58,951 bases of DNA from Gemmatimonas sp. (GTDB taxonomy: Bacteria > Gemmatimonadota > Gemmatimonadetes > Gemmatimonadales > Gemmatimonadaceae), in contig JANYJW010000032.1 of NCBI GenBank assembly GCA_025361705.1, positions 1 to 58,951 of the forward strand, in the 5' to 3' direction. This document shows, piece by piece, positions 1 through 58,951 of the stretch; positions within the stretch are counted from its first letter, which is position 1; each line of letters begins with the position of its first letter. Both the position numbers and the translations under genes were made by a program. The notes beneath the pieces are model-generated. The model was given only the letters and a program-made list of their open reading frames with translations. It had not been told where the DNA came from and did no database searches.

Positions 1-1
1 C

Positions 2-349
2 GGGATGATCGAGCCCTTCGAGGGACGCCAGGTCCGCGAGGGCGTCATCTCCTACGGCGTGAGTTCGTACGGCTACGACATGCGGGTGGCGCGCGAGTTC
101 AGGATCTTCACCAACGTGATGAACTCGATCGTCGACCCGAAGGCCTTCGACAGCAACTGCTTCGTGGAGGTGGAGACCGACGTCTGCATCGTGCCCGCGA
201 ACAGCTTCGCGCTCGCCCGTTCCGTGGAGTATTTCCGCATACCGCGCAACATCCTCACGGTCACGGTGGGCAAGTCCACCTACGCCCGCTGCGGCATCAT
301 CACCAACGTCACGCCCTTCGAGCCCGAGTGGGAGGGCTTCGTGACGTTG
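2..349 (+). pseudogene. dcd: dCTP deaminase fragment, copy 1 (both ends missing)
   Basis: Reads in frame from the window edge as a dCTP deaminase of the Dcd family (trimeric dUTPase fold), which makes dUTP from dCTP for thymidylate synthesis. The family motif GKSTYARCG carries the Ser and Arg that correspond to Ser111 and Arg115 of E. coli Dcd. The reading is native up to GFVTL (347-349), where the family continues with the catalytic Glu (Glu138 in E. coli). Here the next codons are antisense of the second dcd copy, so the Glu and about 50-60 C-terminal residues are absent. The N-terminal ~20 residues lie outside the window. Recognition of the family is firm; whether the break is biological or an assembly join cannot be decided from the sequence. 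Confidence 0.85.
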
Positions 350-651
350 GTGATGATGCCGCAGCGGGCGTAGGTGCTCTTGCCGACGGTGATGGTCATC
401 ACGTCGCGCGGAATGCGGAAGTACTCGACGCTGCGCGCGAGGGCAAACGAGTTGGGCGGCACGATGCACACGTCGCCCTCGAATTCCACAAAACTCTTGG
501 GGTCGAAGAACTTGGGGTCGACGATGGAATTCAGCACGTTGGTGAAGATCTTGAACTCGCGGGCCACCCGCATGTCGTAGCCATAGGCGCTGACGCCGTA
601 CGAAATGACCCCGGACCGCACCTGCGAGTTCTCAAACGGTTCAATCATGCC
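2..651. repeat. Imperfect inverted repeat made by two tail-to-tail dcd fragments
   Basis: Arms 2-349 and 340-651 are diverged reverse complements centred near 326. The inner 25 bp are identical (289-313 against 340-364). The arms meet at cgtgacgttg (340-349), which reads FVTL in copy 1 and, in antisense, NVT in copy 2. This is a microhomology junction. Confidence 0.8.
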
Positions 652-699
652 GTGCTGCTCGGCCATCTCGGTGATCCACGCGTCGTTCTGGATGGTCAT
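340..699 (-). pseudogene. dcd: dCTP deaminase fragment, copy 2 (3' end missing)
   Basis: The minus strand starts at ATG 699 ([17 protein letters not shown]) and reads a normal Dcd N-terminus to GIITNVT at 340. It then runs into the antisense of copy 1 and continues only as meaningless codons. It aligns with copy 1 with about 17 differences over some 103 residues, so the two are related genes rather than an exact copy. Ser and Arg of the active-site KSTYAR motif are kept. The catalytic Glu and all downstream residues are lost. No convincing Shine-Dalgarno precedes the ATG. As drawn, neither copy can make an active enzyme. Confidence 0.85.
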
Positions 700-759
700 C
701 GCACTTAGCGGGTTGAGGGTTGGCCGAAAGATATGGGCCGGATGCAGGGCGAGGCTAGC

Positions 760-811
760 GGGCGTTGCGCACGGGCGTTGCGCACGGGCGTCGCGCACGG
801 GCGTCGCGCAC
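760..811. repeat. Tandem repeat, four 13-bp units
   Basis: Four adjacent units of gggcgtYgcgcac (Y is t in the first two and c in the last two) lie between the start of dcd copy 2 and the 3' end of the minus-strand gene at 835. There are no spacers, so it is not a CRISPR. A fifth degenerate unit (ggtcacgg) follows. Confidence 0.8.
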
Positions 812-834
812 GGTCACGGACGACGCACCGACCG

Positions 835-2676
835 CTACGGCTCGAGGCGCAGTCCGGCGTGCAGCAGCCAGCCCCGTACCGGGATGTCCGAGGTCGATGG
901 CGCCTCGTGAAAGTGGCCACCCACGTAGTCGGCGCCCCACTCCGCCACGACAAAGCGGCCGACGGGGTGATTCAGCGCCACCTGTGGCACCAGCAGGTCC
1001 GCGGCGTTCCGGCCCCCGGCAGTCCATCGCTTCACCTCGACGCCGGTGTCGACCGTCCACGCCTTCCAGTGCGCCCGCGAGTTCGCGAAATATGCCGTGA
1101 TCGTCGATGCGGCCCGCACCTGTGCGCCCGCAGAAGACACGCCGGCGGCATGCAGCAGCCACGTCCCGGCCTCGAGGTCCAGCGGGCCAAACGCCACGGA
1201 GTAGCTCGCGCGCGCCAGCGTCCTGCCGCCACCGCTCAGGGCCACGCCCGCACGCTTGGCGGGCGACAGCGCCATCAGCGATGAACCGATCGACAGGCGA
1301 CCCGGCCCCAGCGCGCGCTCCGCGTCGGCGCGCACGCGCCAGCGCATGCCGGGAGCCACCGCAACGGTGTGCAGCGACGGCGAGAGCTGGTCGTACGACG
1401 CGCTCCATTCGCCGCCGCCAGCAAGCCCCCACTGCCATGCCCCAAGGGTTGTCGTGAAGAAGCCGCCGGCCGACGCGGACGGCGCGCTGCGGCGCCGGTA
1501 CATCGCGGTAGGCAGGAGGTCTGGCGGCAGCGGCACGCGTCGGATGTCATCATCGGCCCCATGCGCATCACGCACCGGCATGGCTGCCCCGACCGTCAGC
1601 GACACGCCCGACGCGCCCACGGGCTGCGTGTACCGGAGGTGCAGGTCGGTGAAACCCCACGCGTGAAAGACGTCGTTGGCCGGGGTGTCGGCACGATTGG
1701 AGGCCCAGAGCGTCGAGAGGTCGAGCCGCCCGCGCCAGAGGGGCAGGGAGGCGCTGAATGGCGCAGACATCTCATACACATTGAGCTTGCGGTCGCCCGC
1801 GCCCTCGAACCACGCTTCGCCGTACTCGCTCTCATTGCCCTCGGTGGCGAGTCCCGCGTCGCTGGGATCCTCGCCCACGACGAGCGACAGGCCGGGCATC
1901 GGCACGACGCCGCCGAGCGAAGCGGCCAATCCTGCGGCGGCCAGCACCCCGGCATCGAACGCGGCATTCACTCCCGGGTCGGCGTCGAGCGCGCGGCGCA
2001 GCATGCGCTCGGCTTGCGGCGCGTCACCGCTTTCGATGGCCTCCATGGCCGCTGCCCACGCGACGAAGGACTCGACGTTGCCCGAGGGACGGTCGACAAT
2101 GGCGCGGCGCTCGGACGCCGTCGGCTCGACGCCGAGCGCGTGGAGCACGGCGACGGACAGCCGTCGCTGTGCGCCAAAGATGTCGTTGAGCGTGCCCGAC
2201 TGCGTGACCGTAGCATCCACGCGGGTGCGCGCCATGTTGACCACGCGCGCGGTGAATCGCAGCGCACTGCCGAGTTGCACCGCGTCCACCACGACGATGT
2301 CGGCCGCGCCGATCAACGCAAACGCCCTCGGACGCGACGCCTCATCAGTGCCGGCGAGCGTCGCTTCCGTCGCGATGGCTTGCGCGCGCATCCGCTCAAC
2401 CGGATGCAGTGCGTGCACGCGCGCCAGGTCCGACGAGAGCAAGTCGGCAAGGCCGCCCGCCAGTCCGCGCACATCGGCGCCCTGGGATGTCCCCGCGATC
2501 ACCGCCACGGAGCCGCGCCGTGCGGGAAGCAGGCCCGCGGCGCGCTCCGAAGCCATCGCCTGCAGGACGGCCCGGCGCGCCTCGGCGTGTCGGGCCTCGA
2601 GGCGGCGCGCCAGGGCGCGCGGCGACTGGGCAAATCCGGAGGTGGCGACCAGGGAAAGCAGCAGAAATGCACGCAT
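835..2676 (-). CDS. Exported protein: CsgG/FlgO-like N-terminal domain plus probable outer-membrane beta domain
   Basis: About 613 residues from ATG 2676. I chose this start because it gives a clean Sec signal peptide (MRAFLLLSLVATSGFAQS); the open frame extends upstream to 2832 but adds unrelated, polar residues. Residues ~50-190 (VAVIAGTSQG, ADIVVVDAVQLGSALRFTAR, then an averaged-score style segment) resemble CsgG/FlgO/TolB-N-type domains that sense or assemble envelope machinery. Residues ~240-275 form a short TPR-like helix pair. From ~330 the protein has alternating aromatic and polar residues typical of antiparallel beta strands, ending LHAGLRLEP. It is transcribed divergently from the nuo operon. 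A specific function cannot be named. Confidence 0.65.
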   Translation of the reverse strand: MRAFLLLSLVATSGFAQSPRALARRLEARHAEARRAVLQAMASERAAGLLPARRGSVAVIAGTSQGADVRGLAGGLADLLSSDLARVHALHPVERMRAQAIATEATLAGTDEASRPRAFALIGAADIVVVDAVQLGSALRFTARVVNMARTRVDATVTQSGTLNDIFGAQRRLSVAVLHALGVEPTASERRAIVDRPSGNVESFVAWAAAMEAIESGDAPQAERMLRRALDADPGVNAAFDAGVLAAAGLAASLGGVVPMPGLSLVVGEDPSDAGLATEGNESEYGEAWFEGAGDRKLNVYEMSAPFSASLPLWRGRLDLSTLWASNRADTPANDVFHAWGFTDLHLRYTQPVGASGVSLTVGAAMPVRDAHGADDDIRRVPLPPDLLPTAMYRRRSAPSASAGGFFTTTLGAWQWGLAGGGEWSASYDQLSPSLHTVAVAPGMRWRVRADAERALGPGRLSIGSSLMALSPAKRAGVALSGGGRTLARASYSVAFGPLDLEAGTWLLHAAGVSSAGAQVRAASTITAYFANSRAHWKAWTVDTGVEVKRWTAGGRNAADLLVPQVALNHPVGRFVVAEWGADYVGGHFHEAPSTSDIPVRGWLLHAGLRLEP

Positions 2677-2814
2677 ATGCAACTCGGAAAGTGCGGTGAC
2701 GGTGACGATGCGATGAATTACGCTGATTTCCGCGTGGAAGGAACACTTTTTGAGGAGTTCGGTTTCCCTGACAATTATTCGGGTAATGCCTGAGCCGCAT
2801 TCATTATCTTCGCG

Positions 2815-2844
2815 TTGACACTCTCGGCGCACAGTCCCTACTTT
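2815..2844 (+). promoter_or_regulatory. Candidate sigma-70-type promoter for the nuo operon
   Basis: A perfect TTGACA (2815-2820) is followed after 18 bp by TACTTT (2839-2844), about 50 bp before the nuoA ATG. The surrounding 2677-2892 gap is clearly poorer in GC than the genes, as expected of a divergent promoter region. The -10 match is only moderate. Confidence 0.5.
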
Positions 2845-2892
2845 TCGAGATAATCTCGCCCGTGAATTCCTTCACGAAGTCGGACTAACGGC

Positions 2893-3297
2893 ATGGATCG
2901 CAACTACATCCCAGTTCTGTTCTTGCTTGGCATCTCGGTGCTTACCGCGGTGGCCATTATCGGGTTGTCGCAACTCGTCATGCGGAACCGCCCGACGCCG
3001 GTGAAGCAGCAGCCGTATGAATCCGGCATGCCGCCGCTGGGCGACGCCCGAGAACGGTTCTCGATCAAGTTCTATATGGTCGCGATGCTGTTCATCGTGT
3101 TCGACATCGAAACCGTGTTCATGATCCCATGGGCCGCCTACTACCGCCAGCTCTCGTGCCACGTGGCACTTGTCGGCGGCGCGTGTCCGGCGGGTCACAT
3201 CTCGTTCTTCGGGCTCGGCGAAATGCTGGTGTTCATGCTGATTCTCTTTGCTGGCTTTGCATACGTTTGGAAGAAGGGAGCCCTCCAATGGGATTGA
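2893..3297 (+). CDS. nuoA: NADH-quinone oxidoreductase subunit A
   Basis: A small membrane subunit of complex I, 134 residues, with three predicted helices (~6-29, ~58-82, ~103-125). The diagnostic segment [20 protein letters not shown] and the acidic helix [16 protein letters not shown] are present; these line the loop near the quinone-binding site in known complexes. It is slightly longer than E. coli-type NuoA through an extra Cys-containing loop between helices 2 and 3 ([15 protein letters not shown]). It is the first gene of the 14-gene nuo operon and overlaps nuoB by 10 bp. Confidence 0.97.
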
Positions 3298-3917
3298 TCG
3301 AAGCACCGACGCCCAACATCGTGTCCGTCGACCCGATCAATGGTGACGGCTGGATCACCACCCGGCTCGACTTTCTGGTCAACTGGGGGCGGGCGAACTC
3401 GCTGTGGCCCATGCCGTTTGGCACGGCCTGCTGCGCCATTGAGTTCATGGCATCGGCGGCCTCAAAGTTCGACCTCGCGCGCTTCGGCATGGAGCGCATG
3501 GGATACTCGCCCCGCCAGGCCGACGTCCTGATCTGTGCGGGGCGCGTTCCGTTCAAGCTGGCTCCTGTGCTGCGCCGCATCTGGCAGCAGATGCCGCAGC
3601 CCAAGTGGGCCATCTCGATGGGCGCGTGCGCGTCGACCGGCGGCATGTTCGACACCTACGCGGTGGCGCAGGGCATCGACACCATCATACCGGTGGACGT
3701 CTACGTCCCCGGCTGCCCGCCGCGCCCCGAGGCGCTGATCTACGCCATCATGATGCTGCAGAAGAAGGTGGTCATGAAGGACCGCATGTCCGACATGGCC
3801 GCGCGCGTCGAGATGGAACCCGATCCGACGAGCCAGCACTACATCCCGGTCTCGCGCATCGACAAGCTCTCTGAGGCGTTCGGCAACTCGATCCCGCAGA
3901 CCCGGAGCGGCCAGTGA
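3288..3917 (+). CDS. nuoB: NADH-quinone oxidoreductase subunit B (cluster N2)
   Basis: A peripheral-arm subunit that carries [4Fe-4S] cluster N2, the last electron carrier before quinone. ATG 3288 gives 209 residues; a longer reading would run back through nuoA. The adjacent Cys48-Cys49 pair (FGTACCAIE), the Cys of MGACASTGG and the Cys of VPGCPPRPE are the four N2 ligands. The C-terminal ~45 residues after the last ligand are hydrophilic and extend beyond the short NuoB forms. The start lies inside nuoA, and the TGA shares bases with the GTG start of nuoC, implying coupled translation. Confidence 0.97.
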
Positions 3918-4609
3918 CCGACTTCGTGGTGATTGAAGCGGGAAGCGCTCCCGGACTGCCGGCGCCTGTGACGCCGAAGAACGTCCCGCACCGTGGCGGC
4001 GAGGTGAATCCGTCGGCGGAGGCGCTCAAGGCGCAGTTCGGGGCTGCCATCGGTCGGGCGGATGTGGTGTGGGGCGAAACGTCCGTCTTCATCGAAGCCG
4101 CCCGGGCGCTCGAGATCGTCCGCTGGCTGCACGACGATCCCTCGCAGAGCTACGAGTATCTCTCGGATGTGACCGCGGTGGAGTTCCGGGACCGCGGCCA
4201 GCCGATCGAAATGATCTGGCACCTGCGATCCATCAAGTACCGCCGGTTCCTGCGCCTCAAGGCGCAAATCGCCAAGGGCGCACCACTCGAGGTGCCGTCG
4301 GTGTGGCCGGTCTACAAGGGCGCCGATTGGCTCGAGCGCGAGTGCTTCGACATGTTCGGCATCAAGTTCACGGGACACCCCGACCTGCGGCGCATCCTGC
4401 TGTGGGAGCAGTACGCCGAGGGCTTCCCGTTGCGCAAGGATTTCCCGTTGCGCGGCCGCTTCAGCCGCGCGGAGCAGTTGCGGCAGGCGCTCGCCGCCAA
4501 CCCCGAGGCGCGCTACTCGATGGAAGAGCTGTCGATTGCCGACGCCTTTGCGGAACTCCCGCTGGACATGCGCGCCCGTATCAAGGGCGGCGAGACGACG
4601 GGAGAATAG
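3914..4609 (+). CDS. nuoC: NADH-quinone oxidoreductase subunit C (30-kDa)
   Basis: A 231-residue peripheral-arm subunit of complex I that packs NuoB and NuoD onto the arm. GTG 3914 in a GTGA overlap with nuoB is the start. Residues ~75-100 ([12 protein letters not shown]) and the C-terminal signature ([15 protein letters not shown], then DLRRILL and [11 protein letters not shown], ~137-180) are the family hallmark. The first ~35 residues are a low-similarity leader rich in Pro and Ala. C and D are separate genes here, unlike the fused NuoCD of enterobacteria. Confidence 0.96.
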
Positions 4610-4612
4610 ACG

Positions 4613-5920
4613 ATGACCACCAAGCGAACCATTGAGGTCGAACTTTCGACCAGCGGACTCGGCCACGACGGCCGGCCGCAGCGCATTCCCCTCGTCGTCG
4701 GCGATTCCGGCGGCGTGGCCCTGCAGGCGCCGCCGGCGCTGGAGCCCGATCTCGAGGGTGAGCACATGCTCATCAACATCGGGCCGCAGCATCCGGCGAC
4801 GCACGGCGTGCTGCGTCTGGTGCTCGAGCTCGACGGCGAGACCGTCGTGCGCTGCATCCCGCACATCGGCTATCTGCACTGCGGCTTCGAGAAGATCGGG
4901 GAGTACCGTCAGTACAACCAGATCATTCCCTGGACCGACCGCGACGACTACCTGAACTGCATCGGCAACAACATTGCGTTCTCGCTGGGTGCGGAGCGCC
5001 TGTTCGGCATCGAGATCACGCCGCGCTGCACGGTGCTGCGCGTGATCGGCATGGAGCTCTCGCGCATCAGCTCGCACCTGGTGTGGATGGGGACGACGGG
5101 TATCGACATTGGCGCCTTCACCCCGTTCCTGTGGTCGTTCCAGGAGCGCGAGAACATCTACAACCTGCTCGAGGGCTGGGTGGGCGCGCGCCTCACGACG
5201 ACGGCGTCGCGCGTGGGCGGCATGGCAGCCGACATTCCCGATGGCTGGCTCGACGGGCTCCGCGGCTTTCTGCGCTCGTTCCCCAAGACGCTCGACGAAT
5301 GCGACCGCATGCTCACGCGCAACGCCATCTGGACGGGGCGCACGGTGGGCCTCGGCGTGATGAGCCCCGAGGAGGCCCTCAACTACGGCCTCTCCGGCCC
5401 GATGCTGCGCGCGTCGGGCGTCGACTACGATGTGCGCAAGGACTTTCCGTATCTCGACTACGAGACCTACGACTTCGAGGTCCCGGTGGGCGTGAACGGC
5501 GACGTGTATGACCGCTACCTCGTGCGCATGGAAGAAATGCGCCAGTCGGTGCGGATCATCGAGCAGGCCATGGTGCGCCTGCCGGACGGCCCGGTCAACG
5601 TGGACGATCCGCGCGTCATCCTGCCGCCCAAGCACAAGGCAACGAGCGAGATGGAATCGATGATCCATCACTTCAAGAACGTGATGGAAGGACCGCGCCC
5701 ACCGATCGGCGAGACGTACGTCGCGGTCGAGGCCCCGAAGGGGGAGAAGGGCTACTACATGGTGTCCGACGGAACGGCCAAGCCGGTGCGCTGGCGCATC
5801 CGGCCGCCGTCGTTCGTGAACCTCGCCGCCATCCCGAAGATGGTTGAGGGGCACCTGCTGTCGGACGTGATCGCGATCAACGCGTCGATCGACATCGTCA
5901 TGGGGGAGATTGACCGATGA
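4613..5920 (+). CDS. nuoD: NADH-quinone oxidoreductase subunit D (49-kDa)
   Basis: A 435-residue subunit that forms the quinone pocket together with NuoB. After a ~50-residue leader, the GPQHPATHGVLRL motif (~59-71) supplies the quinone-head His, and GYLHCGFEKIGE and TPRCTVLRVIGMELSRISSH follow in the expected order. The C-terminus has the usual IRPPSFVNLAA and SIDIVMGEIDR. It begins 3 bp after nuoC and ends just before nuoE. Confidence 0.97.
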   Translation: MTTKRTIEVELSTSGLGHDGRPQRIPLVVGDSGGVALQAPPALEPDLEGEHMLINIGPQHPATHGVLRLVLELDGETVVRCIPHIGYLHCGFEKIGEYRQYNQIIPWTDRDDYLNCIGNNIAFSLGAERLFGIEITPRCTVLRVIGMELSRISSHLVWMGTTGIDIGAFTPFLWSFQERENIYNLLEGWVGARLTTTASRVGGMAADIPDGWLDGLRGFLRSFPKTLDECDRMLTRNAIWTGRTVGLGVMSPEEALNYGLSGPMLRASGVDYDVRKDFPYLDYETYDFEVPVGVNGDVYDRYLVRMEEMRQSVRIIEQAMVRLPDGPVNVDDPRVILPPKHKATSEMESMIHHFKNVMEGPRPPIGETYVAVEAPKGEKGYYMVSDGTAKPVRWRIRPPSFVNLAAIPKMVEGHLLSDVIAINASIDIVMGEIDR

Positions 5921-5951
5921 TCACCGGGCGCACCACCACGAGCGTGCACGC

Positions 5952-6506
5952 ATGAGCCACGGACCTTCCGCCACCGGCGGCGCCGCCCTGCAGGGCGCCC
6001 CGCACGGCCACCACGACGATCCCTACGTGCCGGTGCTCACGCCCGGTTCGACGCCGCGCGCCAAGCTCGACGACATCCTGTCGCGCTATCCCACCCGGCA
6101 GGCCGGACTGCTGCCGGCGCTGTGGATCGTGCAGGACGAACGCGGCTGGATCAGCGAGCACGCCATGAAGGAAGTGGGCGACGTGCTCGGCCTCACCGCC
6201 GCGTACGTCAAGGGCGTGGTCACGTTCTACACCATGTACCACCAGCATCCGGTGGGTACGTGGTTCATCCAGGTCTGCACCACCTCGTGCTGCAACTGCA
6301 TGGGCGCCGAGGACGTGGTGAAGGCCTTCCTGCAACAGACCGGATGCGGCGAGCTGGGGCTGACTTCGCCGGACGGCAAGTACACGGTGATCGAGGTCGA
6401 GTGCCTCGGCGCGTGCGGATTTGCCACGCCGATCATGGTGAATGACGACTTCATCGACAGCATGAGCGTCGAAAGAGTGCCGGAGATACTCAAGAAGTAT
6501 TGCTAG
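5952..6506 (+). CDS. nuoE: NADH-quinone oxidoreductase subunit E ([2Fe-2S] N1a)
   Basis: A 24-kDa-type thioredoxin-fold ferredoxin of the NADH dehydrogenase module. I chose ATG 5952 (MSHGPSATGG, 184 residues). An in-frame TTG at 5910 would overlap nuoD by 11 bp and add only a His/Arg-rich stretch. The N1a ligands are seen as C-x4-C in CTTSCCNC and C-x3-C in ECLGACG, about 35-40 residues apart. The helical N-terminal domain (LPALWIVQDERGWIS) is typical. The first ~30 residues are disordered and rich in His, Gly and Ala. Confidence 0.94.
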   Translation: MSHGPSATGGAALQGAPHGHHDDPYVPVLTPGSTPRAKLDDILSRYPTRQAGLLPALWIVQDERGWISEHAMKEVGDVLGLTAAYVKGVVTFYTMYHQHPVGTWFIQVCTTSCCNCMGAEDVVKAFLQQTGCGELGLTSPDGKYTVIEVECLGACGFATPIMVNDDFIDSMSVERVPEILKKYC

Positions 6507-6517
6507 CGCAGCGCACG

Positions 6518-6580
6518 ACCGCATACGACAGAGTGCGACAGACAGATCGATCGTCTCCCGTCTACCGTCTACCGTCTGAA
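6518..6580. repeat. Intergenic iterated-word element between nuoE and nuoF
   Basis: This 76-bp gap interrupts an otherwise seamless operon. It contains degenerate reiterated words (gcgacagacagatcgatcg, then ccgtctaccgtctaccgtct). Similar words occupy the gaps near 36030, 37060, 41460 and 57550. No promoter or terminator was recognised in it. Confidence 0.5.
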
Positions 6581-6582
6581 CC

Positions 6583-7892
<1,310 letters not shown>

Positions 7893-7893
<1 letters not shown>

Positions 7894-9425
7894 TGTCCGA
7901 CACGAAGCTCGTCAATCTCACCATCGAGGGACGCGCAGTCAGCGTCCCCGAGGGGACGACCATCCTCGAGGCGGCCAAGTTCGCCGGGGTGCTCGTTCCC
8001 CACTATTGCTATCACCCCGGGCTCAAGATTGCGGGCGTCTGCCGCATGTGCCTGGTGGAAGTGGAGAAGGCACCCAAGCTGGCCCCGTCGTGCGCGACGA
8101 CGGTCGGCGAGGGGCAGGTGGTCCACGTCTACAGCCAGAAGGCGCTCGATGCACGCAAGGGCGTGCTCGAACTGCTCCTCATCAACCATCCGCTCGATTG
8201 CCCCATTTGTGACCAGGCGGGCGAGTGCGAGCTGCAGGACTACACGTTCCAGGAAGGGCGCGCCGACTCGAGGTACCACGAGCCGAAGCGGTTCAACCCG
8301 GCCGAGGACTTTGGCGGCGACGTCCTGTACGTCACCAACCGCTGCATTCTATGCACGCGCTGCGTCCGGTTCATGGGTGACGTGGCTGGCAGCAGGGCGC
8401 TGTGTGTGGAAGAGCGCGGCGACCGCGCGCACATCGGCATCGCCCCGGATCTCGACCTCTCGCATCCGTGGGGCGCCAACGTCATCGACCTGTGCCCGGT
8501 GGGGGCGTTGGTCAGCAAGGACTTTCTGAACAAGGCCCGTGCGTGGGAACTCGACCGCACGGCGTCGGTGTGCCCCAACTGCTCGCAGGGGTGCAACGTC
8601 ACGCTCGAGACGCGCGACGCGGATGTGGTGCGCATGAAGCCGCGCTCCAACGCGACCGTCAACCAGTATTACATGTGTGATGCGGGCCGGTTGAACTACC
8701 AGTGGATCAACCGCGACGACCGGCTCGAGCTGCCGGTGGTGGCTGGCAAGCCGGCCGAGTGGGATGCGGCGCTTGCCGCAGCGGGCAAGGCGTTGAAGGG
8801 CGGTGCGGTACACGTGGTCGCCGGTGCGGGGTTGAGCAACGAGGCGCTGTGGCTACTCAAGCAGGCGTGCGGCACGGGGTTGTTCCGTGTGGCGCAGGGC
8901 CCCGAGGCGCCGCTCGCCGGCGTGCCGGACCTCGCGTTGCGCGCCGATCGCGCCCCCAACGGGGCCGGTGCCGAGTTGCTTGGATTCCGCCGTGCCGACC
9001 AACCGCTGGCTGGCGCAGCGGGCAAGGTGGTGGTGATTGTCGGCGACGACCTCGATGGACTCGACACGTCGGCGCTCGGCTCTGCGGCGGCGGTCATTGC
9101 GATCTGCACGGTGGTTCCCAAGGGTCTGCCTGCCGGCGCGATTCTGCTGCCGATGGCCAACTTCGCCGAAGAGGAAGGAACGTTCACCAACCTGCGCGGC
9201 CGCGTGCAGCGGTTCTTGCAGGCGCGCCCGACGCCCGGGTTTGCACGCGCGAGCTGGACGGTGCTTGCTGCGCTCGGCGTGGCGGCAGGAACGGGCGGCT
9301 CGTTTGCAACCGCAGAGGCGGTGTTTGCCGCACTCGCCGCGAGCGAGAGCACGTTCGGCGGCATGACGTATGACACGATTGGACTCAAGGGTCAGGTGGC
9401 GGCCACGGCCGGGGTGAACGCATGA
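7893..9425 (+). CDS. nuoG: NADH-quinone oxidoreductase subunit G, short form
   Basis: The iron-sulfur wire of complex I, 510 residues from ATG 7893. The N-terminal ferredoxin domain has N1b ligands (HYCYHPG, GVCRMCLVE, SC), then the His-ligated N5 motif (NHPLDCPICDQAGECELQ) and N4 ligands (NRCILCTRCVRF). A C-x2-C-x3-C-x27-C set (CPNCSQGC ... MCDAG) matches the off-pathway N7 cluster. After this the molybdopterin-like domain is much shortened: common NuoG proteins have roughly 690-900 residues. The C-terminal third is Ala/Gly/Val-rich but keeps ANFAEEEGTFTNLRGRVQ. Active molybdenum chemistry is not expected. Confidence 0.95.
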
Positions 9426-10708
9426 TGCATTCGTTGTCGTTCCTCCTGCAGGTCGCCAACCCGCAGCTGCCGCCCACCATGGGAATGTTCGTCCTGATGG
9501 GACTGGTGAAGGCAGGGGCCGCCTTTGGCATCTATATGCTGTGCGTGGCGTACACGACGCTCGCCGAGCGGCGCGTGGCGGCGTGGATTCAGGATCGCCT
9601 TGGCCCGAACCGCGTGGGGCCCGAAGGGTTCCTGCAGCCCATCGCCGACGGCATCAAGAACTTCATGAAGGAAGAGGCGCTGCCGGACGGAGCGAGCAAG
9701 GCGCTGTTCATCATGGCGCCGGCGATCGCATTCGTGCCGGCGATGCTCACCTGGGCGGTCATTCCGTTTGCATCGCCGCTGCCGGTGCCTGGCGTCGGCC
9801 TGGTGGACATGGTGGTCGCCGACCTGCCGGTGGGCTTCCTGTTTACACTCGCCATCAGTTCGCTGGGCGTGTACGGCATCACGATTGCCGGGTGGTCGTC
9901 GAACAACAAGTACGCGCTGCTCGGCGGCCTGCGCGCCTCGGCGCAGATGATCTCGTACGAGATCGCGATGGGCATGAGCACGGTCTGCGTGCTGCTGTTG
10001 GCCGGCAACGTGAACCTCAATGAGGTGGTGGCGCAGCAGGGGGCGCAGGGTTGGAACGTGCTGCTGCTCACGCTCGCCTTCTTCATGTTCGCCGTGGCGG
10101 CGCTGGCCGAGACCAACCGCGTGCCGTTCGACCTGCCGGAAGCCGAGTCGGAACTGATCGCGGGCTATCACGCCGAGTACAGCTCCATGCGCTACTCGAT
10201 GTTCCCGCTGGCCGAGTACGCCAACGTCATCACGTCGAGCTCGCTGATGGTGACGCTGTTCTTCGGCGGCTGGGACATTCCGTTCACGACGTGGGACAAC
10301 CTGCCGCCGTGGACGATCACCAAGACGCTGCTGACGATGGCGCTGTATGTGAGCAAGGTGATGTTCTTCGTCTTTTTCTTCATCTGGCTGCGCTGGACAG
10401 TGCCGAGGTTCCGCTACGACCAGCTGATGTCGCTGGGGTGGAAGGTGCTGCTGCCGATGGCGCTCGTGTACATCACGGTCGTGGCGTCGCTGCTGCTCGG
10501 GCTCGACGCGGCCGGCGTGGCGCGCACCGGGTGGGCGTTCCGCGGCGCGATGCTGGGGATGAACGTGGTCTTCGTCGTACTGGTGTTCTGGGTGCTTGAT
10601 CGCGGGCGGCTGATCAGCCCCGCGTACTCGCGGGTGGAACGGGAACGGCTCGCCCGCATGCGCGCCGTCGCGGACCGCGGCGATCTCCTGAGCGGGAAGG
10701 GGGCCTGA
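9422..10708 (+). CDS. nuoH: NADH-quinone oxidoreductase subunit H
   Basis: A membrane subunit that caps the quinone tunnel, 428 residues, about nine to ten predicted helices. The family signatures AERRVAAWIQDRLGPNRVGP (~50-69) and AETNRVPFDLPEAESELIAG (~225-245), with the Glu/Asp-rich E-channel loop, are clear. It is about 100 residues longer than the E. coli protein, mainly through a longer C-terminus with an extra helix and an Arg-rich tail (SRVERERLARMRAVADR). It overlaps nuoG by 4 bp and nuoI by 1 bp. Confidence 0.97.
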   Translation: MMHSLSFLLQVANPQLPPTMGMFVLMGLVKAGAAFGIYMLCVAYTTLAERRVAAWIQDRLGPNRVGPEGFLQPIADGIKNFMKEEALPDGASKALFIMAPAIAFVPAMLTWAVIPFASPLPVPGVGLVDMVVADLPVGFLFTLAISSLGVYGITIAGWSSNNKYALLGGLRASAQMISYEIAMGMSTVCVLLLAGNVNLNEVVAQQGAQGWNVLLLTLAFFMFAVAALAETNRVPFDLPEAESELIAGYHAEYSSMRYSMFPLAEYANVITSSSLMVTLFFGGWDIPFTTWDNLPPWTITKTLLTMALYVSKVMFFVFFFIWLRWTVPRFRYDQLMSLGWKVLLPMALVYITVVASLLLGLDAAGVARTGWAFRGAMLGMNVVFVVLVFWVLDRGRLISPAYSRVERERLARMRAVADRGDLLSGKGA

Positions 10709-11205
10709 TGGCGATCACAACCAGGGTCGTTGCGCGGCCCACCGGCGAGGCGAGCTATGTGCGCGCCACGTTCAAGGGACTCGCGCTGTCGTTCAAGCAT
10801 CTCGTGGACCCGCACAAGGTGACGGTGCAGTACCCCGAGGAGAAGTGGGACATCGGGCCGCGCTGGCGCGGCACCCACCGCATGCTGACCACCGAGGACG
10901 GCACGGCGAAGTGCGTGGCGTGCGGCTTGTGCCCGACGGTGTGTCCGGCCAACTGCATCAAGCTGGTGCCGGGCGTGGACGCCCAGGGCAACCGCTACCC
11001 GGTGGTGTTCGAGATTGACGAGTTCCGCTGCATCTTCTGCGGCTATTGCCAGGAAGTATGCCCGGAGGAAGCGATCCATGTCGGGCGGCATTACGAGAAC
11101 GCCGAAATGGACCGCAAGGATTTCGTGTACGACCTGGCGCGGCTCACGGCGCAGACGCACCCGGTCTGCGAGATGTGGGATCCGGCTGACCCCAAGGGTG
11201 AGTGA
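10708..11205 (+). CDS. nuoI: NADH-quinone oxidoreductase subunit I (N6a/N6b)
   Basis: A 165-residue, TYKY-type 8Fe ferredoxin that passes electrons towards NuoB. Two complete motifs are visible: CVACGLCPTVCPANC (from residue ~70) and CIFCGYCQEVCPEEA (from ~109). An amphipathic N-terminal helix (KGLALSFKHLVD) anchors it to the membrane arm. ATG 10708 overlaps the nuoH stop by one base. Confidence 0.97.
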   Translation: MAITTRVVARPTGEASYVRATFKGLALSFKHLVDPHKVTVQYPEEKWDIGPRWRGTHRMLTTEDGTAKCVACGLCPTVCPANCIKLVPGVDAQGNRYPVVFEIDEFRCIFCGYCQEVCPEEAIHVGRHYENAEMDRKDFVYDLARLTAQTHPVCEMWDPADPKGE

Positions 11206-11774
11206 TGCTAGCCAATCAATTCCATTCGCTGTTCTACGCGTTCGGGTTCTACCTGTTCGGGCTGGTGGCCATTGCGAGCGCCGTCGCGTTTGTGACGCGC
11301 AAGAGCCCGGTGGCGGCGGCGATGTGGCTGGTGAACGTCATGTTCTGCCTGGCCGCCCTGTACGTGATGCTCGACGCGCAGTTCATCGCCGCCATGCAGG
11401 TGCTGGTATACACCGGTGCCATCATGGTGGTCTTCCTGTTCGTGATCATGCTCCTCAACCTTGGGCATCCGTCGGAACTGGCGGACGCGCGGGGGCGGTG
11501 GGGCTACATCTTCGCGACGTTCATCGGCCTCGTGATGCTGGCCGAGGTGATGGCGCTCAACCGGGCCAACACGATTGAGCGGATGATTCCGCCCGACCTC
11601 GCCGCGCGGGCTGCGGCGGCGGCGGCCACGCCGCTGGCGGGCGGCATCATCGGCCCAGTGGCGGCGCCGCTCTTCAATGAGTACCTGCTGGCCTTCGAAC
11701 TGACGAGCGTGCTGCTGCTCGCCGCGATCGTGGGCGCCGTGGTGCTCGGCAAGCGGAGGACCGATGCTCGTTGA
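11205..11774 (+). CDS. nuoJ: NADH-quinone oxidoreductase subunit J
   Basis: A five-helix membrane subunit, 189 residues. The start is ATG 11205 in a TGATG overlap with nuoI; a GTG at 11202 is the alternative. The family core helix [20 protein letters not shown] (~66-85), whose bulged helix gates proton coupling in known structures, is conserved. The loop between helices 4 and 5 is Ala/Pro-rich. It overlaps nuoK by 11 bp. Confidence 0.95.
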
Positions 11775-12057
11775 AGCGCTCGCCCTGTCGGCGGTGTTGT
11801 TCACGATTGGCGTGGTCGGCGTGCTGACGCGCCGCAACGCGATCATCCTCTTCATGTGCATTGAGCTGATGCTCAATGCCGTGAACCTGTCGTTCGTCGC
11901 GCTGAGCACGCTGTACGGCGCCACCGGGCAGGTGTTCGTGGTGTTCACCATGACCGTCGCCGCGGCCGAAGCTGCGGTGGGCCTGGCGATCATCATCGCG
12001 ATCTTCCGCCACACGCGGTCGGTCAACCTCCAGAACATCAACCTGCTCAAGGGATGA
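11764..12057 (+). CDS. nuoK: NADH-quinone oxidoreductase subunit K
   Basis: A 97-residue, three-helix antiporter-like subunit. The key membrane Glu lies in [13 protein letters not shown] (~35-47), and a second acidic site lies in the [11 protein letters not shown] helix. These residues form the hydrophilic axis in known complex I. Length and helix spacing match the family exactly. The TGA overlaps the nuoL start. Confidence 0.97.
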
Positions 12058-14240
12058 TGCACCCGGCCATGATTCCCGAGGGAGCGCACCCGCTCGCGGC
12101 AACCGTCGCGCGCTTCGTGTGGTTGCTCCCGCTGCTGCCGCTGCTCGGATTCCTGATCAACGGAACCCTGGCGATGCTTGGCGCGGCCAAGGTGGGCCCG
12201 GCCGATCCTTCGGCGGGGCACGATTCCGATGATCACGGGCACGGGGCGGCGCATGGGCACGACGCGCACGATGCCCATCATGCCCCGACGCGACACAAGT
12301 ACGCGGCCATCACGAGCCTCGTCGGACCCGGCGTGCTGGTGGCGGCGTTCGGCCTTGCCGTCGCGTGCTTCTTCGCGATGCGCAGCGTCGACATGGAGCG
12401 CCCGTTCCTGCTCACGCTGTTCCAATGGATGCCGGTGGGCGACCTCAACCTCACGGCGTCGTTCCTGCTCGATCCGCTGTCGATGGTGATGGTGCTGGTG
12501 ATCACGGGCGTCGGCATGCTGATCCACATCTTCAGTGTCGGCTACATGCAGGATGACCCGGGGTATCCGCGCTACTTCGCGTACCTCAACCTGTTCGTCT
12601 TCTTCATGCTCGTGCTGGTGCTCGGCGGCAGCTACCCGCTGCTGTTCGTGGGCTGGGAGGGCGTGGGGCTCTGCTCGTACCTGCTGATCGGCTTCTGGTT
12701 CTCCGAGAAGGCCAACGCCGACGCCGGCAAGAAGGCGTTCATCGTCAACCGCATCGGCGACTTCGGCTTCCTTGTGGCGATGTTCCTGATGTTCGCCAAC
12801 CTCGGGTCGCTGGACATCGCCACGGTGGCGGAGAAGGCGGTGGAACTTCCGATGGGCGGCGCGATCGTCACCGCCATGGCGCTCTTCCTCTTTCTTGGCT
12901 GCACCGGCAAGAGCGCGCAGATTCCGCTGTATGTGAGGCTGCCCGACGCCATGGCCGGCCCGACGCCGGTGTCGGCGCTGATCCATGCCGCCACGATGGT
13001 GACGGCCGGCGTGTACCTGGTGGCGCGCAGCTCGGCGATTTTCTCGATGGCGCCGATGGCGCAGCTGGTGGTGGCGCTGGTCGGTGCGCTGACGGCGTTC
13101 TTCGCGGCGACGATCGGCCTCAAGCAGTGGGACATCAAGAAGGTGCTGGCGTACTCCACGGTGTCGCAGCTTGGCTACATGTTCATCGGCGTCGGGGTCG
13201 GCGCGTACGTCGCCGGCGTTTTCCATCTGGTGACGCACGCATTCTTCAAGGCGCTCCTGTTCCTCGGGTCGGGCTCGGTGATCTACGTCATGCACGCGGC
13301 GTATCACGCGACGCACAACCACGACGACGCGCAGGATATGCGCAACATGGGCGGGCTCAAGACGTACATGCCCGTGACGTTCTACCTCATGTGGATTGCG
13401 ACGCTGGCCATCGCGGGAATCCCGCTCTTCTCGGGCTTCTTCTCGAAGGACGAGATCCTGGGGTCGGTCTTCGCCCGCATCAGCCATTCGACGCTCGCCG
13501 AGGCCACGCTGTTCGGCGTCCCCGGCGGCACGATATTGCTGATCGTGTACGTCTTGGGCCTCGCGTCGGCGCTGATGACGGCCATCTACATGACGCGCAT
13601 GATGCTCTACACCTTCCACGGCCCCAACCGCACGGGCGAGGCCGAACGGTCGCATCTCACGGAAGCGCCGTGGATCATGACCGGACCGCTGGTGGTGCTG
13701 GCGGCCCTGGCGGCGTTCGGTGGCTGGCTGAACGTCCCCGAACTGCTGAGCGCCGTGGGCCCGGTGGGTTCGCTCGATCACTGGCTGGAGCCCGTGGTGG
13801 GCGAAGCGGCCCTGCGCACGACGTTGGGAGCGGCGCCGCATGTCACGCACCAGACGGAGCTGATGCTCGTCGGCACGGCGATCGCCATTGCCGTGGCGGG
13901 CATCGCGTTTGCGCTCCTGCGGCTCAAGCCCGCGGCGCTGGTGCCCAAGAAGGACTCGCCCGCGGCGACGGGCATTTCGCGGGTGCTCGAGAACAAGTAC
14001 TTCGTGGATGAAGGCTACGACGCGGCCATCGTGCAGCCAACGCTCGCCGTGTCGCGCGCCGTCCTGTGGAAGGGCCTCGATGCCGGCATTATCGATGGCC
14101 TGTTCGTGAATGGCAGCGCGCTGTTGGCGCGCGCCTTCGGTTGGATGGGATCGCAGCTGCAGACCGGGCAAGTGGGCACGTACGCCTGGGTGCTGCTGAT
14201 CGGTGTCATCACCTTGCTTGGCGCCTTCACCTTCCGGTAA
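12054..14240 (+). CDS. nuoL: NADH-quinone oxidoreductase subunit L with His-rich loop
   Basis: The distal proton-pumping antiporter-like subunit, 728 residues, about 15-16 helices plus the lateral helix. The key parts are [17 protein letters not shown] (~200), [20 protein letters not shown] (~283-302; the usual WLPDAM appears here as VRLPDAM) and [16 protein letters not shown] distinct insertion after helix 1 (residues ~56-81, nt 12219-12299) carries nine His and several Asp in [16 protein letters not shown]; it should face the periplasm or cytoplasmic surface and could bind metal. ATG 12054 or 12057 overlaps nuoK. Confidence 0.96.
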
Positions 14241-14243
14241 CCC

Positions 14244-15827
14244 ATGACCGCGTTCCTGTCGTCGATCAATTACAACGCCTGGATCGTTCCGGTCCTGCTG
14301 TTGCTGCCGGCGTTCGGCGCTGTCGGGCTGTGGGCGCATGCGCTCCTGACGGCGAACGACCCGGCGGACAAGCGCTGGCGTGAAGTGCGCGTCCTCGCCT
14401 TCGCCTTCTTCCTGGGCGAAGCCCTCCTTTCGCTCGGACTCTGGTGGTCCATCGACACGGCGGCCATCGGCTGGCAGGCGATGGTGGACCTGTCGTGGAT
14501 CCCGCAGTGGGGCATCCGGTTCACCGTCGGCCTCGACGGCATCTCCCTGACGCTGGTGCTGCTGACCACGCTCATGATGCCGCTGGCCGTGCTGGGGAGC
14601 TGGACGAGCATCCGCACCAAGCCGCACGCGTACTACGCGCTGCTGCTGCTGCTGACCATCGGCATGCTGGGCGTCTTCGTGTCGCTCGACCTCGTGCTCT
14701 TCTACGTGATGTGGGAGATCATGTTGGTGCCGATGTACCTGGTGATCGGCGTCTGGGGCGGGGAACGGCGGCTGTACGCGGCGATCAAGTTCTTCATCTA
14801 CACCATGATCGGCTCGCTGCTGATGCTGGTCGCCATCCTGTACCTTGGGTCGGAGGCATCCCGCATCGCGGGCGCGCCAACCTTCAGCTACGACTTCATC
14901 CTGAACAACGTGCGGCTCGACCCGACCACCACGCTGTGGTTGTTCGGCGCGTTCGCGCTCGCGTTCGCGGTGAAGGTGCCGATGTTCCCGTTCCACACGT
15001 GGCTGCCCGACGCGCATGTCGAGGCACCCACGGCCGGGTCGGTGATCCTGGCCGCGATCATGCTGAAGATGGGCACGTTCGGCTTCGTGCGGTTCGCGCT
15101 GCCGCTCTTTCCGTCGGCGGCAATGAACCCCGCGGTGCGGAGCTTCATCATCGCGCTGGCGGTCATCGGGATCATCTACGGCGCCCTCGTGGCGCTGGTG
15201 CAGCCCGACTTCAAGAAACTCGTGGCGTATTCCTCGGTCAGCCACCTCGGCTTCGTGATGCTCGGCATCTTCGCGCTCACGACCGAGTCGATGCAGGGCG
15301 CGCTGATGGTGAACATCAACCACGGCGTGTCGACGGGGGCGCTGTTCCTCCTCATCGGCATGATCTACGAGCGCCGGCACACCCGCATGATCGCGGACTA
15401 CGGCGGCATCGCCAAGGTGGTGCCGATCTTCGCGACCATCCTGACCATCGTGTCGCTGAGCAGCATCGGCGTGCCCGGGACCAACGGCTTCATCGGAGAG
15501 TTCCTGGTGCTGGTGGGTGCGTACAAGACCCAGCCGCTCGCCACGGTGATCTCGGCGACCGCCGTCATCTTTGCCGCGGCGTACCTGCTGTGGGCGCTGC
15601 AGCGCATCATCTACAACAAGCTCGACAAGCCCGCGAACGAAGGGCTCAAGGACCTCAACTGGCGCGAGATCGGCCTGCTGGTGCCGCTCCTCATCGCCAT
15701 CGTCTGGCTGGGCGTCTACCCCAAGCCTCTTCTGGACAAGACCGAACCGGCTGCGCGCCGCCTCGTCGAGTATGTGCAGACGGGCGGAGTCAAGGCGGCG
15801 GTGAATATCACTCACACGGCGCGATAA
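14244..15827 (+). CDS. nuoM: NADH-quinone oxidoreductase subunit M
   Basis: The middle antiporter-like proton-pumping subunit, 527 residues, about 14 helices. Family hallmarks are VMWEIMLVPMYLVIGVWGG with the essential Glu (~155-172), FHTWLPDAHVEAPTAGSV (~249-266), VAYSSVSHLGF and NINHGVSTGALFLLIGM. It begins 3 bp after nuoL and stops immediately before the nuoN ATG. Confidence 0.97.
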   Translation: MTAFLSSINYNAWIVPVLLLLPAFGAVGLWAHALLTANDPADKRWREVRVLAFAFFLGEALLSLGLWWSIDTAAIGWQAMVDLSWIPQWGIRFTVGLDGISLTLVLLTTLMMPLAVLGSWTSIRTKPHAYYALLLLLTIGMLGVFVSLDLVLFYVMWEIMLVPMYLVIGVWGGERRLYAAIKFFIYTMIGSLLMLVAILYLGSEASRIAGAPTFSYDFILNNVRLDPTTTLWLFGAFALAFAVKVPMFPFHTWLPDAHVEAPTAGSVILAAIMLKMGTFGFVRFALPLFPSAAMNPAVRSFIIALAVIGIIYGALVALVQPDFKKLVAYSSVSHLGFVMLGIFALTTESMQGALMVNINHGVSTGALFLLIGMIYERRHTRMIADYGGIAKVVPIFATILTIVSLSSIGVPGTNGFIGEFLVLVGAYKTQPLATVISATAVIFAAAYLLWALQRIIYNKLDKPANEGLKDLNWREIGLLVPLLIAIVWLGVYPKPLLDKTEPAARRLVEYVQTGGVKAAVNITHTAR

Positions 15828-17342
15828 ATGATCTTCGATCTCGCGAATCCGTCGCAGCTCATGCAGGCCTTCGGGCCCGACCTGCTGCTCATGGCCGGGG
15901 CGATGGTACTGATGCTGTGGGCCGCCTGGCGTCCCGAGTCGCATGAGCACCAGCGCGCCGTCGGCATGGGCGCCCTGGTGCTCATCGCGGCGACGATGGG
16001 CCTCACCATCTGGTACGCGACGCGCGGCCTGTCGTCGACGCTCGGCGTCATCGCCGTCGACAACTTCCGCTGGGCCACCGACCTCATCTGCCTGCTCGGG
16101 GCGTTTGGCGCGATTGCGCTGAGCATCGAGTACAACGCCCGCGAACGCATCATGCCCGCCGAGGCGCATGTGCTGGTGCTCTTCGCGACGGCCGGCATGA
16201 TGGTGCTGGCCGCCGCCCGCGACCTGATGATCGTTTTCCTGGGCATCGAGTTGATGTCGGTGGCGATCTACGTGCTCGCCGGGCTCAACCGCCGCAGTCC
16301 CAAGTCGGCCGAAGGATCGCTCAAGTACTTCCTGCTGGGCGCCTTTGCCACGGGGTTCCTGCTGTACGGCATCGCGCTCGTGTACGGGTCCACGGGTTCC
16401 ACCAACCTCGTCGAGATCGGACAGCGCGTGGTGAATGGGAACTACATCGTGCACCCGATGATGCTCGTGGGCACCGGGCTGCTGCTGGTGGGCTTTGGCT
16501 TCAAGGTGGCTGCGGCGCCGTTCCACATGTGGGCGCCGGACGTCTACGAAGGCGCGCCGACGCCGATTACGGCGTTCATGGCCACCGCGGTAAAGGCGGC
16601 CGCGTTCGCCACCTTCCTGCGCGTCTGGCTCGAGGCGCTGGGCGGAATGGGCGATGCCTGGTTCGCCCCGGTCTGGTGGCTGGCGGCCGTCGCCATGTTC
16701 GTCGGCAACACGGTGGCCCTGTCTCAGCGCAACGTGAAGCGCCTGCTGGCGTATTCGTCGATCGCGCACTCCGGGTACCTGCTGGTGGCCGTCGCCACGG
16801 GGACGCTCGCCGGGTCGGCCGCATTCCTGTTCTACCTCGTGGCGTACACGCTCGCCTCGTTCGGCGCGTTCGCCATCGTCATCACGGTCGGCAGCACGGG
16901 CGACGTGCACGGCAACCTCGAGGATTTCGAGGGGCTGTGGAGCGTGCGTCCGGGCATGGCAATCGCCATGGGCGTGTTCATGCTGTCGCTGATGGGCTTT
17001 CCGATCTTCGGCGGCGTCGGCTTCTTCGGCAAGTGGTACCTGCTGATGGCGGCCATCGAGGCCCCGCGGCCGCTCACCACGCTGGCGGTGGTGCTCGTGC
17101 TTACCTCGGTGGTGTCGGCGGGCTACTACCTGAACGTGCTGCGCGTGATGTTCATGAAGCCGCGCCCCGAGGGGGCGCCCGTGGTTGAGCGCGCCGGCGT
17201 GCTGACGCGCGGCGTGGTCTTCGCCACCGTGCTCGCGATTCTCGTGCTGGGCGTCATCCCCAGCCGTGCGATCGGGTGGAGCAGGGCAAGCATTCCTCGA
17301 GCGCCACAAGTCCAGGCGGCGGCCGTCAACGCACCACGCTGA
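15828..17342 (+). CDS. nuoN: NADH-quinone oxidoreductase subunit N
   Basis: The third antiporter-like subunit and last gene of the operon, 504 residues. LGIELMSVAIYVLAGLNRR (~138-156), AAAPFHMWAPDVYEGAPTPI (~226-245) and LLAYSSIAHSGYLLVA (~304-319) are diagnostic. The ATG follows the nuoM TAA with no gap. A GC-rich hairpin lies 9 bp after the stop, which ends the operon. Confidence 0.97.
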   Translation: MIFDLANPSQLMQAFGPDLLLMAGAMVLMLWAAWRPESHEHQRAVGMGALVLIAATMGLTIWYATRGLSSTLGVIAVDNFRWATDLICLLGAFGAIALSIEYNARERIMPAEAHVLVLFATAGMMVLAAARDLMIVFLGIELMSVAIYVLAGLNRRSPKSAEGSLKYFLLGAFATGFLLYGIALVYGSTGSTNLVEIGQRVVNGNYIVHPMMLVGTGLLLVGFGFKVAAAPFHMWAPDVYEGAPTPITAFMATAVKAAAFATFLRVWLEALGGMGDAWFAPVWWLAAVAMFVGNTVALSQRNVKRLLAYSSIAHSGYLLVAVATGTLAGSAAFLFYLVAYTLASFGAFAIVITVGSTGDVHGNLEDFEGLWSVRPGMAIAMGVFMLSLMGFPIFGGVGFFGKWYLLMAAIEAPRPLTTLAVVLVLTSVVSAGYYLNVLRVMFMKPRPEGAPVVERAGVLTRGVVFATVLAILVLGVIPSRAIGWSRASIPRAPQVQAAAVNAPR

Positions 17343-17350
17343 GTACCGGC

Positions 17351-17374
17351 AACGCCTCGCCCCCGCGAGGCGTT
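17351..17374 (+). terminator. Hairpin terminator after nuoN
   Basis: A perfect 10-bp stem (aacgcctcgc / gcgaggcgtt) around a cccc loop sits 9 bp after nuoN. It is followed by a weakly T-rich stretch (cgtctgtcgg). It suits an intrinsic terminator, although the T tract is poor. Confidence 0.65.
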
Positions 17375-17424
17375 CGTCTGTCGGGTACAGTATGTTTCCG
17401 CACTTCCCCCTCTCCCATGGTTCC

Positions 17425-18789
17425 ATGATCAGCGCAGGCATCTTCCGCCAGTATGACATCCGCGGCGTGGTCGGCGACGACCTCACGCTGGAAGCGGCCG
17501 AGGGCATTGGCCGCGGCTATGCCGCGCTGCTCGTTGAGCGCGGCGTCCGCGGGGCGGTGGCCGTAGGGCGCGACAACCGCCTGAGCGGCGGCGCATTGCG
17601 TGACGCGCTGGTGAAGGGGCTCACGGACTGCGGCGTCGACGTGGTCGACATCGGAGTCGCACCCACCCCGGTGCTGTACTGGAGCCTGCACCACTGCGGC
17701 GTGGTCGGTGGCATCCAGGTGACGGGGTCGCACAATCCGCCTGAGTTCAACGGGTTCAAGCTCTGCATCGGCACGGCGTCGCTGCATGGGGACGGCATTC
17801 TGCGCCTGCATACGCTCATCGAAGGCAGCGTGAGCGCGCCCATCAAGGGGTCGGTGCGCACCGTCACGGTGCTCGACGACTACGTGAAGGACATCGCCGC
17901 CAAGGCGGGCCCGATCACGCGTCGCATCAAGGTCGTGGTGGACTGCGGGAACGGCGTCGGCGCGCTCACCGCGCCCCAGGTGTGCAAGGCGCTGGGCGTG
18001 GACGCGGAGTTCCTGTTTGCCGACAGCGACGGCACGTTCCCCAATCACCATCCCGACCCGACCGTGGTGGAGAACCTGCAGGACCTCATCGCAGCGGTCC
18101 GGCGCACGGGCGCGGAGGTGGGCATCGGCTTCGACGGCGACGCCGATCGCATTGGCATCGTCGACGGGCAGGGGACCATCATCTGGGGCGACTACCTGCT
18201 GCTCCTGTACGCACGCGACGTGCTCGCGCGCACCGGCACGGGGCAGTCGATCATCTTCGACGTGAAGTGCTCACAGGCACTGCCCGACGGGATTCGTGCC
18301 GCAGGCGGCAACCCCGTGATGTGGAAGACCGGGCACTCGCTCATCAAGGAGAAGATGAAGGAGCTGCACGCGCCGATCGCCGGCGAGATGTCCGGGCACA
18401 TGTTCTTCACCGAAGGCTTCTACGGCCACGACGACGCCGTGTACGCTGCCGCGCGCCTGCTCCGCATCCTGGGTGACACGGGCAAGCGCGTGGACGAGCT
18501 GCTGGCCGACGTGCCGCGCTTCGTGAGCACGCCGGAGCTGCGCGTGGACTGCCCGGATGACCGCAAGTTTACCATCGTCGCGGCGGCGCAGAAGTATTTC
18601 GCGGCGCGGCGTGACGTCGTGGACGTGGATGGCGCGCGCATCCTGTTTGGCGACGGATGGGGCCTCATCCGCGCCTCCAACACGCAGCCAATTCTCGTGA
18701 TGCGATTCGAGGCGAAGTCCGATGAGCGGCTGGCTGAGATCCGCGCCGAGGTGGAGGGCTGGCTGAAGACGCAGGGTGTCGGCGCATAG
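17425..18789 (+). CDS. Phosphomannomutase/phosphoglucomutase
   Basis: An alpha-D-phosphohexomutase, 454 residues from ATG 17425 (MISAGIFRQYDIRG, the usual N-terminus of the PMM/PGM group). An in-frame ATG at 17392 would add 11 residues. The phospho-Ser loop TGSHNPPEFNG has Ser102, the Mg loop DGDADRIG is at 237-244, GEMSGHMFF is the sugar-binding loop, and RASNTQP near the C-terminus binds phosphate. It interconverts hexose 6- and 1-phosphates for LPS and polysaccharide precursors. ManB/AlgC-type specificity is likely but unproven. It lies between the nuo terminator and the UPF0182 gene. Confidence 0.92.
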   Translation: MISAGIFRQYDIRGVVGDDLTLEAAEGIGRGYAALLVERGVRGAVAVGRDNRLSGGALRDALVKGLTDCGVDVVDIGVAPTPVLYWSLHHCGVVGGIQVTGSHNPPEFNGFKLCIGTASLHGDGILRLHTLIEGSVSAPIKGSVRTVTVLDDYVKDIAAKAGPITRRIKVVVDCGNGVGALTAPQVCKALGVDAEFLFADSDGTFPNHHPDPTVVENLQDLIAAVRRTGAEVGIGFDGDADRIGIVDGQGTIIWGDYLLLLYARDVLARTGTGQSIIFDVKCSQALPDGIRAAGGNPVMWKTGHSLIKEKMKELHAPIAGEMSGHMFFTEGFYGHDDAVYAAARLLRILGDTGKRVDELLADVPRFVSTPELRVDCPDDRKFTIVAAAQKYFAARRDVVDVDGARILFGDGWGLIRASNTQPILVMRFEAKSDERLAEIRAEVEGWLKTQGVGA

Positions 18790-18790
18790 C

Positions 18791-21235
18791 ATGACCGTGC
18801 GACGCGGCCTCGCGCTGGCAGGCGCCGCACTGGCGCTGGCGCTGGTCGCCGGGCGCCTGCTGTCGGCCGCGTACGCAGACTGGGCGTGGTACACGGCCCT
18901 CGGCGCGGGTTCGCTTTGGAGCGTGCGCCTGGCGACGCTCACCGCGCTGCGCAGCGGGCTGTTTCTCGTTGCGTTCACGTTTGCGTTCGGCAACGTGCTG
19001 GCGATGCGCCGCTCGATCGTGTCGCTTGTCCTGCCACGGCAACTCGCCAATCTCGAGATTGGTGAAGCGGTTCCAGGCCGTGCGCTCACGGCGGCGGCGG
19101 CTGGCATGAGTCTGGTCATCGCGGCGGGCCTCGCGCTGACGCAGGATGACTGGTTGGCAGTATTGCGGGCCCAGTGGGCGACCCCCCTTGGCGAAATCGA
19201 CCCGTACCTGAGCCGCGACCTCGCGTTCTGGGTAGGGTGGTTGCCGTTCGAACGCATGCTCCACGACTGGAGCGTGACGCTCGCCGTCGTCGTGGGCATG
19301 ATCGTGATGCTCCTGTACGGTCTCACGCCGTCGGTGCAGGTGAAGCGCGGCCATGTGCACGTGTCCACCTGGGTGCGCCGCCACTTCGCTCTGTACTCCG
19401 GCGTGCTGCTGCTGCTCGTCGCCTGGGGCTATCGCCTTGACGCGTTCGACCTGCTGATTCACGGCAGCGGCGCGCGCGAGACGTTCATCGCATTTGACCA
19501 CCTCATCCTGTATCCGTACCTCATCGCCGTCGGCATAGGCACTGCTGCGACCGGCGTGCTGGTGGCGTGGACGGGGTGGATGGGGCATCAACGGGCAACG
19601 TTCGCTGCGCTGCTGTTGACCCTGCTGGCTGGCCCGGTGGGGCGAGGCATCCTGCCGCTCCTCGACCGGCGCACAGCCACCGAGCGGGAGCGCAGCACCA
19701 TCGACCGTCCGTACGAGCGGGTGCGCGTGCTGTTCACCCGCCGGGCCTACAGGGTGGACGACATCGTGCGGGGTGCCGCGGCCGACAGCCTGCGCGTGGC
19801 GGACGAACGGCTCGCCCATAGCGTGAGCAGCTGGGATCCCGCCGCCCTTGCACGCGCTGCATCGGGGCAGGCTGGGGTCGTGCCGATCACGGGCGGTCAC
19901 GCATGGCAGGTGGGGACCGGTGGTGCGATTGCAGCGACCATCGCCTATGGTGCCGGCGCGGACGGCCGGCACTTGCCGCTCGCCGTGCAATCCGTCGATC
20001 CGTCGGACGCCGACGAGCGCGGCGCGCCATGGCCGGCGGCCGATCCGACCATCCCGACGCTCCCCCCGTTGGTGGTGGGGCTCGGATTGCCCGGCGTGGC
20101 GCTGATGGCTGATTCGTTGGGGCGTGTGGCAAGCCCGACCTTTGCCGCCGGCTGGCGGCGGCTCGCGCTGGCGTGGAGCGTGCAGAACGTGCGGCTCGCG
20201 TTCAGCGACGCCGACCCGATGCGCACCAGGCTGTTGACGCGCCGCGACGTGCTCGAGCGCGTGCGGGCGCTCGTCCCGTTCTTCACGACCGGCGTCACGC
20301 CGCAGGCGATGGTGGTGCACGATTCGCTGTGGTGGAGCGTCGAGCTGTTTCACGCGAGCAGTGACTACCCGCTGTCCGAGCAACAGCTGCTCGGTGGCGA
20401 GTCGCAGCATTTTGCGGTGGGGGCCGGTGTGGCGTTGGTGAACGCACACAGCGGCCGAGTGCTAGTGGTGCTGCCCGACCGCCCCGACAAGATGACCCGC
20501 TGGTGGCGCGATCAGCTGCCGGCGTTGTTCGCGCGCCGATCGGTCGCTGACGCCGACCTCGTGGCGGCGCTTCCGCCGCCCGTGGACCGCGCGACGGTAC
20601 AGGGCAGCGCCCTGGCGCGCACCGGGTTCCGCACGGACACGCTCGCCGCGCGCCCGCTCTTTCAGGCCGACGACGCAGACGAGGACCTGCTGTCGCGGAC
20701 ACCCACGTCCTTCGTGAGTGCGGCGAAAGGCCAGCCGCTGGCGTGGGGTGTTCCAGCCGTCGACGGCACCGACCGCGTGCGGGGCATCTTCCTGGCGGTC
20801 GGCGGGGCGCAGCAACGCACGATGCTGGTGGAGCAGCGAGACAGCCTGCGGTGGGCCGGGATCCTCGACCGCCTGCAGCACGTTGCGGACAGCGCGCAGA
20901 TCAGCCGGTCTCGGCGGTATCCGCGGCGCGGGCGCGTGCAGGTGGTGCCAATGCGCGATGGCATGCTGGTGGTGCAGGCCTTCTACGACTGGCCGCCGGA
21001 GCGTGAGCCGTCGCTCACGGGCATCGTGGCGCTGCGCACCGGTCAACCGGCGCGGGTGGCGGGCTCGCTCGCCGAGGCCTTTGGCCAGGGCGCGCGCCCG
21101 CCCGACGGCGATGGACGCCTGCGGCTGCGGCTTGCGCGGGTCTACGGCCAGTTGCAGGACGCCCTGCGGCAGAGTGACTGGGCCGCATTCGGCCGCGCCA
21201 TGGCGGAACTGCGCCGACTCTCAGGTGAGCGGTAG
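18791..21235 (+). CDS. UPF0182 family membrane protein
   Basis: About 814 residues from ATG 18791. The N-terminal ~290 residues form about seven transmembrane helices with the family hallmarks YADWAWYTALGAGSLWSVRL and DPYLSRDLAFWVGWLPFERM. The rest is a large soluble domain containing the family-type segments RPYERVRVLFTRRAYRVDDI and VRLAFSDADPMRTRLLTRRD. It is somewhat shorter than many members (about 900-1000 residues). The function of the family is not established. It starts 1 bp after the upstream mutase stop, so the two are probably cotranscribed. Confidence 0.85.
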   Translation: MTVRRGLALAGAALALALVAGRLLSAAYADWAWYTALGAGSLWSVRLATLTALRSGLFLVAFTFAFGNVLAMRRSIVSLVLPRQLANLEIGEAVPGRALTAAAAGMSLVIAAGLALTQDDWLAVLRAQWATPLGEIDPYLSRDLAFWVGWLPFERMLHDWSVTLAVVVGMIVMLLYGLTPSVQVKRGHVHVSTWVRRHFALYSGVLLLLVAWGYRLDAFDLLIHGSGARETFIAFDHLILYPYLIAVGIGTAATGVLVAWTGWMGHQRATFAALLLTLLAGPVGRGILPLLDRRTATERERSTIDRPYERVRVLFTRRAYRVDDIVRGAAADSLRVADERLAHSVSSWDPAALARAASGQAGVVPITGGHAWQVGTGGAIAATIAYGAGADGRHLPLAVQSVDPSDADERGAPWPAADPTIPTLPPLVVGLGLPGVALMADSLGRVASPTFAAGWRRLALAWSVQNVRLAFSDADPMRTRLLTRRDVLERVRALVPFFTTGVTPQAMVVHDSLWWSVELFHASSDYPLSEQQLLGGESQHFAVGAGVALVNAHSGRVLVVLPDRPDKMTRWWRDQLPALFARRSVADADLVAALPPPVDRATVQGSALARTGFRTDTLAARPLFQADDADEDLLSRTPTSFVSAAKGQPLAWGVPAVDGTDRVRGIFLAVGGAQQRTMLVEQRDSLRWAGILDRLQHVADSAQISRSRRYPRRGRVQVVPMRDGMLVVQAFYDWPPEREPSLTGIVALRTGQPARVAGSLAEAFGQGARPPDGDGRLRLRLARVYGQLQDALRQSDWAAFGRAMAELRRLSGER

Positions 21236-21285
21236 CGCGCGCCGATAATCTGGCGAACGGGCGTCGCGGGAGCCGAGCGGCTGGG

Positions 21286-21301
21286 TGTGACGTACATCAC
21301 A
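21286..21301. promoter_or_regulatory. Perfect CRP-type palindrome TGTGA-N6-TCACA
   Basis: TGTGA (21286-21290) and TCACA (21297-21301) flank CGTACA, an exact match to the Crp-family consensus. It lies 133-148 bp upstream of the cytochrome cluster, in an AT-richer gap. Further downstream are two nested inverted pairs, gttacc/ggtaac and atgcct/aggcat (about 21316-21366), which may form a leader hairpin. No clear -10/-35 pair could be assigned. A Crp/Fnr-family regulator is inferred. Confidence 0.6.
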
Positions 21302-21433
21302 TATTTGCAGCCTTCGTTACCTTTTTCCTGATGCCTCGTCGGACGTTGTAAGGCATTACAGGTAACAAACTCCTTAGCCGCCGCCGATGGCCGCTCAGGG
21401 CTATTTGCATACCACCCTCACCCCTGTCGTCGG

Positions 21434-22468
21434 ATGAATCCGCTGCACACGGCCCGTGACAGAGAAACCGTCGCATCGCCAGCGCCTGACAGGGCTCGCC
21501 GCCCGTCCCTGACGCCGTCGACGGCACCTGTTGTGGCGAAGCGGAAAGAGAGCAAGGGTGCGTGGGTGACGGCCGCGCTGATGCTCCCGCTCGTTGCGGT
21601 GAACGTCTGGGGCGCGACGTATTATCTCGCAGCGCCCGGCGGGCGTGTTCGCCATCCGCTGCACACGCTGCTGCGACCATCCGGCTTGGTGGGACAGAGC
21701 ACGGGCATCGCGGCGTTCGCGATCTTCGTCTTCCTGTGGCTGTACCCGTTGCGAAAGAAGTACAAGCGGCTTGCGTTCACCGGATCGGTGGGCAAGTGGC
21801 TCGACATTCACGTCGCCTCGGCGCTCCTGCTGCCGCTGCTGCTGGCCACGCACGCCGCGTGGCATTCCGATGGCGTAATTGGCCTTGGCCTCGTGGCGAT
21901 GCTCGTGGTGATCGCGAGCGGGGTGGTGGGGCGCTACCTGTATACCCGCATTCCCCGCGCGAAGAGCGGCATGGAACTGTCGCGCGAGGAGACGGCGAGC
22001 GCCCGGATGGACCTCCTGCAGCGGCTGTCCGACACCACGGGAATGACGGTCGCCGACCTCGAGGGGATGCTCTCGACGGGACAGGACGAGGAAAGCCGTG
22101 GCATTCTTCCCGCGCTCCGGCGCATGGTGCTGAACGACTTCACGCGCCGCCGGCGCTGTCGGGAACTGCGCAACCGCTGGATGGCGACGCGTGAGCGCAG
22201 GGCGCAGGACAGCGCGCCGGCGCATGACGAGCGCCGGCAGACGAACCGGGGGCCACAACGCTCGCTGACCGGTCGCGCCCTCGACGAGGCGGTCGCGCTG
22301 GCCGACCGCGAGATCGCGTTGCAGCAGCAGGTGCGCATGCTCGAGGCAACGCACCGCGTCTTCAAGTTCTGGCATGTCGCGCACCGGCCGTTCGCGGTTA
22401 CGGCGCTGCTGGCCGTCGTGGTGCACATCGCCGTGGTCGTTTCGCTCGGCGCAACCTGGTTCTGGTAA
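21434..22468 (+). CDS. Integral membrane protein, predicted di-haem cytochrome b
   Basis: 344 residues with about five helices (~42-66, 85-107, 122-144, 148-170, 318-343) and a long charged cytoplasmic segment between helices 4 and 5 (~172-315). Helix 3 has His126 and His140 and helix 5 has His317 and His331. Both pairs are 14 apart, the H-x13-H spacing used in bc-type cytochrome b to hold two stacked b haems across the membrane. No closer family was recognised. As first gene of the cytochrome cluster and 3 bp before the flavoprotein gene, it probably moves electrons through the inner membrane or to and from quinone. Haem binding is inferred from spacing only. Confidence 0.7.
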   Translation: MNPLHTARDRETVASPAPDRARRPSLTPSTAPVVAKRKESKGAWVTAALMLPLVAVNVWGATYYLAAPGGRVRHPLHTLLRPSGLVGQSTGIAAFAIFVFLWLYPLRKKYKRLAFTGSVGKWLDIHVASALLLPLLLATHAAWHSDGVIGLGLVAMLVVIASGVVGRYLYTRIPRAKSGMELSREETASARMDLLQRLSDTTGMTVADLEGMLSTGQDEESRGILPALRRMVLNDFTRRRRCRELRNRWMATRERRAQDSAPAHDERRQTNRGPQRSLTGRALDEAVALADREIALQQQVRMLEATHRVFKFWHVAHRPFAVTALLAVVVHIAVVVSLGATWFW

Positions 22469-22471
22469 GCC

Positions 22472-23899
22472 ATGCTCCTCACCACCTTCGGCTTCTTTGC
22501 CCTGACGGGGCTCCTCGTCTGGCTGCACTTGCGTTCGAGCGGGGGCGGGGGCGGAGCTCGACCAAGTGGCCATGTCGCGCGCCCGTCGGCCCCATGCCCG
22601 CGTTGCCAGAAGCCGGTCGTCGTCGGGAGTACGTTCTGCCCGGGATGCGGCGTGCCTCTGCAGGCGTTTGAGGTCGTGCAGGCGAAGATCGCGACGGGCC
22701 CGCAGACATCCACGGGGGTGCCAAAGGCGGCGGTCCGGGCCGACATGTGTGTCGGGTGTGGCACCTGCGTGGCCGCCTGTCCGGAACCGGGCGCAATCGT
22801 CCTGGTGCACAAGCTGGCGGTCGTGAACGATGACCTCTGCAAAGGACACGGCGAGTGCGTGCGCGGCTGTCCGGTCGGCGCCATTTCCGTGGTGACGGGG
22901 ACGGCGGTGAACCGCGTGCGCGTGCCGTTGATCAACGCCAACTTCGAAACCAGCGTCCCCGGCATGTACATCGTGGGCGAGCTCGGCGGCCGAGGCCTGA
23001 TCAAGAACGCCATTAATGAGGGCAAGATGGCGGTCGAGCATATCGTTCAGCAGCTCGAGGGCACCGAGGTGCCGCCCTGCGACGAGCCGTTCGTTGATGT
23101 AGCGATCGTGGGCTCGGGGCCGGCGGGCTTGAGTGCCGGCCTCGAGTCGATGCGCCGCCACCTGAGTTGCGTGGTGATTGAGCAGGGCTCGCTTTCCGAC
23201 ACCGTGCGCAAGTATCCACGCCACAAGCTGCTGCTGGCAGAACCGGTGCAGGTGCCCCTGTACGGCGACCTGTGGATCGCGGATGCCTCCAAGGAGACGT
23301 TGCTGCAGGTGTGGGAGACAATTGTCGCCAACACCGGCCTGCCGGTGCGCACGGGCGAGCGCGTGACCGGTGTCGCGCGCGATGGCGCGTTCTTCCGGGT
23401 CCAGACGGCGCTCGGTTCGCAACTGGCGCGCAAGGTGGTGCTCGCGCTCGGGCGCCGCGGCACGCCGCGCAAGCTCGACGTGCCGGGCGAGGAGCTCGAC
23501 AAGGTGTTCTACGACATCGTCGAGATGGAGGCATTCGCGGGCAAGCGCGTGCTGATCGTCGGCGGCGGCGACAGCGCCATCGAGTCGGTGCTTGGCCTGA
23601 TCAACCAGCCGGACACCACCGTGACGCTGTCGTATCGCGGCACGGCGTGGGACCGGGTGAAGGAGCGCAACCGCGAGAAGTTGCAAAAGGCGATCGCCGC
23701 CGGAAAGCTATCGCCGATGCTCGAGAGCCACGTGCGCGAGATCCGGCACGACGTCGCCGTCCTCGAGGTGGACGGGGAGACGACGATTCTGCCCAACGAC
23801 TTCGTGGTCGTGCGGGTCGGAGGCGAGGCGCCGTATGCGATGCTCGAGCGGTTGGGAGTGCAAATCGTCGAGAAAGAAGTCGCCGCGAGGGCCGGATAG
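22472..23899 (+). CDS. Membrane-anchored zinc-ribbon/ferredoxin/flavin NAD(P) oxidoreductase, permuted
   Basis: 475 residues. Order: membrane helix 4-20; zinc ribbon C42-C45/C56-C59; ferredoxin motif C93-C96-C99-C103; second motif C123-x2-His126-x2-C129-x3-C133, where the second Cys is His; FAD GSGPAGLSAG (214-223); NAD(P) VGGGDSAIES (363-372). A TSVPGMYIVGE...GLIKNAINEG segment (~160-185), normally the C-terminal FAD motif of thioredoxin-reductase-like proteins, lies before the Rossmann fold, so the flavin domain appears circularly permuted. No redox Cys pair (CxxC) sits in the flavin domain. The likely job is electron exchange between NAD(P)H or ferredoxin and the adjacent cytochrome b on the cytoplasmic side. 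The exact donor is unknown. Confidence 0.8.
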   Translation: MLLTTFGFFALTGLLVWLHLRSSGGGGGARPSGHVARPSAPCPRCQKPVVVGSTFCPGCGVPLQAFEVVQAKIATGPQTSTGVPKAAVRADMCVGCGTCVAACPEPGAIVLVHKLAVVNDDLCKGHGECVRGCPVGAISVVTGTAVNRVRVPLINANFETSVPGMYIVGELGGRGLIKNAINEGKMAVEHIVQQLEGTEVPPCDEPFVDVAIVGSGPAGLSAGLESMRRHLSCVVIEQGSLSDTVRKYPRHKLLLAEPVQVPLYGDLWIADASKETLLQVWETIVANTGLPVRTGERVTGVARDGAFFRVQTALGSQLARKVVLALGRRGTPRKLDVPGEELDKVFYDIVEMEAFAGKRVLIVGGGDSAIESVLGLINQPDTTVTLSYRGTAWDRVKERNREKLQKAIAAGKLSPMLESHVREIRHDVAVLEVDGETTILPNDFVVVRVGGEAPYAMLERLGVQIVEKEVAARAG

Positions 23900-25933
23900 A
23901 TGCAGACGATGCGACTGGCGACGATGCTGGTCGGGCTCTCGGTCATGATGGGAGCGCCGCTGCACGCCCAGATTTCTCCGGGGCCGCTGGCGCGCGCGCA
24001 CGCCAAGTTCGAGGGGTCCACGAACTGCGTGAAGTGCCACGGGCTCAAGAAGGAGCCGATGGCGCAGCGGTGCCTTGCCTGTCATAAAGAAGTGGCCTGG
24101 CTGATCGAGAACAACCGCGGCGTGCATGCGAACTCGCGCAATGTGCCGCACAAGGAGTGCGCGCAATGCCACCCCGACCACGCCGGTCTCGACTTCGCGA
24201 TGGTCGACTGGGGCAAGGGCGGCTCGGCCGAGTTCGACCACAAGCGCGCCGGCTGGGAGCTCGACGGCAAGCATGCCAAGGCCAAGTGCACCGCCTGCCA
24301 CACGTCAGAGTTCCGCAAGTCGCCGTCCGCCGCGCTTTCGCCTCGCACCACGGGTGCCGGATGGATGGGGCTCGAGACGGCCTGCATCTCATGCCACGCC
24401 CGCGATGACGTGCACAAGAACGCGCTGGGCAACCAGTGCGAGCGCTGCCATGATGCCGCGGACTGGAAGAAGCCGACCCGCTTTGATCACGCCAAGTCGT
24501 CGTATCCGCTGACCGGCAAGCACGCGAACGTGGAGTGCGACAAGTGCCACAAGCCGGCGAAGCTGAACCTCAGGCCGGATGAGAAGGGCCGCACTATCGG
24601 TCTGTACAAGCCGCTGCCATTCGCCGAGTGCTCGGCGTGTCACGCCGACCCGCACAAGGGGCGCTTGTCCCCCAAGTGTGGCGACTGCCACTCGACCAAG
24701 GATTTCAAGGACGTCAACCGCAAGGACTTCGACCATTCGCGGACGCGGTACCCGCTGACCGGCAAGCATCTCACCGTGCAGTGTGAAGCGTGTCATGCCG
24801 TGGGCCTCACCAAGAAGGCACCGCCCTTTGCGAAGTGCACCGACTGTCACGCCGACGCTCATTTTGGCCGCGGCACGCTGCGTGGGCAGCCAGCGGACTG
24901 CGCCGCTTGCCACCGCGTGGAGGGTTTCGTGCCCTCGACGTATACGGTGGCGCAGCACGCCGCGACGAGCTTTGTGCTCGGAGGCCGCCACGCCGACGTG
25001 AAGTGCGCGCTCTGCCACGTGGCGTCGGACTCGATGGTGCGAGGTACGCCCCGGCGCACCGTTCGCCGCGTGCAGCTGCGCCCGCAGGCCGCCGCCTGCG
25101 GCAACTGTCATGCCGACGCGCACCTTGGCGCTCCCGCGAACACGGCAGGCGCTGCGACATGCATCACGTGCCACGACGATCGCGGATGGTCGCCAACGAC
25201 GTTCACGATCGCGCGGCATGCCGCCCTCAAGCTGCCGCTTGACGGCGCGCACCAGCCACTGGCGTGCGCGCGCTGCCACATCGCCGTGAAGCCGGCGACT
25301 GCCGTGGTCCTCGCAACCGGACGCAAGGCGACGGCCGCCGTGCCGCTGCGGGTGGCCGTCGCCTGCGAGAGTTGCCACCTCGATCCGCACGCCGGCCGCT
25401 ATGTCGCCGGCGGGCCGCAGGTCACCGCCGATGGGTGCCGGGCCTGCCACGACACGCGCCGGTTCGTCCCGTCCACGCTGGCGGTGGCGCGGCACGCCAC
25501 GCTCGGCTTTGCGCTGGACGGCGCGCACCGGAGCATCCCGTGCCGCGAGTGCCACAAGGAGCTGGGTGTCGCCAGCAAGTCGTCACTCAAGGTCTCGGGA
25601 GCGTCGCCCGCCGCGCGACTGCCGTTCAGTGGGGCACGGCGGTCCGCCTGCATCGCGTGCCACGCCGACCCGCACGCGGGCCAGTTCAACGCCCGCAAGG
25701 GTGGCGGCACGTGCGAGAGTTGCCATGACGCCGCCCAGTGGACCGGCGCGGTCCGATTTGTCCATGATCGTGATTCATCCTTCCCGCTGGCCGGCGCGCA
25801 TTCGCGCGTTCCCTGCGTCGCGTGCCATGTGCACACGCCGCAGTCCGGCGGGGGGACGCGGGTGCAGTACCGTCCGTTGCCGACCGCCTGTGAGGGCTGC
25901 CACACGGACGCCAGCTTGAGGAAACGTCCATGA
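23900..25933 (+). CDS. Exported 23-haem c-type cytochrome
   Basis: 677 residues with a Sec signal peptide (cleavage probably after PLHA or AQ, ~23-25) and no lipobox. I count 23 CXXCH haem-binding motifs, about one per 28 residues, starting at CVKCH (~43). Recurring FDH, TGKH/GAH and CHADxH elements offer His as sixth ligands, so most haems are probably bis-His and low potential. It resembles cytochrome c3/c7-type multi-haem proteins. It should sit in the periplasm, or be plugged into an outer-membrane pore, and take electrons from the inner-membrane partners encoded just upstream. It is followed by a 4-bp overlap with the next cytochrome gene. Confidence 0.93.
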   Translation: MQTMRLATMLVGLSVMMGAPLHAQISPGPLARAHAKFEGSTNCVKCHGLKKEPMAQRCLACHKEVAWLIENNRGVHANSRNVPHKECAQCHPDHAGLDFAMVDWGKGGSAEFDHKRAGWELDGKHAKAKCTACHTSEFRKSPSAALSPRTTGAGWMGLETACISCHARDDVHKNALGNQCERCHDAADWKKPTRFDHAKSSYPLTGKHANVECDKCHKPAKLNLRPDEKGRTIGLYKPLPFAECSACHADPHKGRLSPKCGDCHSTKDFKDVNRKDFDHSRTRYPLTGKHLTVQCEACHAVGLTKKAPPFAKCTDCHADAHFGRGTLRGQPADCAACHRVEGFVPSTYTVAQHAATSFVLGGRHADVKCALCHVASDSMVRGTPRRTVRRVQLRPQAAACGNCHADAHLGAPANTAGAATCITCHDDRGWSPTTFTIARHAALKLPLDGAHQPLACARCHIAVKPATAVVLATGRKATAAVPLRVAVACESCHLDPHAGRYVAGGPQVTADGCRACHDTRRFVPSTLAVARHATLGFALDGAHRSIPCRECHKELGVASKSSLKVSGASPAARLPFSGARRSACIACHADPHAGQFNARKGGGTCESCHDAAQWTGAVRFVHDRDSSFPLAGAHSRVPCVACHVHTPQSGGGTRVQYRPLPTACEGCHTDASLRKRP

Positions 25934-28926
25934 CCTGGGCGCTACGCTTCTTTGTCCTGTTTGCCTTGACGGGTGTCACCGTGCAGGGGCAGACCGTGGT
26001 CACCACCAACCCGCACGGCCCGAACATCGGCGCCTGCGCCACGTGCCATCTGGCCAACGCCTGGCGTCCCGCGCGCATCAGCAAGCAGTTCGTGCACGCG
26101 GCGGGTGTTTTCGGGCTTGACGGCGCGCATGAGCGCACGGCCTGCACCGCCTGCCACGCGTCCCTCGATTTCAGCAAGGCGCCCACGACCTGCGCGCAGT
26201 GCCACCGGGACGTGCACAACGCCGAGCTGGGCACCAACTGCGCGCAGTGCCACACGACGCGCAGCTTTGTGGACCAGACCAACCTCAAGCGCATGCACGA
26301 GCTCACGCGCTTTCCGCTGCGCGGCGCACACGTCGCGCTCGCCTGCGAGAGCTGCCATCCGTCGGCCATGCCGGGGCAATCACAATTCCGCGGCCGGCCG
26401 ACCACCTGCATTGGCTGTCACTCGGCGCAGTACCGCGACGCGAAGGCGCCGGACCATCAGGCGGCCGGGTTCCCCCAGGATTGCACGCAGTGTCACTCCA
26501 ACTCCACCTGGACGGGCGGCAAATTCGACCATGGCGCGACCAGATTCCCGCTCACGTTTGCGCATGCCGCTGTCAGTTGCGACAAGTGCCATAGCGACGG
26601 CGTGTTCCGGGGCCGGTCCATGGTCTGCGTGTCGTGCCACCAGAGCGATTACAACTGGTCGAAGAATCCGCCGCACGCGGCCGGCGGCATGCCGACGGAC
26701 TGTGCGTTGTGCCACACCATGAAGTCGTGGAAGGAAGGGACGTTCAACCACGATGTGACCGCATTTCCGCTCACCGGCGCGCATCGTGCCGTGCTCTGCT
26801 CGAGCTGCCATGCCGACGGGCAATACAAGGGACGTCCGACGGCGTGCACTGCGTGTCACCAGACCGACTACCAGAAGTCGATGCGGCCACCGCACGCCCT
26901 GCTCACGTTCTCGGCCGCCTGTGCGACGTGTCACACCACCACCGCGTGGGCCGGGGGCACGTTCGATCACAACACGACGGCATTCGCGCTCACCGGCGCC
27001 CACAAGACGGTAGCCTGCATGTCCTGTCATGCGAACGGGGTCTACCGCGGACATGCCTCGACCTGTGCGGCGTGTCACCAGGCCGACTACAACGCCAGCA
27101 AGAACCCGCCGCACCAGAGCGGTGGCTTCCCGGTGACGTGCAAGGACTGCCATAGCACGACCAGTTGGCTGGGATCCGCGTTTGACCACAACGTGACGCA
27201 GTTCCCGCTGACCGGCGCGCACAAGACCGTGGCGTGCACGTCGTGCCACGGCGATGGCGTGTACCGTGGCAAGAGCAATGCCTGCTCGTCGTGCCACCAG
27301 ACCAACTACAGCAATACCACGCTGCCTCCGCACCAGGCGCTCGGGTTCTCGACGGCGTGCGCAACCTGCCATACCACCACCGCCTGGCTTGGCGCGTCGT
27401 TCGATCACAACACCTCGGCCTTCCCGCTGACCGGCGCGCACCGGACCGTGGCATGCAGCAGCTGCCATTCCAACGGGGTGTATCGCGGCCATGCCTCGGC
27501 GTGTGTCGCGTGCCATCAGGCGAACTACGCGGCCACGAAGACGCCGCCGCATGCCGCGTCAGGATATCCCACGACCTGCGCGTCGTGCCACGGCACCGCC
27601 TCGTGGACTGGCACCAGCTTCGATCACGCGACGACGCGCTTTCCGCTGACGGGAGCGCACAAGACGGCGGCGTGCGCCTCCTGCCATGGCGACGGTGTCT
27701 TCAAGGGCAAGAGCATGGACTGCTTCTCGTGCCATCAGCCCAAGTACGCCGCCACGTCGCACCCGCCGCACCAATCGCTGGGGTTCTCCACGGCGTGCGC
27801 CACATGCCATGGAACGACGGCGTGGCTGCCGGCGACCTTTGACCACAATACCACGGCCTTCCCGCTGGCCGGCGCGCACAAGGCAGCGGCATGCACCGCG
27901 TGCCACGGCGATGGCGTCTACAAGGGCAAGGCAACCACGTGCGCGGGCTGCCATCAGGCGAAGTACGCTGCGACGAAGACCCCGGCGCATGCGGCCTCGG
28001 GCTTCCCGACGACGTGCCAGATCTGCCACAACGTCACGGCGTGGACACCGGCAGCCTACGATCACTCGACCACGCTGTTCCCATTGACCGGGGCGCACCG
28101 GACGGTCTTGTGCGCGTCATGCCACGGCGATGGCGTGTACAAGGGCAAGAACACCGCCTGCGCCTCGTGCCATCAGCCCGACTACACCAGTTCCAAGTTG
28201 CCGCCGCACTCGTCGCTCGCCTTCTCCACGGCCTGCGCAACGTGTCATACGACGACGGCCTGGGCGGGCGGGTCCTACGATCACAACGTGACCCGCTTTC
28301 CGCTCACTGGGGCGCATCGCGCCGTCCCGTGCGCGTCGTGTCACGGCGACGGCGTCTTCCGCGGGAAGAACATGGCCTGCGTCGGATGCCACCAGGCGAA
28401 GTACGACGGCTCGGCGAACCCGCCGCACAAGTCGGCGGGTTTCCCGACGACGTGCGAAGTGTGCCACGGGACGACGGCGTGGACGCCGGCGACATTCAAT
28501 CACTCGGCGACGCTCTTCCCGCTCACCGGGGCGCATATCGGCAAGGCCTGCTCGGCATGCCATGGCGATGGCGTGTACAAGGGCAAGCCGACGACGTGCG
28601 TCAGCTGCCACCTGGCGGTCTACAACTCCGCCACGAGCGTGAACCACAAGTCGGCCGGTTTCCCGACCACCTGCGAATCGTGCCACACGACGACGAAGTG
28701 GGCGGGGGCGACGTTCAACCACGAGACGTTCTTCCCCATCAAGACGGGCAAGCACACTGGAATCGCGTGCGCCACCTGCCACACGGTGGCGACGAACTAT
28801 GCCTCGTTCTCGTGCTTCAGCTGCCACTCCCAGAGCAAGATGAACAGCGCGCACCAGGGGCGCGCGGGCTACGCCTACAACAGCACGCTGTGCTACCAGT
28901 GTCACCCGACGGGGAAGAAGCCGTGA
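25930..28926 (+). CDS. Exported 40-haem c-type cytochrome with tri-haem repeats
   Basis: 998 residues with a Sec signal peptide (to ~20, VTVQGQ) and 40 CXXCH motifs by direct count: four in the N-terminal part, eleven tri-haem units (33) and three in the C-terminal cap. Ten consecutive units are 72-73 residues; an earlier one of 78 begins at residue 128. Each unit reads FPLTGAH..., CxSCHGDGVYKGK, CxxCHQxxY, PPH, CxxCHxTTxW, FDHN. It thus offers three haem motifs and three extra conserved His (GAH, PPH, FDH), enough to give each haem a second His ligand. Such a regular, haem-dense rod suggests a long electron wire in or beyond the periplasm. ATG 25930 overlaps the previous gene by 4 bp. Confidence 0.93.
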   Translation: MTWALRFFVLFALTGVTVQGQTVVTTNPHGPNIGACATCHLANAWRPARISKQFVHAAGVFGLDGAHERTACTACHASLDFSKAPTTCAQCHRDVHNAELGTNCAQCHTTRSFVDQTNLKRMHELTRFPLRGAHVALACESCHPSAMPGQSQFRGRPTTCIGCHSAQYRDAKAPDHQAAGFPQDCTQCHSNSTWTGGKFDHGATRFPLTFAHAAVSCDKCHSDGVFRGRSMVCVSCHQSDYNWSKNPPHAAGGMPTDCALCHTMKSWKEGTFNHDVTAFPLTGAHRAVLCSSCHADGQYKGRPTACTACHQTDYQKSMRPPHALLTFSAACATCHTTTAWAGGTFDHNTTAFALTGAHKTVACMSCHANGVYRGHASTCAACHQADYNASKNPPHQSGGFPVTCKDCHSTTSWLGSAFDHNVTQFPLTGAHKTVACTSCHGDGVYRGKSNACSSCHQTNYSNTTLPPHQALGFSTACATCHTTTAWLGASFDHNTSAFPLTGAHRTVACSSCHSNGVYRGHASACVACHQANYAATKTPPHAASGYPTTCASCHGTASWTGTSFDHATTRFPLTGAHKTAACASCHGDGVFKGKSMDCFSCHQPKYAATSHPPHQSLGFSTACATCHGTTAWLPATFDHNTTAFPLAGAHKAAACTACHGDGVYKGKATTCAGCHQAKYAATKTPAHAASGFPTTCQICHNVTAWTPAAYDHSTTLFPLTGAHRTVLCASCHGDGVYKGKNTACASCHQPDYTSSKLPPHSSLAFSTACATCHTTTAWAGGSYDHNVTRFPLTGAHRAVPCASCHGDGVFRGKNMACVGCHQAKYDGSANPPHKSAGFPTTCEVCHGTTAWTPATFNHSATLFPLTGAHIGKACSACHGDGVYKGKPTTCVSCHLAVYNSATSVNHKSAGFPTTCESCHTTTKWAGATFNHETFFPIKTGKHTGIACATCHTVATNYASFSCFSCHSQSKMNSAHQGRAGYAYNSTLCYQCHPTGKKP
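26311..28731 (+). repeat. Coding tandem repeat, about 219-bp period, 11 units
   Basis: A divergent 234-bp unit (26311-26544) is followed by ten in-frame units of 219 bp (the last 216) from 26545. Conserved positions are the CXXCH codons and the GAH, PPH and FDH codons; codon choice differs between units, so amplification is not very recent. Some unit pairs share alternating loop sequences (GVYRGHAS against GVYKGK), hinting at duplication of two-unit blocks. Confidence 0.9.
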
Positions 28927-30512
28927 CCGGGATGCTGTGGGTCGCCGCGCGCCGGGTGGCGCGCGGCGCGGCGTCCGTCGCACTGATCGGAGGCGCCCTG
29001 CGTGCGCAGGGCGTGCAGTCGCCGATCTGGACGCAAATCACGTACATCAGTGGCTCCACCATCTATCTCGAAGTGGGCAGCAAGCAGGGCCTCACCGAGC
29101 GCACCACCCTCGAGGTGATCAAGGGGGGCGCGGTGGTCGCCAAGCTGCACGTCACGGCGGTGTCGTCGGGACGCGCCGCCTGCGAGGTGCTGCCGCCGCC
29201 CATTGAACTCTCCGTCGGCGATTCCGTCCGTTTCGTCCCCGTCGTAGCGGCGGTCACGCCGACGACGGTGAAACGCGCGGCGCCCTCCTACAGCGGCACC
29301 GGACATCTGCGCGGTCGCGTCGGCCTGCGCTATCTCGTCATCGCGCCTGATGGCGATGTGCCCGGCGGGCTCACCCAGCCGGCCTACGACCTCCGGCTCG
29401 ACGGGCAGCAGCTGGGTGGCACCGGGCTTGGTGTGACTCTCGACGTGCGCGCCCAGCGCACGCAATACGCCGGGACGAGCACGCAGACCGCGAGTGCGCC
29501 CGTGAACGCCACCCGCGTCTATCAGGCGGCGCTGACATGGGCGGCGCTCAGCGCGGGGCTGCGCGTGACTGCAGGGCGGCAGATGGCCGGTTCGATGTCG
29601 TCGGTGGGACTGTTTGACGGACTCGCCATCGATCTCGATCGACGCCACCTCGGCATGGGTGTCTTCGCGGGCTCGCAGCCGGATGCCTATTCCTTCGGCC
29701 CGTCAAGCCTCGTGCGTGAGTACGGCGCCTACACGCAGGTGCATACCGTCAACAGCAGTCGCACCACGTCATCGCTGACGGTCGGCGGCGTCGGCTCGTA
29801 CGTGGGACGCGAGATTGACCGCGAGTACGCCTTCGCGCGCCTCACCGCGTCCGGGAAGTACCTGTCGATCTATGCCACGCAGGAGCTGGACTTCAATCGC
29901 GGATGGCGGCTCGACGCCGAGCACAAGGCCACGACGCCGACCGCCACGTTCGCAAGCGTGCAGTTCAGTCCGGTGCGCGCGATCTCCATCTATGGCGGGG
30001 TCGACAATCGGCGGAGTGTGCGGCTGTACCGCGACTACGTGAGCCCGGAACAGTCGTTCGATGACGCATTCCGCGAGGGCACATGGGAGGGCGTTGCTCT
30101 CAGCGCGCCGCGGTATGCGCGCGTCAGCGTCGACCGGCGCGACAGCCGGGGGGGAAGCGGAGGCAATGCGAACTCCACGACGGCGATGGCGAGCCTGACC
30201 GGGTTCACGCGCCTGCACATCGGCTTGCGCGCCCGCGCCACGGACTTCAGCGGCGATATGTCGTCGGGCCAACTCGCCTCGGGCGCACTCGAAATCAGCC
30301 CGTGGGACTTCCTGCGCGTGGAAGGCAATGGCGGCGCGCGGCGCACATCGATTCCCGGATCGACCGATGCGCCGTCAAAGCTGACGTGGTGGGGGGTAGA
30401 TGCTGACGTCGGTATCGGGCGTTCCCTGTACCTCCTGCTGTCGACTTATCGCGAGCAGGAGGCCGGCCGCGGTTCGTTGCGGACGTACGCGTCACTCAGT
30501 TGGCGATTCTAG
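28923..30512 (+). CDS. Probable outer-membrane beta-barrel (porin-like) partner of the cytochromes
   Basis: 529 residues from GTG 28923 in a GTGA overlap with the 40-haem gene; ATG 28932 is an alternative. The signal peptide covers residues ~5-28 (VARGAASVALIGGALRAQG). Residues ~30-100 form a small beta domain (WTQITYISGSTIYLEVGSKQ, then TTLEVIKGGAVVAKL). The remainder alternates hydrophobic and polar residues in many strands (AALTWAALSAGLRVTAGRQ, LYLLLSTYRE) and ends SLSWRF, with the terminal Phe typical of Bam-assembled barrels. No haem motifs. By position it would be the pore of a porin-cytochrome conduit; no sequence identity to MtrB or OmbB is claimed. Confidence 0.68.
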   Translation: MTGMLWVAARRVARGAASVALIGGALRAQGVQSPIWTQITYISGSTIYLEVGSKQGLTERTTLEVIKGGAVVAKLHVTAVSSGRAACEVLPPPIELSVGDSVRFVPVVAAVTPTTVKRAAPSYSGTGHLRGRVGLRYLVIAPDGDVPGGLTQPAYDLRLDGQQLGGTGLGVTLDVRAQRTQYAGTSTQTASAPVNATRVYQAALTWAALSAGLRVTAGRQMAGSMSSVGLFDGLAIDLDRRHLGMGVFAGSQPDAYSFGPSSLVREYGAYTQVHTVNSSRTTSSLTVGGVGSYVGREIDREYAFARLTASGKYLSIYATQELDFNRGWRLDAEHKATTPTATFASVQFSPVRAISIYGGVDNRRSVRLYRDYVSPEQSFDDAFREGTWEGVALSAPRYARVSVDRRDSRGGSGGNANSTTAMASLTGFTRLHIGLRARATDFSGDMSSGQLASGALEISPWDFLRVEGNGGARRTSIPGSTDAPSKLTWWGVDADVGIGRSLYLLLSTYREQEAGRGSLRTYASLSWRF

Positions 30513-30608
30513 CGCGCGACCTCCCATCCACGGGCACTCTGCGGTAAATTGCGTGGCGGTTTCTGAACGGCGCCGCTCGGCGCTGCGAACACCTCCCACG
30601 GAGTTCCC

Positions 30609-31754
30609 GTGAACATTCATGAATACCAGGCGAAGGAGATTTTGCGCGGATTCGGCGTGCCGATTCCGAACGGCAAGATCGCCACGACGCCTGCTGACGC
30701 GGAAGCGATCGCCAAGGAACTTGGCGTCGCGGTTATGGTGAAGGCGCAAGTGCACGCCGGCGGCCGCGGCAAGGCCGGCGGCGTGAAGTTCTGCAAGACG
30801 CCCGCGGATGCCAAGGAGAAGGCCACGGCGATCCTTGGCATGCAGATCAAGGGACTGACGGTGGAAAAGGTGCTCGTCACGGTGGCCGCCGACATCGGCA
30901 GCGAGGCGTACGTCGGCATCATCGTCGACCGCCAGCGCAAGAAGCCGGTGTTCATGGTGTCCGCCGCCGGCGGCATCGACATCGAGCAGGTGGCCGCGCA
31001 GACGCCGGAGAAGATCCTCTATCTCCCCGTCGACACGAGGTACGGGCTGCGCAGCTACGAAGCCATGCGCATGGGCTTCTTCCTGTACGACGACGTGAAG
31101 CGCGCGCGGCAGGCGGCCAAGATCATGCAACAGCTCTACGCCGCCTTCATGGCGAGCGGCTGCTCGCTGGCCGAAATCAACCCGCTCGTCGCCACGCCCG
31201 CCGGCGAACTGATTGCGGTGGACGGCAAGATGGTGATCGACGACAATGAACTCGATCGGCGCCCCGAAATCGAAGCACTCCGCGACGTGTCGTCCGAGGC
31301 CCCGTCCGAAGTGGACGCGCGGAACTCCAACCTGACGTTCATCAAACTGGAAGGCGACGTTGGCTGCGTGGTCAATGGCGCCGGCCTCGCCATGGCCACG
31401 ATGGACCTCGTGAAGTACTACGGCGGCGAGCCGGCCAACTTCCTCGACATCGGCGGGTCGTCCAATCCGGAGAAGGTGGTGAACGCCCTGCGCATCATCA
31501 CCGCCGATGCCAACGTGAAGTGCATCCTGTTCAACATTTTCGGCGGCATCACGCGCACCGATGACGTGGCCAACGGCATCGTCACGGCCACCAAGGCGAA
31601 CCCGCTGAAGGTGCCGATCGTGATTCGCCTCACGGGCACCAACGAAGAGATCGCCATGAAGATCCTCACCGACAACGGTTTCACCGCGTCGGCCGACATG
31701 GACGAGGCCGTCATCAAGGCCGTCAAGCTGGCGAAGGGAGGGCAGGCCGCGTGA
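30609..31754 (+). CDS. sucC: Succinyl-CoA synthetase (ADP-forming) beta subunit
   Basis: 381 residues, the ATP-grasp subunit of the TCA-cycle enzyme that makes ATP from succinyl-CoA. The N-terminus [20 protein letters not shown], the nucleotide loop [16 protein letters not shown] (~45-60), and the C-terminal [16 protein letters not shown] (CoA-ligase domain) are canonical. The start codon is GTG at 30609. It overlaps sucD by 4 bp. The 96-bp upstream gap has a short G+C inverted repeat (ggcgccgctcggcgc) but no promoter I would trust. Confidence 0.97.
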
Positions 31755-32623
31755 GCATCTTCATCAACAAGGACACCACGCTGGTGGTGCAGGGCATCAC
31801 GGGCCGCGACGGCTCGTTCCACACCAAGCAGATGATCGAATACGGCACGAACGTCGTGGCTGGTGTCACCCCAGGAAAGGGCGGCCAGAAGTTCGATGAC
31901 GCGGTCCCGATCTTCAACACGGTGCACGATGCCGTCGCGGCGACGGGCGCCAACACGTCGGTGATCTATGTGCCGCCGATGTTCGCGGCCGACGCCATCA
32001 TGGAAGCGGTGGACGCGGGATGCGCGATGGTCGTGTGCATCACCGAAGGCGTGCCGGTGCTCGACATGACGCGCGTGTATCCCTTCGTGAAGGAACGCGG
32101 CGCGCGACTGCTCGGCCCCAACTGCCCGGGCCTCATCTCGCCGGGGCAGGCCAAGGTTGGCATCATCCCGGGGCGCATCTGCATTCCAGGCAACGTGGGT
32201 GTCGTCAGCCGCTCGGGCACGCTCACCTATGAAGTCGTCTACCAGCTCACGCGGGCCGGCCTCGGCCAGACCACGTGCGTCGGCATCGGCGGCGACCCGA
32301 TCAACGGCACCAACTTCATCGACTGCCTCGACGCATTCGAGAAGGATCCGCACACCAAGGCCGTGGCGATGATGGGCGAAATCGGCGGCACGGACGAACA
32401 GGAAGCCGCGGACTTCGTCAAGCATCACATGACCAAGCCGGTGGTGGGCTTCATCGCAGGCCAGACGGCGCCTCCGGGACGCCGCATGGGGCACGCGGGG
32501 GCGATCATTTCGGGTTCTGCCGGTACGGCCGCCGAGAAGATCGAAGCGTTCAAGGCGGCGGGCATTGGCGTCGCGGTGCGCCCGATGGACTTCGTGGAAC
32601 TCATCAAGGCGAAGCTGCACTAG
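31751..32623 (+). CDS. sucD: Succinyl-CoA synthetase alpha subunit
   Basis: 290 residues from GTG 31751, coupled to sucC by a GTGA overlap. It has the CoA-binding Rossmann start ([20 protein letters not shown]), [15 protein letters not shown], and the phospho-His loop [14 protein letters not shown] with the catalytic His at about 248. It forms the alpha-beta unit with SucC. Length matches the family. Confidence 0.97.
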
Positions 32624-32663
32624 ACAAGCGGTCGTTCAGGACTTCGAACGGCTGCAGGGCGCG

Positions 32664-32759
32664 CCACAAAGGCACCAAGCGCACAAAGGGATGTAGGGGG
32701 CGGACGGCGCTCGTCCCGCTTCAGCAAGAACCCTTGGTGCCCTTTGTGCCTTTGTGGTG
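32664..32759. repeat. CACAAAGG-type inverted repeat between sucD and ndk
   Basis: The arm ccacaaaggcaccaagcgca (from 32664, with acaaaggg to 32690) faces cccttggtgccctttgtgcc (from 32731, with tttgtgg to 32759). Each arm is itself made of reiterated cacaaagg/caccaagg words. It could form a large cruciform or act as a transcription end. It belongs to the odd intergenic word repeats of this window. Confidence 0.7.
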
Positions 32760-32792
32760 AGCACCGACAACCCCTCTCTCAGATATCACACC

Positions 32793-33212
32793 ATGGCCGG
32801 CAACCGCACGCTCGCGATCATCAAGCCCGACGCCTTCGGCTCGGGAATGGCCGGAAAGATCATTGCCCATCTCGAGGCGCAGGGCTTCGCCGTCATCTGC
32901 GCCCGCGTCCTCCACATGAGCACGGCCGAAGCGGGCGCATTCTACGAAGTACACAAGGGACGCCCGTTCTATGGCGAACTCGTGGAGTTCATGAGCTCGG
33001 GTCCCTGTATGCCCATGGTGCTGCAGAGGGACGATGCGGTGGCTGCCTATCGTGCGGCCATCGGGGCCACGGACCCGGCGGAGGCGGCCGATGGGACGGT
33101 GCGCAAGCTGTACGCCGAGTCCAAGGGACGGAATGCGGTGCATGGCTCGGACTCGGATGAAAACGCCCGGCACGAAGGAATGTTCTTCTTCGGCGCGGCG
33201 GCGCTGATCTAA
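32793..33212 (+). CDS. ndk: Nucleoside diphosphate kinase
   Basis: 139 residues from ATG 32793 (MAGNRTLAIIKPDAFG); an open frame upstream to 32754 adds only repeat-derived codons. The catalytic His117 is in NAVHGSDS, with KPDAF and GxGMAGKIIA at the nucleotide site. It equilibrates NTP pools using ATP. It stands alone between the sucCD repeat and the DUF177 promoter. Confidence 0.97.
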   Translation: MAGNRTLAIIKPDAFGSGMAGKIIAHLEAQGFAVICARVLHMSTAEAGAFYEVHKGRPFYGELVEFMSSGPCMPMVLQRDDAVAAYRAAIGATDPAEAADGTVRKLYAESKGRNAVHGSDSDENARHEGMFFFGAAALI

Positions 33213-33248
33213 CGGGCCACACGCCCTAAGTATCGGCCATTCCTGAAC

Positions 33249-33277
33249 TTGACCCAACGCCATCCCGTGAATAGCTT
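33249..33277 (+). promoter_or_regulatory. Candidate promoter for DUF177-rpmF-plsX-fab genes
   Basis: TTGACC (33249-33254), 17-bp spacer, TAGCTT (33272-33277). The expected transcription start would be about 33284, two bases before the ATG at 33286, which suggests a leaderless or nearly leaderless mRNA. Confidence 0.5.
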
Positions 33278-33285
33278 AATGGGCT

Positions 33286-33804
33286 ATGCTGTCGTTTGAC
33301 ATTCGGTCCCTCGATCACGAGGCAGCCACGGTTGACGCCGTCCTGCCTGCGAATGATGCCGTCTGGATTGAGGAGGATATCCTTCGTCCGGTCGGTGATG
33401 GCATCCAGGTGACGGGGCGACTGTCGGTCGCCGGATCGGGGCGGTTTTACTTCAGCGGGCACTTGTCTGGTGCCACGTTGCAGGAGTGCCGGCGGTGCCT
33501 CGTCCCGGTGGAATCGGCGGTCAGTGCGGATGTGCACGTGCTCTTTGCGGAGCCCGGCGGTGATGACGAAGACGACCCGGATGTCTTCCCGTTGGAAGGC
33601 GTCCGGAGTGATGTGATTGACCTGCGCCCGGCGATTCGGGAGCAGTGGTTGTTGGAAGTTCCGGCGTTTTCGGTGTGCCGCCCGGAGTGCAAGGGGCTGT
33701 GCCCGAAGTGCGGAGCTGATCTCAATTCCGGGGATTGCGGTTGTCCCCCGGAGTCCGATGCCCGATGGGACGCGCTGCGGAAGATCCGCGACGTGCCCGA
33801 ATGA
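33286..33804 (+). CDS. yceD: DUF177/YceD family protein
   Basis: 172 residues. The DUF177 core is seen in GRFYFSGHLSGATLQECRRCLVP (split as LSGATLQECRRC) and IDLRPAIREQWLLEVPAFSVC, followed by a Cys-rich zinc-ribbon tail (ECKGLCPKCGADLNSGDCGC). Members are almost always beside rpmF and are linked to 23S rRNA/large-subunit assembly in bacteria and chloroplasts. The acidic middle (GGDDEDDPD) is typical. It lies 23 bp before rpmF. Confidence 0.9.
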   Translation: MLSFDIRSLDHEAATVDAVLPANDAVWIEEDILRPVGDGIQVTGRLSVAGSGRFYFSGHLSGATLQECRRCLVPVESAVSADVHVLFAEPGGDDEDDPDVFPLEGVRSDVIDLRPAIREQWLLEVPAFSVCRPECKGLCPKCGADLNSGDCGCPPESDARWDALRKIRDVPE

Positions 33805-33827
33805 CCTGACCCTGTCACGAGACGACG

Positions 33828-34010
33828 ATGGCCGTCCCGAAGAGAAAAACCTCCAAGCGCAAGAAGCGGGCCCGCAACACGCACAAGAAGGCCCCTGCGA
33901 TCAACATCCAGGCGTGCCCGAAGTGCGGTGCCCAGAAGCGCCCGCATCACGTGTGCCCGGAATGCGGCTTCTACGCCGGTGAGCAGCGGGTCAAAGCCAA
34001 GGATAGCTGA
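33828..34010 (+). CDS. rpmF: 50S ribosomal protein L32
   Basis: 60 residues with the basic N-terminus MAVPKRKTSKRKKRARNTHK and a zinc ribbon CPKC...CPEC (residues ~28-47). All four Cys are kept, so this is the zinc-binding form of L32. Its place between yceD and plsX is a widely conserved order tying ribosome assembly to lipid synthesis. Confidence 0.97.
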   Translation: MAVPKRKTSKRKKRARNTHKKAPAINIQACPKCGAQKRPHHVCPECGFYAGEQRVKAKDS

Positions 34011-34012
34011 CC

Positions 34013-35038
34013 TTGGCGCGCATCGCGTTGGACGTCATGGGCGGCGACCTCGCGCCCACGGCGACGATTGCGGGAGCGCTTCTCGCCCTACAAGAACTCG
34101 GTCCCGAGCATAGCATCCAGCTCATCGGTCGCGCGGACGTCGTTCGCGCGGAACTTGACGCGCAGCTTGCCGGGGCCGAGCCGGGCGTGCGTGCCGTGGC
34201 GGGGCGCCTGACCGTCGTTGACGCGGCCGAAGTGATCGAGATGACCGACAAGCCGTCGGTCGCGATCCGCGGCAAGCCGCACAGTTCCATGGCCGTTGGG
34301 CTGCGCCTCCAGGCGGAGGGGCAGTCCGACGCGTTCGTGAGCGCCGGAAACACGGGCGCGCAAATGGCGGCCACCACGTTCATTCTGCGACTGCACGAGG
34401 GGCTCACGCGCCCCGCCATCGGCACGCTCTTTCCGAGCGCGCGGGTTCCCGTGGTCGTGCTCGACAGCGGGGCCAACGTTGACTGCTCCGCCGCCGAACT
34501 GGTGCAGTTTGCGCGGCTGGGCGCTGTGTACGCGGAGGACGTCCTCGGGCGGCCCAACCCGGCCATCGCGCTGCTCTCGGTGGGCGAGGAAGCCGAAAAG
34601 GGCAACGCGGCCGTCAAGGAAGCGCACCGTACCCTTGCCTCGGCGAGCGGCCTCAACTTCATCGGCAACGTCGAGGGGCGCGATGTGCCGATGGGCGCCT
34701 GTGATCGCGGCCCCGTGGACGTCGTCGTCTGCGACGGCTTCGTCGGCAACGTGCTGCTCAAGTTCTACGAGAGCGTCCCCAAGCTGCTCTTCGGACTTCT
34801 CGCCAGGAGCGGCGTGTCGCGCGAACAGCTCGCGGGAGCGCTGCAGGGACTCGACTACGCGTCACATGGCGGCGCGCCACTGCTCGGCGTGAAGGGCGTG
34901 TCCATCATCTGCCACGGCAAGTCGTCTCCCGTGGCCATCAAGAACGGCATCCTGGTCGGCCATCGCACCGCCGAGTCCCGGATGAGCGAACACATCGGCC
35001 AGCGACTCGCCGCGACCGCCGGAGAAGCCACCGCATGA
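34013..35038 (+). CDS. plsX: Phosphate acyltransferase PlsX
   Basis: 341 residues from TTG 34013, two bases after rpmF stops; there is no better start since IALDVMGGDLAPTATIAGAL follows at once. It converts acyl-ACP to acyl-phosphate for phospholipid synthesis. NTGAQMAATTF, NVEGRDVPMGACD and DVVVCDGFVGNVLLKFYE are family motifs. It overlaps fabH by 4 bp. Confidence 0.96.
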   Translation: MARIALDVMGGDLAPTATIAGALLALQELGPEHSIQLIGRADVVRAELDAQLAGAEPGVRAVAGRLTVVDAAEVIEMTDKPSVAIRGKPHSSMAVGLRLQAEGQSDAFVSAGNTGAQMAATTFILRLHEGLTRPAIGTLFPSARVPVVVLDSGANVDCSAAELVQFARLGAVYAEDVLGRPNPAIALLSVGEEAEKGNAAVKEAHRTLASASGLNFIGNVEGRDVPMGACDRGPVDVVVCDGFVGNVLLKFYESVPKLLFGLLARSGVSREQLAGALQGLDYASHGGAPLLGVKGVSIICHGKSSPVAIKNGILVGHRTAESRMSEHIGQRLAATAGEATA

Positions 35039-36024
35039 AGCGCCCCCTTGCAATGATCACCGGCACCGGACATGCCGTGCCGACGAAGGTGCTCACGAAC
35101 CACGAGTTCGCGGCGATGGGCATCGACACCAACGACGAGTGGATCACCGACCGGACGGGCATCAAGCAGCGCTACATCGCGGGCGAGGGCGAGTCGCTGA
35201 CATCGCTTTCGGCCGACGCAGCGCGCATGGCCATGAAGGCGGCGGGCGTCTCGGCCCCCGAACTGGACATCATCATCCTTGGCACGGCATCGCCTGACCG
35301 GCTGCTGCCGGCGACGGCGGTGGAAGTGCAAGCGGCCATTGGCGCGACCCGCGCGGCCGCGTTTGACATCTCGGCCGCGTGCAGCGGCTGGGTGTACGGC
35401 ATGAAGATGGCCGAAGGGCTGCTGGCGATGGGTGACGCCGAGACGGTGCTCGTCATTGGCGCCGAGACGCTGTCGCGCATCGTGAACTGGAAGGACCGCA
35501 ACACGTGCGTCCTGTTCGGCGACGGCGCCGGCGCGACGGTGGTGAAGCGTTCCACCAAGGGGCGTGGCATTTTGTCGGCGTACATGCGCAGCGACGGCAC
35601 GCTGGCCGACCTGCTGCAACGACAGGCCGGTGGGTCACTGCGCCCCGTCACGCCGGAGATCCTCGCCGATGGAAGCAACTGCATTTCGATGGCGGGGCGC
35701 GAGGTGTTCAAGAATGCGGTGCGCTCCATGGCCGACGCCTGTGACCGCGCGCTCGACGGCGCCAAGCTGGCCTCGAGCGACATCGACCTGCTGATCCCGC
35801 ACCAGGCGAACATCCGCATCATCGAGGCAACCGCGAAGCACGCCGGGATGCCGATGGACAAGGTGTACGTGAACGTCGACCGGTACGGCAACACGTCGGC
35901 GGCGTCGATTCCGATTGCGCTGGACGAAGCGCTGCGCGCCGGACGAATCAAGGAAGGAATGACGGTGATGTTTGTCGCGTTCGGGGCGGGATTCACGTGG
36001 GGGAGTCTGGTGGTGAAGTTCTAG
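35035..36024 (+). CDS. fabH: 3-oxoacyl-ACP synthase III
   Basis: 329 residues. It initiates fatty acid synthesis by condensing an acyl-CoA primer with malonyl-ACP. The catalytic triad is visible: Cys116 (ISAACSGW), His256 (IPHQANIRI) and Asn286 (GNTSAASIP). Length is standard. Primer preference (straight or branched) cannot be told by eye. ATG 35035 overlaps plsX. Confidence 0.97.
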   Translation: MKRPLAMITGTGHAVPTKVLTNHEFAAMGIDTNDEWITDRTGIKQRYIAGEGESLTSLSADAARMAMKAAGVSAPELDIIILGTASPDRLLPATAVEVQAAIGATRAAAFDISAACSGWVYGMKMAEGLLAMGDAETVLVIGAETLSRIVNWKDRNTCVLFGDGAGATVVKRSTKGRGILSAYMRSDGTLADLLQRQAGGSLRPVTPEILADGSNCISMAGREVFKNAVRSMADACDRALDGAKLASSDIDLLIPHQANIRIIEATAKHAGMPMDKVYVNVDRYGNTSAASIPIALDEALRAGRIKEGMTVMFVAFGAGFTWGSLVVKF

Positions 36025-36096
36025 ATCTGCTGCGGTCAGCCGCCGCGCGCTGTACGCTCTTCGCCGTCCGCTGTACGACACACGCACCCCTCTTCG
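36025..36096. repeat. Intergenic iterated-word element between fabH and fabD
   Basis: A 72-bp gap with repeated words around gctgtacg (ccgcgcgctgtacgctcttc, then gccgtccgctgtacgacaca). It has no recognisable promoter. It is of the same style as the gaps at 6518, 37030, 41453 and 57541. Confidence 0.45.
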
Positions 36097-37029
36097 ATGT
36101 CTCTCCTCCTGCTCTTTCCCGGCCAGGGTTCACAGAAGCCCGGCATGGCCAAGGACCTCGCGGCGGCATATCCCGCCGCGCGACAGGTGTTCGACGCGGC
36201 CGATGCCGCGCTCGGTGCGCCGCTCTCGACGCTGTGCTTCGAGGGGCCCGCTGAGGAGCTGACGCGCACGCACAACGCGCAACCGGCGCTGCTGGCGCAC
36301 GGCGCGGCGGTGTGGGCGGTGGTGCAGGCCCGCGCGTCGGCGCACGTGGTCGCCGCCGCAGGCCACTCGCTGGGTGAGTTCTCGGCGTACCACGCGGCGG
36401 GCGCGCTCCCGCTGGGCGATGCCGTGCGGTTGGTCCGCCGCCGTGGCGAGCTGATGTATGAGACGGGCGTCCAGCGCCCCGGCGCCATGGCTGCGATCCT
36501 CGGCGAGTTGCAGCGCCCCATCGACGAGGTGTGCGCCGAGGCGAGCGCGGCCGGCGTGGTAGTGCCGGCCAACTACAATGCCCTCGAGCAGGTCGTGATT
36601 TCTGGTGAAGTGGCCGGCGTCGAGCGCGGCATGGAACTCGCCAAGGCGGCCGGCGCCAAGCGCGCGGTGCGTCTGCAGGTGAGCGGCGCGTTCCACTCTC
36701 CGCTCATGCAGCCGGCGGAGGCCGGATTGTCGCAGGCGCTTGGCATCGCGGCCTGGACGGCGCCCCGCTGGCCGGTCTACTCCAACGTGACGGCGCTCCC
36801 CGTGGATGATGCAGCGACCGCACGCGATGTGCTCCTCCGCCAGCTGACGTCGCCCGTGCGTTGGGTCGCGGTGATTCAGGCGATGGCGGCGGCGCACCCC
36901 GACGCGACGTTTGTGGAAATGGGTCCCGGCAACGTGCTGACGGGCTTGCTCAAGCGGCTCGCGCCGACCCACGCGGCGCGGACGTGCGGGACGGTGGGGG
37001 AGGTTGAGGCGTTGCTGGAGAGTTTGTAA
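36097..37029 (+). CDS. fabD: Malonyl CoA-ACP transacylase
   Basis: 310 residues. It loads malonyl groups from CoA to ACP. LFPGQGSQKPGMAKD opens the fold, GHSLGEF holds Ser91, and GAFHSPLM holds His200, the catalytic pair. QVVISGE and FVEMGPGNVLTGL are family motifs. It is flanked by two word-repeat gaps, yet gene order with fabH and fabG is standard. Confidence 0.97.
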   Translation: MSLLLLFPGQGSQKPGMAKDLAAAYPAARQVFDAADAALGAPLSTLCFEGPAEELTRTHNAQPALLAHGAAVWAVVQARASAHVVAAAGHSLGEFSAYHAAGALPLGDAVRLVRRRGELMYETGVQRPGAMAAILGELQRPIDEVCAEASAAGVVVPANYNALEQVVISGEVAGVERGMELAKAAGAKRAVRLQVSGAFHSPLMQPAEAGLSQALGIAAWTAPRWPVYSNVTALPVDDAATARDVLLRQLTSPVRWVAVIQAMAAAHPDATFVEMGPGNVLTGLLKRLAPTHAARTCGTVGEVEALLESL

Positions 37030-37152
37030 GCCAAAGGCAGCCGTGAGCTGCATGCTATACGCTATACGTCGTACGAAGGGAGTTTGCACGTTCCCCGTGG
37101 GTCGTCCCTCGCCCGTCATCTCTTGTCTCTCGTCCCCAATCCCCCCCACGCC
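37030..37152. repeat. Intergenic iterated-word element between fabD and fabG
   Basis: A 123-bp gap containing gctatacgctatacgtcgta followed by a C/T-rich run with tcgtccctcgcccgtc and ctcttgtctctcgtcccc. No terminator hairpin and no promoter were found. The pyrimidine run ends right at the fabG ATG and there is no Shine-Dalgarno. Confidence 0.5.
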
Positions 37153-37884
37153 ATGATCTCACTTACCGGGAAGACCGCCCTCGTGACCGGGGCCGCACGC
37201 GGCATCGGTCGGGCCATCGCTGAGACGCTGGTCGCGTGCGGCGCGCGCGTTGCGATTGCCGATCTTGACCTCGCGGCCGCCGAGAAGACGGCGGAGGAGA
37301 TCGGGGAGGCGCGCGGCTTTGCGTGCGATGTCTCCGACCCGACGGCCGTGACGATGCTTGTGCAAACGGTGGAGGATGCTTTTGGCTCGCTCGACATCCT
37401 CGTTAACAACGCCGGCATTACGCGCGACAACCTGATGGCGCGCATGAAGGACGAGGACTGGGACGCCGTGATGGCGGTCAACCTGCGGTCGGCGTTCGTG
37501 GCCACGCGGGCCGTGCAGCGCGGCATGGGGAAGCGGCGCTGGGGGCGGATCATCAACATCGCGAGCGTCGTGGGCCTCATGGGCAACAAGGGGCAGGCCA
37601 ACTACGCCGCGTCCAAGGCCGGTCTGATTGGCCTCACGAAGTCGGCGGCCAAGGAGCTGGCGTCCCGCAACATTCTGGTCAACGCCATCGCCCCGGGATT
37701 CATCCAGACGGCGATGACGGACAAGCTGCCGGACGAGGCCAAAGTGGCGCTGGCCGCCCAGATTCCGATGGGCCGCCTGGGGGAGCCGAAAGACATCGCG
37801 GGCGCCGTGGCCTTTCTGGCCTCCGATCTGGGCTCCTACATCACCGGGCAGGTCCTGGTGGTGGACGGCGGGATGGTGATGTAG
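37153..37884 (+). CDS. fabG: 3-oxoacyl-ACP reductase
   Basis: 243-residue SDR enzyme that reduces beta-ketoacyl-ACP with NADPH. I chose ATG 37153 (MISLTGKTALVTGAARGIG); the frame is open upstream to 37084 but that part is repeat-derived. TGAARGIG (12-19) binds the cofactor, NNAG follows, and the catalytic set is Ser138, Tyr151, Lys155 (YAASK). Length matches FabG. Confidence 0.97.
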   Translation: MISLTGKTALVTGAARGIGRAIAETLVACGARVAIADLDLAAAEKTAEEIGEARGFACDVSDPTAVTMLVQTVEDAFGSLDILVNNAGITRDNLMARMKDEDWDAVMAVNLRSAFVATRAVQRGMGKRRWGRIINIASVVGLMGNKGQANYAASKAGLIGLTKSAAKELASRNILVNAIAPGFIQTAMTDKLPDEAKVALAAQIPMGRLGEPKDIAGAVAFLASDLGSYITGQVLVVDGGMVM

Positions 37885-37947
37885 CGGAACGTGACACAGA
37901 CTATATTAAGGTTTCCCTCCACTCCAACGTTCGAGAGGATCGCGGCA

Positions 37948-38184
37948 ATGGCCGATCATGGCGAGAAGGTCAAGGACATCATCGAGAAGGAACTGGGCGT
38001 CGAGCGCGAGAAGCTGACCGCCGAAGCGAGCTTTATCGAAGATCTGGGTGCGGACAGCCTCGACATCGTCGAGCTGGTGATGGAGTTCGAGAAGGAGTTC
38101 AACATCGACATCCCGGATGAGGATGCCGAGAAGCTTCGTACGGTGGGTGACGCGATTGCGTACCTGAACCAGAAGCTCGGTTGA
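37948..38184 (+). CDS. acpP: Acyl carrier protein
   Basis: 78 residues from ATG 37948, preceded by a good Shine-Dalgarno (gagagga, 9 bp away). A GTG at 37891 in the same frame is a worse choice. The phosphopantetheine Ser37 lies in [12 protein letters not shown]. The protein is strongly acidic. A TATATT at 37902-37907 could be the -10 of an internal promoter, but no good -35 pairs with it. Confidence 0.97.
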
Positions 38185-38188
38185 TCGG

Positions 38189-39433
38189 ATGAAGCGCCGG
38201 GTCGTCGTAACGGGTCTGGGGTGCTTGACTCCCGTCGGCAACGACGTGGAGAGCACATGGCAGGCGCTGCTCGCAGGGACTTCGGGGGGCGCCCCGATCA
38301 CGCATTTCGACGCCTCACACCACAAGGTGCGGTTTGCCTGTGAGGTGAAGGGTTTCGACCCGGCGCAGTACATGGACCGCAAGGAGATCAAGCGGTCCGA
38401 CTTGTACACGCAGTACGCGGTGGCCGCCTCGTCGCAGGCCATGCAGGATGCGGGGCTCGCCGGGGGCACGGGGTACGATCCCGAACGGTGCGGCGTCGTG
38501 ATTGGCAGCGGCATTGGCGGCATCAACACGTTTGAGGAACAGCACCACGTCCTCGAAACGGCGGGCCCGGGGCGCATTTCCCCGTTCTTCATCCCGATGT
38601 TCATCAGCGACATCGCGTCCGGCGTGGTCTCGATGCGTTTCGGCGCCAAGGGACCGAATTTCTGCACGGTGTCGGCCTGCGCGTCGTCGGGACACGCGAT
38701 CGGCATGTCGTTTCGCGCCATCCAGTACGGCGATGCGGACGTGATGATTGCCGGCGGCGCTGAGGCGAGTGTGACGCCGCTGTCGATGGCCGGTTTTGCC
38801 AACATGCAGGCATTGTCGACGCGCAATGACGACCCGGCCCGTGCCTCGCGACCGTTTGACGCCACGCGGGACGGCTTTGTGCTGGGTGAGGGCAGTGGCG
38901 TGGTGATCCTGGAGGAACTGGGACACGCGCAGGCGCGCGGCGCACGCATCTACGGCGAGCTGGCCGGCTTTGGCATGACCGGTGACGCGTACCACCTCAC
39001 AGGGCAGCCGGAGAATCACGAAGGACTGCAGCGCGCCATGCGCCGCGCGCTCGAGGACGGCGGCCTGTCGCCGGCCGAACTGCATTACGTCAACGCGCAC
39101 GGCACCTCGACGCCGCTGAACGACCCCAACGAGATTCGTGCGATCAAGGCCGTGCTCGGTGCGCATGCATCGGCAGTCAACGTCAGTTCCACCAAGTCGT
39201 GCACGGGGCACATGCTGGGTGCGGCGGGCGCCGTGGAGACGGTCTTCACGCTGCTCGCCATCCATCACGGCGTCATCCCGCCGACGATCAACCTGCAGAC
39301 GCCGGACCCTGAGTGCGACCTCGATTGCACCGCCAACGTGCCGGTGAAGCGCACGGTGGCTGCGGCGCTCAACAACTCGTCCGGATTTGGCGGGCACAAC
39401 ACTTCGCTCGCGCTCACCCGGTTCAGGAGCTGA
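38189..39433 (+). CDS. fabF: 3-oxoacyl-ACP synthase II
   Basis: 414 residues, elongating condensing enzyme. The catalytic Cys164 (VSACASSGH), His304 (NAHGTSTPLND) and the second His in STKSCTGHMLGAAGA form the C-H-H triad of FabF/FabB. It starts 4 bp after acpP. It ends 4 bp before mqnE, so fatty acid and menaquinone genes are probably on one transcript. Confidence 0.97.
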   Translation: MKRRVVVTGLGCLTPVGNDVESTWQALLAGTSGGAPITHFDASHHKVRFACEVKGFDPAQYMDRKEIKRSDLYTQYAVAASSQAMQDAGLAGGTGYDPERCGVVIGSGIGGINTFEEQHHVLETAGPGRISPFFIPMFISDIASGVVSMRFGAKGPNFCTVSACASSGHAIGMSFRAIQYGDADVMIAGGAEASVTPLSMAGFANMQALSTRNDDPARASRPFDATRDGFVLGEGSGVVILEELGHAQARGARIYGELAGFGMTGDAYHLTGQPENHEGLQRAMRRALEDGGLSPAELHYVNAHGTSTPLNDPNEIRAIKAVLGAHASAVNVSSTKSCTGHMLGAAGAVETVFTLLAIHHGVIPPTINLQTPDPECDLDCTANVPVKRTVAAALNNSSGFGGHNTSLALTRFRS

Positions 39434-39437
39434 GCCG

Positions 39438-40607
39438 ATGACCGCGGCGCCCTCCGTCGCCTTCGACCGCATCCACGATCCCGTCCTGCGCCGCATCGGC
39501 GAGCGCGTGGCGGCTGGCGAGCGGTTGGATGCGGCGGACGGACTGGCGCTCTTTCGTAGCGGCGACCTGACGGGACTCGGCGTGTTGGCCGATGCCGTGA
39601 ATCGGGCCAAGAACGGCGACGTGGTGACCTTCGCCTCGAACCAGCACATCAACCCCACCAACATCTGCGTCTTGCGGAAGACCTGCGTCTTCTGCGGGTA
39701 TGCGCGCCTGCCCAAGGAAGACGGGGCATTCCGCTACACGCTCGACCAGGTGCTGGCCGAGGCGGCGCACGCGGCCGACGGAATGACGCGCGAGTTCCAC
39801 ATCGTCGGCGGGCTCGACATGAAGGCCGGGCTCGCCTACTACCAGGAGATGTTCCGCGCGCTCAAGGCCAATTTCCCGCACGTGCACATCAAGGCACTGA
39901 CGGCGGTGGAGATTGCGCACATCGCGCGCATCGAGAAGATGTCGTGGCACGACGTGCTGGTGGCGCTGCGCGAGGCGGGACTCGACACGATGCCGGGCGG
40001 TGGCGCCGAGACGTTCAGCGCGGCAGTGCGTGACCGCATTGCCGACAAGAAGCTCGCCGGCGCCGAGTACATCGGGGTGCACCGCACCGCGCACCAGCTG
40101 GGCATCCGCACCAACTGCACGATGCTCTACGGGCACGTGGAGTCGCTCGAAGAGCGGATGGACCACCTGCAGTTGCTGCGCGACTTGCAGGACGAGACGG
40201 GTGGTTTTCTGGCGTACATCCCGCTGGCCTACCACCCCGACGACAATGCCCTTGGCCGCGAGCTGGGGCGCGAAGGGACGGCAACCACGGGGTGGGACGA
40301 TCTGCGCCAGCTGGCCGTGGGGCGACTCTTCCTCGACAACTTCCAGCACGTGAAGTCGCACTGGATCATGGTCACGCCGTCGCTCTCCCAGGTGGCGTTG
40401 CACTACGGCGTCAACGACCTCGAAGGGACCGTGGTGCGCGAGAAGATCTACCACGCCGTGGGTGCGCACACTCCGCAGGCGATGACGCTCGACGCCATCC
40501 TCACGCTGATTCGCGGCGCGGGCAAGTTGCCCGCCGAGCGCGACTCGTTCTACCGCATCCTGCGCACGTCGTTCGAGCCGGCGGCCGTGCCCGCCGGGGC
40601 ACTGTGA
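39438..40607 (+). CDS. mqnE: Aminodeoxyfutalosine synthase (radical SAM)
   Basis: 389 residues from ATG 39438. It adds the enolpyruvyl benzoate made by MqnA to the adenosyl part of SAM, the second step of futalosine menaquinone synthesis. HINPTNICVLRKTCVFCGYA holds the cluster Cys77, Cys83 and Cys86, that is C-x5-C-x2-C, two residues longer than the C-x3-C-x2-C seen in MqnC of this window. GGLDMKAGLAYYQEMF and PGGGAETFS are family motifs. It overlaps mqnA by one base. Confidence 0.92.
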   Translation: MTAAPSVAFDRIHDPVLRRIGERVAAGERLDAADGLALFRSGDLTGLGVLADAVNRAKNGDVVTFASNQHINPTNICVLRKTCVFCGYARLPKEDGAFRYTLDQVLAEAAHAADGMTREFHIVGGLDMKAGLAYYQEMFRALKANFPHVHIKALTAVEIAHIARIEKMSWHDVLVALREAGLDTMPGGGAETFSAAVRDRIADKKLAGAEYIGVHRTAHQLGIRTNCTMLYGHVESLEERMDHLQLLRDLQDETGGFLAYIPLAYHPDDNALGRELGREGTATTGWDDLRQLAVGRLFLDNFQHVKSHWIMVTPSLSQVALHYGVNDLEGTVVREKIYHAVGAHTPQAMTLDAILTLIRGAGKLPAERDSFYRILRTSFEPAAVPAGAL

Positions 40608-41452
40608 TGCGCGTCGGACGCATCCCGTACCTCAACTGCGCGCCCGTCTACGGCGCGGTGGACCGGGGCATCGTGTCGCTCGACGCCGAGTTGGTGAGCG
40701 GCGTGCCGTCGGAGCTGAACCAGGGAATGTCCGATGGCCGCATCGACGTGTCGGTGGTGTCGGCGGTGGAGTACGCGCGTGATGCGGCCAAGTACCTCCT
40801 GCTGCCGGATCTCGCCATTTCGTGCAACGGCGCGGTGCGCAGCGTCATGCTGTTCTCCACGCGGCCGGCGCAGGACCTCGCGGGTGCTGAGGTGCTGGTG
40901 AGCCGCAGTTCGATGACGTCGGTGGCGCTTCTCGAGTTGCTCTTTGAGCACGTGTGGAAGGTGCGTCCGGTCTTTGTGCCGGGTGATGCCGAGGCTGACG
41001 ACCTGCGCCGCGATCAGGCGCCGGTGGCGGCTCGGCTCGTCATTGGTGATGCCGCCCTGATGCTGCGGCACCGCGACCATCCGGTGGCGGTGGCGCACGG
41101 CCGGGAGTATCCGCATCTGTACGACCTTGGATCCGAGTGGAAGGCGTGGACAGGGCTCCCGTTTGTCTTTGCGGTCTGGGTCGCGCGACGCAATGTGGAT
41201 GTGCGCGCCGCCTTGCAGGTACACGGTGCCCTGATGGAGAGCCGCGACTGGGGCCTGTCGCACCTTCCGCAGATTGCCAACGAGGCATCGGCTGCCTGCC
41301 GTCTGCCGTCAGCGGTCATCCACGAGTATCTCGCAGGTCTCGATTACGGGCTTGGGCTCGAGTACCTCGAGGGGTTGTCCGAGTTTTTCCGCCGCCTCGA
41401 GCTGGCGGGCAGGGTACCGCAGGGGAAGCTGGTGTTTCTGCCGGCGGCTTAG
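40607..41452 (+). CDS. mqnA: Chorismate dehydratase
   Basis: 281 residues from ATG 40607, a periplasmic-binding-protein-like fold without signal peptide. It converts chorismate to 3-enolpyruvylbenzoate, the first committed futalosine step. RVGRIPYLNCAPVYGAVD, GVPSELNQGMSDGRIDVSVV and GLPFVFAVW are family signatures. Upstream reading within mqnE was rejected since those residues are antisense-like. Confidence 0.92.
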   Translation: MRVGRIPYLNCAPVYGAVDRGIVSLDAELVSGVPSELNQGMSDGRIDVSVVSAVEYARDAAKYLLLPDLAISCNGAVRSVMLFSTRPAQDLAGAEVLVSRSSMTSVALLELLFEHVWKVRPVFVPGDAEADDLRRDQAPVAARLVIGDAALMLRHRDHPVAVAHGREYPHLYDLGSEWKAWTGLPFVFAVWVARRNVDVRAALQVHGALMESRDWGLSHLPQIANEASAACRLPSAVIHEYLAGLDYGLGLEYLEGLSEFFRRLELAGRVPQGKLVFLPAA

Positions 41453-41538
41453 CGCGTACGGCGCCCCGCGAAGAGCCCAGCACTGCCGTGCGCTCTCCGC
41501 GGTACGCCATCAGCCATACGTATTCACAACGGTCTCCC
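41453..41538. repeat. Intergenic iterated-word element between mqnA and mqnC
   Basis: An 86-bp gap with variants of gcgtacggc/ggtacgcc/ccatacg and an imperfect palindrome around gcggtacgcc. No promoter was seen. The mqnC ATG follows with no Shine-Dalgarno. Confidence 0.45.
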
Positions 41539-42579
41539 ATGTCCGAACTATCCAATCTGCTCGACCTGTACAAGCGGGCCCCGCTCCTCGAGCTGGGGGC
41601 ACTCGCCGATGCCCGCCGGCGCGCGCTGCATCCCGAAGGCGTGGTGACGTACATCGTCGACCGCAACATCAACTACACCAACGTCTGCGTGGCGGACTGT
41701 GGATTCTGTGCTTTCTACCGTCGCCCGAAGGACGGGGAAGGGTACACGCTGTCGTTCGAGCAGATCGGCGAGAAGATCGAGGAGACCAAGGCGCTTGGCG
41801 GGGTGCAGATCCTCATCCAGGGCGGCCACAATCCGTACATCCCGTTTGAGTGGTATCTCGAGCTGATCCGCTACATCAAGCGCAACCATCCCATCCACGT
41901 GCACGGCTTCTCGCCGAGCGAGGTGGACTTCTGGGCGACGCTGTACCGCATGGAGGCGCGCGAGGTCGTGCGCCAGCTGATCGCGGCGGGGCTCGACTCG
42001 ATTCCCGGCGGCGGCGGTGAGATTCTGGTGCAGCGCGTCCGCGACATCGTGGCCCCCAAGAAGGCCGGGGCCGACCGGTGGCTCGAGATCATGGAGATCG
42101 CGCACCAGGAGGGGCTCAAGACATCGAGCACGATGATGTTCGGCATCGGGGAAACCCCGGAGGAGCGGCTTGAGCATCTGGTGCGCCTGCGCGACGTGCA
42201 GGCGCGCACCGGCGGCTTCACGGCCTTCATCACGTGGCCGCTGCAGCCCGAAAACACGCCCACCCTGAGCCATCAGCCCAAGACCGACGCCGTGGAATAC
42301 CTGCGCACGGTGGCGTTCGCGCGCCTCGTGCTCGACAACATTCCCAACCTCCAGGCGAGCTGGGTGACCATGGGTATGAAGGTCGGGCAGATTGCGCTCT
42401 CGTACGGATGCAACGACTTTGGATCATTGATGATCGAGGAAAACGTGGTGTCGGCGGCCAACACCACGTACTCAACCACGACCGACGAGATCGAGCGGCT
42501 GATCAGCGACGCGGGCTTCACGCCCCGTCGCCGCCGGCAGGACTACCAGCTCATCGCGTCCACGTCCGCAGCCGCCTAG
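41539..42579 (+). CDS. mqnC: Cyclic dehypoxanthinyl futalosine synthase (radical SAM)
   Basis: 346 residues from ATG 41539. It cyclises dehypoxanthine futalosine in menaquinone synthesis. NYTNVCVADCGFCAFYRRP has the canonical Cys50, Cys54, Cys57 triad. IQGGHNPYIPFEWY, GGGGEILVQRVRD and WPLQPENTP are family features. MqnB and MqnD are not in the window. Confidence 0.94.
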   Translation: MSELSNLLDLYKRAPLLELGALADARRRALHPEGVVTYIVDRNINYTNVCVADCGFCAFYRRPKDGEGYTLSFEQIGEKIEETKALGGVQILIQGGHNPYIPFEWYLELIRYIKRNHPIHVHGFSPSEVDFWATLYRMEAREVVRQLIAAGLDSIPGGGGEILVQRVRDIVAPKKAGADRWLEIMEIAHQEGLKTSSTMMFGIGETPEERLEHLVRLRDVQARTGGFTAFITWPLQPENTPTLSHQPKTDAVEYLRTVAFARLVLDNIPNLQASWVTMGMKVGQIALSYGCNDFGSLMIEENVVSAANTTYSTTTDEIERLISDAGFTPRRRRQDYQLIASTSAAA

Positions 42580-42593
42580 GAGCAGAGCGCCGC

Positions 42594-43544
42594 ATGGGAG
42601 TTCGTTTCGGGTCTGGAGCACGCAAGGCCATCGATGCCGCGATGGTCGAGGCGGAGCGTCATGGCCTTGACCTGCCCAACTCGCTGCACCTGTTGCTCGG
42701 CATGCTCAACATTCCGCGCGGCGTCGCCGCGCAGATGTCGGCGATGCTCGGCATGCCGGTGGAACTGCTGGTGCGCGCCGTGGAATCACGCCTGTCCGGA
42801 GCGGGCGCCGCGGCCATGGCCGAAAGCGACGACGCGGCCGAGTCGATTCTGCGCGCGGCCGGCGACCTCGCCGCACGGCGCGGCGGCGGCGTGGTGACCG
42901 AAGCCGACATTCTGCGCGCCATGGGCCACAGCCCCGCGAGCGGCGCCGGGCGGGTGCTGCAGGAAGCGGGCATCGCCGGCGACCGGCTGGACGTGATGCC
43001 GCTCGAATTGAACGGCGAGACGGCGCCGGTGGCCGCCGCTCGGCAGATCATGCGCGTGCGCACCGGCATCGGGTACGATTCGCACCGCTTCGGCCCGGGC
43101 GATGGCATCGTGCTGGGCGGCGTGCTCATTCCGTCGACCACGCGGTTGGTGGGGCACAGTGACGGCGACGCGGTGGCGCACGCCGTCACCGACGCCATCC
43201 TGGGCGGTGCGGGCGTGGGCGACATCGGAGAGATGTTCTCGGACCTCGACGACGCCAACAAGGGACGCGACTCCATTGAGATGCTGCATCTCGCCGTGGA
43301 GCGCGTGCGGCTGGCTGGCTGGACGCCGGCCCAGGTGGACGTGAGCGTCATCGCCGAGGCGCCGCGGATTGGCCAGTACCGCGCCGCCATGCGCGAGCGG
43401 TTGTCGCATGCGCTTGGCATTGGAGCGTCCGACGTGATGGTGAAGGGCAAGACCAACGAGGGGATGGGCTGGATCGGCCGGGGCGAGGGGATTGCCGCGA
43501 TTGCCGTGGCCACGCTGCACTCGTTCGAGGTGGAGCACCGGTGA
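42594..43544 (+). CDS. ispF: Clp_N-like domain fused to MECDP synthase IspF
   Basis: 316 residues. ATG 42594 is supported by an aggagc Shine-Dalgarno about 10 bp upstream. Residues ~5-65 and ~80-140 look like two Clp N-terminal repeats (KAIDAAMVEAERHGLDLPNS, HLLLGMLNIP; ILRAAGDLAARRGGGVVTEA, DILRAMG). IspF begins at ~154 (RVRTGIGYDSHRFGPGD): Asp162/His164 and His188 in GHSDGDAVAHA bind the metal, and VKGKTNEGMGWIGRGEG closes it. IspF makes 2-C-methyl-erythritol 2,4-cyclodiphosphate in isoprenoid synthesis, feeding the menaquinone tail. A separate internal start at ATG 43050 would give plain IspF. Confidence 0.88.
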   Translation: MGVRFGSGARKAIDAAMVEAERHGLDLPNSLHLLLGMLNIPRGVAAQMSAMLGMPVELLVRAVESRLSGAGAAAMAESDDAAESILRAAGDLAARRGGGVVTEADILRAMGHSPASGAGRVLQEAGIAGDRLDVMPLELNGETAPVAAARQIMRVRTGIGYDSHRFGPGDGIVLGGVLIPSTTRLVGHSDGDAVAHAVTDAILGGAGVGDIGEMFSDLDDANKGRDSIEMLHLAVERVRLAGWTPAQVDVSVIAEAPRIGQYRAAMRERLSHALGIGASDVMVKGKTNEGMGWIGRGEGIAAIAVATLHSFEVEHR

Positions 43545-44167
43545 CTGCTCTGATGGATTGGGTGCTGCAGCTCGACCTGACCACCCTCTATGCGTTGCTC
43601 GCCCTCGTCGCCTTTATCGAGAGCATTTTTCCGCCCGCACCGGCCGATGTGGTGGTGGCGCTGGGTGCCTTTCTCGCGGCGCGGCGCGGCGCGCACTATC
43701 CGGTGGTCGTGGCCGCCATTGTCTCGGGCAGTGCGCTCGGGGCGATGGTCATCTACGGTGTGGCACGGCGGTTCGGCGCCGACTGGATGCACGGCCAGCT
43801 CCGCCGCCTCAAGCTCATCGGCGCGGAAGAGAAACTCGAGAAGCTGTACGAGCATTATGGCCTGGCAGCGCTCTTCGTGAGTCGCTTTTTGCCAGGGCTG
43901 CGCGCGGTGGTGCCGCCGATGGCGGGCGCACTCCGCGTCAAATGGCTGCGCACGTTCGTGGTCATCACCGTGGCGAGCGCCATCTGGTATGGCATCGTCA
44001 TCTGGATTGCTTTCCGGGTCGGAGCCGACTGGGAGACCGTGAAAGCGTCGATGCACGTGGTCGGCCGGCGAGTGGGGCTCGTGGCCGTCGTGCTTGCCCT
44101 TGGATTGGGCTTCGTCGGCCGGCGCCTCTGGCTGCGCCATAAGGCCCGCCATCCCCAGGCGGAGTGA
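43541..44167 (+). CDS. DedA family membrane protein
   Basis: 208 residues, four to five helices, GTG start in a GTGA overlap. FIESIFPPAPADVVVALGAF (~28-47), with the acidic residue and Pro pair, and FVSRFLPGLRAVVPPMAGAL (~112-131), with the key Arg residues, are DedA (SNARE-associated/VTT) hallmarks. Some members recycle undecaprenyl phosphate or move phospholipids across the membrane; which applies here is unknown. It ends in a GTGA overlap with the recombinase gene. Confidence 0.9.
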   Translation: MTALMDWVLQLDLTTLYALLALVAFIESIFPPAPADVVVALGAFLAARRGAHYPVVVAAIVSGSALGAMVIYGVARRFGADWMHGQLRRLKLIGAEEKLEKLYEHYGLAALFVSRFLPGLRAVVPPMAGALRVKWLRTFVVITVASAIWYGIVIWIAFRVGADWETVKASMHVVGRRVGLVAVVLALGLGFVGRRLWLRHKARHPQAE

Positions 44168-45075
44168 CCGGCGCAGTCGACACCGCGCGCCCGTTCCTGC
44201 TCGAGCGCTTCGCCGAGTTCCTGACACTCGAGCACGGAAGCTCCGCGCGCACCGATGAGGGCTACGGCCGCGACCTGACGCGCCTGGCGGAGTGGGCCGT
44301 GGCGCACGGCGTGACGGATCCCCGCGGGCTCACTGCGGCACACCTGCGCGAGTTCGTCTACCATCTCAAGGACCTGGGACTGGCGCCGGCGTCGATCCGG
44401 CGCGGCGTCTCGGCCATGCGCACCTGGTACAAGTTCCTGATGGCCGAGGGTGTGCTCACGGGCGATCCCAGTGAGCGGCTGGAGACGCCCAAGAAGTGGC
44501 GCACGCTGCCCGAGGTGCTCTCGGCCGCGGAGGTGGAACTGCTCATCGACGCCATCTCGCTGGACGAGCCCCTCGCATTCCGCGACCGCGCAATGCTCGA
44601 GTTGGCGTACGGCGCCGGGCTGCGCGTCGGCGAGTGGATTACCATCAAGGTGAGCGACCTCCTGCTGGACGAGGGCGTGGTGCGCGTGTTCGGCAAGGGC
44701 GCCAAGGAACGACTGGTCCCGGTGGGGCGGCGCGCCACCGGGGCGGTGGCCATCTACCTCCGTGAACTGCGACCGCGCCTCGAGCGCGGGCGGGGCGCGG
44801 GGGTGCTCTTCCTCAATGCGCGCGGCGCGCCGTTGAGCCGGATGGGGGCGTGGAAGATCCTGCGGAAGTACGTCGTGCTGGCCGGCATCACGAAGAAGGT
44901 GACGCCGCATACGCTGCGCCATTCGTTCGCCACCCACCTGCTCGAGGGCGGCGCGGACCTGCGGTCGGTGCAGGAGATGCTGGGGCACGTGGACATCAGT
45001 ACGACGCAGATCTACACGCATGTCGACCGCGAATACCTGCGCTCGGTGCACCGCCAGTTTCATCCGCGCGGATGA
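44164..45075 (+). CDS. xerD: Tyrosine recombinase of the XerC/XerD type
   Basis: 303 residues from GTG 44164. The N-terminal SAM-like domain ([20 protein letters not shown]) is followed by a complete catalytic set: Arg154, Lys178 (GKGAKER), His249 and Arg252 ([12 protein letters not shown]), His275 (LGHVDIS) and Tyr284. Length and motifs fit chromosome-dimer resolution enzymes rather than phage integrases. XerC against XerD cannot be settled by eye. It lies among housekeeping genes with no att-like repeats beside it. Confidence 0.9.
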
Positions 45076-45121
45076 GCAGGGGAGGAGGCACGGAACTCTG
45101 CGTGATGGTACGTTTCCCCGC

Positions 45122-45715
45122 GTGATTCTCGTCATCGACAACTACGACTCGTTCACGTACAACCTCGTCCAGTACCTCGGGGAATTGGGCGAGACATTGC
45201 GCGTGGAACGCAACGACGCCCTCAGCGTGGACGACGTCGGCGTGCTTGCGCCCTCGGCCATTGTGCTGTCGCCGGGGCCGGGGACACCGGCCGACGCCGG
45301 CATCACCGTGCCGGTCATCCGGCGGTATGGGGCGACGGTGCCGATGCTCGGCGTCTGCCTGGGCCATCAGGCCATTGGCGAGGCCTATGGCGGCCGCGTC
45401 ATTCGGGCGCCCCGCGGCGTGATGCACGGCAAGACGTCCCCGGTGCTCCACGCCGGCACGGGCCTGTTTGCCGGCCTTCCATCGCCGCTGCAGGTGATGC
45501 GATACCACTCGCTCGTGGTGGAGCACGACACGCTGCCGGCGTGCCTCGAGATCCTCGCGCACGCTGCCGACGACGCGACCGAGATTCACGCGCTCCGCCA
45601 CCGCACGCACCCTGTGTGGGGCGTGCAGTTTCACCCCGAATCCATCCTGACGCAGCAGGGCCAGCAGATTCTCGTCAATTTTCTCGCCCTGGCGCACGCT
45701 GGAGCCGCCGCATGA
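45122..45715 (+). CDS. Glutamine amidotransferase, anthranilate/aminodeoxychorismate synthase component II
   Basis: 197 residues from GTG 45122 ([20 protein letters not shown]). It supplies ammonia from Gln for anthranilate (TrpG) or para-aminobenzoate (PabA). The nucleophile Cys79 ([12 protein letters not shown]) and His171/Glu173 (VQFHPESIL) form the triad; SPGPGTP is the oxyanion loop. No partner trpE/pabB gene is in the window, so it may serve both pathways. It overlaps the next gene by 4 bp. Confidence 0.92.
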
Positions 45716-46896
45716 AGATCGTCCACCGCAGCCTGAGGGGTGTCGCCATCCTGCTGCCAGTGGCGGCCTTGGTCTTCTTCTTTGGCGCGGCACGCTTCGT
45801 CGGAGCACGCAGGAACCTCGTCGACGGATCGCAGGCGATCACGGTGTCGGATCGCGCCCGCGCACTGCACCAGACGCTTCGCATCGCGGACTTGCACAAC
45901 GATTTGCTGCTGTGGGACCGCGACCTCGTGCAGCTTGGCATGTCGGGTCACACCGACATTCCGCGTCTCGTCGAGGGGAACGTCGCCGTGGAGGTCTTTT
46001 CGACCGTCACCAAGACGCCGAAGGGGCAGAACTACGAGCACAACGGAGCGGAGACCGACAATATCACCCTGCTCGCCGTGGCCTCGCGTTGGCCTTGGCG
46101 CACGTGGGACAGCCGCTTGCAGCGGGCGCTGTACGAAGGCGCCAAGCTTCAGCACGCGGCTGGCGTGTCGGAAGGGCGACTGGTACTCGCCAGCACTGCG
46201 GCCGAGCTGCAGCAGGCACTCACGTTTCGCTCCGAAACGCCTGGGATCAAGCCGGTCATCGGGCTGCTGAACACCGAAGGACTGCAGGCGCTTGACGGCG
46301 AACTCGCTGCCGTCGACACGCTCTTTGCGCACGGCTTTCGGCTGGCGGGGCTGGCGCACTTCTTCGACAACGACGTGGCCGGCTCGGCGCATGGGACGGC
46401 ACAGGGCGGACTGACGCCGTTTGGCCACCGCGTGGTGCAGCGCATGCAGGAACTGCGCATGATTGTGGACCTGGCGCACGTATCGCCGCAGGCATTCGCG
46501 GAGGTGCTGGCGGTCGCCACGCGGCCGGTGATCGTCTCGCACACGGGGGTGCAGGCCACCTGCACCGGGCCGCGCAACCTCACGGACGACCAACTCCGCG
46601 CTCTTGCCCAGCATGGTGCGCTCATCGGCATCGGGTTCTGGGACGGCGCGGTGTGCGACCTCTCGCCGCGGGCTATCGCGCGGGCCATTCGTCATGCCGT
46701 GACGGTAGCCGGACTCAGGAACGTAGCGCTTGGATCCGACTGGGATGGCGCCACGACAGTGGCGTTCGGTGCGGACCAGATCAGTCAGGTGACGGAGGCG
46801 CTGCTGCAGGCAGGGTTCACGGACGAGGAGATCCGCGCGGTGATGGGCGAGAACGCCATCCGCTTCCTCTTGGAGAATCTGCCTCCGGGCACGTAG
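45712..46896 (+). CDS. Membrane dipeptidase, M19 family
   Basis: 394 residues with an N-terminal membrane anchor or uncleaved signal ([20 protein letters not shown], ~11-30), so it acts in the periplasm. Zinc-ligand motifs of renal-dipeptidase-like enzymes appear in order: [11 protein letters not shown] (~59-69), Glu of NTEGLQAL, His of VDLAHVSPQ, His of VSHTGV and GSDWDGA. It probably cleaves dipeptides, possibly including D-amino-acid dipeptides of wall turnover. Confidence 0.92.
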
Positions 46897-46954
46897 CTTT
46901 CCCAGAAGTTCGAGCGTGTGGCGCCCCCCCTCTCCGGACGCATCGCGCGTGTCC

Positions 46955-47614
46955 ATGACAACGTCCATCCTCCCGGAGCACCCCGTGGCCATCCACCTTG
47001 GCGACGCAGCGCCCAACTTCACGGCCGATACCACCCAGGGCCGCATCAATTTCCACGAGTGGAAGGGGACGAGTTGGGCCGTCCTCTTTTCGCACCCGCG
47101 CGATTTCACGCCGGTCTGCACGACCGAACTCGGTACCGTGGCGCGGTTGATGCCCGAGTTCGCCCGGCGGAACACCAAGGTGATCGGGCTGTCCGTCGAT
47201 CCCGTGGCGTCGCACCACGCGTGGGAACAGGACATTGGCGAGGTCACGGGCTGCGCCGTGAACTTCCCAATGATCGCCGATCCCAATCGCACGGTGTCGG
47301 TGCTATACGACATGATCCACCCGAACGCGAGCGACACGTCCACTGTCCGATCGGTCTTCATTCTGGCGCCGGACCACACGGTCAAGCTGTCGCTCACATA
47401 CCCGCAGTCGACGGGGCGGAACTTTGACGAGGTGCTGCGGGTGCTCGACGCGTTGCAACTGTCGGCCAGGTTCCCGGTGGTCACGCCCGCCGACTGGCAG
47501 CCCGGTCAGGACGTTATTGTCGCGCTGTCGCTGAGCACCGAAGACGCGATGGCCCGTTTTGAGGGCGTCACCGAGGTGAAACCTTACTACCGTACGATGC
47601 CGCAGCCGAAGTAG
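46955..47614 (+). CDS. 1-Cys peroxiredoxin (Prx6-like)
   Basis: 219 residues from ATG 46955; the in-frame GTG at 46985 is a shorter choice. The peroxidatic Cys55 is in FTPVCTTELG. The C-terminal arm VVTPADWQPGQDVIVALSLS and KPYYRTMPQPK are typical of the Prx6 group, which reduces H2O2 and organic peroxides. No resolving Cys at the usual C-terminal place is seen; a Cys in VTGCAVNFP is not a standard resolver. A hairpin follows the gene. Confidence 0.92.
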   Translation: MTTSILPEHPVAIHLGDAAPNFTADTTQGRINFHEWKGTSWAVLFSHPRDFTPVCTTELGTVARLMPEFARRNTKVIGLSVDPVASHHAWEQDIGEVTGCAVNFPMIADPNRTVSVLYDMIHPNASDTSTVRSVFILAPDHTVKLSLTYPQSTGRNFDEVLRVLDALQLSARFPVVTPADWQPGQDVIVALSLSTEDAMARFEGVTEVKPYYRTMPQPK

Positions 47615-47642
47615 CGGCGCGCCGGCCTGCCACCTGTCAACT

Positions 47643-47686
47643 GGCCCCCTTCCAGCTGCCTAACTGCCGGAGGGGGGCCGACTTTT
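47643..47686 (+). terminator. Intrinsic terminator overlapping the kdsB promoter
   Basis: An 11-bp stem with one G-U pair (ggcccccttcc 47643-47653, ggaggggggcc 47669-47679) and a 15-base loop, followed by gactttt. The T run is also the first part of the -35 of the next promoter. Confidence 0.65.
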
Positions 47687-47713
47687 GACCTGCTCTGCCC
47701 CCGCTTGTATATT
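47685..47713 (+). promoter_or_regulatory. Strong sigma-70-type promoter for the Kdo/Lpt operon
   Basis: TTGACC (47685-47690), exactly 17 bp, TATATT (47708-47713). This is the best promoter match in the window. Start would be near 47720, giving a leader of about 40 bases that contains the kdsB Shine-Dalgarno. Confidence 0.75.
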
Positions 47714-47761
47714 CCGTGGCGTGGATTTTGCATCTACGACACTGTTCCCCGGAGGGGCGAC

Positions 47762-50196
<2,435 letters not shown>

Positions 50197-50199
50197 TCG

Positions 50200-51033
50200 A
50201 TGCCCGCCTCGTTTCCGCGCGACCAGCTCTTTCTCATCGCCGGGCCCTGCGTGGTGGAGGGTGACGACGTGATGCTGCGAGTGGGTGAGCACCTCGCCCG
50301 CCTGGCCGAGCGCGTGCCGGGCGGCATCATCTACAAGGCGAGCTTCGACAAGGCGAACCGCTCCAACGCCGAAGCGCATCGCGGGCCCGGACTGGACGAA
50401 GGGCTCGCGGCGCTCGACCGCGTGCGCGCGGCCACCGGACTGCCCATCATCACCGACGTGCACCTGCCCGAGCATTGCGCCACGGTGGCGCAGGTCGCCG
50501 ATGCACTGCAGATCCCGGCCTTTCTGTGCCGGCAGACCGACCTGCTCGAGGCGGCCGGCGCCACCGGCCGCCCAGTGAACATCAAGAAGGGCCAGTTTCT
50601 TCACCCCGAAGGGATGAAGGGCGCGGTGGCCAAGGTGCGCAGCATGGATCCCGCCGGTGCAATGGGTCGCGGCGCAACGGACGTCGCCGTCACGGAACGC
50701 GGCTCGTTCTTCGGATACGGCGACCTCGTGGTCGATATGCGTGCCATTCCCCGCATGCGGTCGGCATGCGATTGCCCGGTGATCTTCGACGGCACGCATT
50801 CGGTGCAGCAGCCGGGCCGCGGCGAAGGCGGAGCATCGGGCGGCGTGCGGGCGATGATTCCCCACCTGACGCTTGCCGCGTGCGCTGCGGGCGCCGACGG
50901 ACTGTTCCTCGAGACCCACCCGGACCCCGACCACGCGCCGAGTGACGGCCCCAACATGGTGCCACTGCACGCGCTCGATGAATTGGTGCTGCGGGCCGTG
51001 GACGTCTGGCTTGCGGTTCGGGGCCGGCCATGA
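50200..51033 (+). CDS. kdsA: Kdo-8-phosphate synthase
   Basis: 277 residues. It condenses phosphoenolpyruvate with arabinose 5-phosphate. LIAGPCVVEGDDVMLRV, IYKASFDKANRSN, VNIKKGQFLHPEGM and IFDGTHSVQQPG are family motifs. An early Cys in AGPCVVE matches the position that binds metal in metal-dependent forms, though other metal ligands were not checked in detail. It overlaps kdsC by 4 bp. Confidence 0.97.
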   Translation: MPASFPRDQLFLIAGPCVVEGDDVMLRVGEHLARLAERVPGGIIYKASFDKANRSNAEAHRGPGLDEGLAALDRVRAATGLPIITDVHLPEHCATVAQVADALQIPAFLCRQTDLLEAAGATGRPVNIKKGQFLHPEGMKGAVAKVRSMDPAGAMGRGATDVAVTERGSFFGYGDLVVDMRAIPRMRSACDCPVIFDGTHSVQQPGRGEGGASGGVRAMIPHLTLAACAAGADGLFLETHPDPDHAPSDGPNMVPLHALDELVLRAVDVWLAVRGRP

Positions 51034-51620
51034 CCGCGTCCGTTGCGCCGACTGTCGCCCGCGCCCTCGACGAAGCCACCGCCAAGCGCGTCAGGTTCGT
51101 GGGGCTCGATGTCGATGGCGTGCTCACCGACGGCGGCATCTACCTGGGCGACGTTGATGGCCGGCGGATGGAGTTCAAGAAGTACGACATCCAGGACGGG
51201 CTCGGCATCCTGATGTTGCGCTGGGCGGGCATCAAGGTGGGCATCATCACCGGACGCGTGTCTGACAGCGTGGCGATGCGCGCCGCCGAGCTCAAGGTGG
51301 ACGAACTCGTGCAGGACGAGCAGGCGCGCAAGCTGCCGGCACTTCGCAGCATCTGCCATCGGCTGGACATCAGCCTCGACGAGGTGGCGTTCCTCGGCGA
51401 CGACCTGCCCGACGTGGGCGTCCTCCGCGCGGTCGGCCTGCCGGTGGCGGTCGCGAACGCGACGGACGATTGCGTGCGAGCAGCAACCCTTCACCTCACG
51501 CGCCGCGGCGGCGCCGGTGCGGTGCGCGAGTTCTGCGAACTGCTGCTGCGCGCGCGCGGCGAGTGGGACGCGTTGGTGGAGCGCTACGTGCAGAGCCGGT
51601 CGGAGGGGACTCACAAGTGA
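51030..51620 (+). CDS. kdsC: Kdo-8-phosphate phosphatase
   Basis: 196-residue HAD phosphatase (C0 type, tetramer in the family). The DxD motif is in GLDVDGVLTDGGIYLGD (~28-44), the Thr of IITGR is motif II, and GDDLPDVGVLRAVG is motif III. It releases Kdo from Kdo-8-phosphate. ATG 51030 overlaps kdsA; the TGA overlaps the kdsD GTG. Confidence 0.94.
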   Translation: MTASVAPTVARALDEATAKRVRFVGLDVDGVLTDGGIYLGDVDGRRMEFKKYDIQDGLGILMLRWAGIKVGIITGRVSDSVAMRAAELKVDELVQDEQARKLPALRSICHRLDISLDEVAFLGDDLPDVGVLRAVGLPVAVANATDDCVRAATLHLTRRGGAGAVREFCELLLRARGEWDALVERYVQSRSEGTHK

Positions 51621-52582
51621 CGACACCTGCGGACATCATCGCGCGCGGACGCCGCGTCATCCTTATGGAGCAAGCCGCGCTGGCGCGGACGGCGGAGCGC
51701 ATCGGGCCCACGTTCGCCGACGCGGTGGCCTTGATCGCCAATGCCAAGGGACGTACGATCGTCGCCGGCATCGGCAAATCGGGGTTGATTGGGCGCAAGA
51801 TCGCCGCGACGCTCACGTCCACGGGCACGCCCGCCACGTTCCTGCATCCCACCGAGAGCGTGCACGGCGACCTCGGCATTGTGGGCATGCATGACGTCGC
51901 AATTCTCATCTCCAAGAGCGGCGAAACCGACGAACTGCTTCCGCTGCTGGAACAGCTCCAGCGGCTCGGGGTAGGGGTCATCGCGATCACCGGAGAGACG
52001 GACTCCACGCTGGCGCGCTCGGCGGATGTTGCGCTCGACGCATCGGTGGAAGAGGAGGCGTGCCCCCACGATCTCGCGCCGACGACCAGCACGACGGTGA
52101 CGCTGGCGCTCGGCGACGCGCTGGCGGTGGCCCTGCTGGAGGTGAAGGGCTTCCGCCGCGAAGACTTTGCGCGCCTGCATCCTGGCGGATCGCTGGGACG
52201 CAAGCTCCTCACGAAGGTGAGCGACGTCATGCTTGCCGATGGGCTTCCCGTGCTGGGGTCGACGGCCACAATGCGCGAGGCCGTGGTGTTGCTGGCGGAG
52301 AAGCGAGGCATCGTGCTGGTGGAGGAGCAGGGCAAGCTGCTGGGCCTGCTCACGACCGGCGACCTCACGCGACTGATGGAGCACGAGCAGAACGTCTTTA
52401 CGGTACCGGTGGAGCAGGTGATGGTGCGCACGCCCAAGACGGCGCGCGCCGACGAGCTTGGAAGCGCGGTGGTGTTCCGGATGGAACAGCACGGCATCAT
52501 AGCGATGCCGGTGCTTGCCGAGGATGGCACGATCGTGGGGGTGGTGCACCTCCACGACCTGATGCGGGCGGGGGCGGCGTGA
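51617..52582 (+). CDS. kdsD: Arabinose-5-phosphate isomerase
   Basis: 321 residues from GTG 51617. A SIS domain (~30-165; GIGKSGLIGRKIAATLTSTG, ISKSGETDELLPLLEQL) is followed by LHPGGSLGRKL and two CBS repeats (~205-320). It makes arabinose 5-phosphate from ribulose 5-phosphate to feed KdsA. All Kdo steps from isomerase to CMP-Kdo are therefore encoded consecutively. Confidence 0.96.
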   Translation: MTTPADIIARGRRVILMEQAALARTAERIGPTFADAVALIANAKGRTIVAGIGKSGLIGRKIAATLTSTGTPATFLHPTESVHGDLGIVGMHDVAILISKSGETDELLPLLEQLQRLGVGVIAITGETDSTLARSADVALDASVEEEACPHDLAPTTSTTVTLALGDALAVALLEVKGFRREDFARLHPGGSLGRKLLTKVSDVMLADGLPVLGSTATMREAVVLLAEKRGIVLVEEQGKLLGLLTTGDLTRLMEHEQNVFTVPVEQVMVRTPKTARADELGSAVVFRMEQHGIIAMPVLAEDGTIVGVVHLHDLMRAGAA

Positions 52583-53193
52583 ACGAGACGGCAGATCGCA
52601 GATGGCAGATGGCCGTTGGCAGACGGCGTCCAGCGTACGGCATACAGCGCACCGCTGCTGTACTGCTCGGTCTCGCGCTGCTCACCAGCGGCTGCCAGAA
52701 GACCGCGGCACCCAAGTTGGGCGAAGTGGCGCGCGGCATCGACCCCCTGGCCGACCAGGTGGTGTTCGGATCGCGCACGCTCATCACCGACGCCGGCTTG
52801 CGCCGCGCCGAGGTGTTCAGCGACACGTCGCTCTTTTACGACGACAACACGCGCATGGACATGCGCGTCGTGCGCATGATCTTCTTCAACGCCGGCGGCA
52901 TCAAGGAGGCCGTGCTGACGTCGCGCACGGGCCGGTACTTCACGCGCGACAACGTACTCGAAGCGCGCGGCAACGTGATCATCGTCACGGTCGACGGTCG
53001 CCGGCTGGTCACGGAGCAGGTGAAGTTCGACTCGCGCGTCAACCAGATTTCCTCGGACAGCGCGTTCGTGCTCACCGAAGAGGGACGCGAGGCCAGCGGC
53101 ATCGGGTTCGTGTCGGACCCCGACATGAACAACCTGCGCATCCTCAAGGCGTCGCGCGCCAAGGCGCACGATATCAAGGTGCCTGGTCCGTGA
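52579..53193 (+). CDS. lptC: LPS export lipoprotein LptC-like
   Basis: 204 residues from GTG 52579 in a GTGA overlap. The hydrophobic segment ends in a lipobox (ALLTSGC, Cys at ~39), so it is probably a lipoprotein anchored at the inner membrane. The rest is an LptC/OstA-like beta jelly roll (SRTGRYFTRDNVLEARGNVI, TEQVKFDSRVNQISSDSAFV). It would pass LPS from the LptBFG transporter to LptA. Its first ~25 codons are made of reiterated cagatggc/cagcgtacggc words like those in intergenic gaps; ATG 52609 may be the original start. Confidence 0.85.
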   Translation: MNETADRRWQMAVGRRRPAYGIQRTAAVLLGLALLTSGCQKTAAPKLGEVARGIDPLADQVVFGSRTLITDAGLRRAEVFSDTSLFYDDNTRMDMRVVRMIFFNAGGIKEAVLTSRTGRYFTRDNVLEARGNVIIVTVDGRRLVTEQVKFDSRVNQISSDSAFVLTEEGREASGIGFVSDPDMNNLRILKASRAKAHDIKVPGP

Positions 53194-54686
53194 GACGTGG
53201 CCTGCTCCTCGTCGCCGGGACCTGCGTCCCGCTCGTGCTCGCCGCGCAGCGGCCCGCCGCCGCGCGCTCGTGCAACCTGGAGCTCTTCAACTACGACTCG
53301 ACGACGACGCTGGCAATCAAGATGCCGGGCGGCCAGTACAACAGCTTCTACGGACGCGGCATCCGCGGCAAGTGCACCAACACCGATCAGCGGCTGGCGG
53401 GCGATTCGCTCGAGGCGATTGGCGATGCCAAGTCGTACACGATCATCGGGCATGCGCATTATGCCGAAGCGCGCATCACGCTCGATGCCGACCGCATCCT
53501 CTACTTCCAGCTCGAGGAGCGGGTGGTCGCCGAGGGCAACGTGGTGGCGGTGACCGAAAAGGGCACCCGCATGCGTGGACCACGCGCCGAGTACTTCCGG
53601 GCCATGCCGGGCATCCGGGCGGTCGCACAGCTCGTGGCCACCGGCCGGCCCGTCACCAGGCTCAGCCCGTCTGATGCCGGCGGCGGCGCCACCGACACGG
53701 TGGAAGTGGTGGCGGATCGCATCAACGACGTGGCGGACTCGCTTATCTACGCCGGTGGGTCGGTGGTCATCACGCGTCCCGACCTCACCGCGGTGTCGGA
53801 CAGCGCCACGATGGATGGCGGCACTGAGTGGGCCCGGCTCAGCGGCCGGCCGCGCATCGACGGCAAGGGCGAGTCGAAGTTCACGCTCGTCGGCCGTCAG
53901 GTGGATCTCTGGTCGCGCAACAAGCGGCTCGAGCGCGTGCTGTCCGCCGACAGCGCCGTGGCCACCAGCGACGATGTGCGGCTCGCCTCCGACACCATCG
54001 ACATGCGCCTTTCGGGGCAGAAGCTCTCGCGGGCATACGCCTGGGGTCGATCGCGGGCCAAGGCGCACACGACCGATCGCGACATCGTCGCCGACTCCAT
54101 TGATGTCGACATGCCCGCGCAAGTGCTGCGCGAACTGCACGCCGTGCGCGGTGCGCGAGCGAGCAGCCGCACCGACAGCACCCGGTTCACGTCGACGGAA
54201 GACGACTGGCTGCTCGGCGACACCATTGTCGCGACGTTCGACACGGTGCGTGCCGCTGCCGATACGGCGGCCAAGCCGGTGATTCGCAGCATCGTGGCGG
54301 CGGGCAACGCGGCCTCGTTCTATCAGGTGGCTTCGTCGCAGGGCGCCAAGGCGGCGCCCAACCTGAACTATGTCAAAGGCAAGGGCATCACCGTCGACTT
54401 TGGCGCCGACCGTGCGGTCAACTCCGTCACGGTACGGCAGAAGGCATCGGGGGTGTACCTCGAGTTGATGCCGGTCGACTCACTCAAGGCCGACACGAGC
54501 GCGGCATCGGCGAAGGACGCTGCAAAGAACAAGGGCGCAGCCTCACCAGCGGCCAAGACGCCCGGGGCCAAGACGCCCGGGGCCAAGTCGGCCGGGGCCA
54601 AGTCGCCCGGGGCCAAGTCGCCGGCGCCAGAGACGCCCGCCAGGGGATCCGTTCCCGCCACTTCAACTCCAGTGCGCAAGCCGTGA
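53190..54686 (+). CDS. lptA: LptA/OstA-like LPS transport protein, long form
   Basis: 498 residues from GTG 53190. The signal peptide is [20 protein letters not shown]. Several OstA-like beta segments follow ([52 protein letters not shown]). It is much longer than the ~185-residue E. coli LptA, so it may be a longer periplasmic bridge. The C-terminal ~45 residues are a low-complexity Ala/Lys/Pro tail. The location between lptC and lptB supports the role. Confidence 0.8.
54551..54625 (+). repeat. 15-bp tandem repeat encoding AKTPG-type pentapeptides
   Basis: Five units of ggccaagacgcccgg-like sequence give (AK[TS][PA]G)n near the C-terminus of the LptA-like protein. The last unit is degenerate. 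Length variation by slippage is likely. Confidence 0.8.
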
Positions 54687-56038
54687 CCACGCCTCCCCTT
54701 GACGACGGCCACTACGCCGCCACCCGCGACATCGCCGAACGCATGGCCTCGGGCGACCGGTCCGCCGCTCTCGCGCTCATTGCGCTCATCGGCGTGGCCG
54801 ACGACAACGGAGGGGCGACGTTCAATGCGGTCGCCATGCACTACCGCGACGATTACCTCGAGGCACTGCGCACCGAGGGGCGCGATGTCGAGCGCGAGGC
54901 AGGACGCCTGAGCCTCGATGAGGTACGGAGCCACCTGTCAACCGTCGCCCTGCCGCGCCTGATCGGCAACGGCGCCGTAACGGTGGGTGACCTCGACGAC
55001 CCCGACAGCCGCATCGCCATGACACCGGGCCTCTGGGTGTCGGTGCGCGACGGACGGGCGTCCTTTGCCGACGCCCTGCGTGCGACGGGCGAGCACGCGA
55101 CGCAGCGCGCGGCCGCGGCCGCGCTGCCGCCGGTGGCTGGGCGCAGCGTGTTGCGCGCCGAGGGGCTGGTGAAGACGTACCGGCGCCGCCACGTCGTCAA
55201 CGACGTGGCACTCGAGCTGCATCAGGGCGAGATCGTCGGCCTGCTCGGCCCCAACGGGGCCGGGAAGACGACCAGCTTCTACATGATCACCGGGCTCATT
55301 CCGCCGGCGGCTGGCCGCATTCTGCTCGACGGCGTCGACATCACCAAGATGCCCATGTACAAGCGGGCGCGCCTGGGCATCGGCTATCTTTCGCAGGAGC
55401 CGTCGATCTTCCGCAAGCTGACCGTCGAGGAGAACATTCTCGCGATCCTCGAAGAGCTCGACATCACCAAGGCCGAGCGCGCCCGACGGCTCGAGACGCT
55501 GCTCGACGAGTTGGGGCTGAAGCACCTGCGGCAGAGCAAGGCCTTTCAGCTCTCGGGCGGCGAACGGCGGCGCCTCGAGATCACGCGGGCGCTCGTCACG
55601 CAGCCCAAGTTCATGATGCTCGATGAACCCTTTGCGGGCGTCGACCCTATCGCGGTGCACGACATCCAGGTCATCGTCGCGAGCCTGCGGCACCGCGGCA
55701 TCGGCGTGCTGATTTCCGACCACAACGTGGAGCAGACGCTCGACATCGTGGACCGCGCCTACATCATGTTTGACGGGCAGGTGAAAGTGTCGGGCACCGT
55801 GGAGGAGCTGGTGTTCGATGATACCGTGTCGAGCATCTATCTGGGGCCGACATTGACCGCGCGGCTGCGCGAGCGCTTCCGCCGCGAGCATGCAGTGGAC
55901 GCCACGCCGACCACGCCCACTGCGATGGCGGCGCCCGCCGTGCCAGGCGCTGACGGCGCGGCGATTGAGCGTTCGCCGGTCGACACCGCCCCCGTGCTTC
56001 CGGTGGTCGATCCCGGCGCCGAGGCCTCGTCGCCATGA
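54683..56038 (+). CDS. lptB: LPS export ABC ATPase LptB with N-terminal extension
   Basis: 451 residues from GTG 54683. The ABC domain runs from ~155 to ~395: Walker [10 protein letters not shown] (189-197), Q loop [15 protein letters not shown], signature LSGGERRR, Walker [14 protein letters not shown] and H loop ISDHN, all typical of LptB, which powers LPS extraction. Normal LptB is about 240 residues. Here ~150 residues precede it (mostly helical, [17 protein letters not shown], no known family recognised) and a ~55-residue Ala/Pro tail follows. It overlaps rpoN by 4 bp. LptF and LptG are not in the window. Confidence 0.93.
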
Positions 56039-57540
56039 AGGCCGGGCTGAGCCAGTCGCTCCGGATGGGGCAGGAGATGAAGATCAATCCGCGCCTGTAC
56101 CAGGCGATGGATATGCTCACCATGCCCCTGCTCGACTTGCAGCAGCACCTCAAGCAGGAGCTGCTGGTCAATCCGTTCCTCGACCTCGTCGAGGATGATG
56201 AAGACGAGACTGGCGAAGCCGATGGTGCAGACGAGGCGACGCAGGGCACGACGGATGCGTTTGAGGTACCTCTCGACGTCGCCGCCCCAACGCCCGACAA
56301 CGACCCGCGACAGCAGGAGACGGACTGGGAGGGCATTCTCCTCGACGGATTCGACGTATCAGGGCCGCGGGAGGACGCCGATGAACGTGAATGGAATGAA
56401 CCGGTCACCATCTCGCGCGGCGGTCTCGATCGCGACCTGCGTGACCAGCTCGCCCTGCTCACGCTGACACCCCGCCAGCAGGTACTCGCCGAGGAGTTTG
56501 TCGGCAACATCAGCGACGACGGCTATCTGGCGTGCGGTCTCGACGAGATCCTGCGCGGCATCAATCAGGAGATCCAGCGCAGCGCCGAAGCAGAGGGGGT
56601 GGAGGGTGCGCTGCCGCTGTTCACGATGGACGAAGCCGACGCGATGCTCGCCATCATCCACGGGCTCGAACCCGCCGGCGTCGGCGCGCGCGACCTGCGC
56701 GAGTGCCTGCTGCTGCAGCTGCGCGAAGCGCGCGGGGACGCCACGCTGGCCTGCCGCATCCTCGTCGAGCACTTCGACGAGCTGATTGCGCACCGGTGGG
56801 CGGAAATCGCCAAGCGCACGGGAAAGACGACAGCCGAGGTCCAGCAGGCCGCCGACCGGATCGCCAAGCTCAATCCGAAGCCCGGCTTCGCCATGTCGGC
56901 AAGTCTCGACAATTACGTCATTCCCGATCTCGTGGTCGACAAGATCGACGGACAGTACCTCGTCTTCCTCAACGACACCAACATTCCGCGCCTCCGCCTG
57001 AGCCGCGTGTATCAGGAGATCGCACGCGACCGCAAGAAGTTCACGCCGGAGCACAAGGAGTTCATCGCAAGCAAGCTCAACGCCGCGCAGTGGCTCATTC
57101 AGGCCATCGAGCAGCGCCGCCACACGATGCTCCGCGTCATGCACTTCATCGTCGATCGGCAGCGCGACTTCTTCGAGAAGGGCGTGCAGCACCTCAAACC
57201 GCTCACGCTGCGCGAAGTGGCCGACGTCATCGGCATGCACGAGTCGACGGTGAGCCGCGTGACCAACGACAAGTACGTGCAGACCCCGCGCGGCGTGCTG
57301 CCGCTCAAGTACTTCTTCTCGTCCGGCATCTCGACCACGGACGGCGAGGACGTGTCGGCACGTGGCATCAAGGACAAGATCGAGAAGCTGGTGAAGGACG
57401 AAGACGCCAAGGACCCGCTCACTGATCAGGCCATCGTGGCGATCCTTGAAGCCGAGGGCATCCGCATCGCGCGACGTACGGTGGCCAAGTATCGCGACCA
57501 GTTGAAGGTGCTGTCGGCGAGGATGCGGAAACGGGTCTAA
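56035..57540 (+). CDS. rpoN: RNA polymerase sigma-54 factor
   Basis: 501 residues. Region I is present at the N-terminus ([20 protein letters not shown], Gln/Leu-rich), region II is acidic ([15 protein letters not shown]), the core-binding domain lies at ~125-330, the HTH ([20 protein letters not shown]) at ~390-410 and the RpoN box [10 protein letters not shown] at ~479-488. The box usually ends RE; here the last residue is Asp, a mild change. The lptB-rpoN order is conserved widely. No sigma-54 promoter was found in the gaps examined. Confidence 0.97.
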
Positions 57541-57686
57541 CCGCTTCTGCAGCTGTAGTTGGTACGCTGTAGGCCGTAGGCTGTCCGTCAATTGCACCAG
57601 CATTCAGGGACCCGATAACCGTTGCGCGTTCCCGCTCCTCCGCATTTCACGCGTTCCGCTCCACCACACCCCTGCACCCCGCACCC
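57541..57686. repeat. Intergenic iterated-word element and C-rich leader after rpoN
   Basis: 146 bp. The first half repeats gtacgctgtaggccgtaggc and related words, and the second half is C-rich with ccacacccctgcaccccgca. No terminator hairpin was found. The next gene starts at GTG 57687 with no Shine-Dalgarno. Confidence 0.45.
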
Positions 57687-58625
57687 GTGCCCCAGATCGA
57701 CATCTCCGTGCTGGTCCCGGCGAAGGACGAGGCCGAGAACCTCCCGCTCTTTCTCGACCTGTGCGCGCAGGCGTTCGCCGGCCGCCCGGAACGGTACGAA
57801 GTCGTCGTCATCGACGACGGCTCCAGCGACGGGACGCCGGCCGTGCTCGACGCGCTCAAGGCCAAGTACCCGTTCCTCCGCTCCGTCCGGCATCGCGCGC
57901 GCCGCGGCATCGCCGAGGCCCTGCGTACCGGGTACCTCACGGCGCATGGCGACATCCTGGTCTTCTATCCTGCGGACCTGCAGTTCAAGCCTGAGGACAT
58001 TCCTCGGCTCGTCGCACCGATCCGTGCCGGCGAGAGTGACATGGTCACGGGCTACAAGCAGGGCAGATACGAAAAGGCCTTCGTGTCGGGCATCTACAAT
58101 TGGCTCAGCCGTGTGCTGTTCGACATCCGCGTCAAGGACCTCAACAACGTCAAGGCCTACCGGCGCGAGATCATGGACGCGCAGCCGACGCGTCCCGACT
58201 GGCACCGGTACATGATCGTGCTCGCCACGCAGCAGGGGTACACGGTCAGCGAGATCCCGGTGCCCCTGTATCCGCGGCACGCGGGCAAGTCGAAGTTTGG
58301 CCTCGGGCGCATTCCCGTCGGCATTCTCGACATGCTCTCGGTCTGGTTCGAGTTGCGCTTTGGGCAGAAGCCGCTGCTCCTGTTTGGCATGATGGGCGCG
58401 TTCCTCTTCCTCACCGGCTTCGTCGCCGGGCTCGTCGCGCTCTACATGTTGTTCACCGAGAACGTCGGCGTGCGCGCGATCTGGACCGTCATCCAGACGT
58501 GCCTCATCGTCGGCTCCGTCTTCTTCGCCACGGGACTGCTCGGCGAACAGATTGCGGTGCAGCGCGCCGAGTTGCGCGAAATGCGCCGCCGGCTCGACGA
58601 CCGCGACGCGCCTCCCCCCACGTGA
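57687..58625 (+). CDS. Family 2 glycosyltransferase (polyprenyl-phosphate sugar transferase-like)
   Basis: 312 residues from GTG 57687. A GT-A domain (ISVLVPAKDEAENLPLFLDL, VVIDDGSSDGTP, FYPADLQFKPEDIPRLV) is followed by two C-terminal helices (~231-255, ~264-290), as in dolichol- or undecaprenyl-phosphate mannosyl/glucosyltransferases. The usual DADLQ appears as PADLQ, keeping one Asp of the metal site. It probably charges a lipid carrier for cell-surface glycans. It overlaps the next gene by one base. Confidence 0.88.
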   Translation: MPQIDISVLVPAKDEAENLPLFLDLCAQAFAGRPERYEVVVIDDGSSDGTPAVLDALKAKYPFLRSVRHRARRGIAEALRTGYLTAHGDILVFYPADLQFKPEDIPRLVAPIRAGESDMVTGYKQGRYEKAFVSGIYNWLSRVLFDIRVKDLNNVKAYRREIMDAQPTRPDWHRYMIVLATQQGYTVSEIPVPLYPRHAGKSKFGLGRIPVGILDMLSVWFELRFGQKPLLLFGMMGAFLFLTGFVAGLVALYMLFTENVGVRAIWTVIQTCLIVGSVFFATGLLGEQIAVQRAELREMRRRLDDRDAPPPT

Positions 58626-58951
58626 TGAGCAGCCGCGCGCCGCTCGATGTCCTGTTCGTCACGCACGCATTCCCGCGGCATGAGGGGGATGCGGCAGGAG
58701 CGTTCGTGCTCGCACTCGCCAAGGCCGTGTCCGCTCAGGGCGTCCGCGTGCGCGTGCTGGCCCCGTCGGCCCCAGGGCTCGCACCACACGACACCATCGA
58801 GGGCGTGCAGGTCACCCGGTACCGGTACGCACCGGCATCGTGGGAAACGCTCGCGTATGTCGGCACGATGGCAGAGCAGGTGAGCGCGTCGCTCCGCGGC
58901 AAGCTCACGTTGGCCCTGATGCTGTGGCGCGGCCGGCGCGCGGTGCGCGCC
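58625..58951 (+). CDS. Glycosyltransferase family 4, N-terminal part
   Basis: The first 109 residues from ATG 58625, cut by the window end. LDVLFVTHAFPRHEGDAAGA and FVLALAKAVSAQGVRVRVLA are the N-terminal Rossmann start of GT4 (WsaF/glycogen-synthase-like) glycosyltransferases. The donor-binding half is outside the window. It is coupled to the GT2 gene, which suggests a joint role in surface polysaccharide. Confidence 0.8.
   Translation, partial: MSSRAPLDVLFVTHAFPRHEGDAAGAFVLALAKAVSAQGVRVRVLAPSAPGLAPHDTIEGVQVTRYRYAPASWETLAYVGTMAEQVSASLRGKLTLALMLWRGRRAVRA

Follow-up and report, generated by a model that had tools for sequence, protein, structure and literature searches.

Well-studied porin–cytochrome conduits draw on the quinol pool. 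Another kind, PCC3, was predicted in 2017 by He et al. in Proteobacteria (Sideroxydans, Leptothrix, Gallionellaceae, and others), neutrophilic iron oxidisers among them (PMC5566968). Its parts are a porin, an extracellular MHC (median 34 haems), a periplasmic MHC (median 21 haems), and an IMP (PMC5566968). The IMP has about 300 amino acids and five TM helices, with SGXXG on TM4 and WX3HX13H on TM3 and TM5; the cytochromes are built of repeats with 22–39 amino acids per haem, and the porins are mostly large, with up to 42 strands (PMC5566968). In Slit_1446–1449, the order is IMP, periplasmic MHC, extracellular MHC, and porin (PMC12016527), and the cytochromes have 24 and 28 haems (PMC8788666). 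In Gallionellaceae, the periplasmic PCC3 cytochromes carry 21, 24, or 27 haems (PMC10734462). Electron transfer by PCC3 across the outer membrane is described as functionally unverified (PMC12442390).

The locus considered here belongs to a stretch of 58951 bp (the window). Five tightly packed genes on the + strand read, as open frames, as a cytochrome b, an Fe-S flavoprotein, a 23-haem and a 40-haem cytochrome, and a barrel-like protein. From gene 1 to gene 5, the intergenic distances are +3, 0, -4, and -4 bp (the last becomes +5 if the ATG of gene 5 is used). The first-pass annotation had reported these five genes, with gaps or overlaps of 4 bp or less, and the ORF positions and motif counts confirm them. 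We consider it probable, from sequence comparison, that the set encodes a trans-envelope electron conduit of the PCC3 type. Position 21286, given earlier as the start, is no gene start but opens a perfect TGTGA-N6-TCACA palindrome (21286..21301), 132 bp ahead of gene 1, presumably of the CRP/FNR type. It is the single zero-mismatch match in the whole 58951 bp, where matches with up to one mismatch number three (1.22 expected). Near the approximate gene 1 start, one-mismatch palindromes occur in five of 26 relatives (one of them just within gene 1), against 0.19 expected in all from mononucleotide shuffles; no CRP-type palindrome was found at the gene 1 start of the two closest relatives (L034 and L035). 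These counts point, weakly, to a possible control site upstream of gene 1.

Gene 1 (21434..22468, 344 aa) is a probable inner-membrane di-haem cytochrome b resembling the PCC3 IMP. It contains five hydrophobic segments and two WX3HX13H motifs (His126/140 and His317/331), with SGXXG at residue 162 on the fourth segment. The H-x13-H spacing noted earlier is thus real and occurs twice, but the single helix pair then proposed is replaced by five segments. In 31 homologues, the four histidines are invariant and SGXXG is always present, and 30 have both WX3HX13H motifs (L097 has one). Helix counts from a simple, crude hydropathy measure give five helices in 22 of the 31, four in 7, and six in 2. Located on helices 3 and 5, the histidine pairs probably bind two b haems. 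The best Pfam match is to cytochrome b561, below the cut-off (E 0.041), and a structure-database search returned nothing at E 1.

Gene 2 (22472..23899, 475 aa) combines one N-terminal helix, a zinc-ribbon-like CxxC pair, two 4Fe-4S-type motifs, and an FAD/NAD(P)H oxidoreductase domain (Pfam Pyr_redox_3, E 7e-39, with Fer4 domains). This agrees with its first description as an NAD(P)/FAD/ferredoxin protein anchored by one helix, and it probably faces the cytoplasm. In the second Fe-S motif, one Cys is replaced by His, as in 21 of 22 aligned homologues. The anchor helix is present in 12 of 13 homologues inspected (L085 is without it) and the zinc-ribbon Cys in 13 of the 22 aligned. The first Fe-S motif is short of one Cys in 5 of the 22, including that of Emticicia, which we count against the conduit preferred below. 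CxxC occurs in gene 2 only at residues 42, 56, and 93, with none in the flavin domain. An FAD-motif-like stretch ahead of the FAD motif raised the suspicion of a circular permutation of that domain; comparison with two reductases of the host genome gave 4.7 and 1.2 bits (E 0.0026 and 0.031, two-sequence search), and the permutation was not adopted because these scores are weak.

The character of gene 2 bears on how the conduit would be fed. One possibility is a conduit on the quinone pool, with gene 1 quinol-active in a bc1-like manner and gene 2 an accessory, for example a YpdA-like thiol reductase aiding cytochrome maturation. He et al. propose quinone-active IMPs (PMC5566968). Complex I and a menaquinone-biosynthesis gene lie within the window, and the best NCBIfam likeness of gene 2 is to YpdA (E 7.6e-48), a putative bacillithiol disulfide reductase. 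However, gene 2 reaches 162.9 bits, far under the YpdA cut-off of 339.9 bits, and it has Fe-S motifs and an anchor; as a thioredoxin reductase it scores 56 against a cut-off of 343 bits, and its flavin domain is without the TrxR-type CxxC. We regard a quinone-fed conduit with an accessory gene 2 as a serious possibility, though short of an even chance.

Genes 3 (23900..25933, 677 aa) and 4 (25930..28926, 998 aa) encode exported cytochromes with exactly 23 and 40 CXXCH motifs, the numbers first reported. Residue shuffles (500 for each) contain on average 0.2 and 0.5 such motifs, with maxima of 3 and 4. Both match Pfam Cytochrome_C7 (E 3.2e-31 and 6.9e-46), and there are 29.4 residues per haem in gene 3 and 25.0 in gene 4. 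In gene 4, the spacing 32/16/25 recurs ten times and forms ten tandem 73-residue trihaem repeats (residues 199–928; 26524..28713). Single-sequence PDB searches with the two proteins gave nothing at E 0.001; a profile of gene 3 weakly matches multihaem cytochromes (11 sequences at E up to 0.01, the best being 6qvm at E 2.9e-9, with 1z1n and 3ov0 also present). No family of Mtr, nitrite, sulfate, or DMSO cytochromes reaches its cut-off, the best NCBIfam scores being 30 vs. 400 bits for HmcA, 31 vs. 167 for NrfB, and 54 vs. 192 for DmsE; no known nitrogen or sulfur respiratory cytochrome is therefore recognised in either gene at the NCBIfam cut-offs.

The haem numbers of the two cytochromes vary differently among relatives. 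They were counted in complete open frames, and the tallies ignore kinship among records. In 50 of 52 complete gene 3 homologues there are 17, 20, 23, or 26 haems (2 modulo 3, as assigned by the script), the other two having 19 and 22. In gene 4, the number ranges from about 10 to 82, the latter in a Saprospiraceae MAG, and is 1 modulo 3 in 34 of 48 (34 of 45 without L064, L101, and L102, whose gene 3 copies fell among gene 4). Gene 3 would then change length in whole trihaem modules within a narrow range, as fits a fixed span between the membranes. We place gene 3 in the periplasm and gene 4 outside the cell, an assumption made from gene order, so that they would be the periplasmic and the extracellular wire. 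Alternatively, the 63 haems may constitute a periplasmic electron store (a capacitor) with no outward route, gene 5 being an unrelated outer-membrane protein or transporter. Such a number makes a large store, and capacitor roles were suggested for PCC3 (PMC10734462) and for giant cytochromes of sludge bacteria (PMC11495043). The narrow lengths of gene 3 and the free variation of gene 4 fit rather a fixed span plus a free wire. The store, which the first-pass annotation had kept as an alternative, appears to us improbable. That annotation had also taken the 63 haems as exceptional and perhaps the sign of a distinct system; the conduit is retained, but the number is ordinary for PCC3, because the medians there are 34 and 21.

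Gene 5 (28923 with GTG, or 28932 with ATG, to 30512; up to 529 aa) is an exported, barrel-like protein that would be the porin component. Its C-terminus is WRF, and 30 of 33 homologues likewise terminate in F (28 of them) or W. With a home-made alternation score and an author-chosen threshold, about 22 alternating segments occur in residues 128–529. Over the 33 homologues, an alternating-hydrophobicity score at the strictest of three thresholds gives 15 segments compared with a shuffle mean of 3.8 (maximum 11), and the two looser thresholds give 19 vs. 8.3 and 28 vs. 15.6; in gene 2, taken for comparison, there are 11 vs. 9.6. Gene 5 itself has no Pfam or NCBIfam match. Among the 33 relatives, Porin_4 is matched in one (E 7.2e-6) and FlgT_C weakly in seven (best E 0.0052), and a structure-database search gave TsaP alone (E 0.15). 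Indirectly, these features are consistent with a small N-terminal domain followed by an outer-membrane barrel; the exported, Phe-ending barrel of the first reading is thus kept as a prediction.

In our sample of the phylum (298 genomes, the host included), gene 2 has matches in 297, mostly ordinary reductases. A specific match, strong or partial, occurs in 30 other genomes (29 loci at 174 bits or more, plus G168), and gene 1 is present in 28 of them. The two exceptions are G050, where the contig starts inside gene 4, and G133, with a partial gene 2 match. Among 50 author-chosen remaining genomes, a strong gene 1 occurs nowhere, and a weak relative (E 1.4e-9) is present in G144 alone. The Fisher value for this co-occurrence, with kinship ignored, is 1.5e-19. 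Seven other genomes of the same genus were sampled; the operon occurs in two and is absent from five, and in all five UPF0182 adjoins sucC. On this ground, the five-gene unit seems to be kept or lost whole in the genus. In G175, a 53-codon piece between UPF0182 and sucC is 58% identical to the C-terminal 48 residues of gene 5 and reads as a deletion scar of the barrel gene.

A wider scan, with a profile and a single peptide pattern and one genome per species, gave 64 loci. Their titles name Gemmatimonadetes, Saprospiraceae, Rhodothermia, other Bacteroidetes, Chrysopegis kryptomonas, Acidobacteria, Eisenbacteria, Krumholzibacteriota, and Planctomycetota; a single Deltaproteobacteria MAG is truncated within gene 3, and some records are titled simply “bacterium”. 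All five genes occur in loci titled Gemmatimonadetes, Bacteroidetes groups, Acidobacteria, Eisenbacteria, Krumholzibacteriota, and Planctomycetota. Alpha-, beta-, or gammaproteobacterial titles did not appear in this one-pattern scan, which, with several titles reading just “bacterium”, is no proof of absence. Plasmid pEMTOL02 of Emticicia oligotrophica DSM 17448 bears all five genes in unchanged order, directly after ccsA, and its two cytochromes likewise have 23 and 40 haems. We removed four loci with distant cytochromes (L115–L118, E 2e-9 to 8e-4) and added the window and Emticicia, which makes 62 records. Some of their contigs equal genomes already sampled (e.g., L066 = G230:C8); for such records and Emticicia, high scores arise by construction, since the search models were built from them.

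Gene 1 is present in 57 of the 62 records, the remaining five beginning at a contig end. For gene 2 the number is 53 and for gene 5 it is 37, and 54 records have a second large cytochrome if L111 is left out (55 in the script tally). On our reading, contig ends account for the missing genes, apart from gene 2 of L057 (and L111, which is ambiguous). For gene 5, 24 of the 25 records without a match are cut by the contig end before or inside the gene (L111 is the 25th), which argues against the periplasmic store. The place of gene 2 differs from lineage to lineage: it may separate gene 1 from gene 3, directly precede gene 1, follow gene 5, or lie upstream on the opposite strand. In L057 (Acidobacteria), the other four genes are present and gene 2 is absent from the 22 kb examined. 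The varying position of gene 2 and its absence near L057 favour the quinone-pool explanation. The five genes are conserved together across phyla, and this joint conservation, with the barrel statistics and the C-terminal aromatic residue of gene 5, upholds the porin–cytochrome logic first proposed for the locus.

Related cytochromes b also occur in smaller modules on plasmids. A search gave 29 plasmid records, of which six were examined besides Emticicia (Methylophaga, Pontibacter, Alteromonas, Variovorax, Bradyrhizobium, and Acetobacter). Their five-helix cytochrome b matches the gene 1 model at E 4e-24 to 8e-15 (scaled to a million sequences). Each module has a 7-haem cytochrome with a start resembling that of gene 3 (PGxL...H); after masking of the haem motifs, the start of gene 3 scores above all 300 shuffles for four of the six, those of Methylophaga and Variovorax not beating them all. 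An oxidoreductase annotated as 2Fe-2S or FAD-binding stands alongside (in Bradyrhizobium it is short and adjoins a transposase). The two scanned with Pfam, from Methylophaga and Pontibacter, are of the FNR/2Fe-2S type, another family than gene 2. The modules thus share with the five-gene set a homologous cytochrome b, a similar cytochrome start, and a neighbouring oxidoreductase, but differ in the flavoprotein family, in having 7 haems, and in the absence of a large second cytochrome and a porin from the nearby annotation (hypothetical proteins aside). Two flavoprotein families adjoining one cytochrome b family suggest that the electron partners of this cytochrome b are NAD(P)H or Fe-S carriers, by analogy with NOX/FRE. 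A different flavoprotein in the same neighbourhood speaks against feeding from the quinone pool with gene 2 as an accessory. That NAD(P)H, and not quinol alone, feeds the cytochrome b would be the main addition to the PCC3 model, and we put its chances at about even.

In the conduit that we prefer, cytoplasmic NAD(P)H (or ferredoxin) would be the electron donor to gene 2, and gene 1 would receive the electrons from gene 2 and conduct them through the inner membrane. Gene 3, as the wire of constant length, would span the periplasm and dock in the barrel of gene 5, and gene 4, a wire of variable length outside the cell, would reduce minerals, humics, electrodes, or other cells. Taken in full, as a quinone-independent extracellular wire fed by NAD(P)H or ferredoxin in at least six phyla, with a NOX-like cytochrome b and a swappable flavoprotein, a periplasmic wire set by modules, and a freely growing outer wire, this proposal is put forward tentatively, at less than an even chance.

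Electron export is the preferred direction on account of the flavoprotein partner, the membrane potential, the terminal oxidases, and the lack of a detected RuBisCO. The host genome contains two Cytochrom_C_asm genes and two COX1 matches. Matches to MtrB_PioB lie on three contigs, each beside a decahaem cytochrome above the DmsE-family cut-off (one of these porins scores 104 against the cut-off of 240 of the NCBIfam MtrB model). With a terminal oxidase, c-type maturation, and three MtrB_PioB/decahaem pairs beside the five-gene set, the host looks like an electroactive organism with many routes. The presence of Mtr genes in one Gemmatimonadetes genome has been published (PMC8805035).

The conduit could also run inward; Fe(II), Mn(II), minerals, or a partner cell would then donate electrons that pass through gene 4 to quinone, NAD(P)+, or ferredoxin. 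Inward reduction of NAD(P)+ costs membrane potential, which we count against this direction. The RuBisCO large subunit, the sole carbon-fixation route searched for, was not found in the host genome (93% complete) at E 1e-3. On the other side, PCC3 was first found in neutrophilic iron oxidisers (PMC5566968), and in Sideroxydans CL21 both PCC3 copies are expressed above the mean, the IMP of copy 2 rising significantly when iron oxidation is possible (PMC12442390). In Sideroxydans ES-1, however, both PCC3 clusters are down-regulated on Fe(II) (PMC8788666), which counts against a proven iron role. We consider inward flow unlikely, and retain export.

To our knowledge, Gemmatimonadota, Saprospiraceae, Eisenbacteria, and Krumholzibacteriota are rarely listed among electroactive bacteria, and the five-gene set extends to all four. 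Our literature search found no paper linking PCC3 with a Gemmatimonad, nor PCC3 together with porin and heme with Bacteroidota. Giant cytochromes in Saprospiraceae are already published (PMC11495043). A wire of a kind first predicted in iron-oxidising bacteria would occur in other phyla, with an extra part that may link it to NAD(P)H. If the conserved flavoprotein is indeed tied to the inner-membrane cytochrome, the entry point and the energetics would both be different from those of conduits on the quinol pool. Because E. oligotrophica DSM 17448 is a named strain with the full set, the idea is testable in culture, provided that the plasmid is kept. The haem counts in whole modules offer a natural series for studying how the length of such a wire in the periplasm is determined.

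Among known systems, MtrCAB and MtoAB share with the five-gene set a porin with periplasmic and (in Mtr) extracellular multihaem cytochromes. They differ in having decahaem cytochromes and an MtrB_PioB porin, a family with its own three copies elsewhere in the host genome. Tested as members of these systems, gene 3 reaches 37 bits and gene 4 reaches 54, where the DmsE cut-off is 192, and gene 5 has no match; no Mtr-family cut-off is reached in Pfam or NCBIfam, as the first-pass annotation had supposed in setting the proteins apart. In OmbB-OmaB-OmcB, a porin and two exported cytochromes also occur together, with 8 and 12 haems (PMC4245776) compared with 23 and 40 here, the separation being made by description. 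A published model of the OmbB type matched a porin of a Burkholderiales genome whose neighbouring cytochromes have 24 and 49 haems (PMC7399161), so that a distant link is possible. With NOX/FRE, a di-haem cytochrome b with two HX13H pairs and a cytoplasmic NAD(P)H flavoprotein are in common; the likeness is a functional analogy, as gene 1 matched no such Pfam family and the path here would continue into multihaem wires. Ferredoxin-NADP reductase genes near other porin–cytochrome clusters were noted in 2026 (PMC13264449), and for this reason the association of a flavoprotein with a conduit is not wholly new.

PCC3 remains the closest known system. There are differences: its four components listed in the main text include no flavoprotein, whereas the five-gene set has a conserved one of Fe-S/NAD(P)H type; its porin reaches up to 42 strands, roughly twice the segments of gene 5 by our home-made score; and the five-gene set was found outside the alpha-, beta-, and gammaproteobacteria. 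In both, the periplasmic haem counts step in threes, from 21 to 24 and 27 in Gallionellaceae and through 17, 20, 23, and 26 here. Genes 1, 3, 4, and 5 fill the four components (the outside cytochrome being assigned by order) and follow the order of Slit_1446–1449, gene 2 being extra. Gene 1 carries the full IMP signature of five helices, SGXXG, and two WX3HX13H motifs, and the haem densities fall inside the published range, with repeats present. By order, motifs, and haem density, the five-gene set fits PCC3 closely, as judged against the published descriptions of the reference proteins.

Around the five-gene operon (window 21434-30512) the genes are mostly housekeeping ones (window 4613-17339, 18776-21235, 30609-32623, 40292-41452, and 56035-57540), with Pfam matches to complex I genes, UPF0182, a menaquinone-biosynthesis gene, and sigma-54; the names sucC and sucD in the window were assigned by reading translations. 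In a same-genus genome without the operon, 53 codons of the end of gene 5 (the barrel-like protein) persist between UPF0182 and sucC (locus L138, 3284-3442), and this remnant is a deletion scar.

Upstream of gene 1 (cytochrome b), a perfect TGTGA-N6-TCACA palindrome occurs at window 21286-21301. In a search of 26 relatives, sites with one mismatch are present close to gene 1 in five, and no site near that gene was found in the two closest relatives.

In the flavoprotein of gene 2, the second 4Fe-4S-type motif (residues 123-133, window 22838-22870) has a His replacing the second Cys (CxxHxxCxxxC; 21 of 22 homologues aligned). Residues 153-207 (window 22928-23092) resemble the FAD motif that lies C-terminally in TrxR-type enzymes, yet they precede the N-terminal FAD motif, an order that hints weakly at a possible circular permutation.

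A Saprospiraceae homologue of gene 4, the second cytochrome (L056, 11800-18027), carries 82 CXXCH motifs; the same operon start on another contig of that MAG (L055) is either a real copy or an assembly duplicate. In a Gemmatimonadetes locus (L095, 7596-14891), the pair of second cytochrome and barrel is present twice, in tandem.

Elsewhere in the genome of the window, successive open frames on contig C15 (L143, 5183-12557) contain 6, 4, 13, and 19 CXXCH motifs. The C-terminal parts of the 13- and 19-haem proteins match, below cut-off, formate-dehydrogenase-gamma-type cytochrome b, and both look as if a multihaem wire had been fused to a membrane cytochrome b. The same genome encodes three decahaem cytochromes, all above the DmsE-family cut-off and each adjoining a match to MtrB_PioB, the porin family of MtrCAB/MtoAB-type conduits: on contigs C68 (L144, 7031-10404), C34 (L145, 6055-9400; close to a tetrahaem cytochrome and to TtrB/DsrO-like Fe-S and NrfD-like proteins, both matched below family cut-offs), and C7 (L146, 5867-9284).
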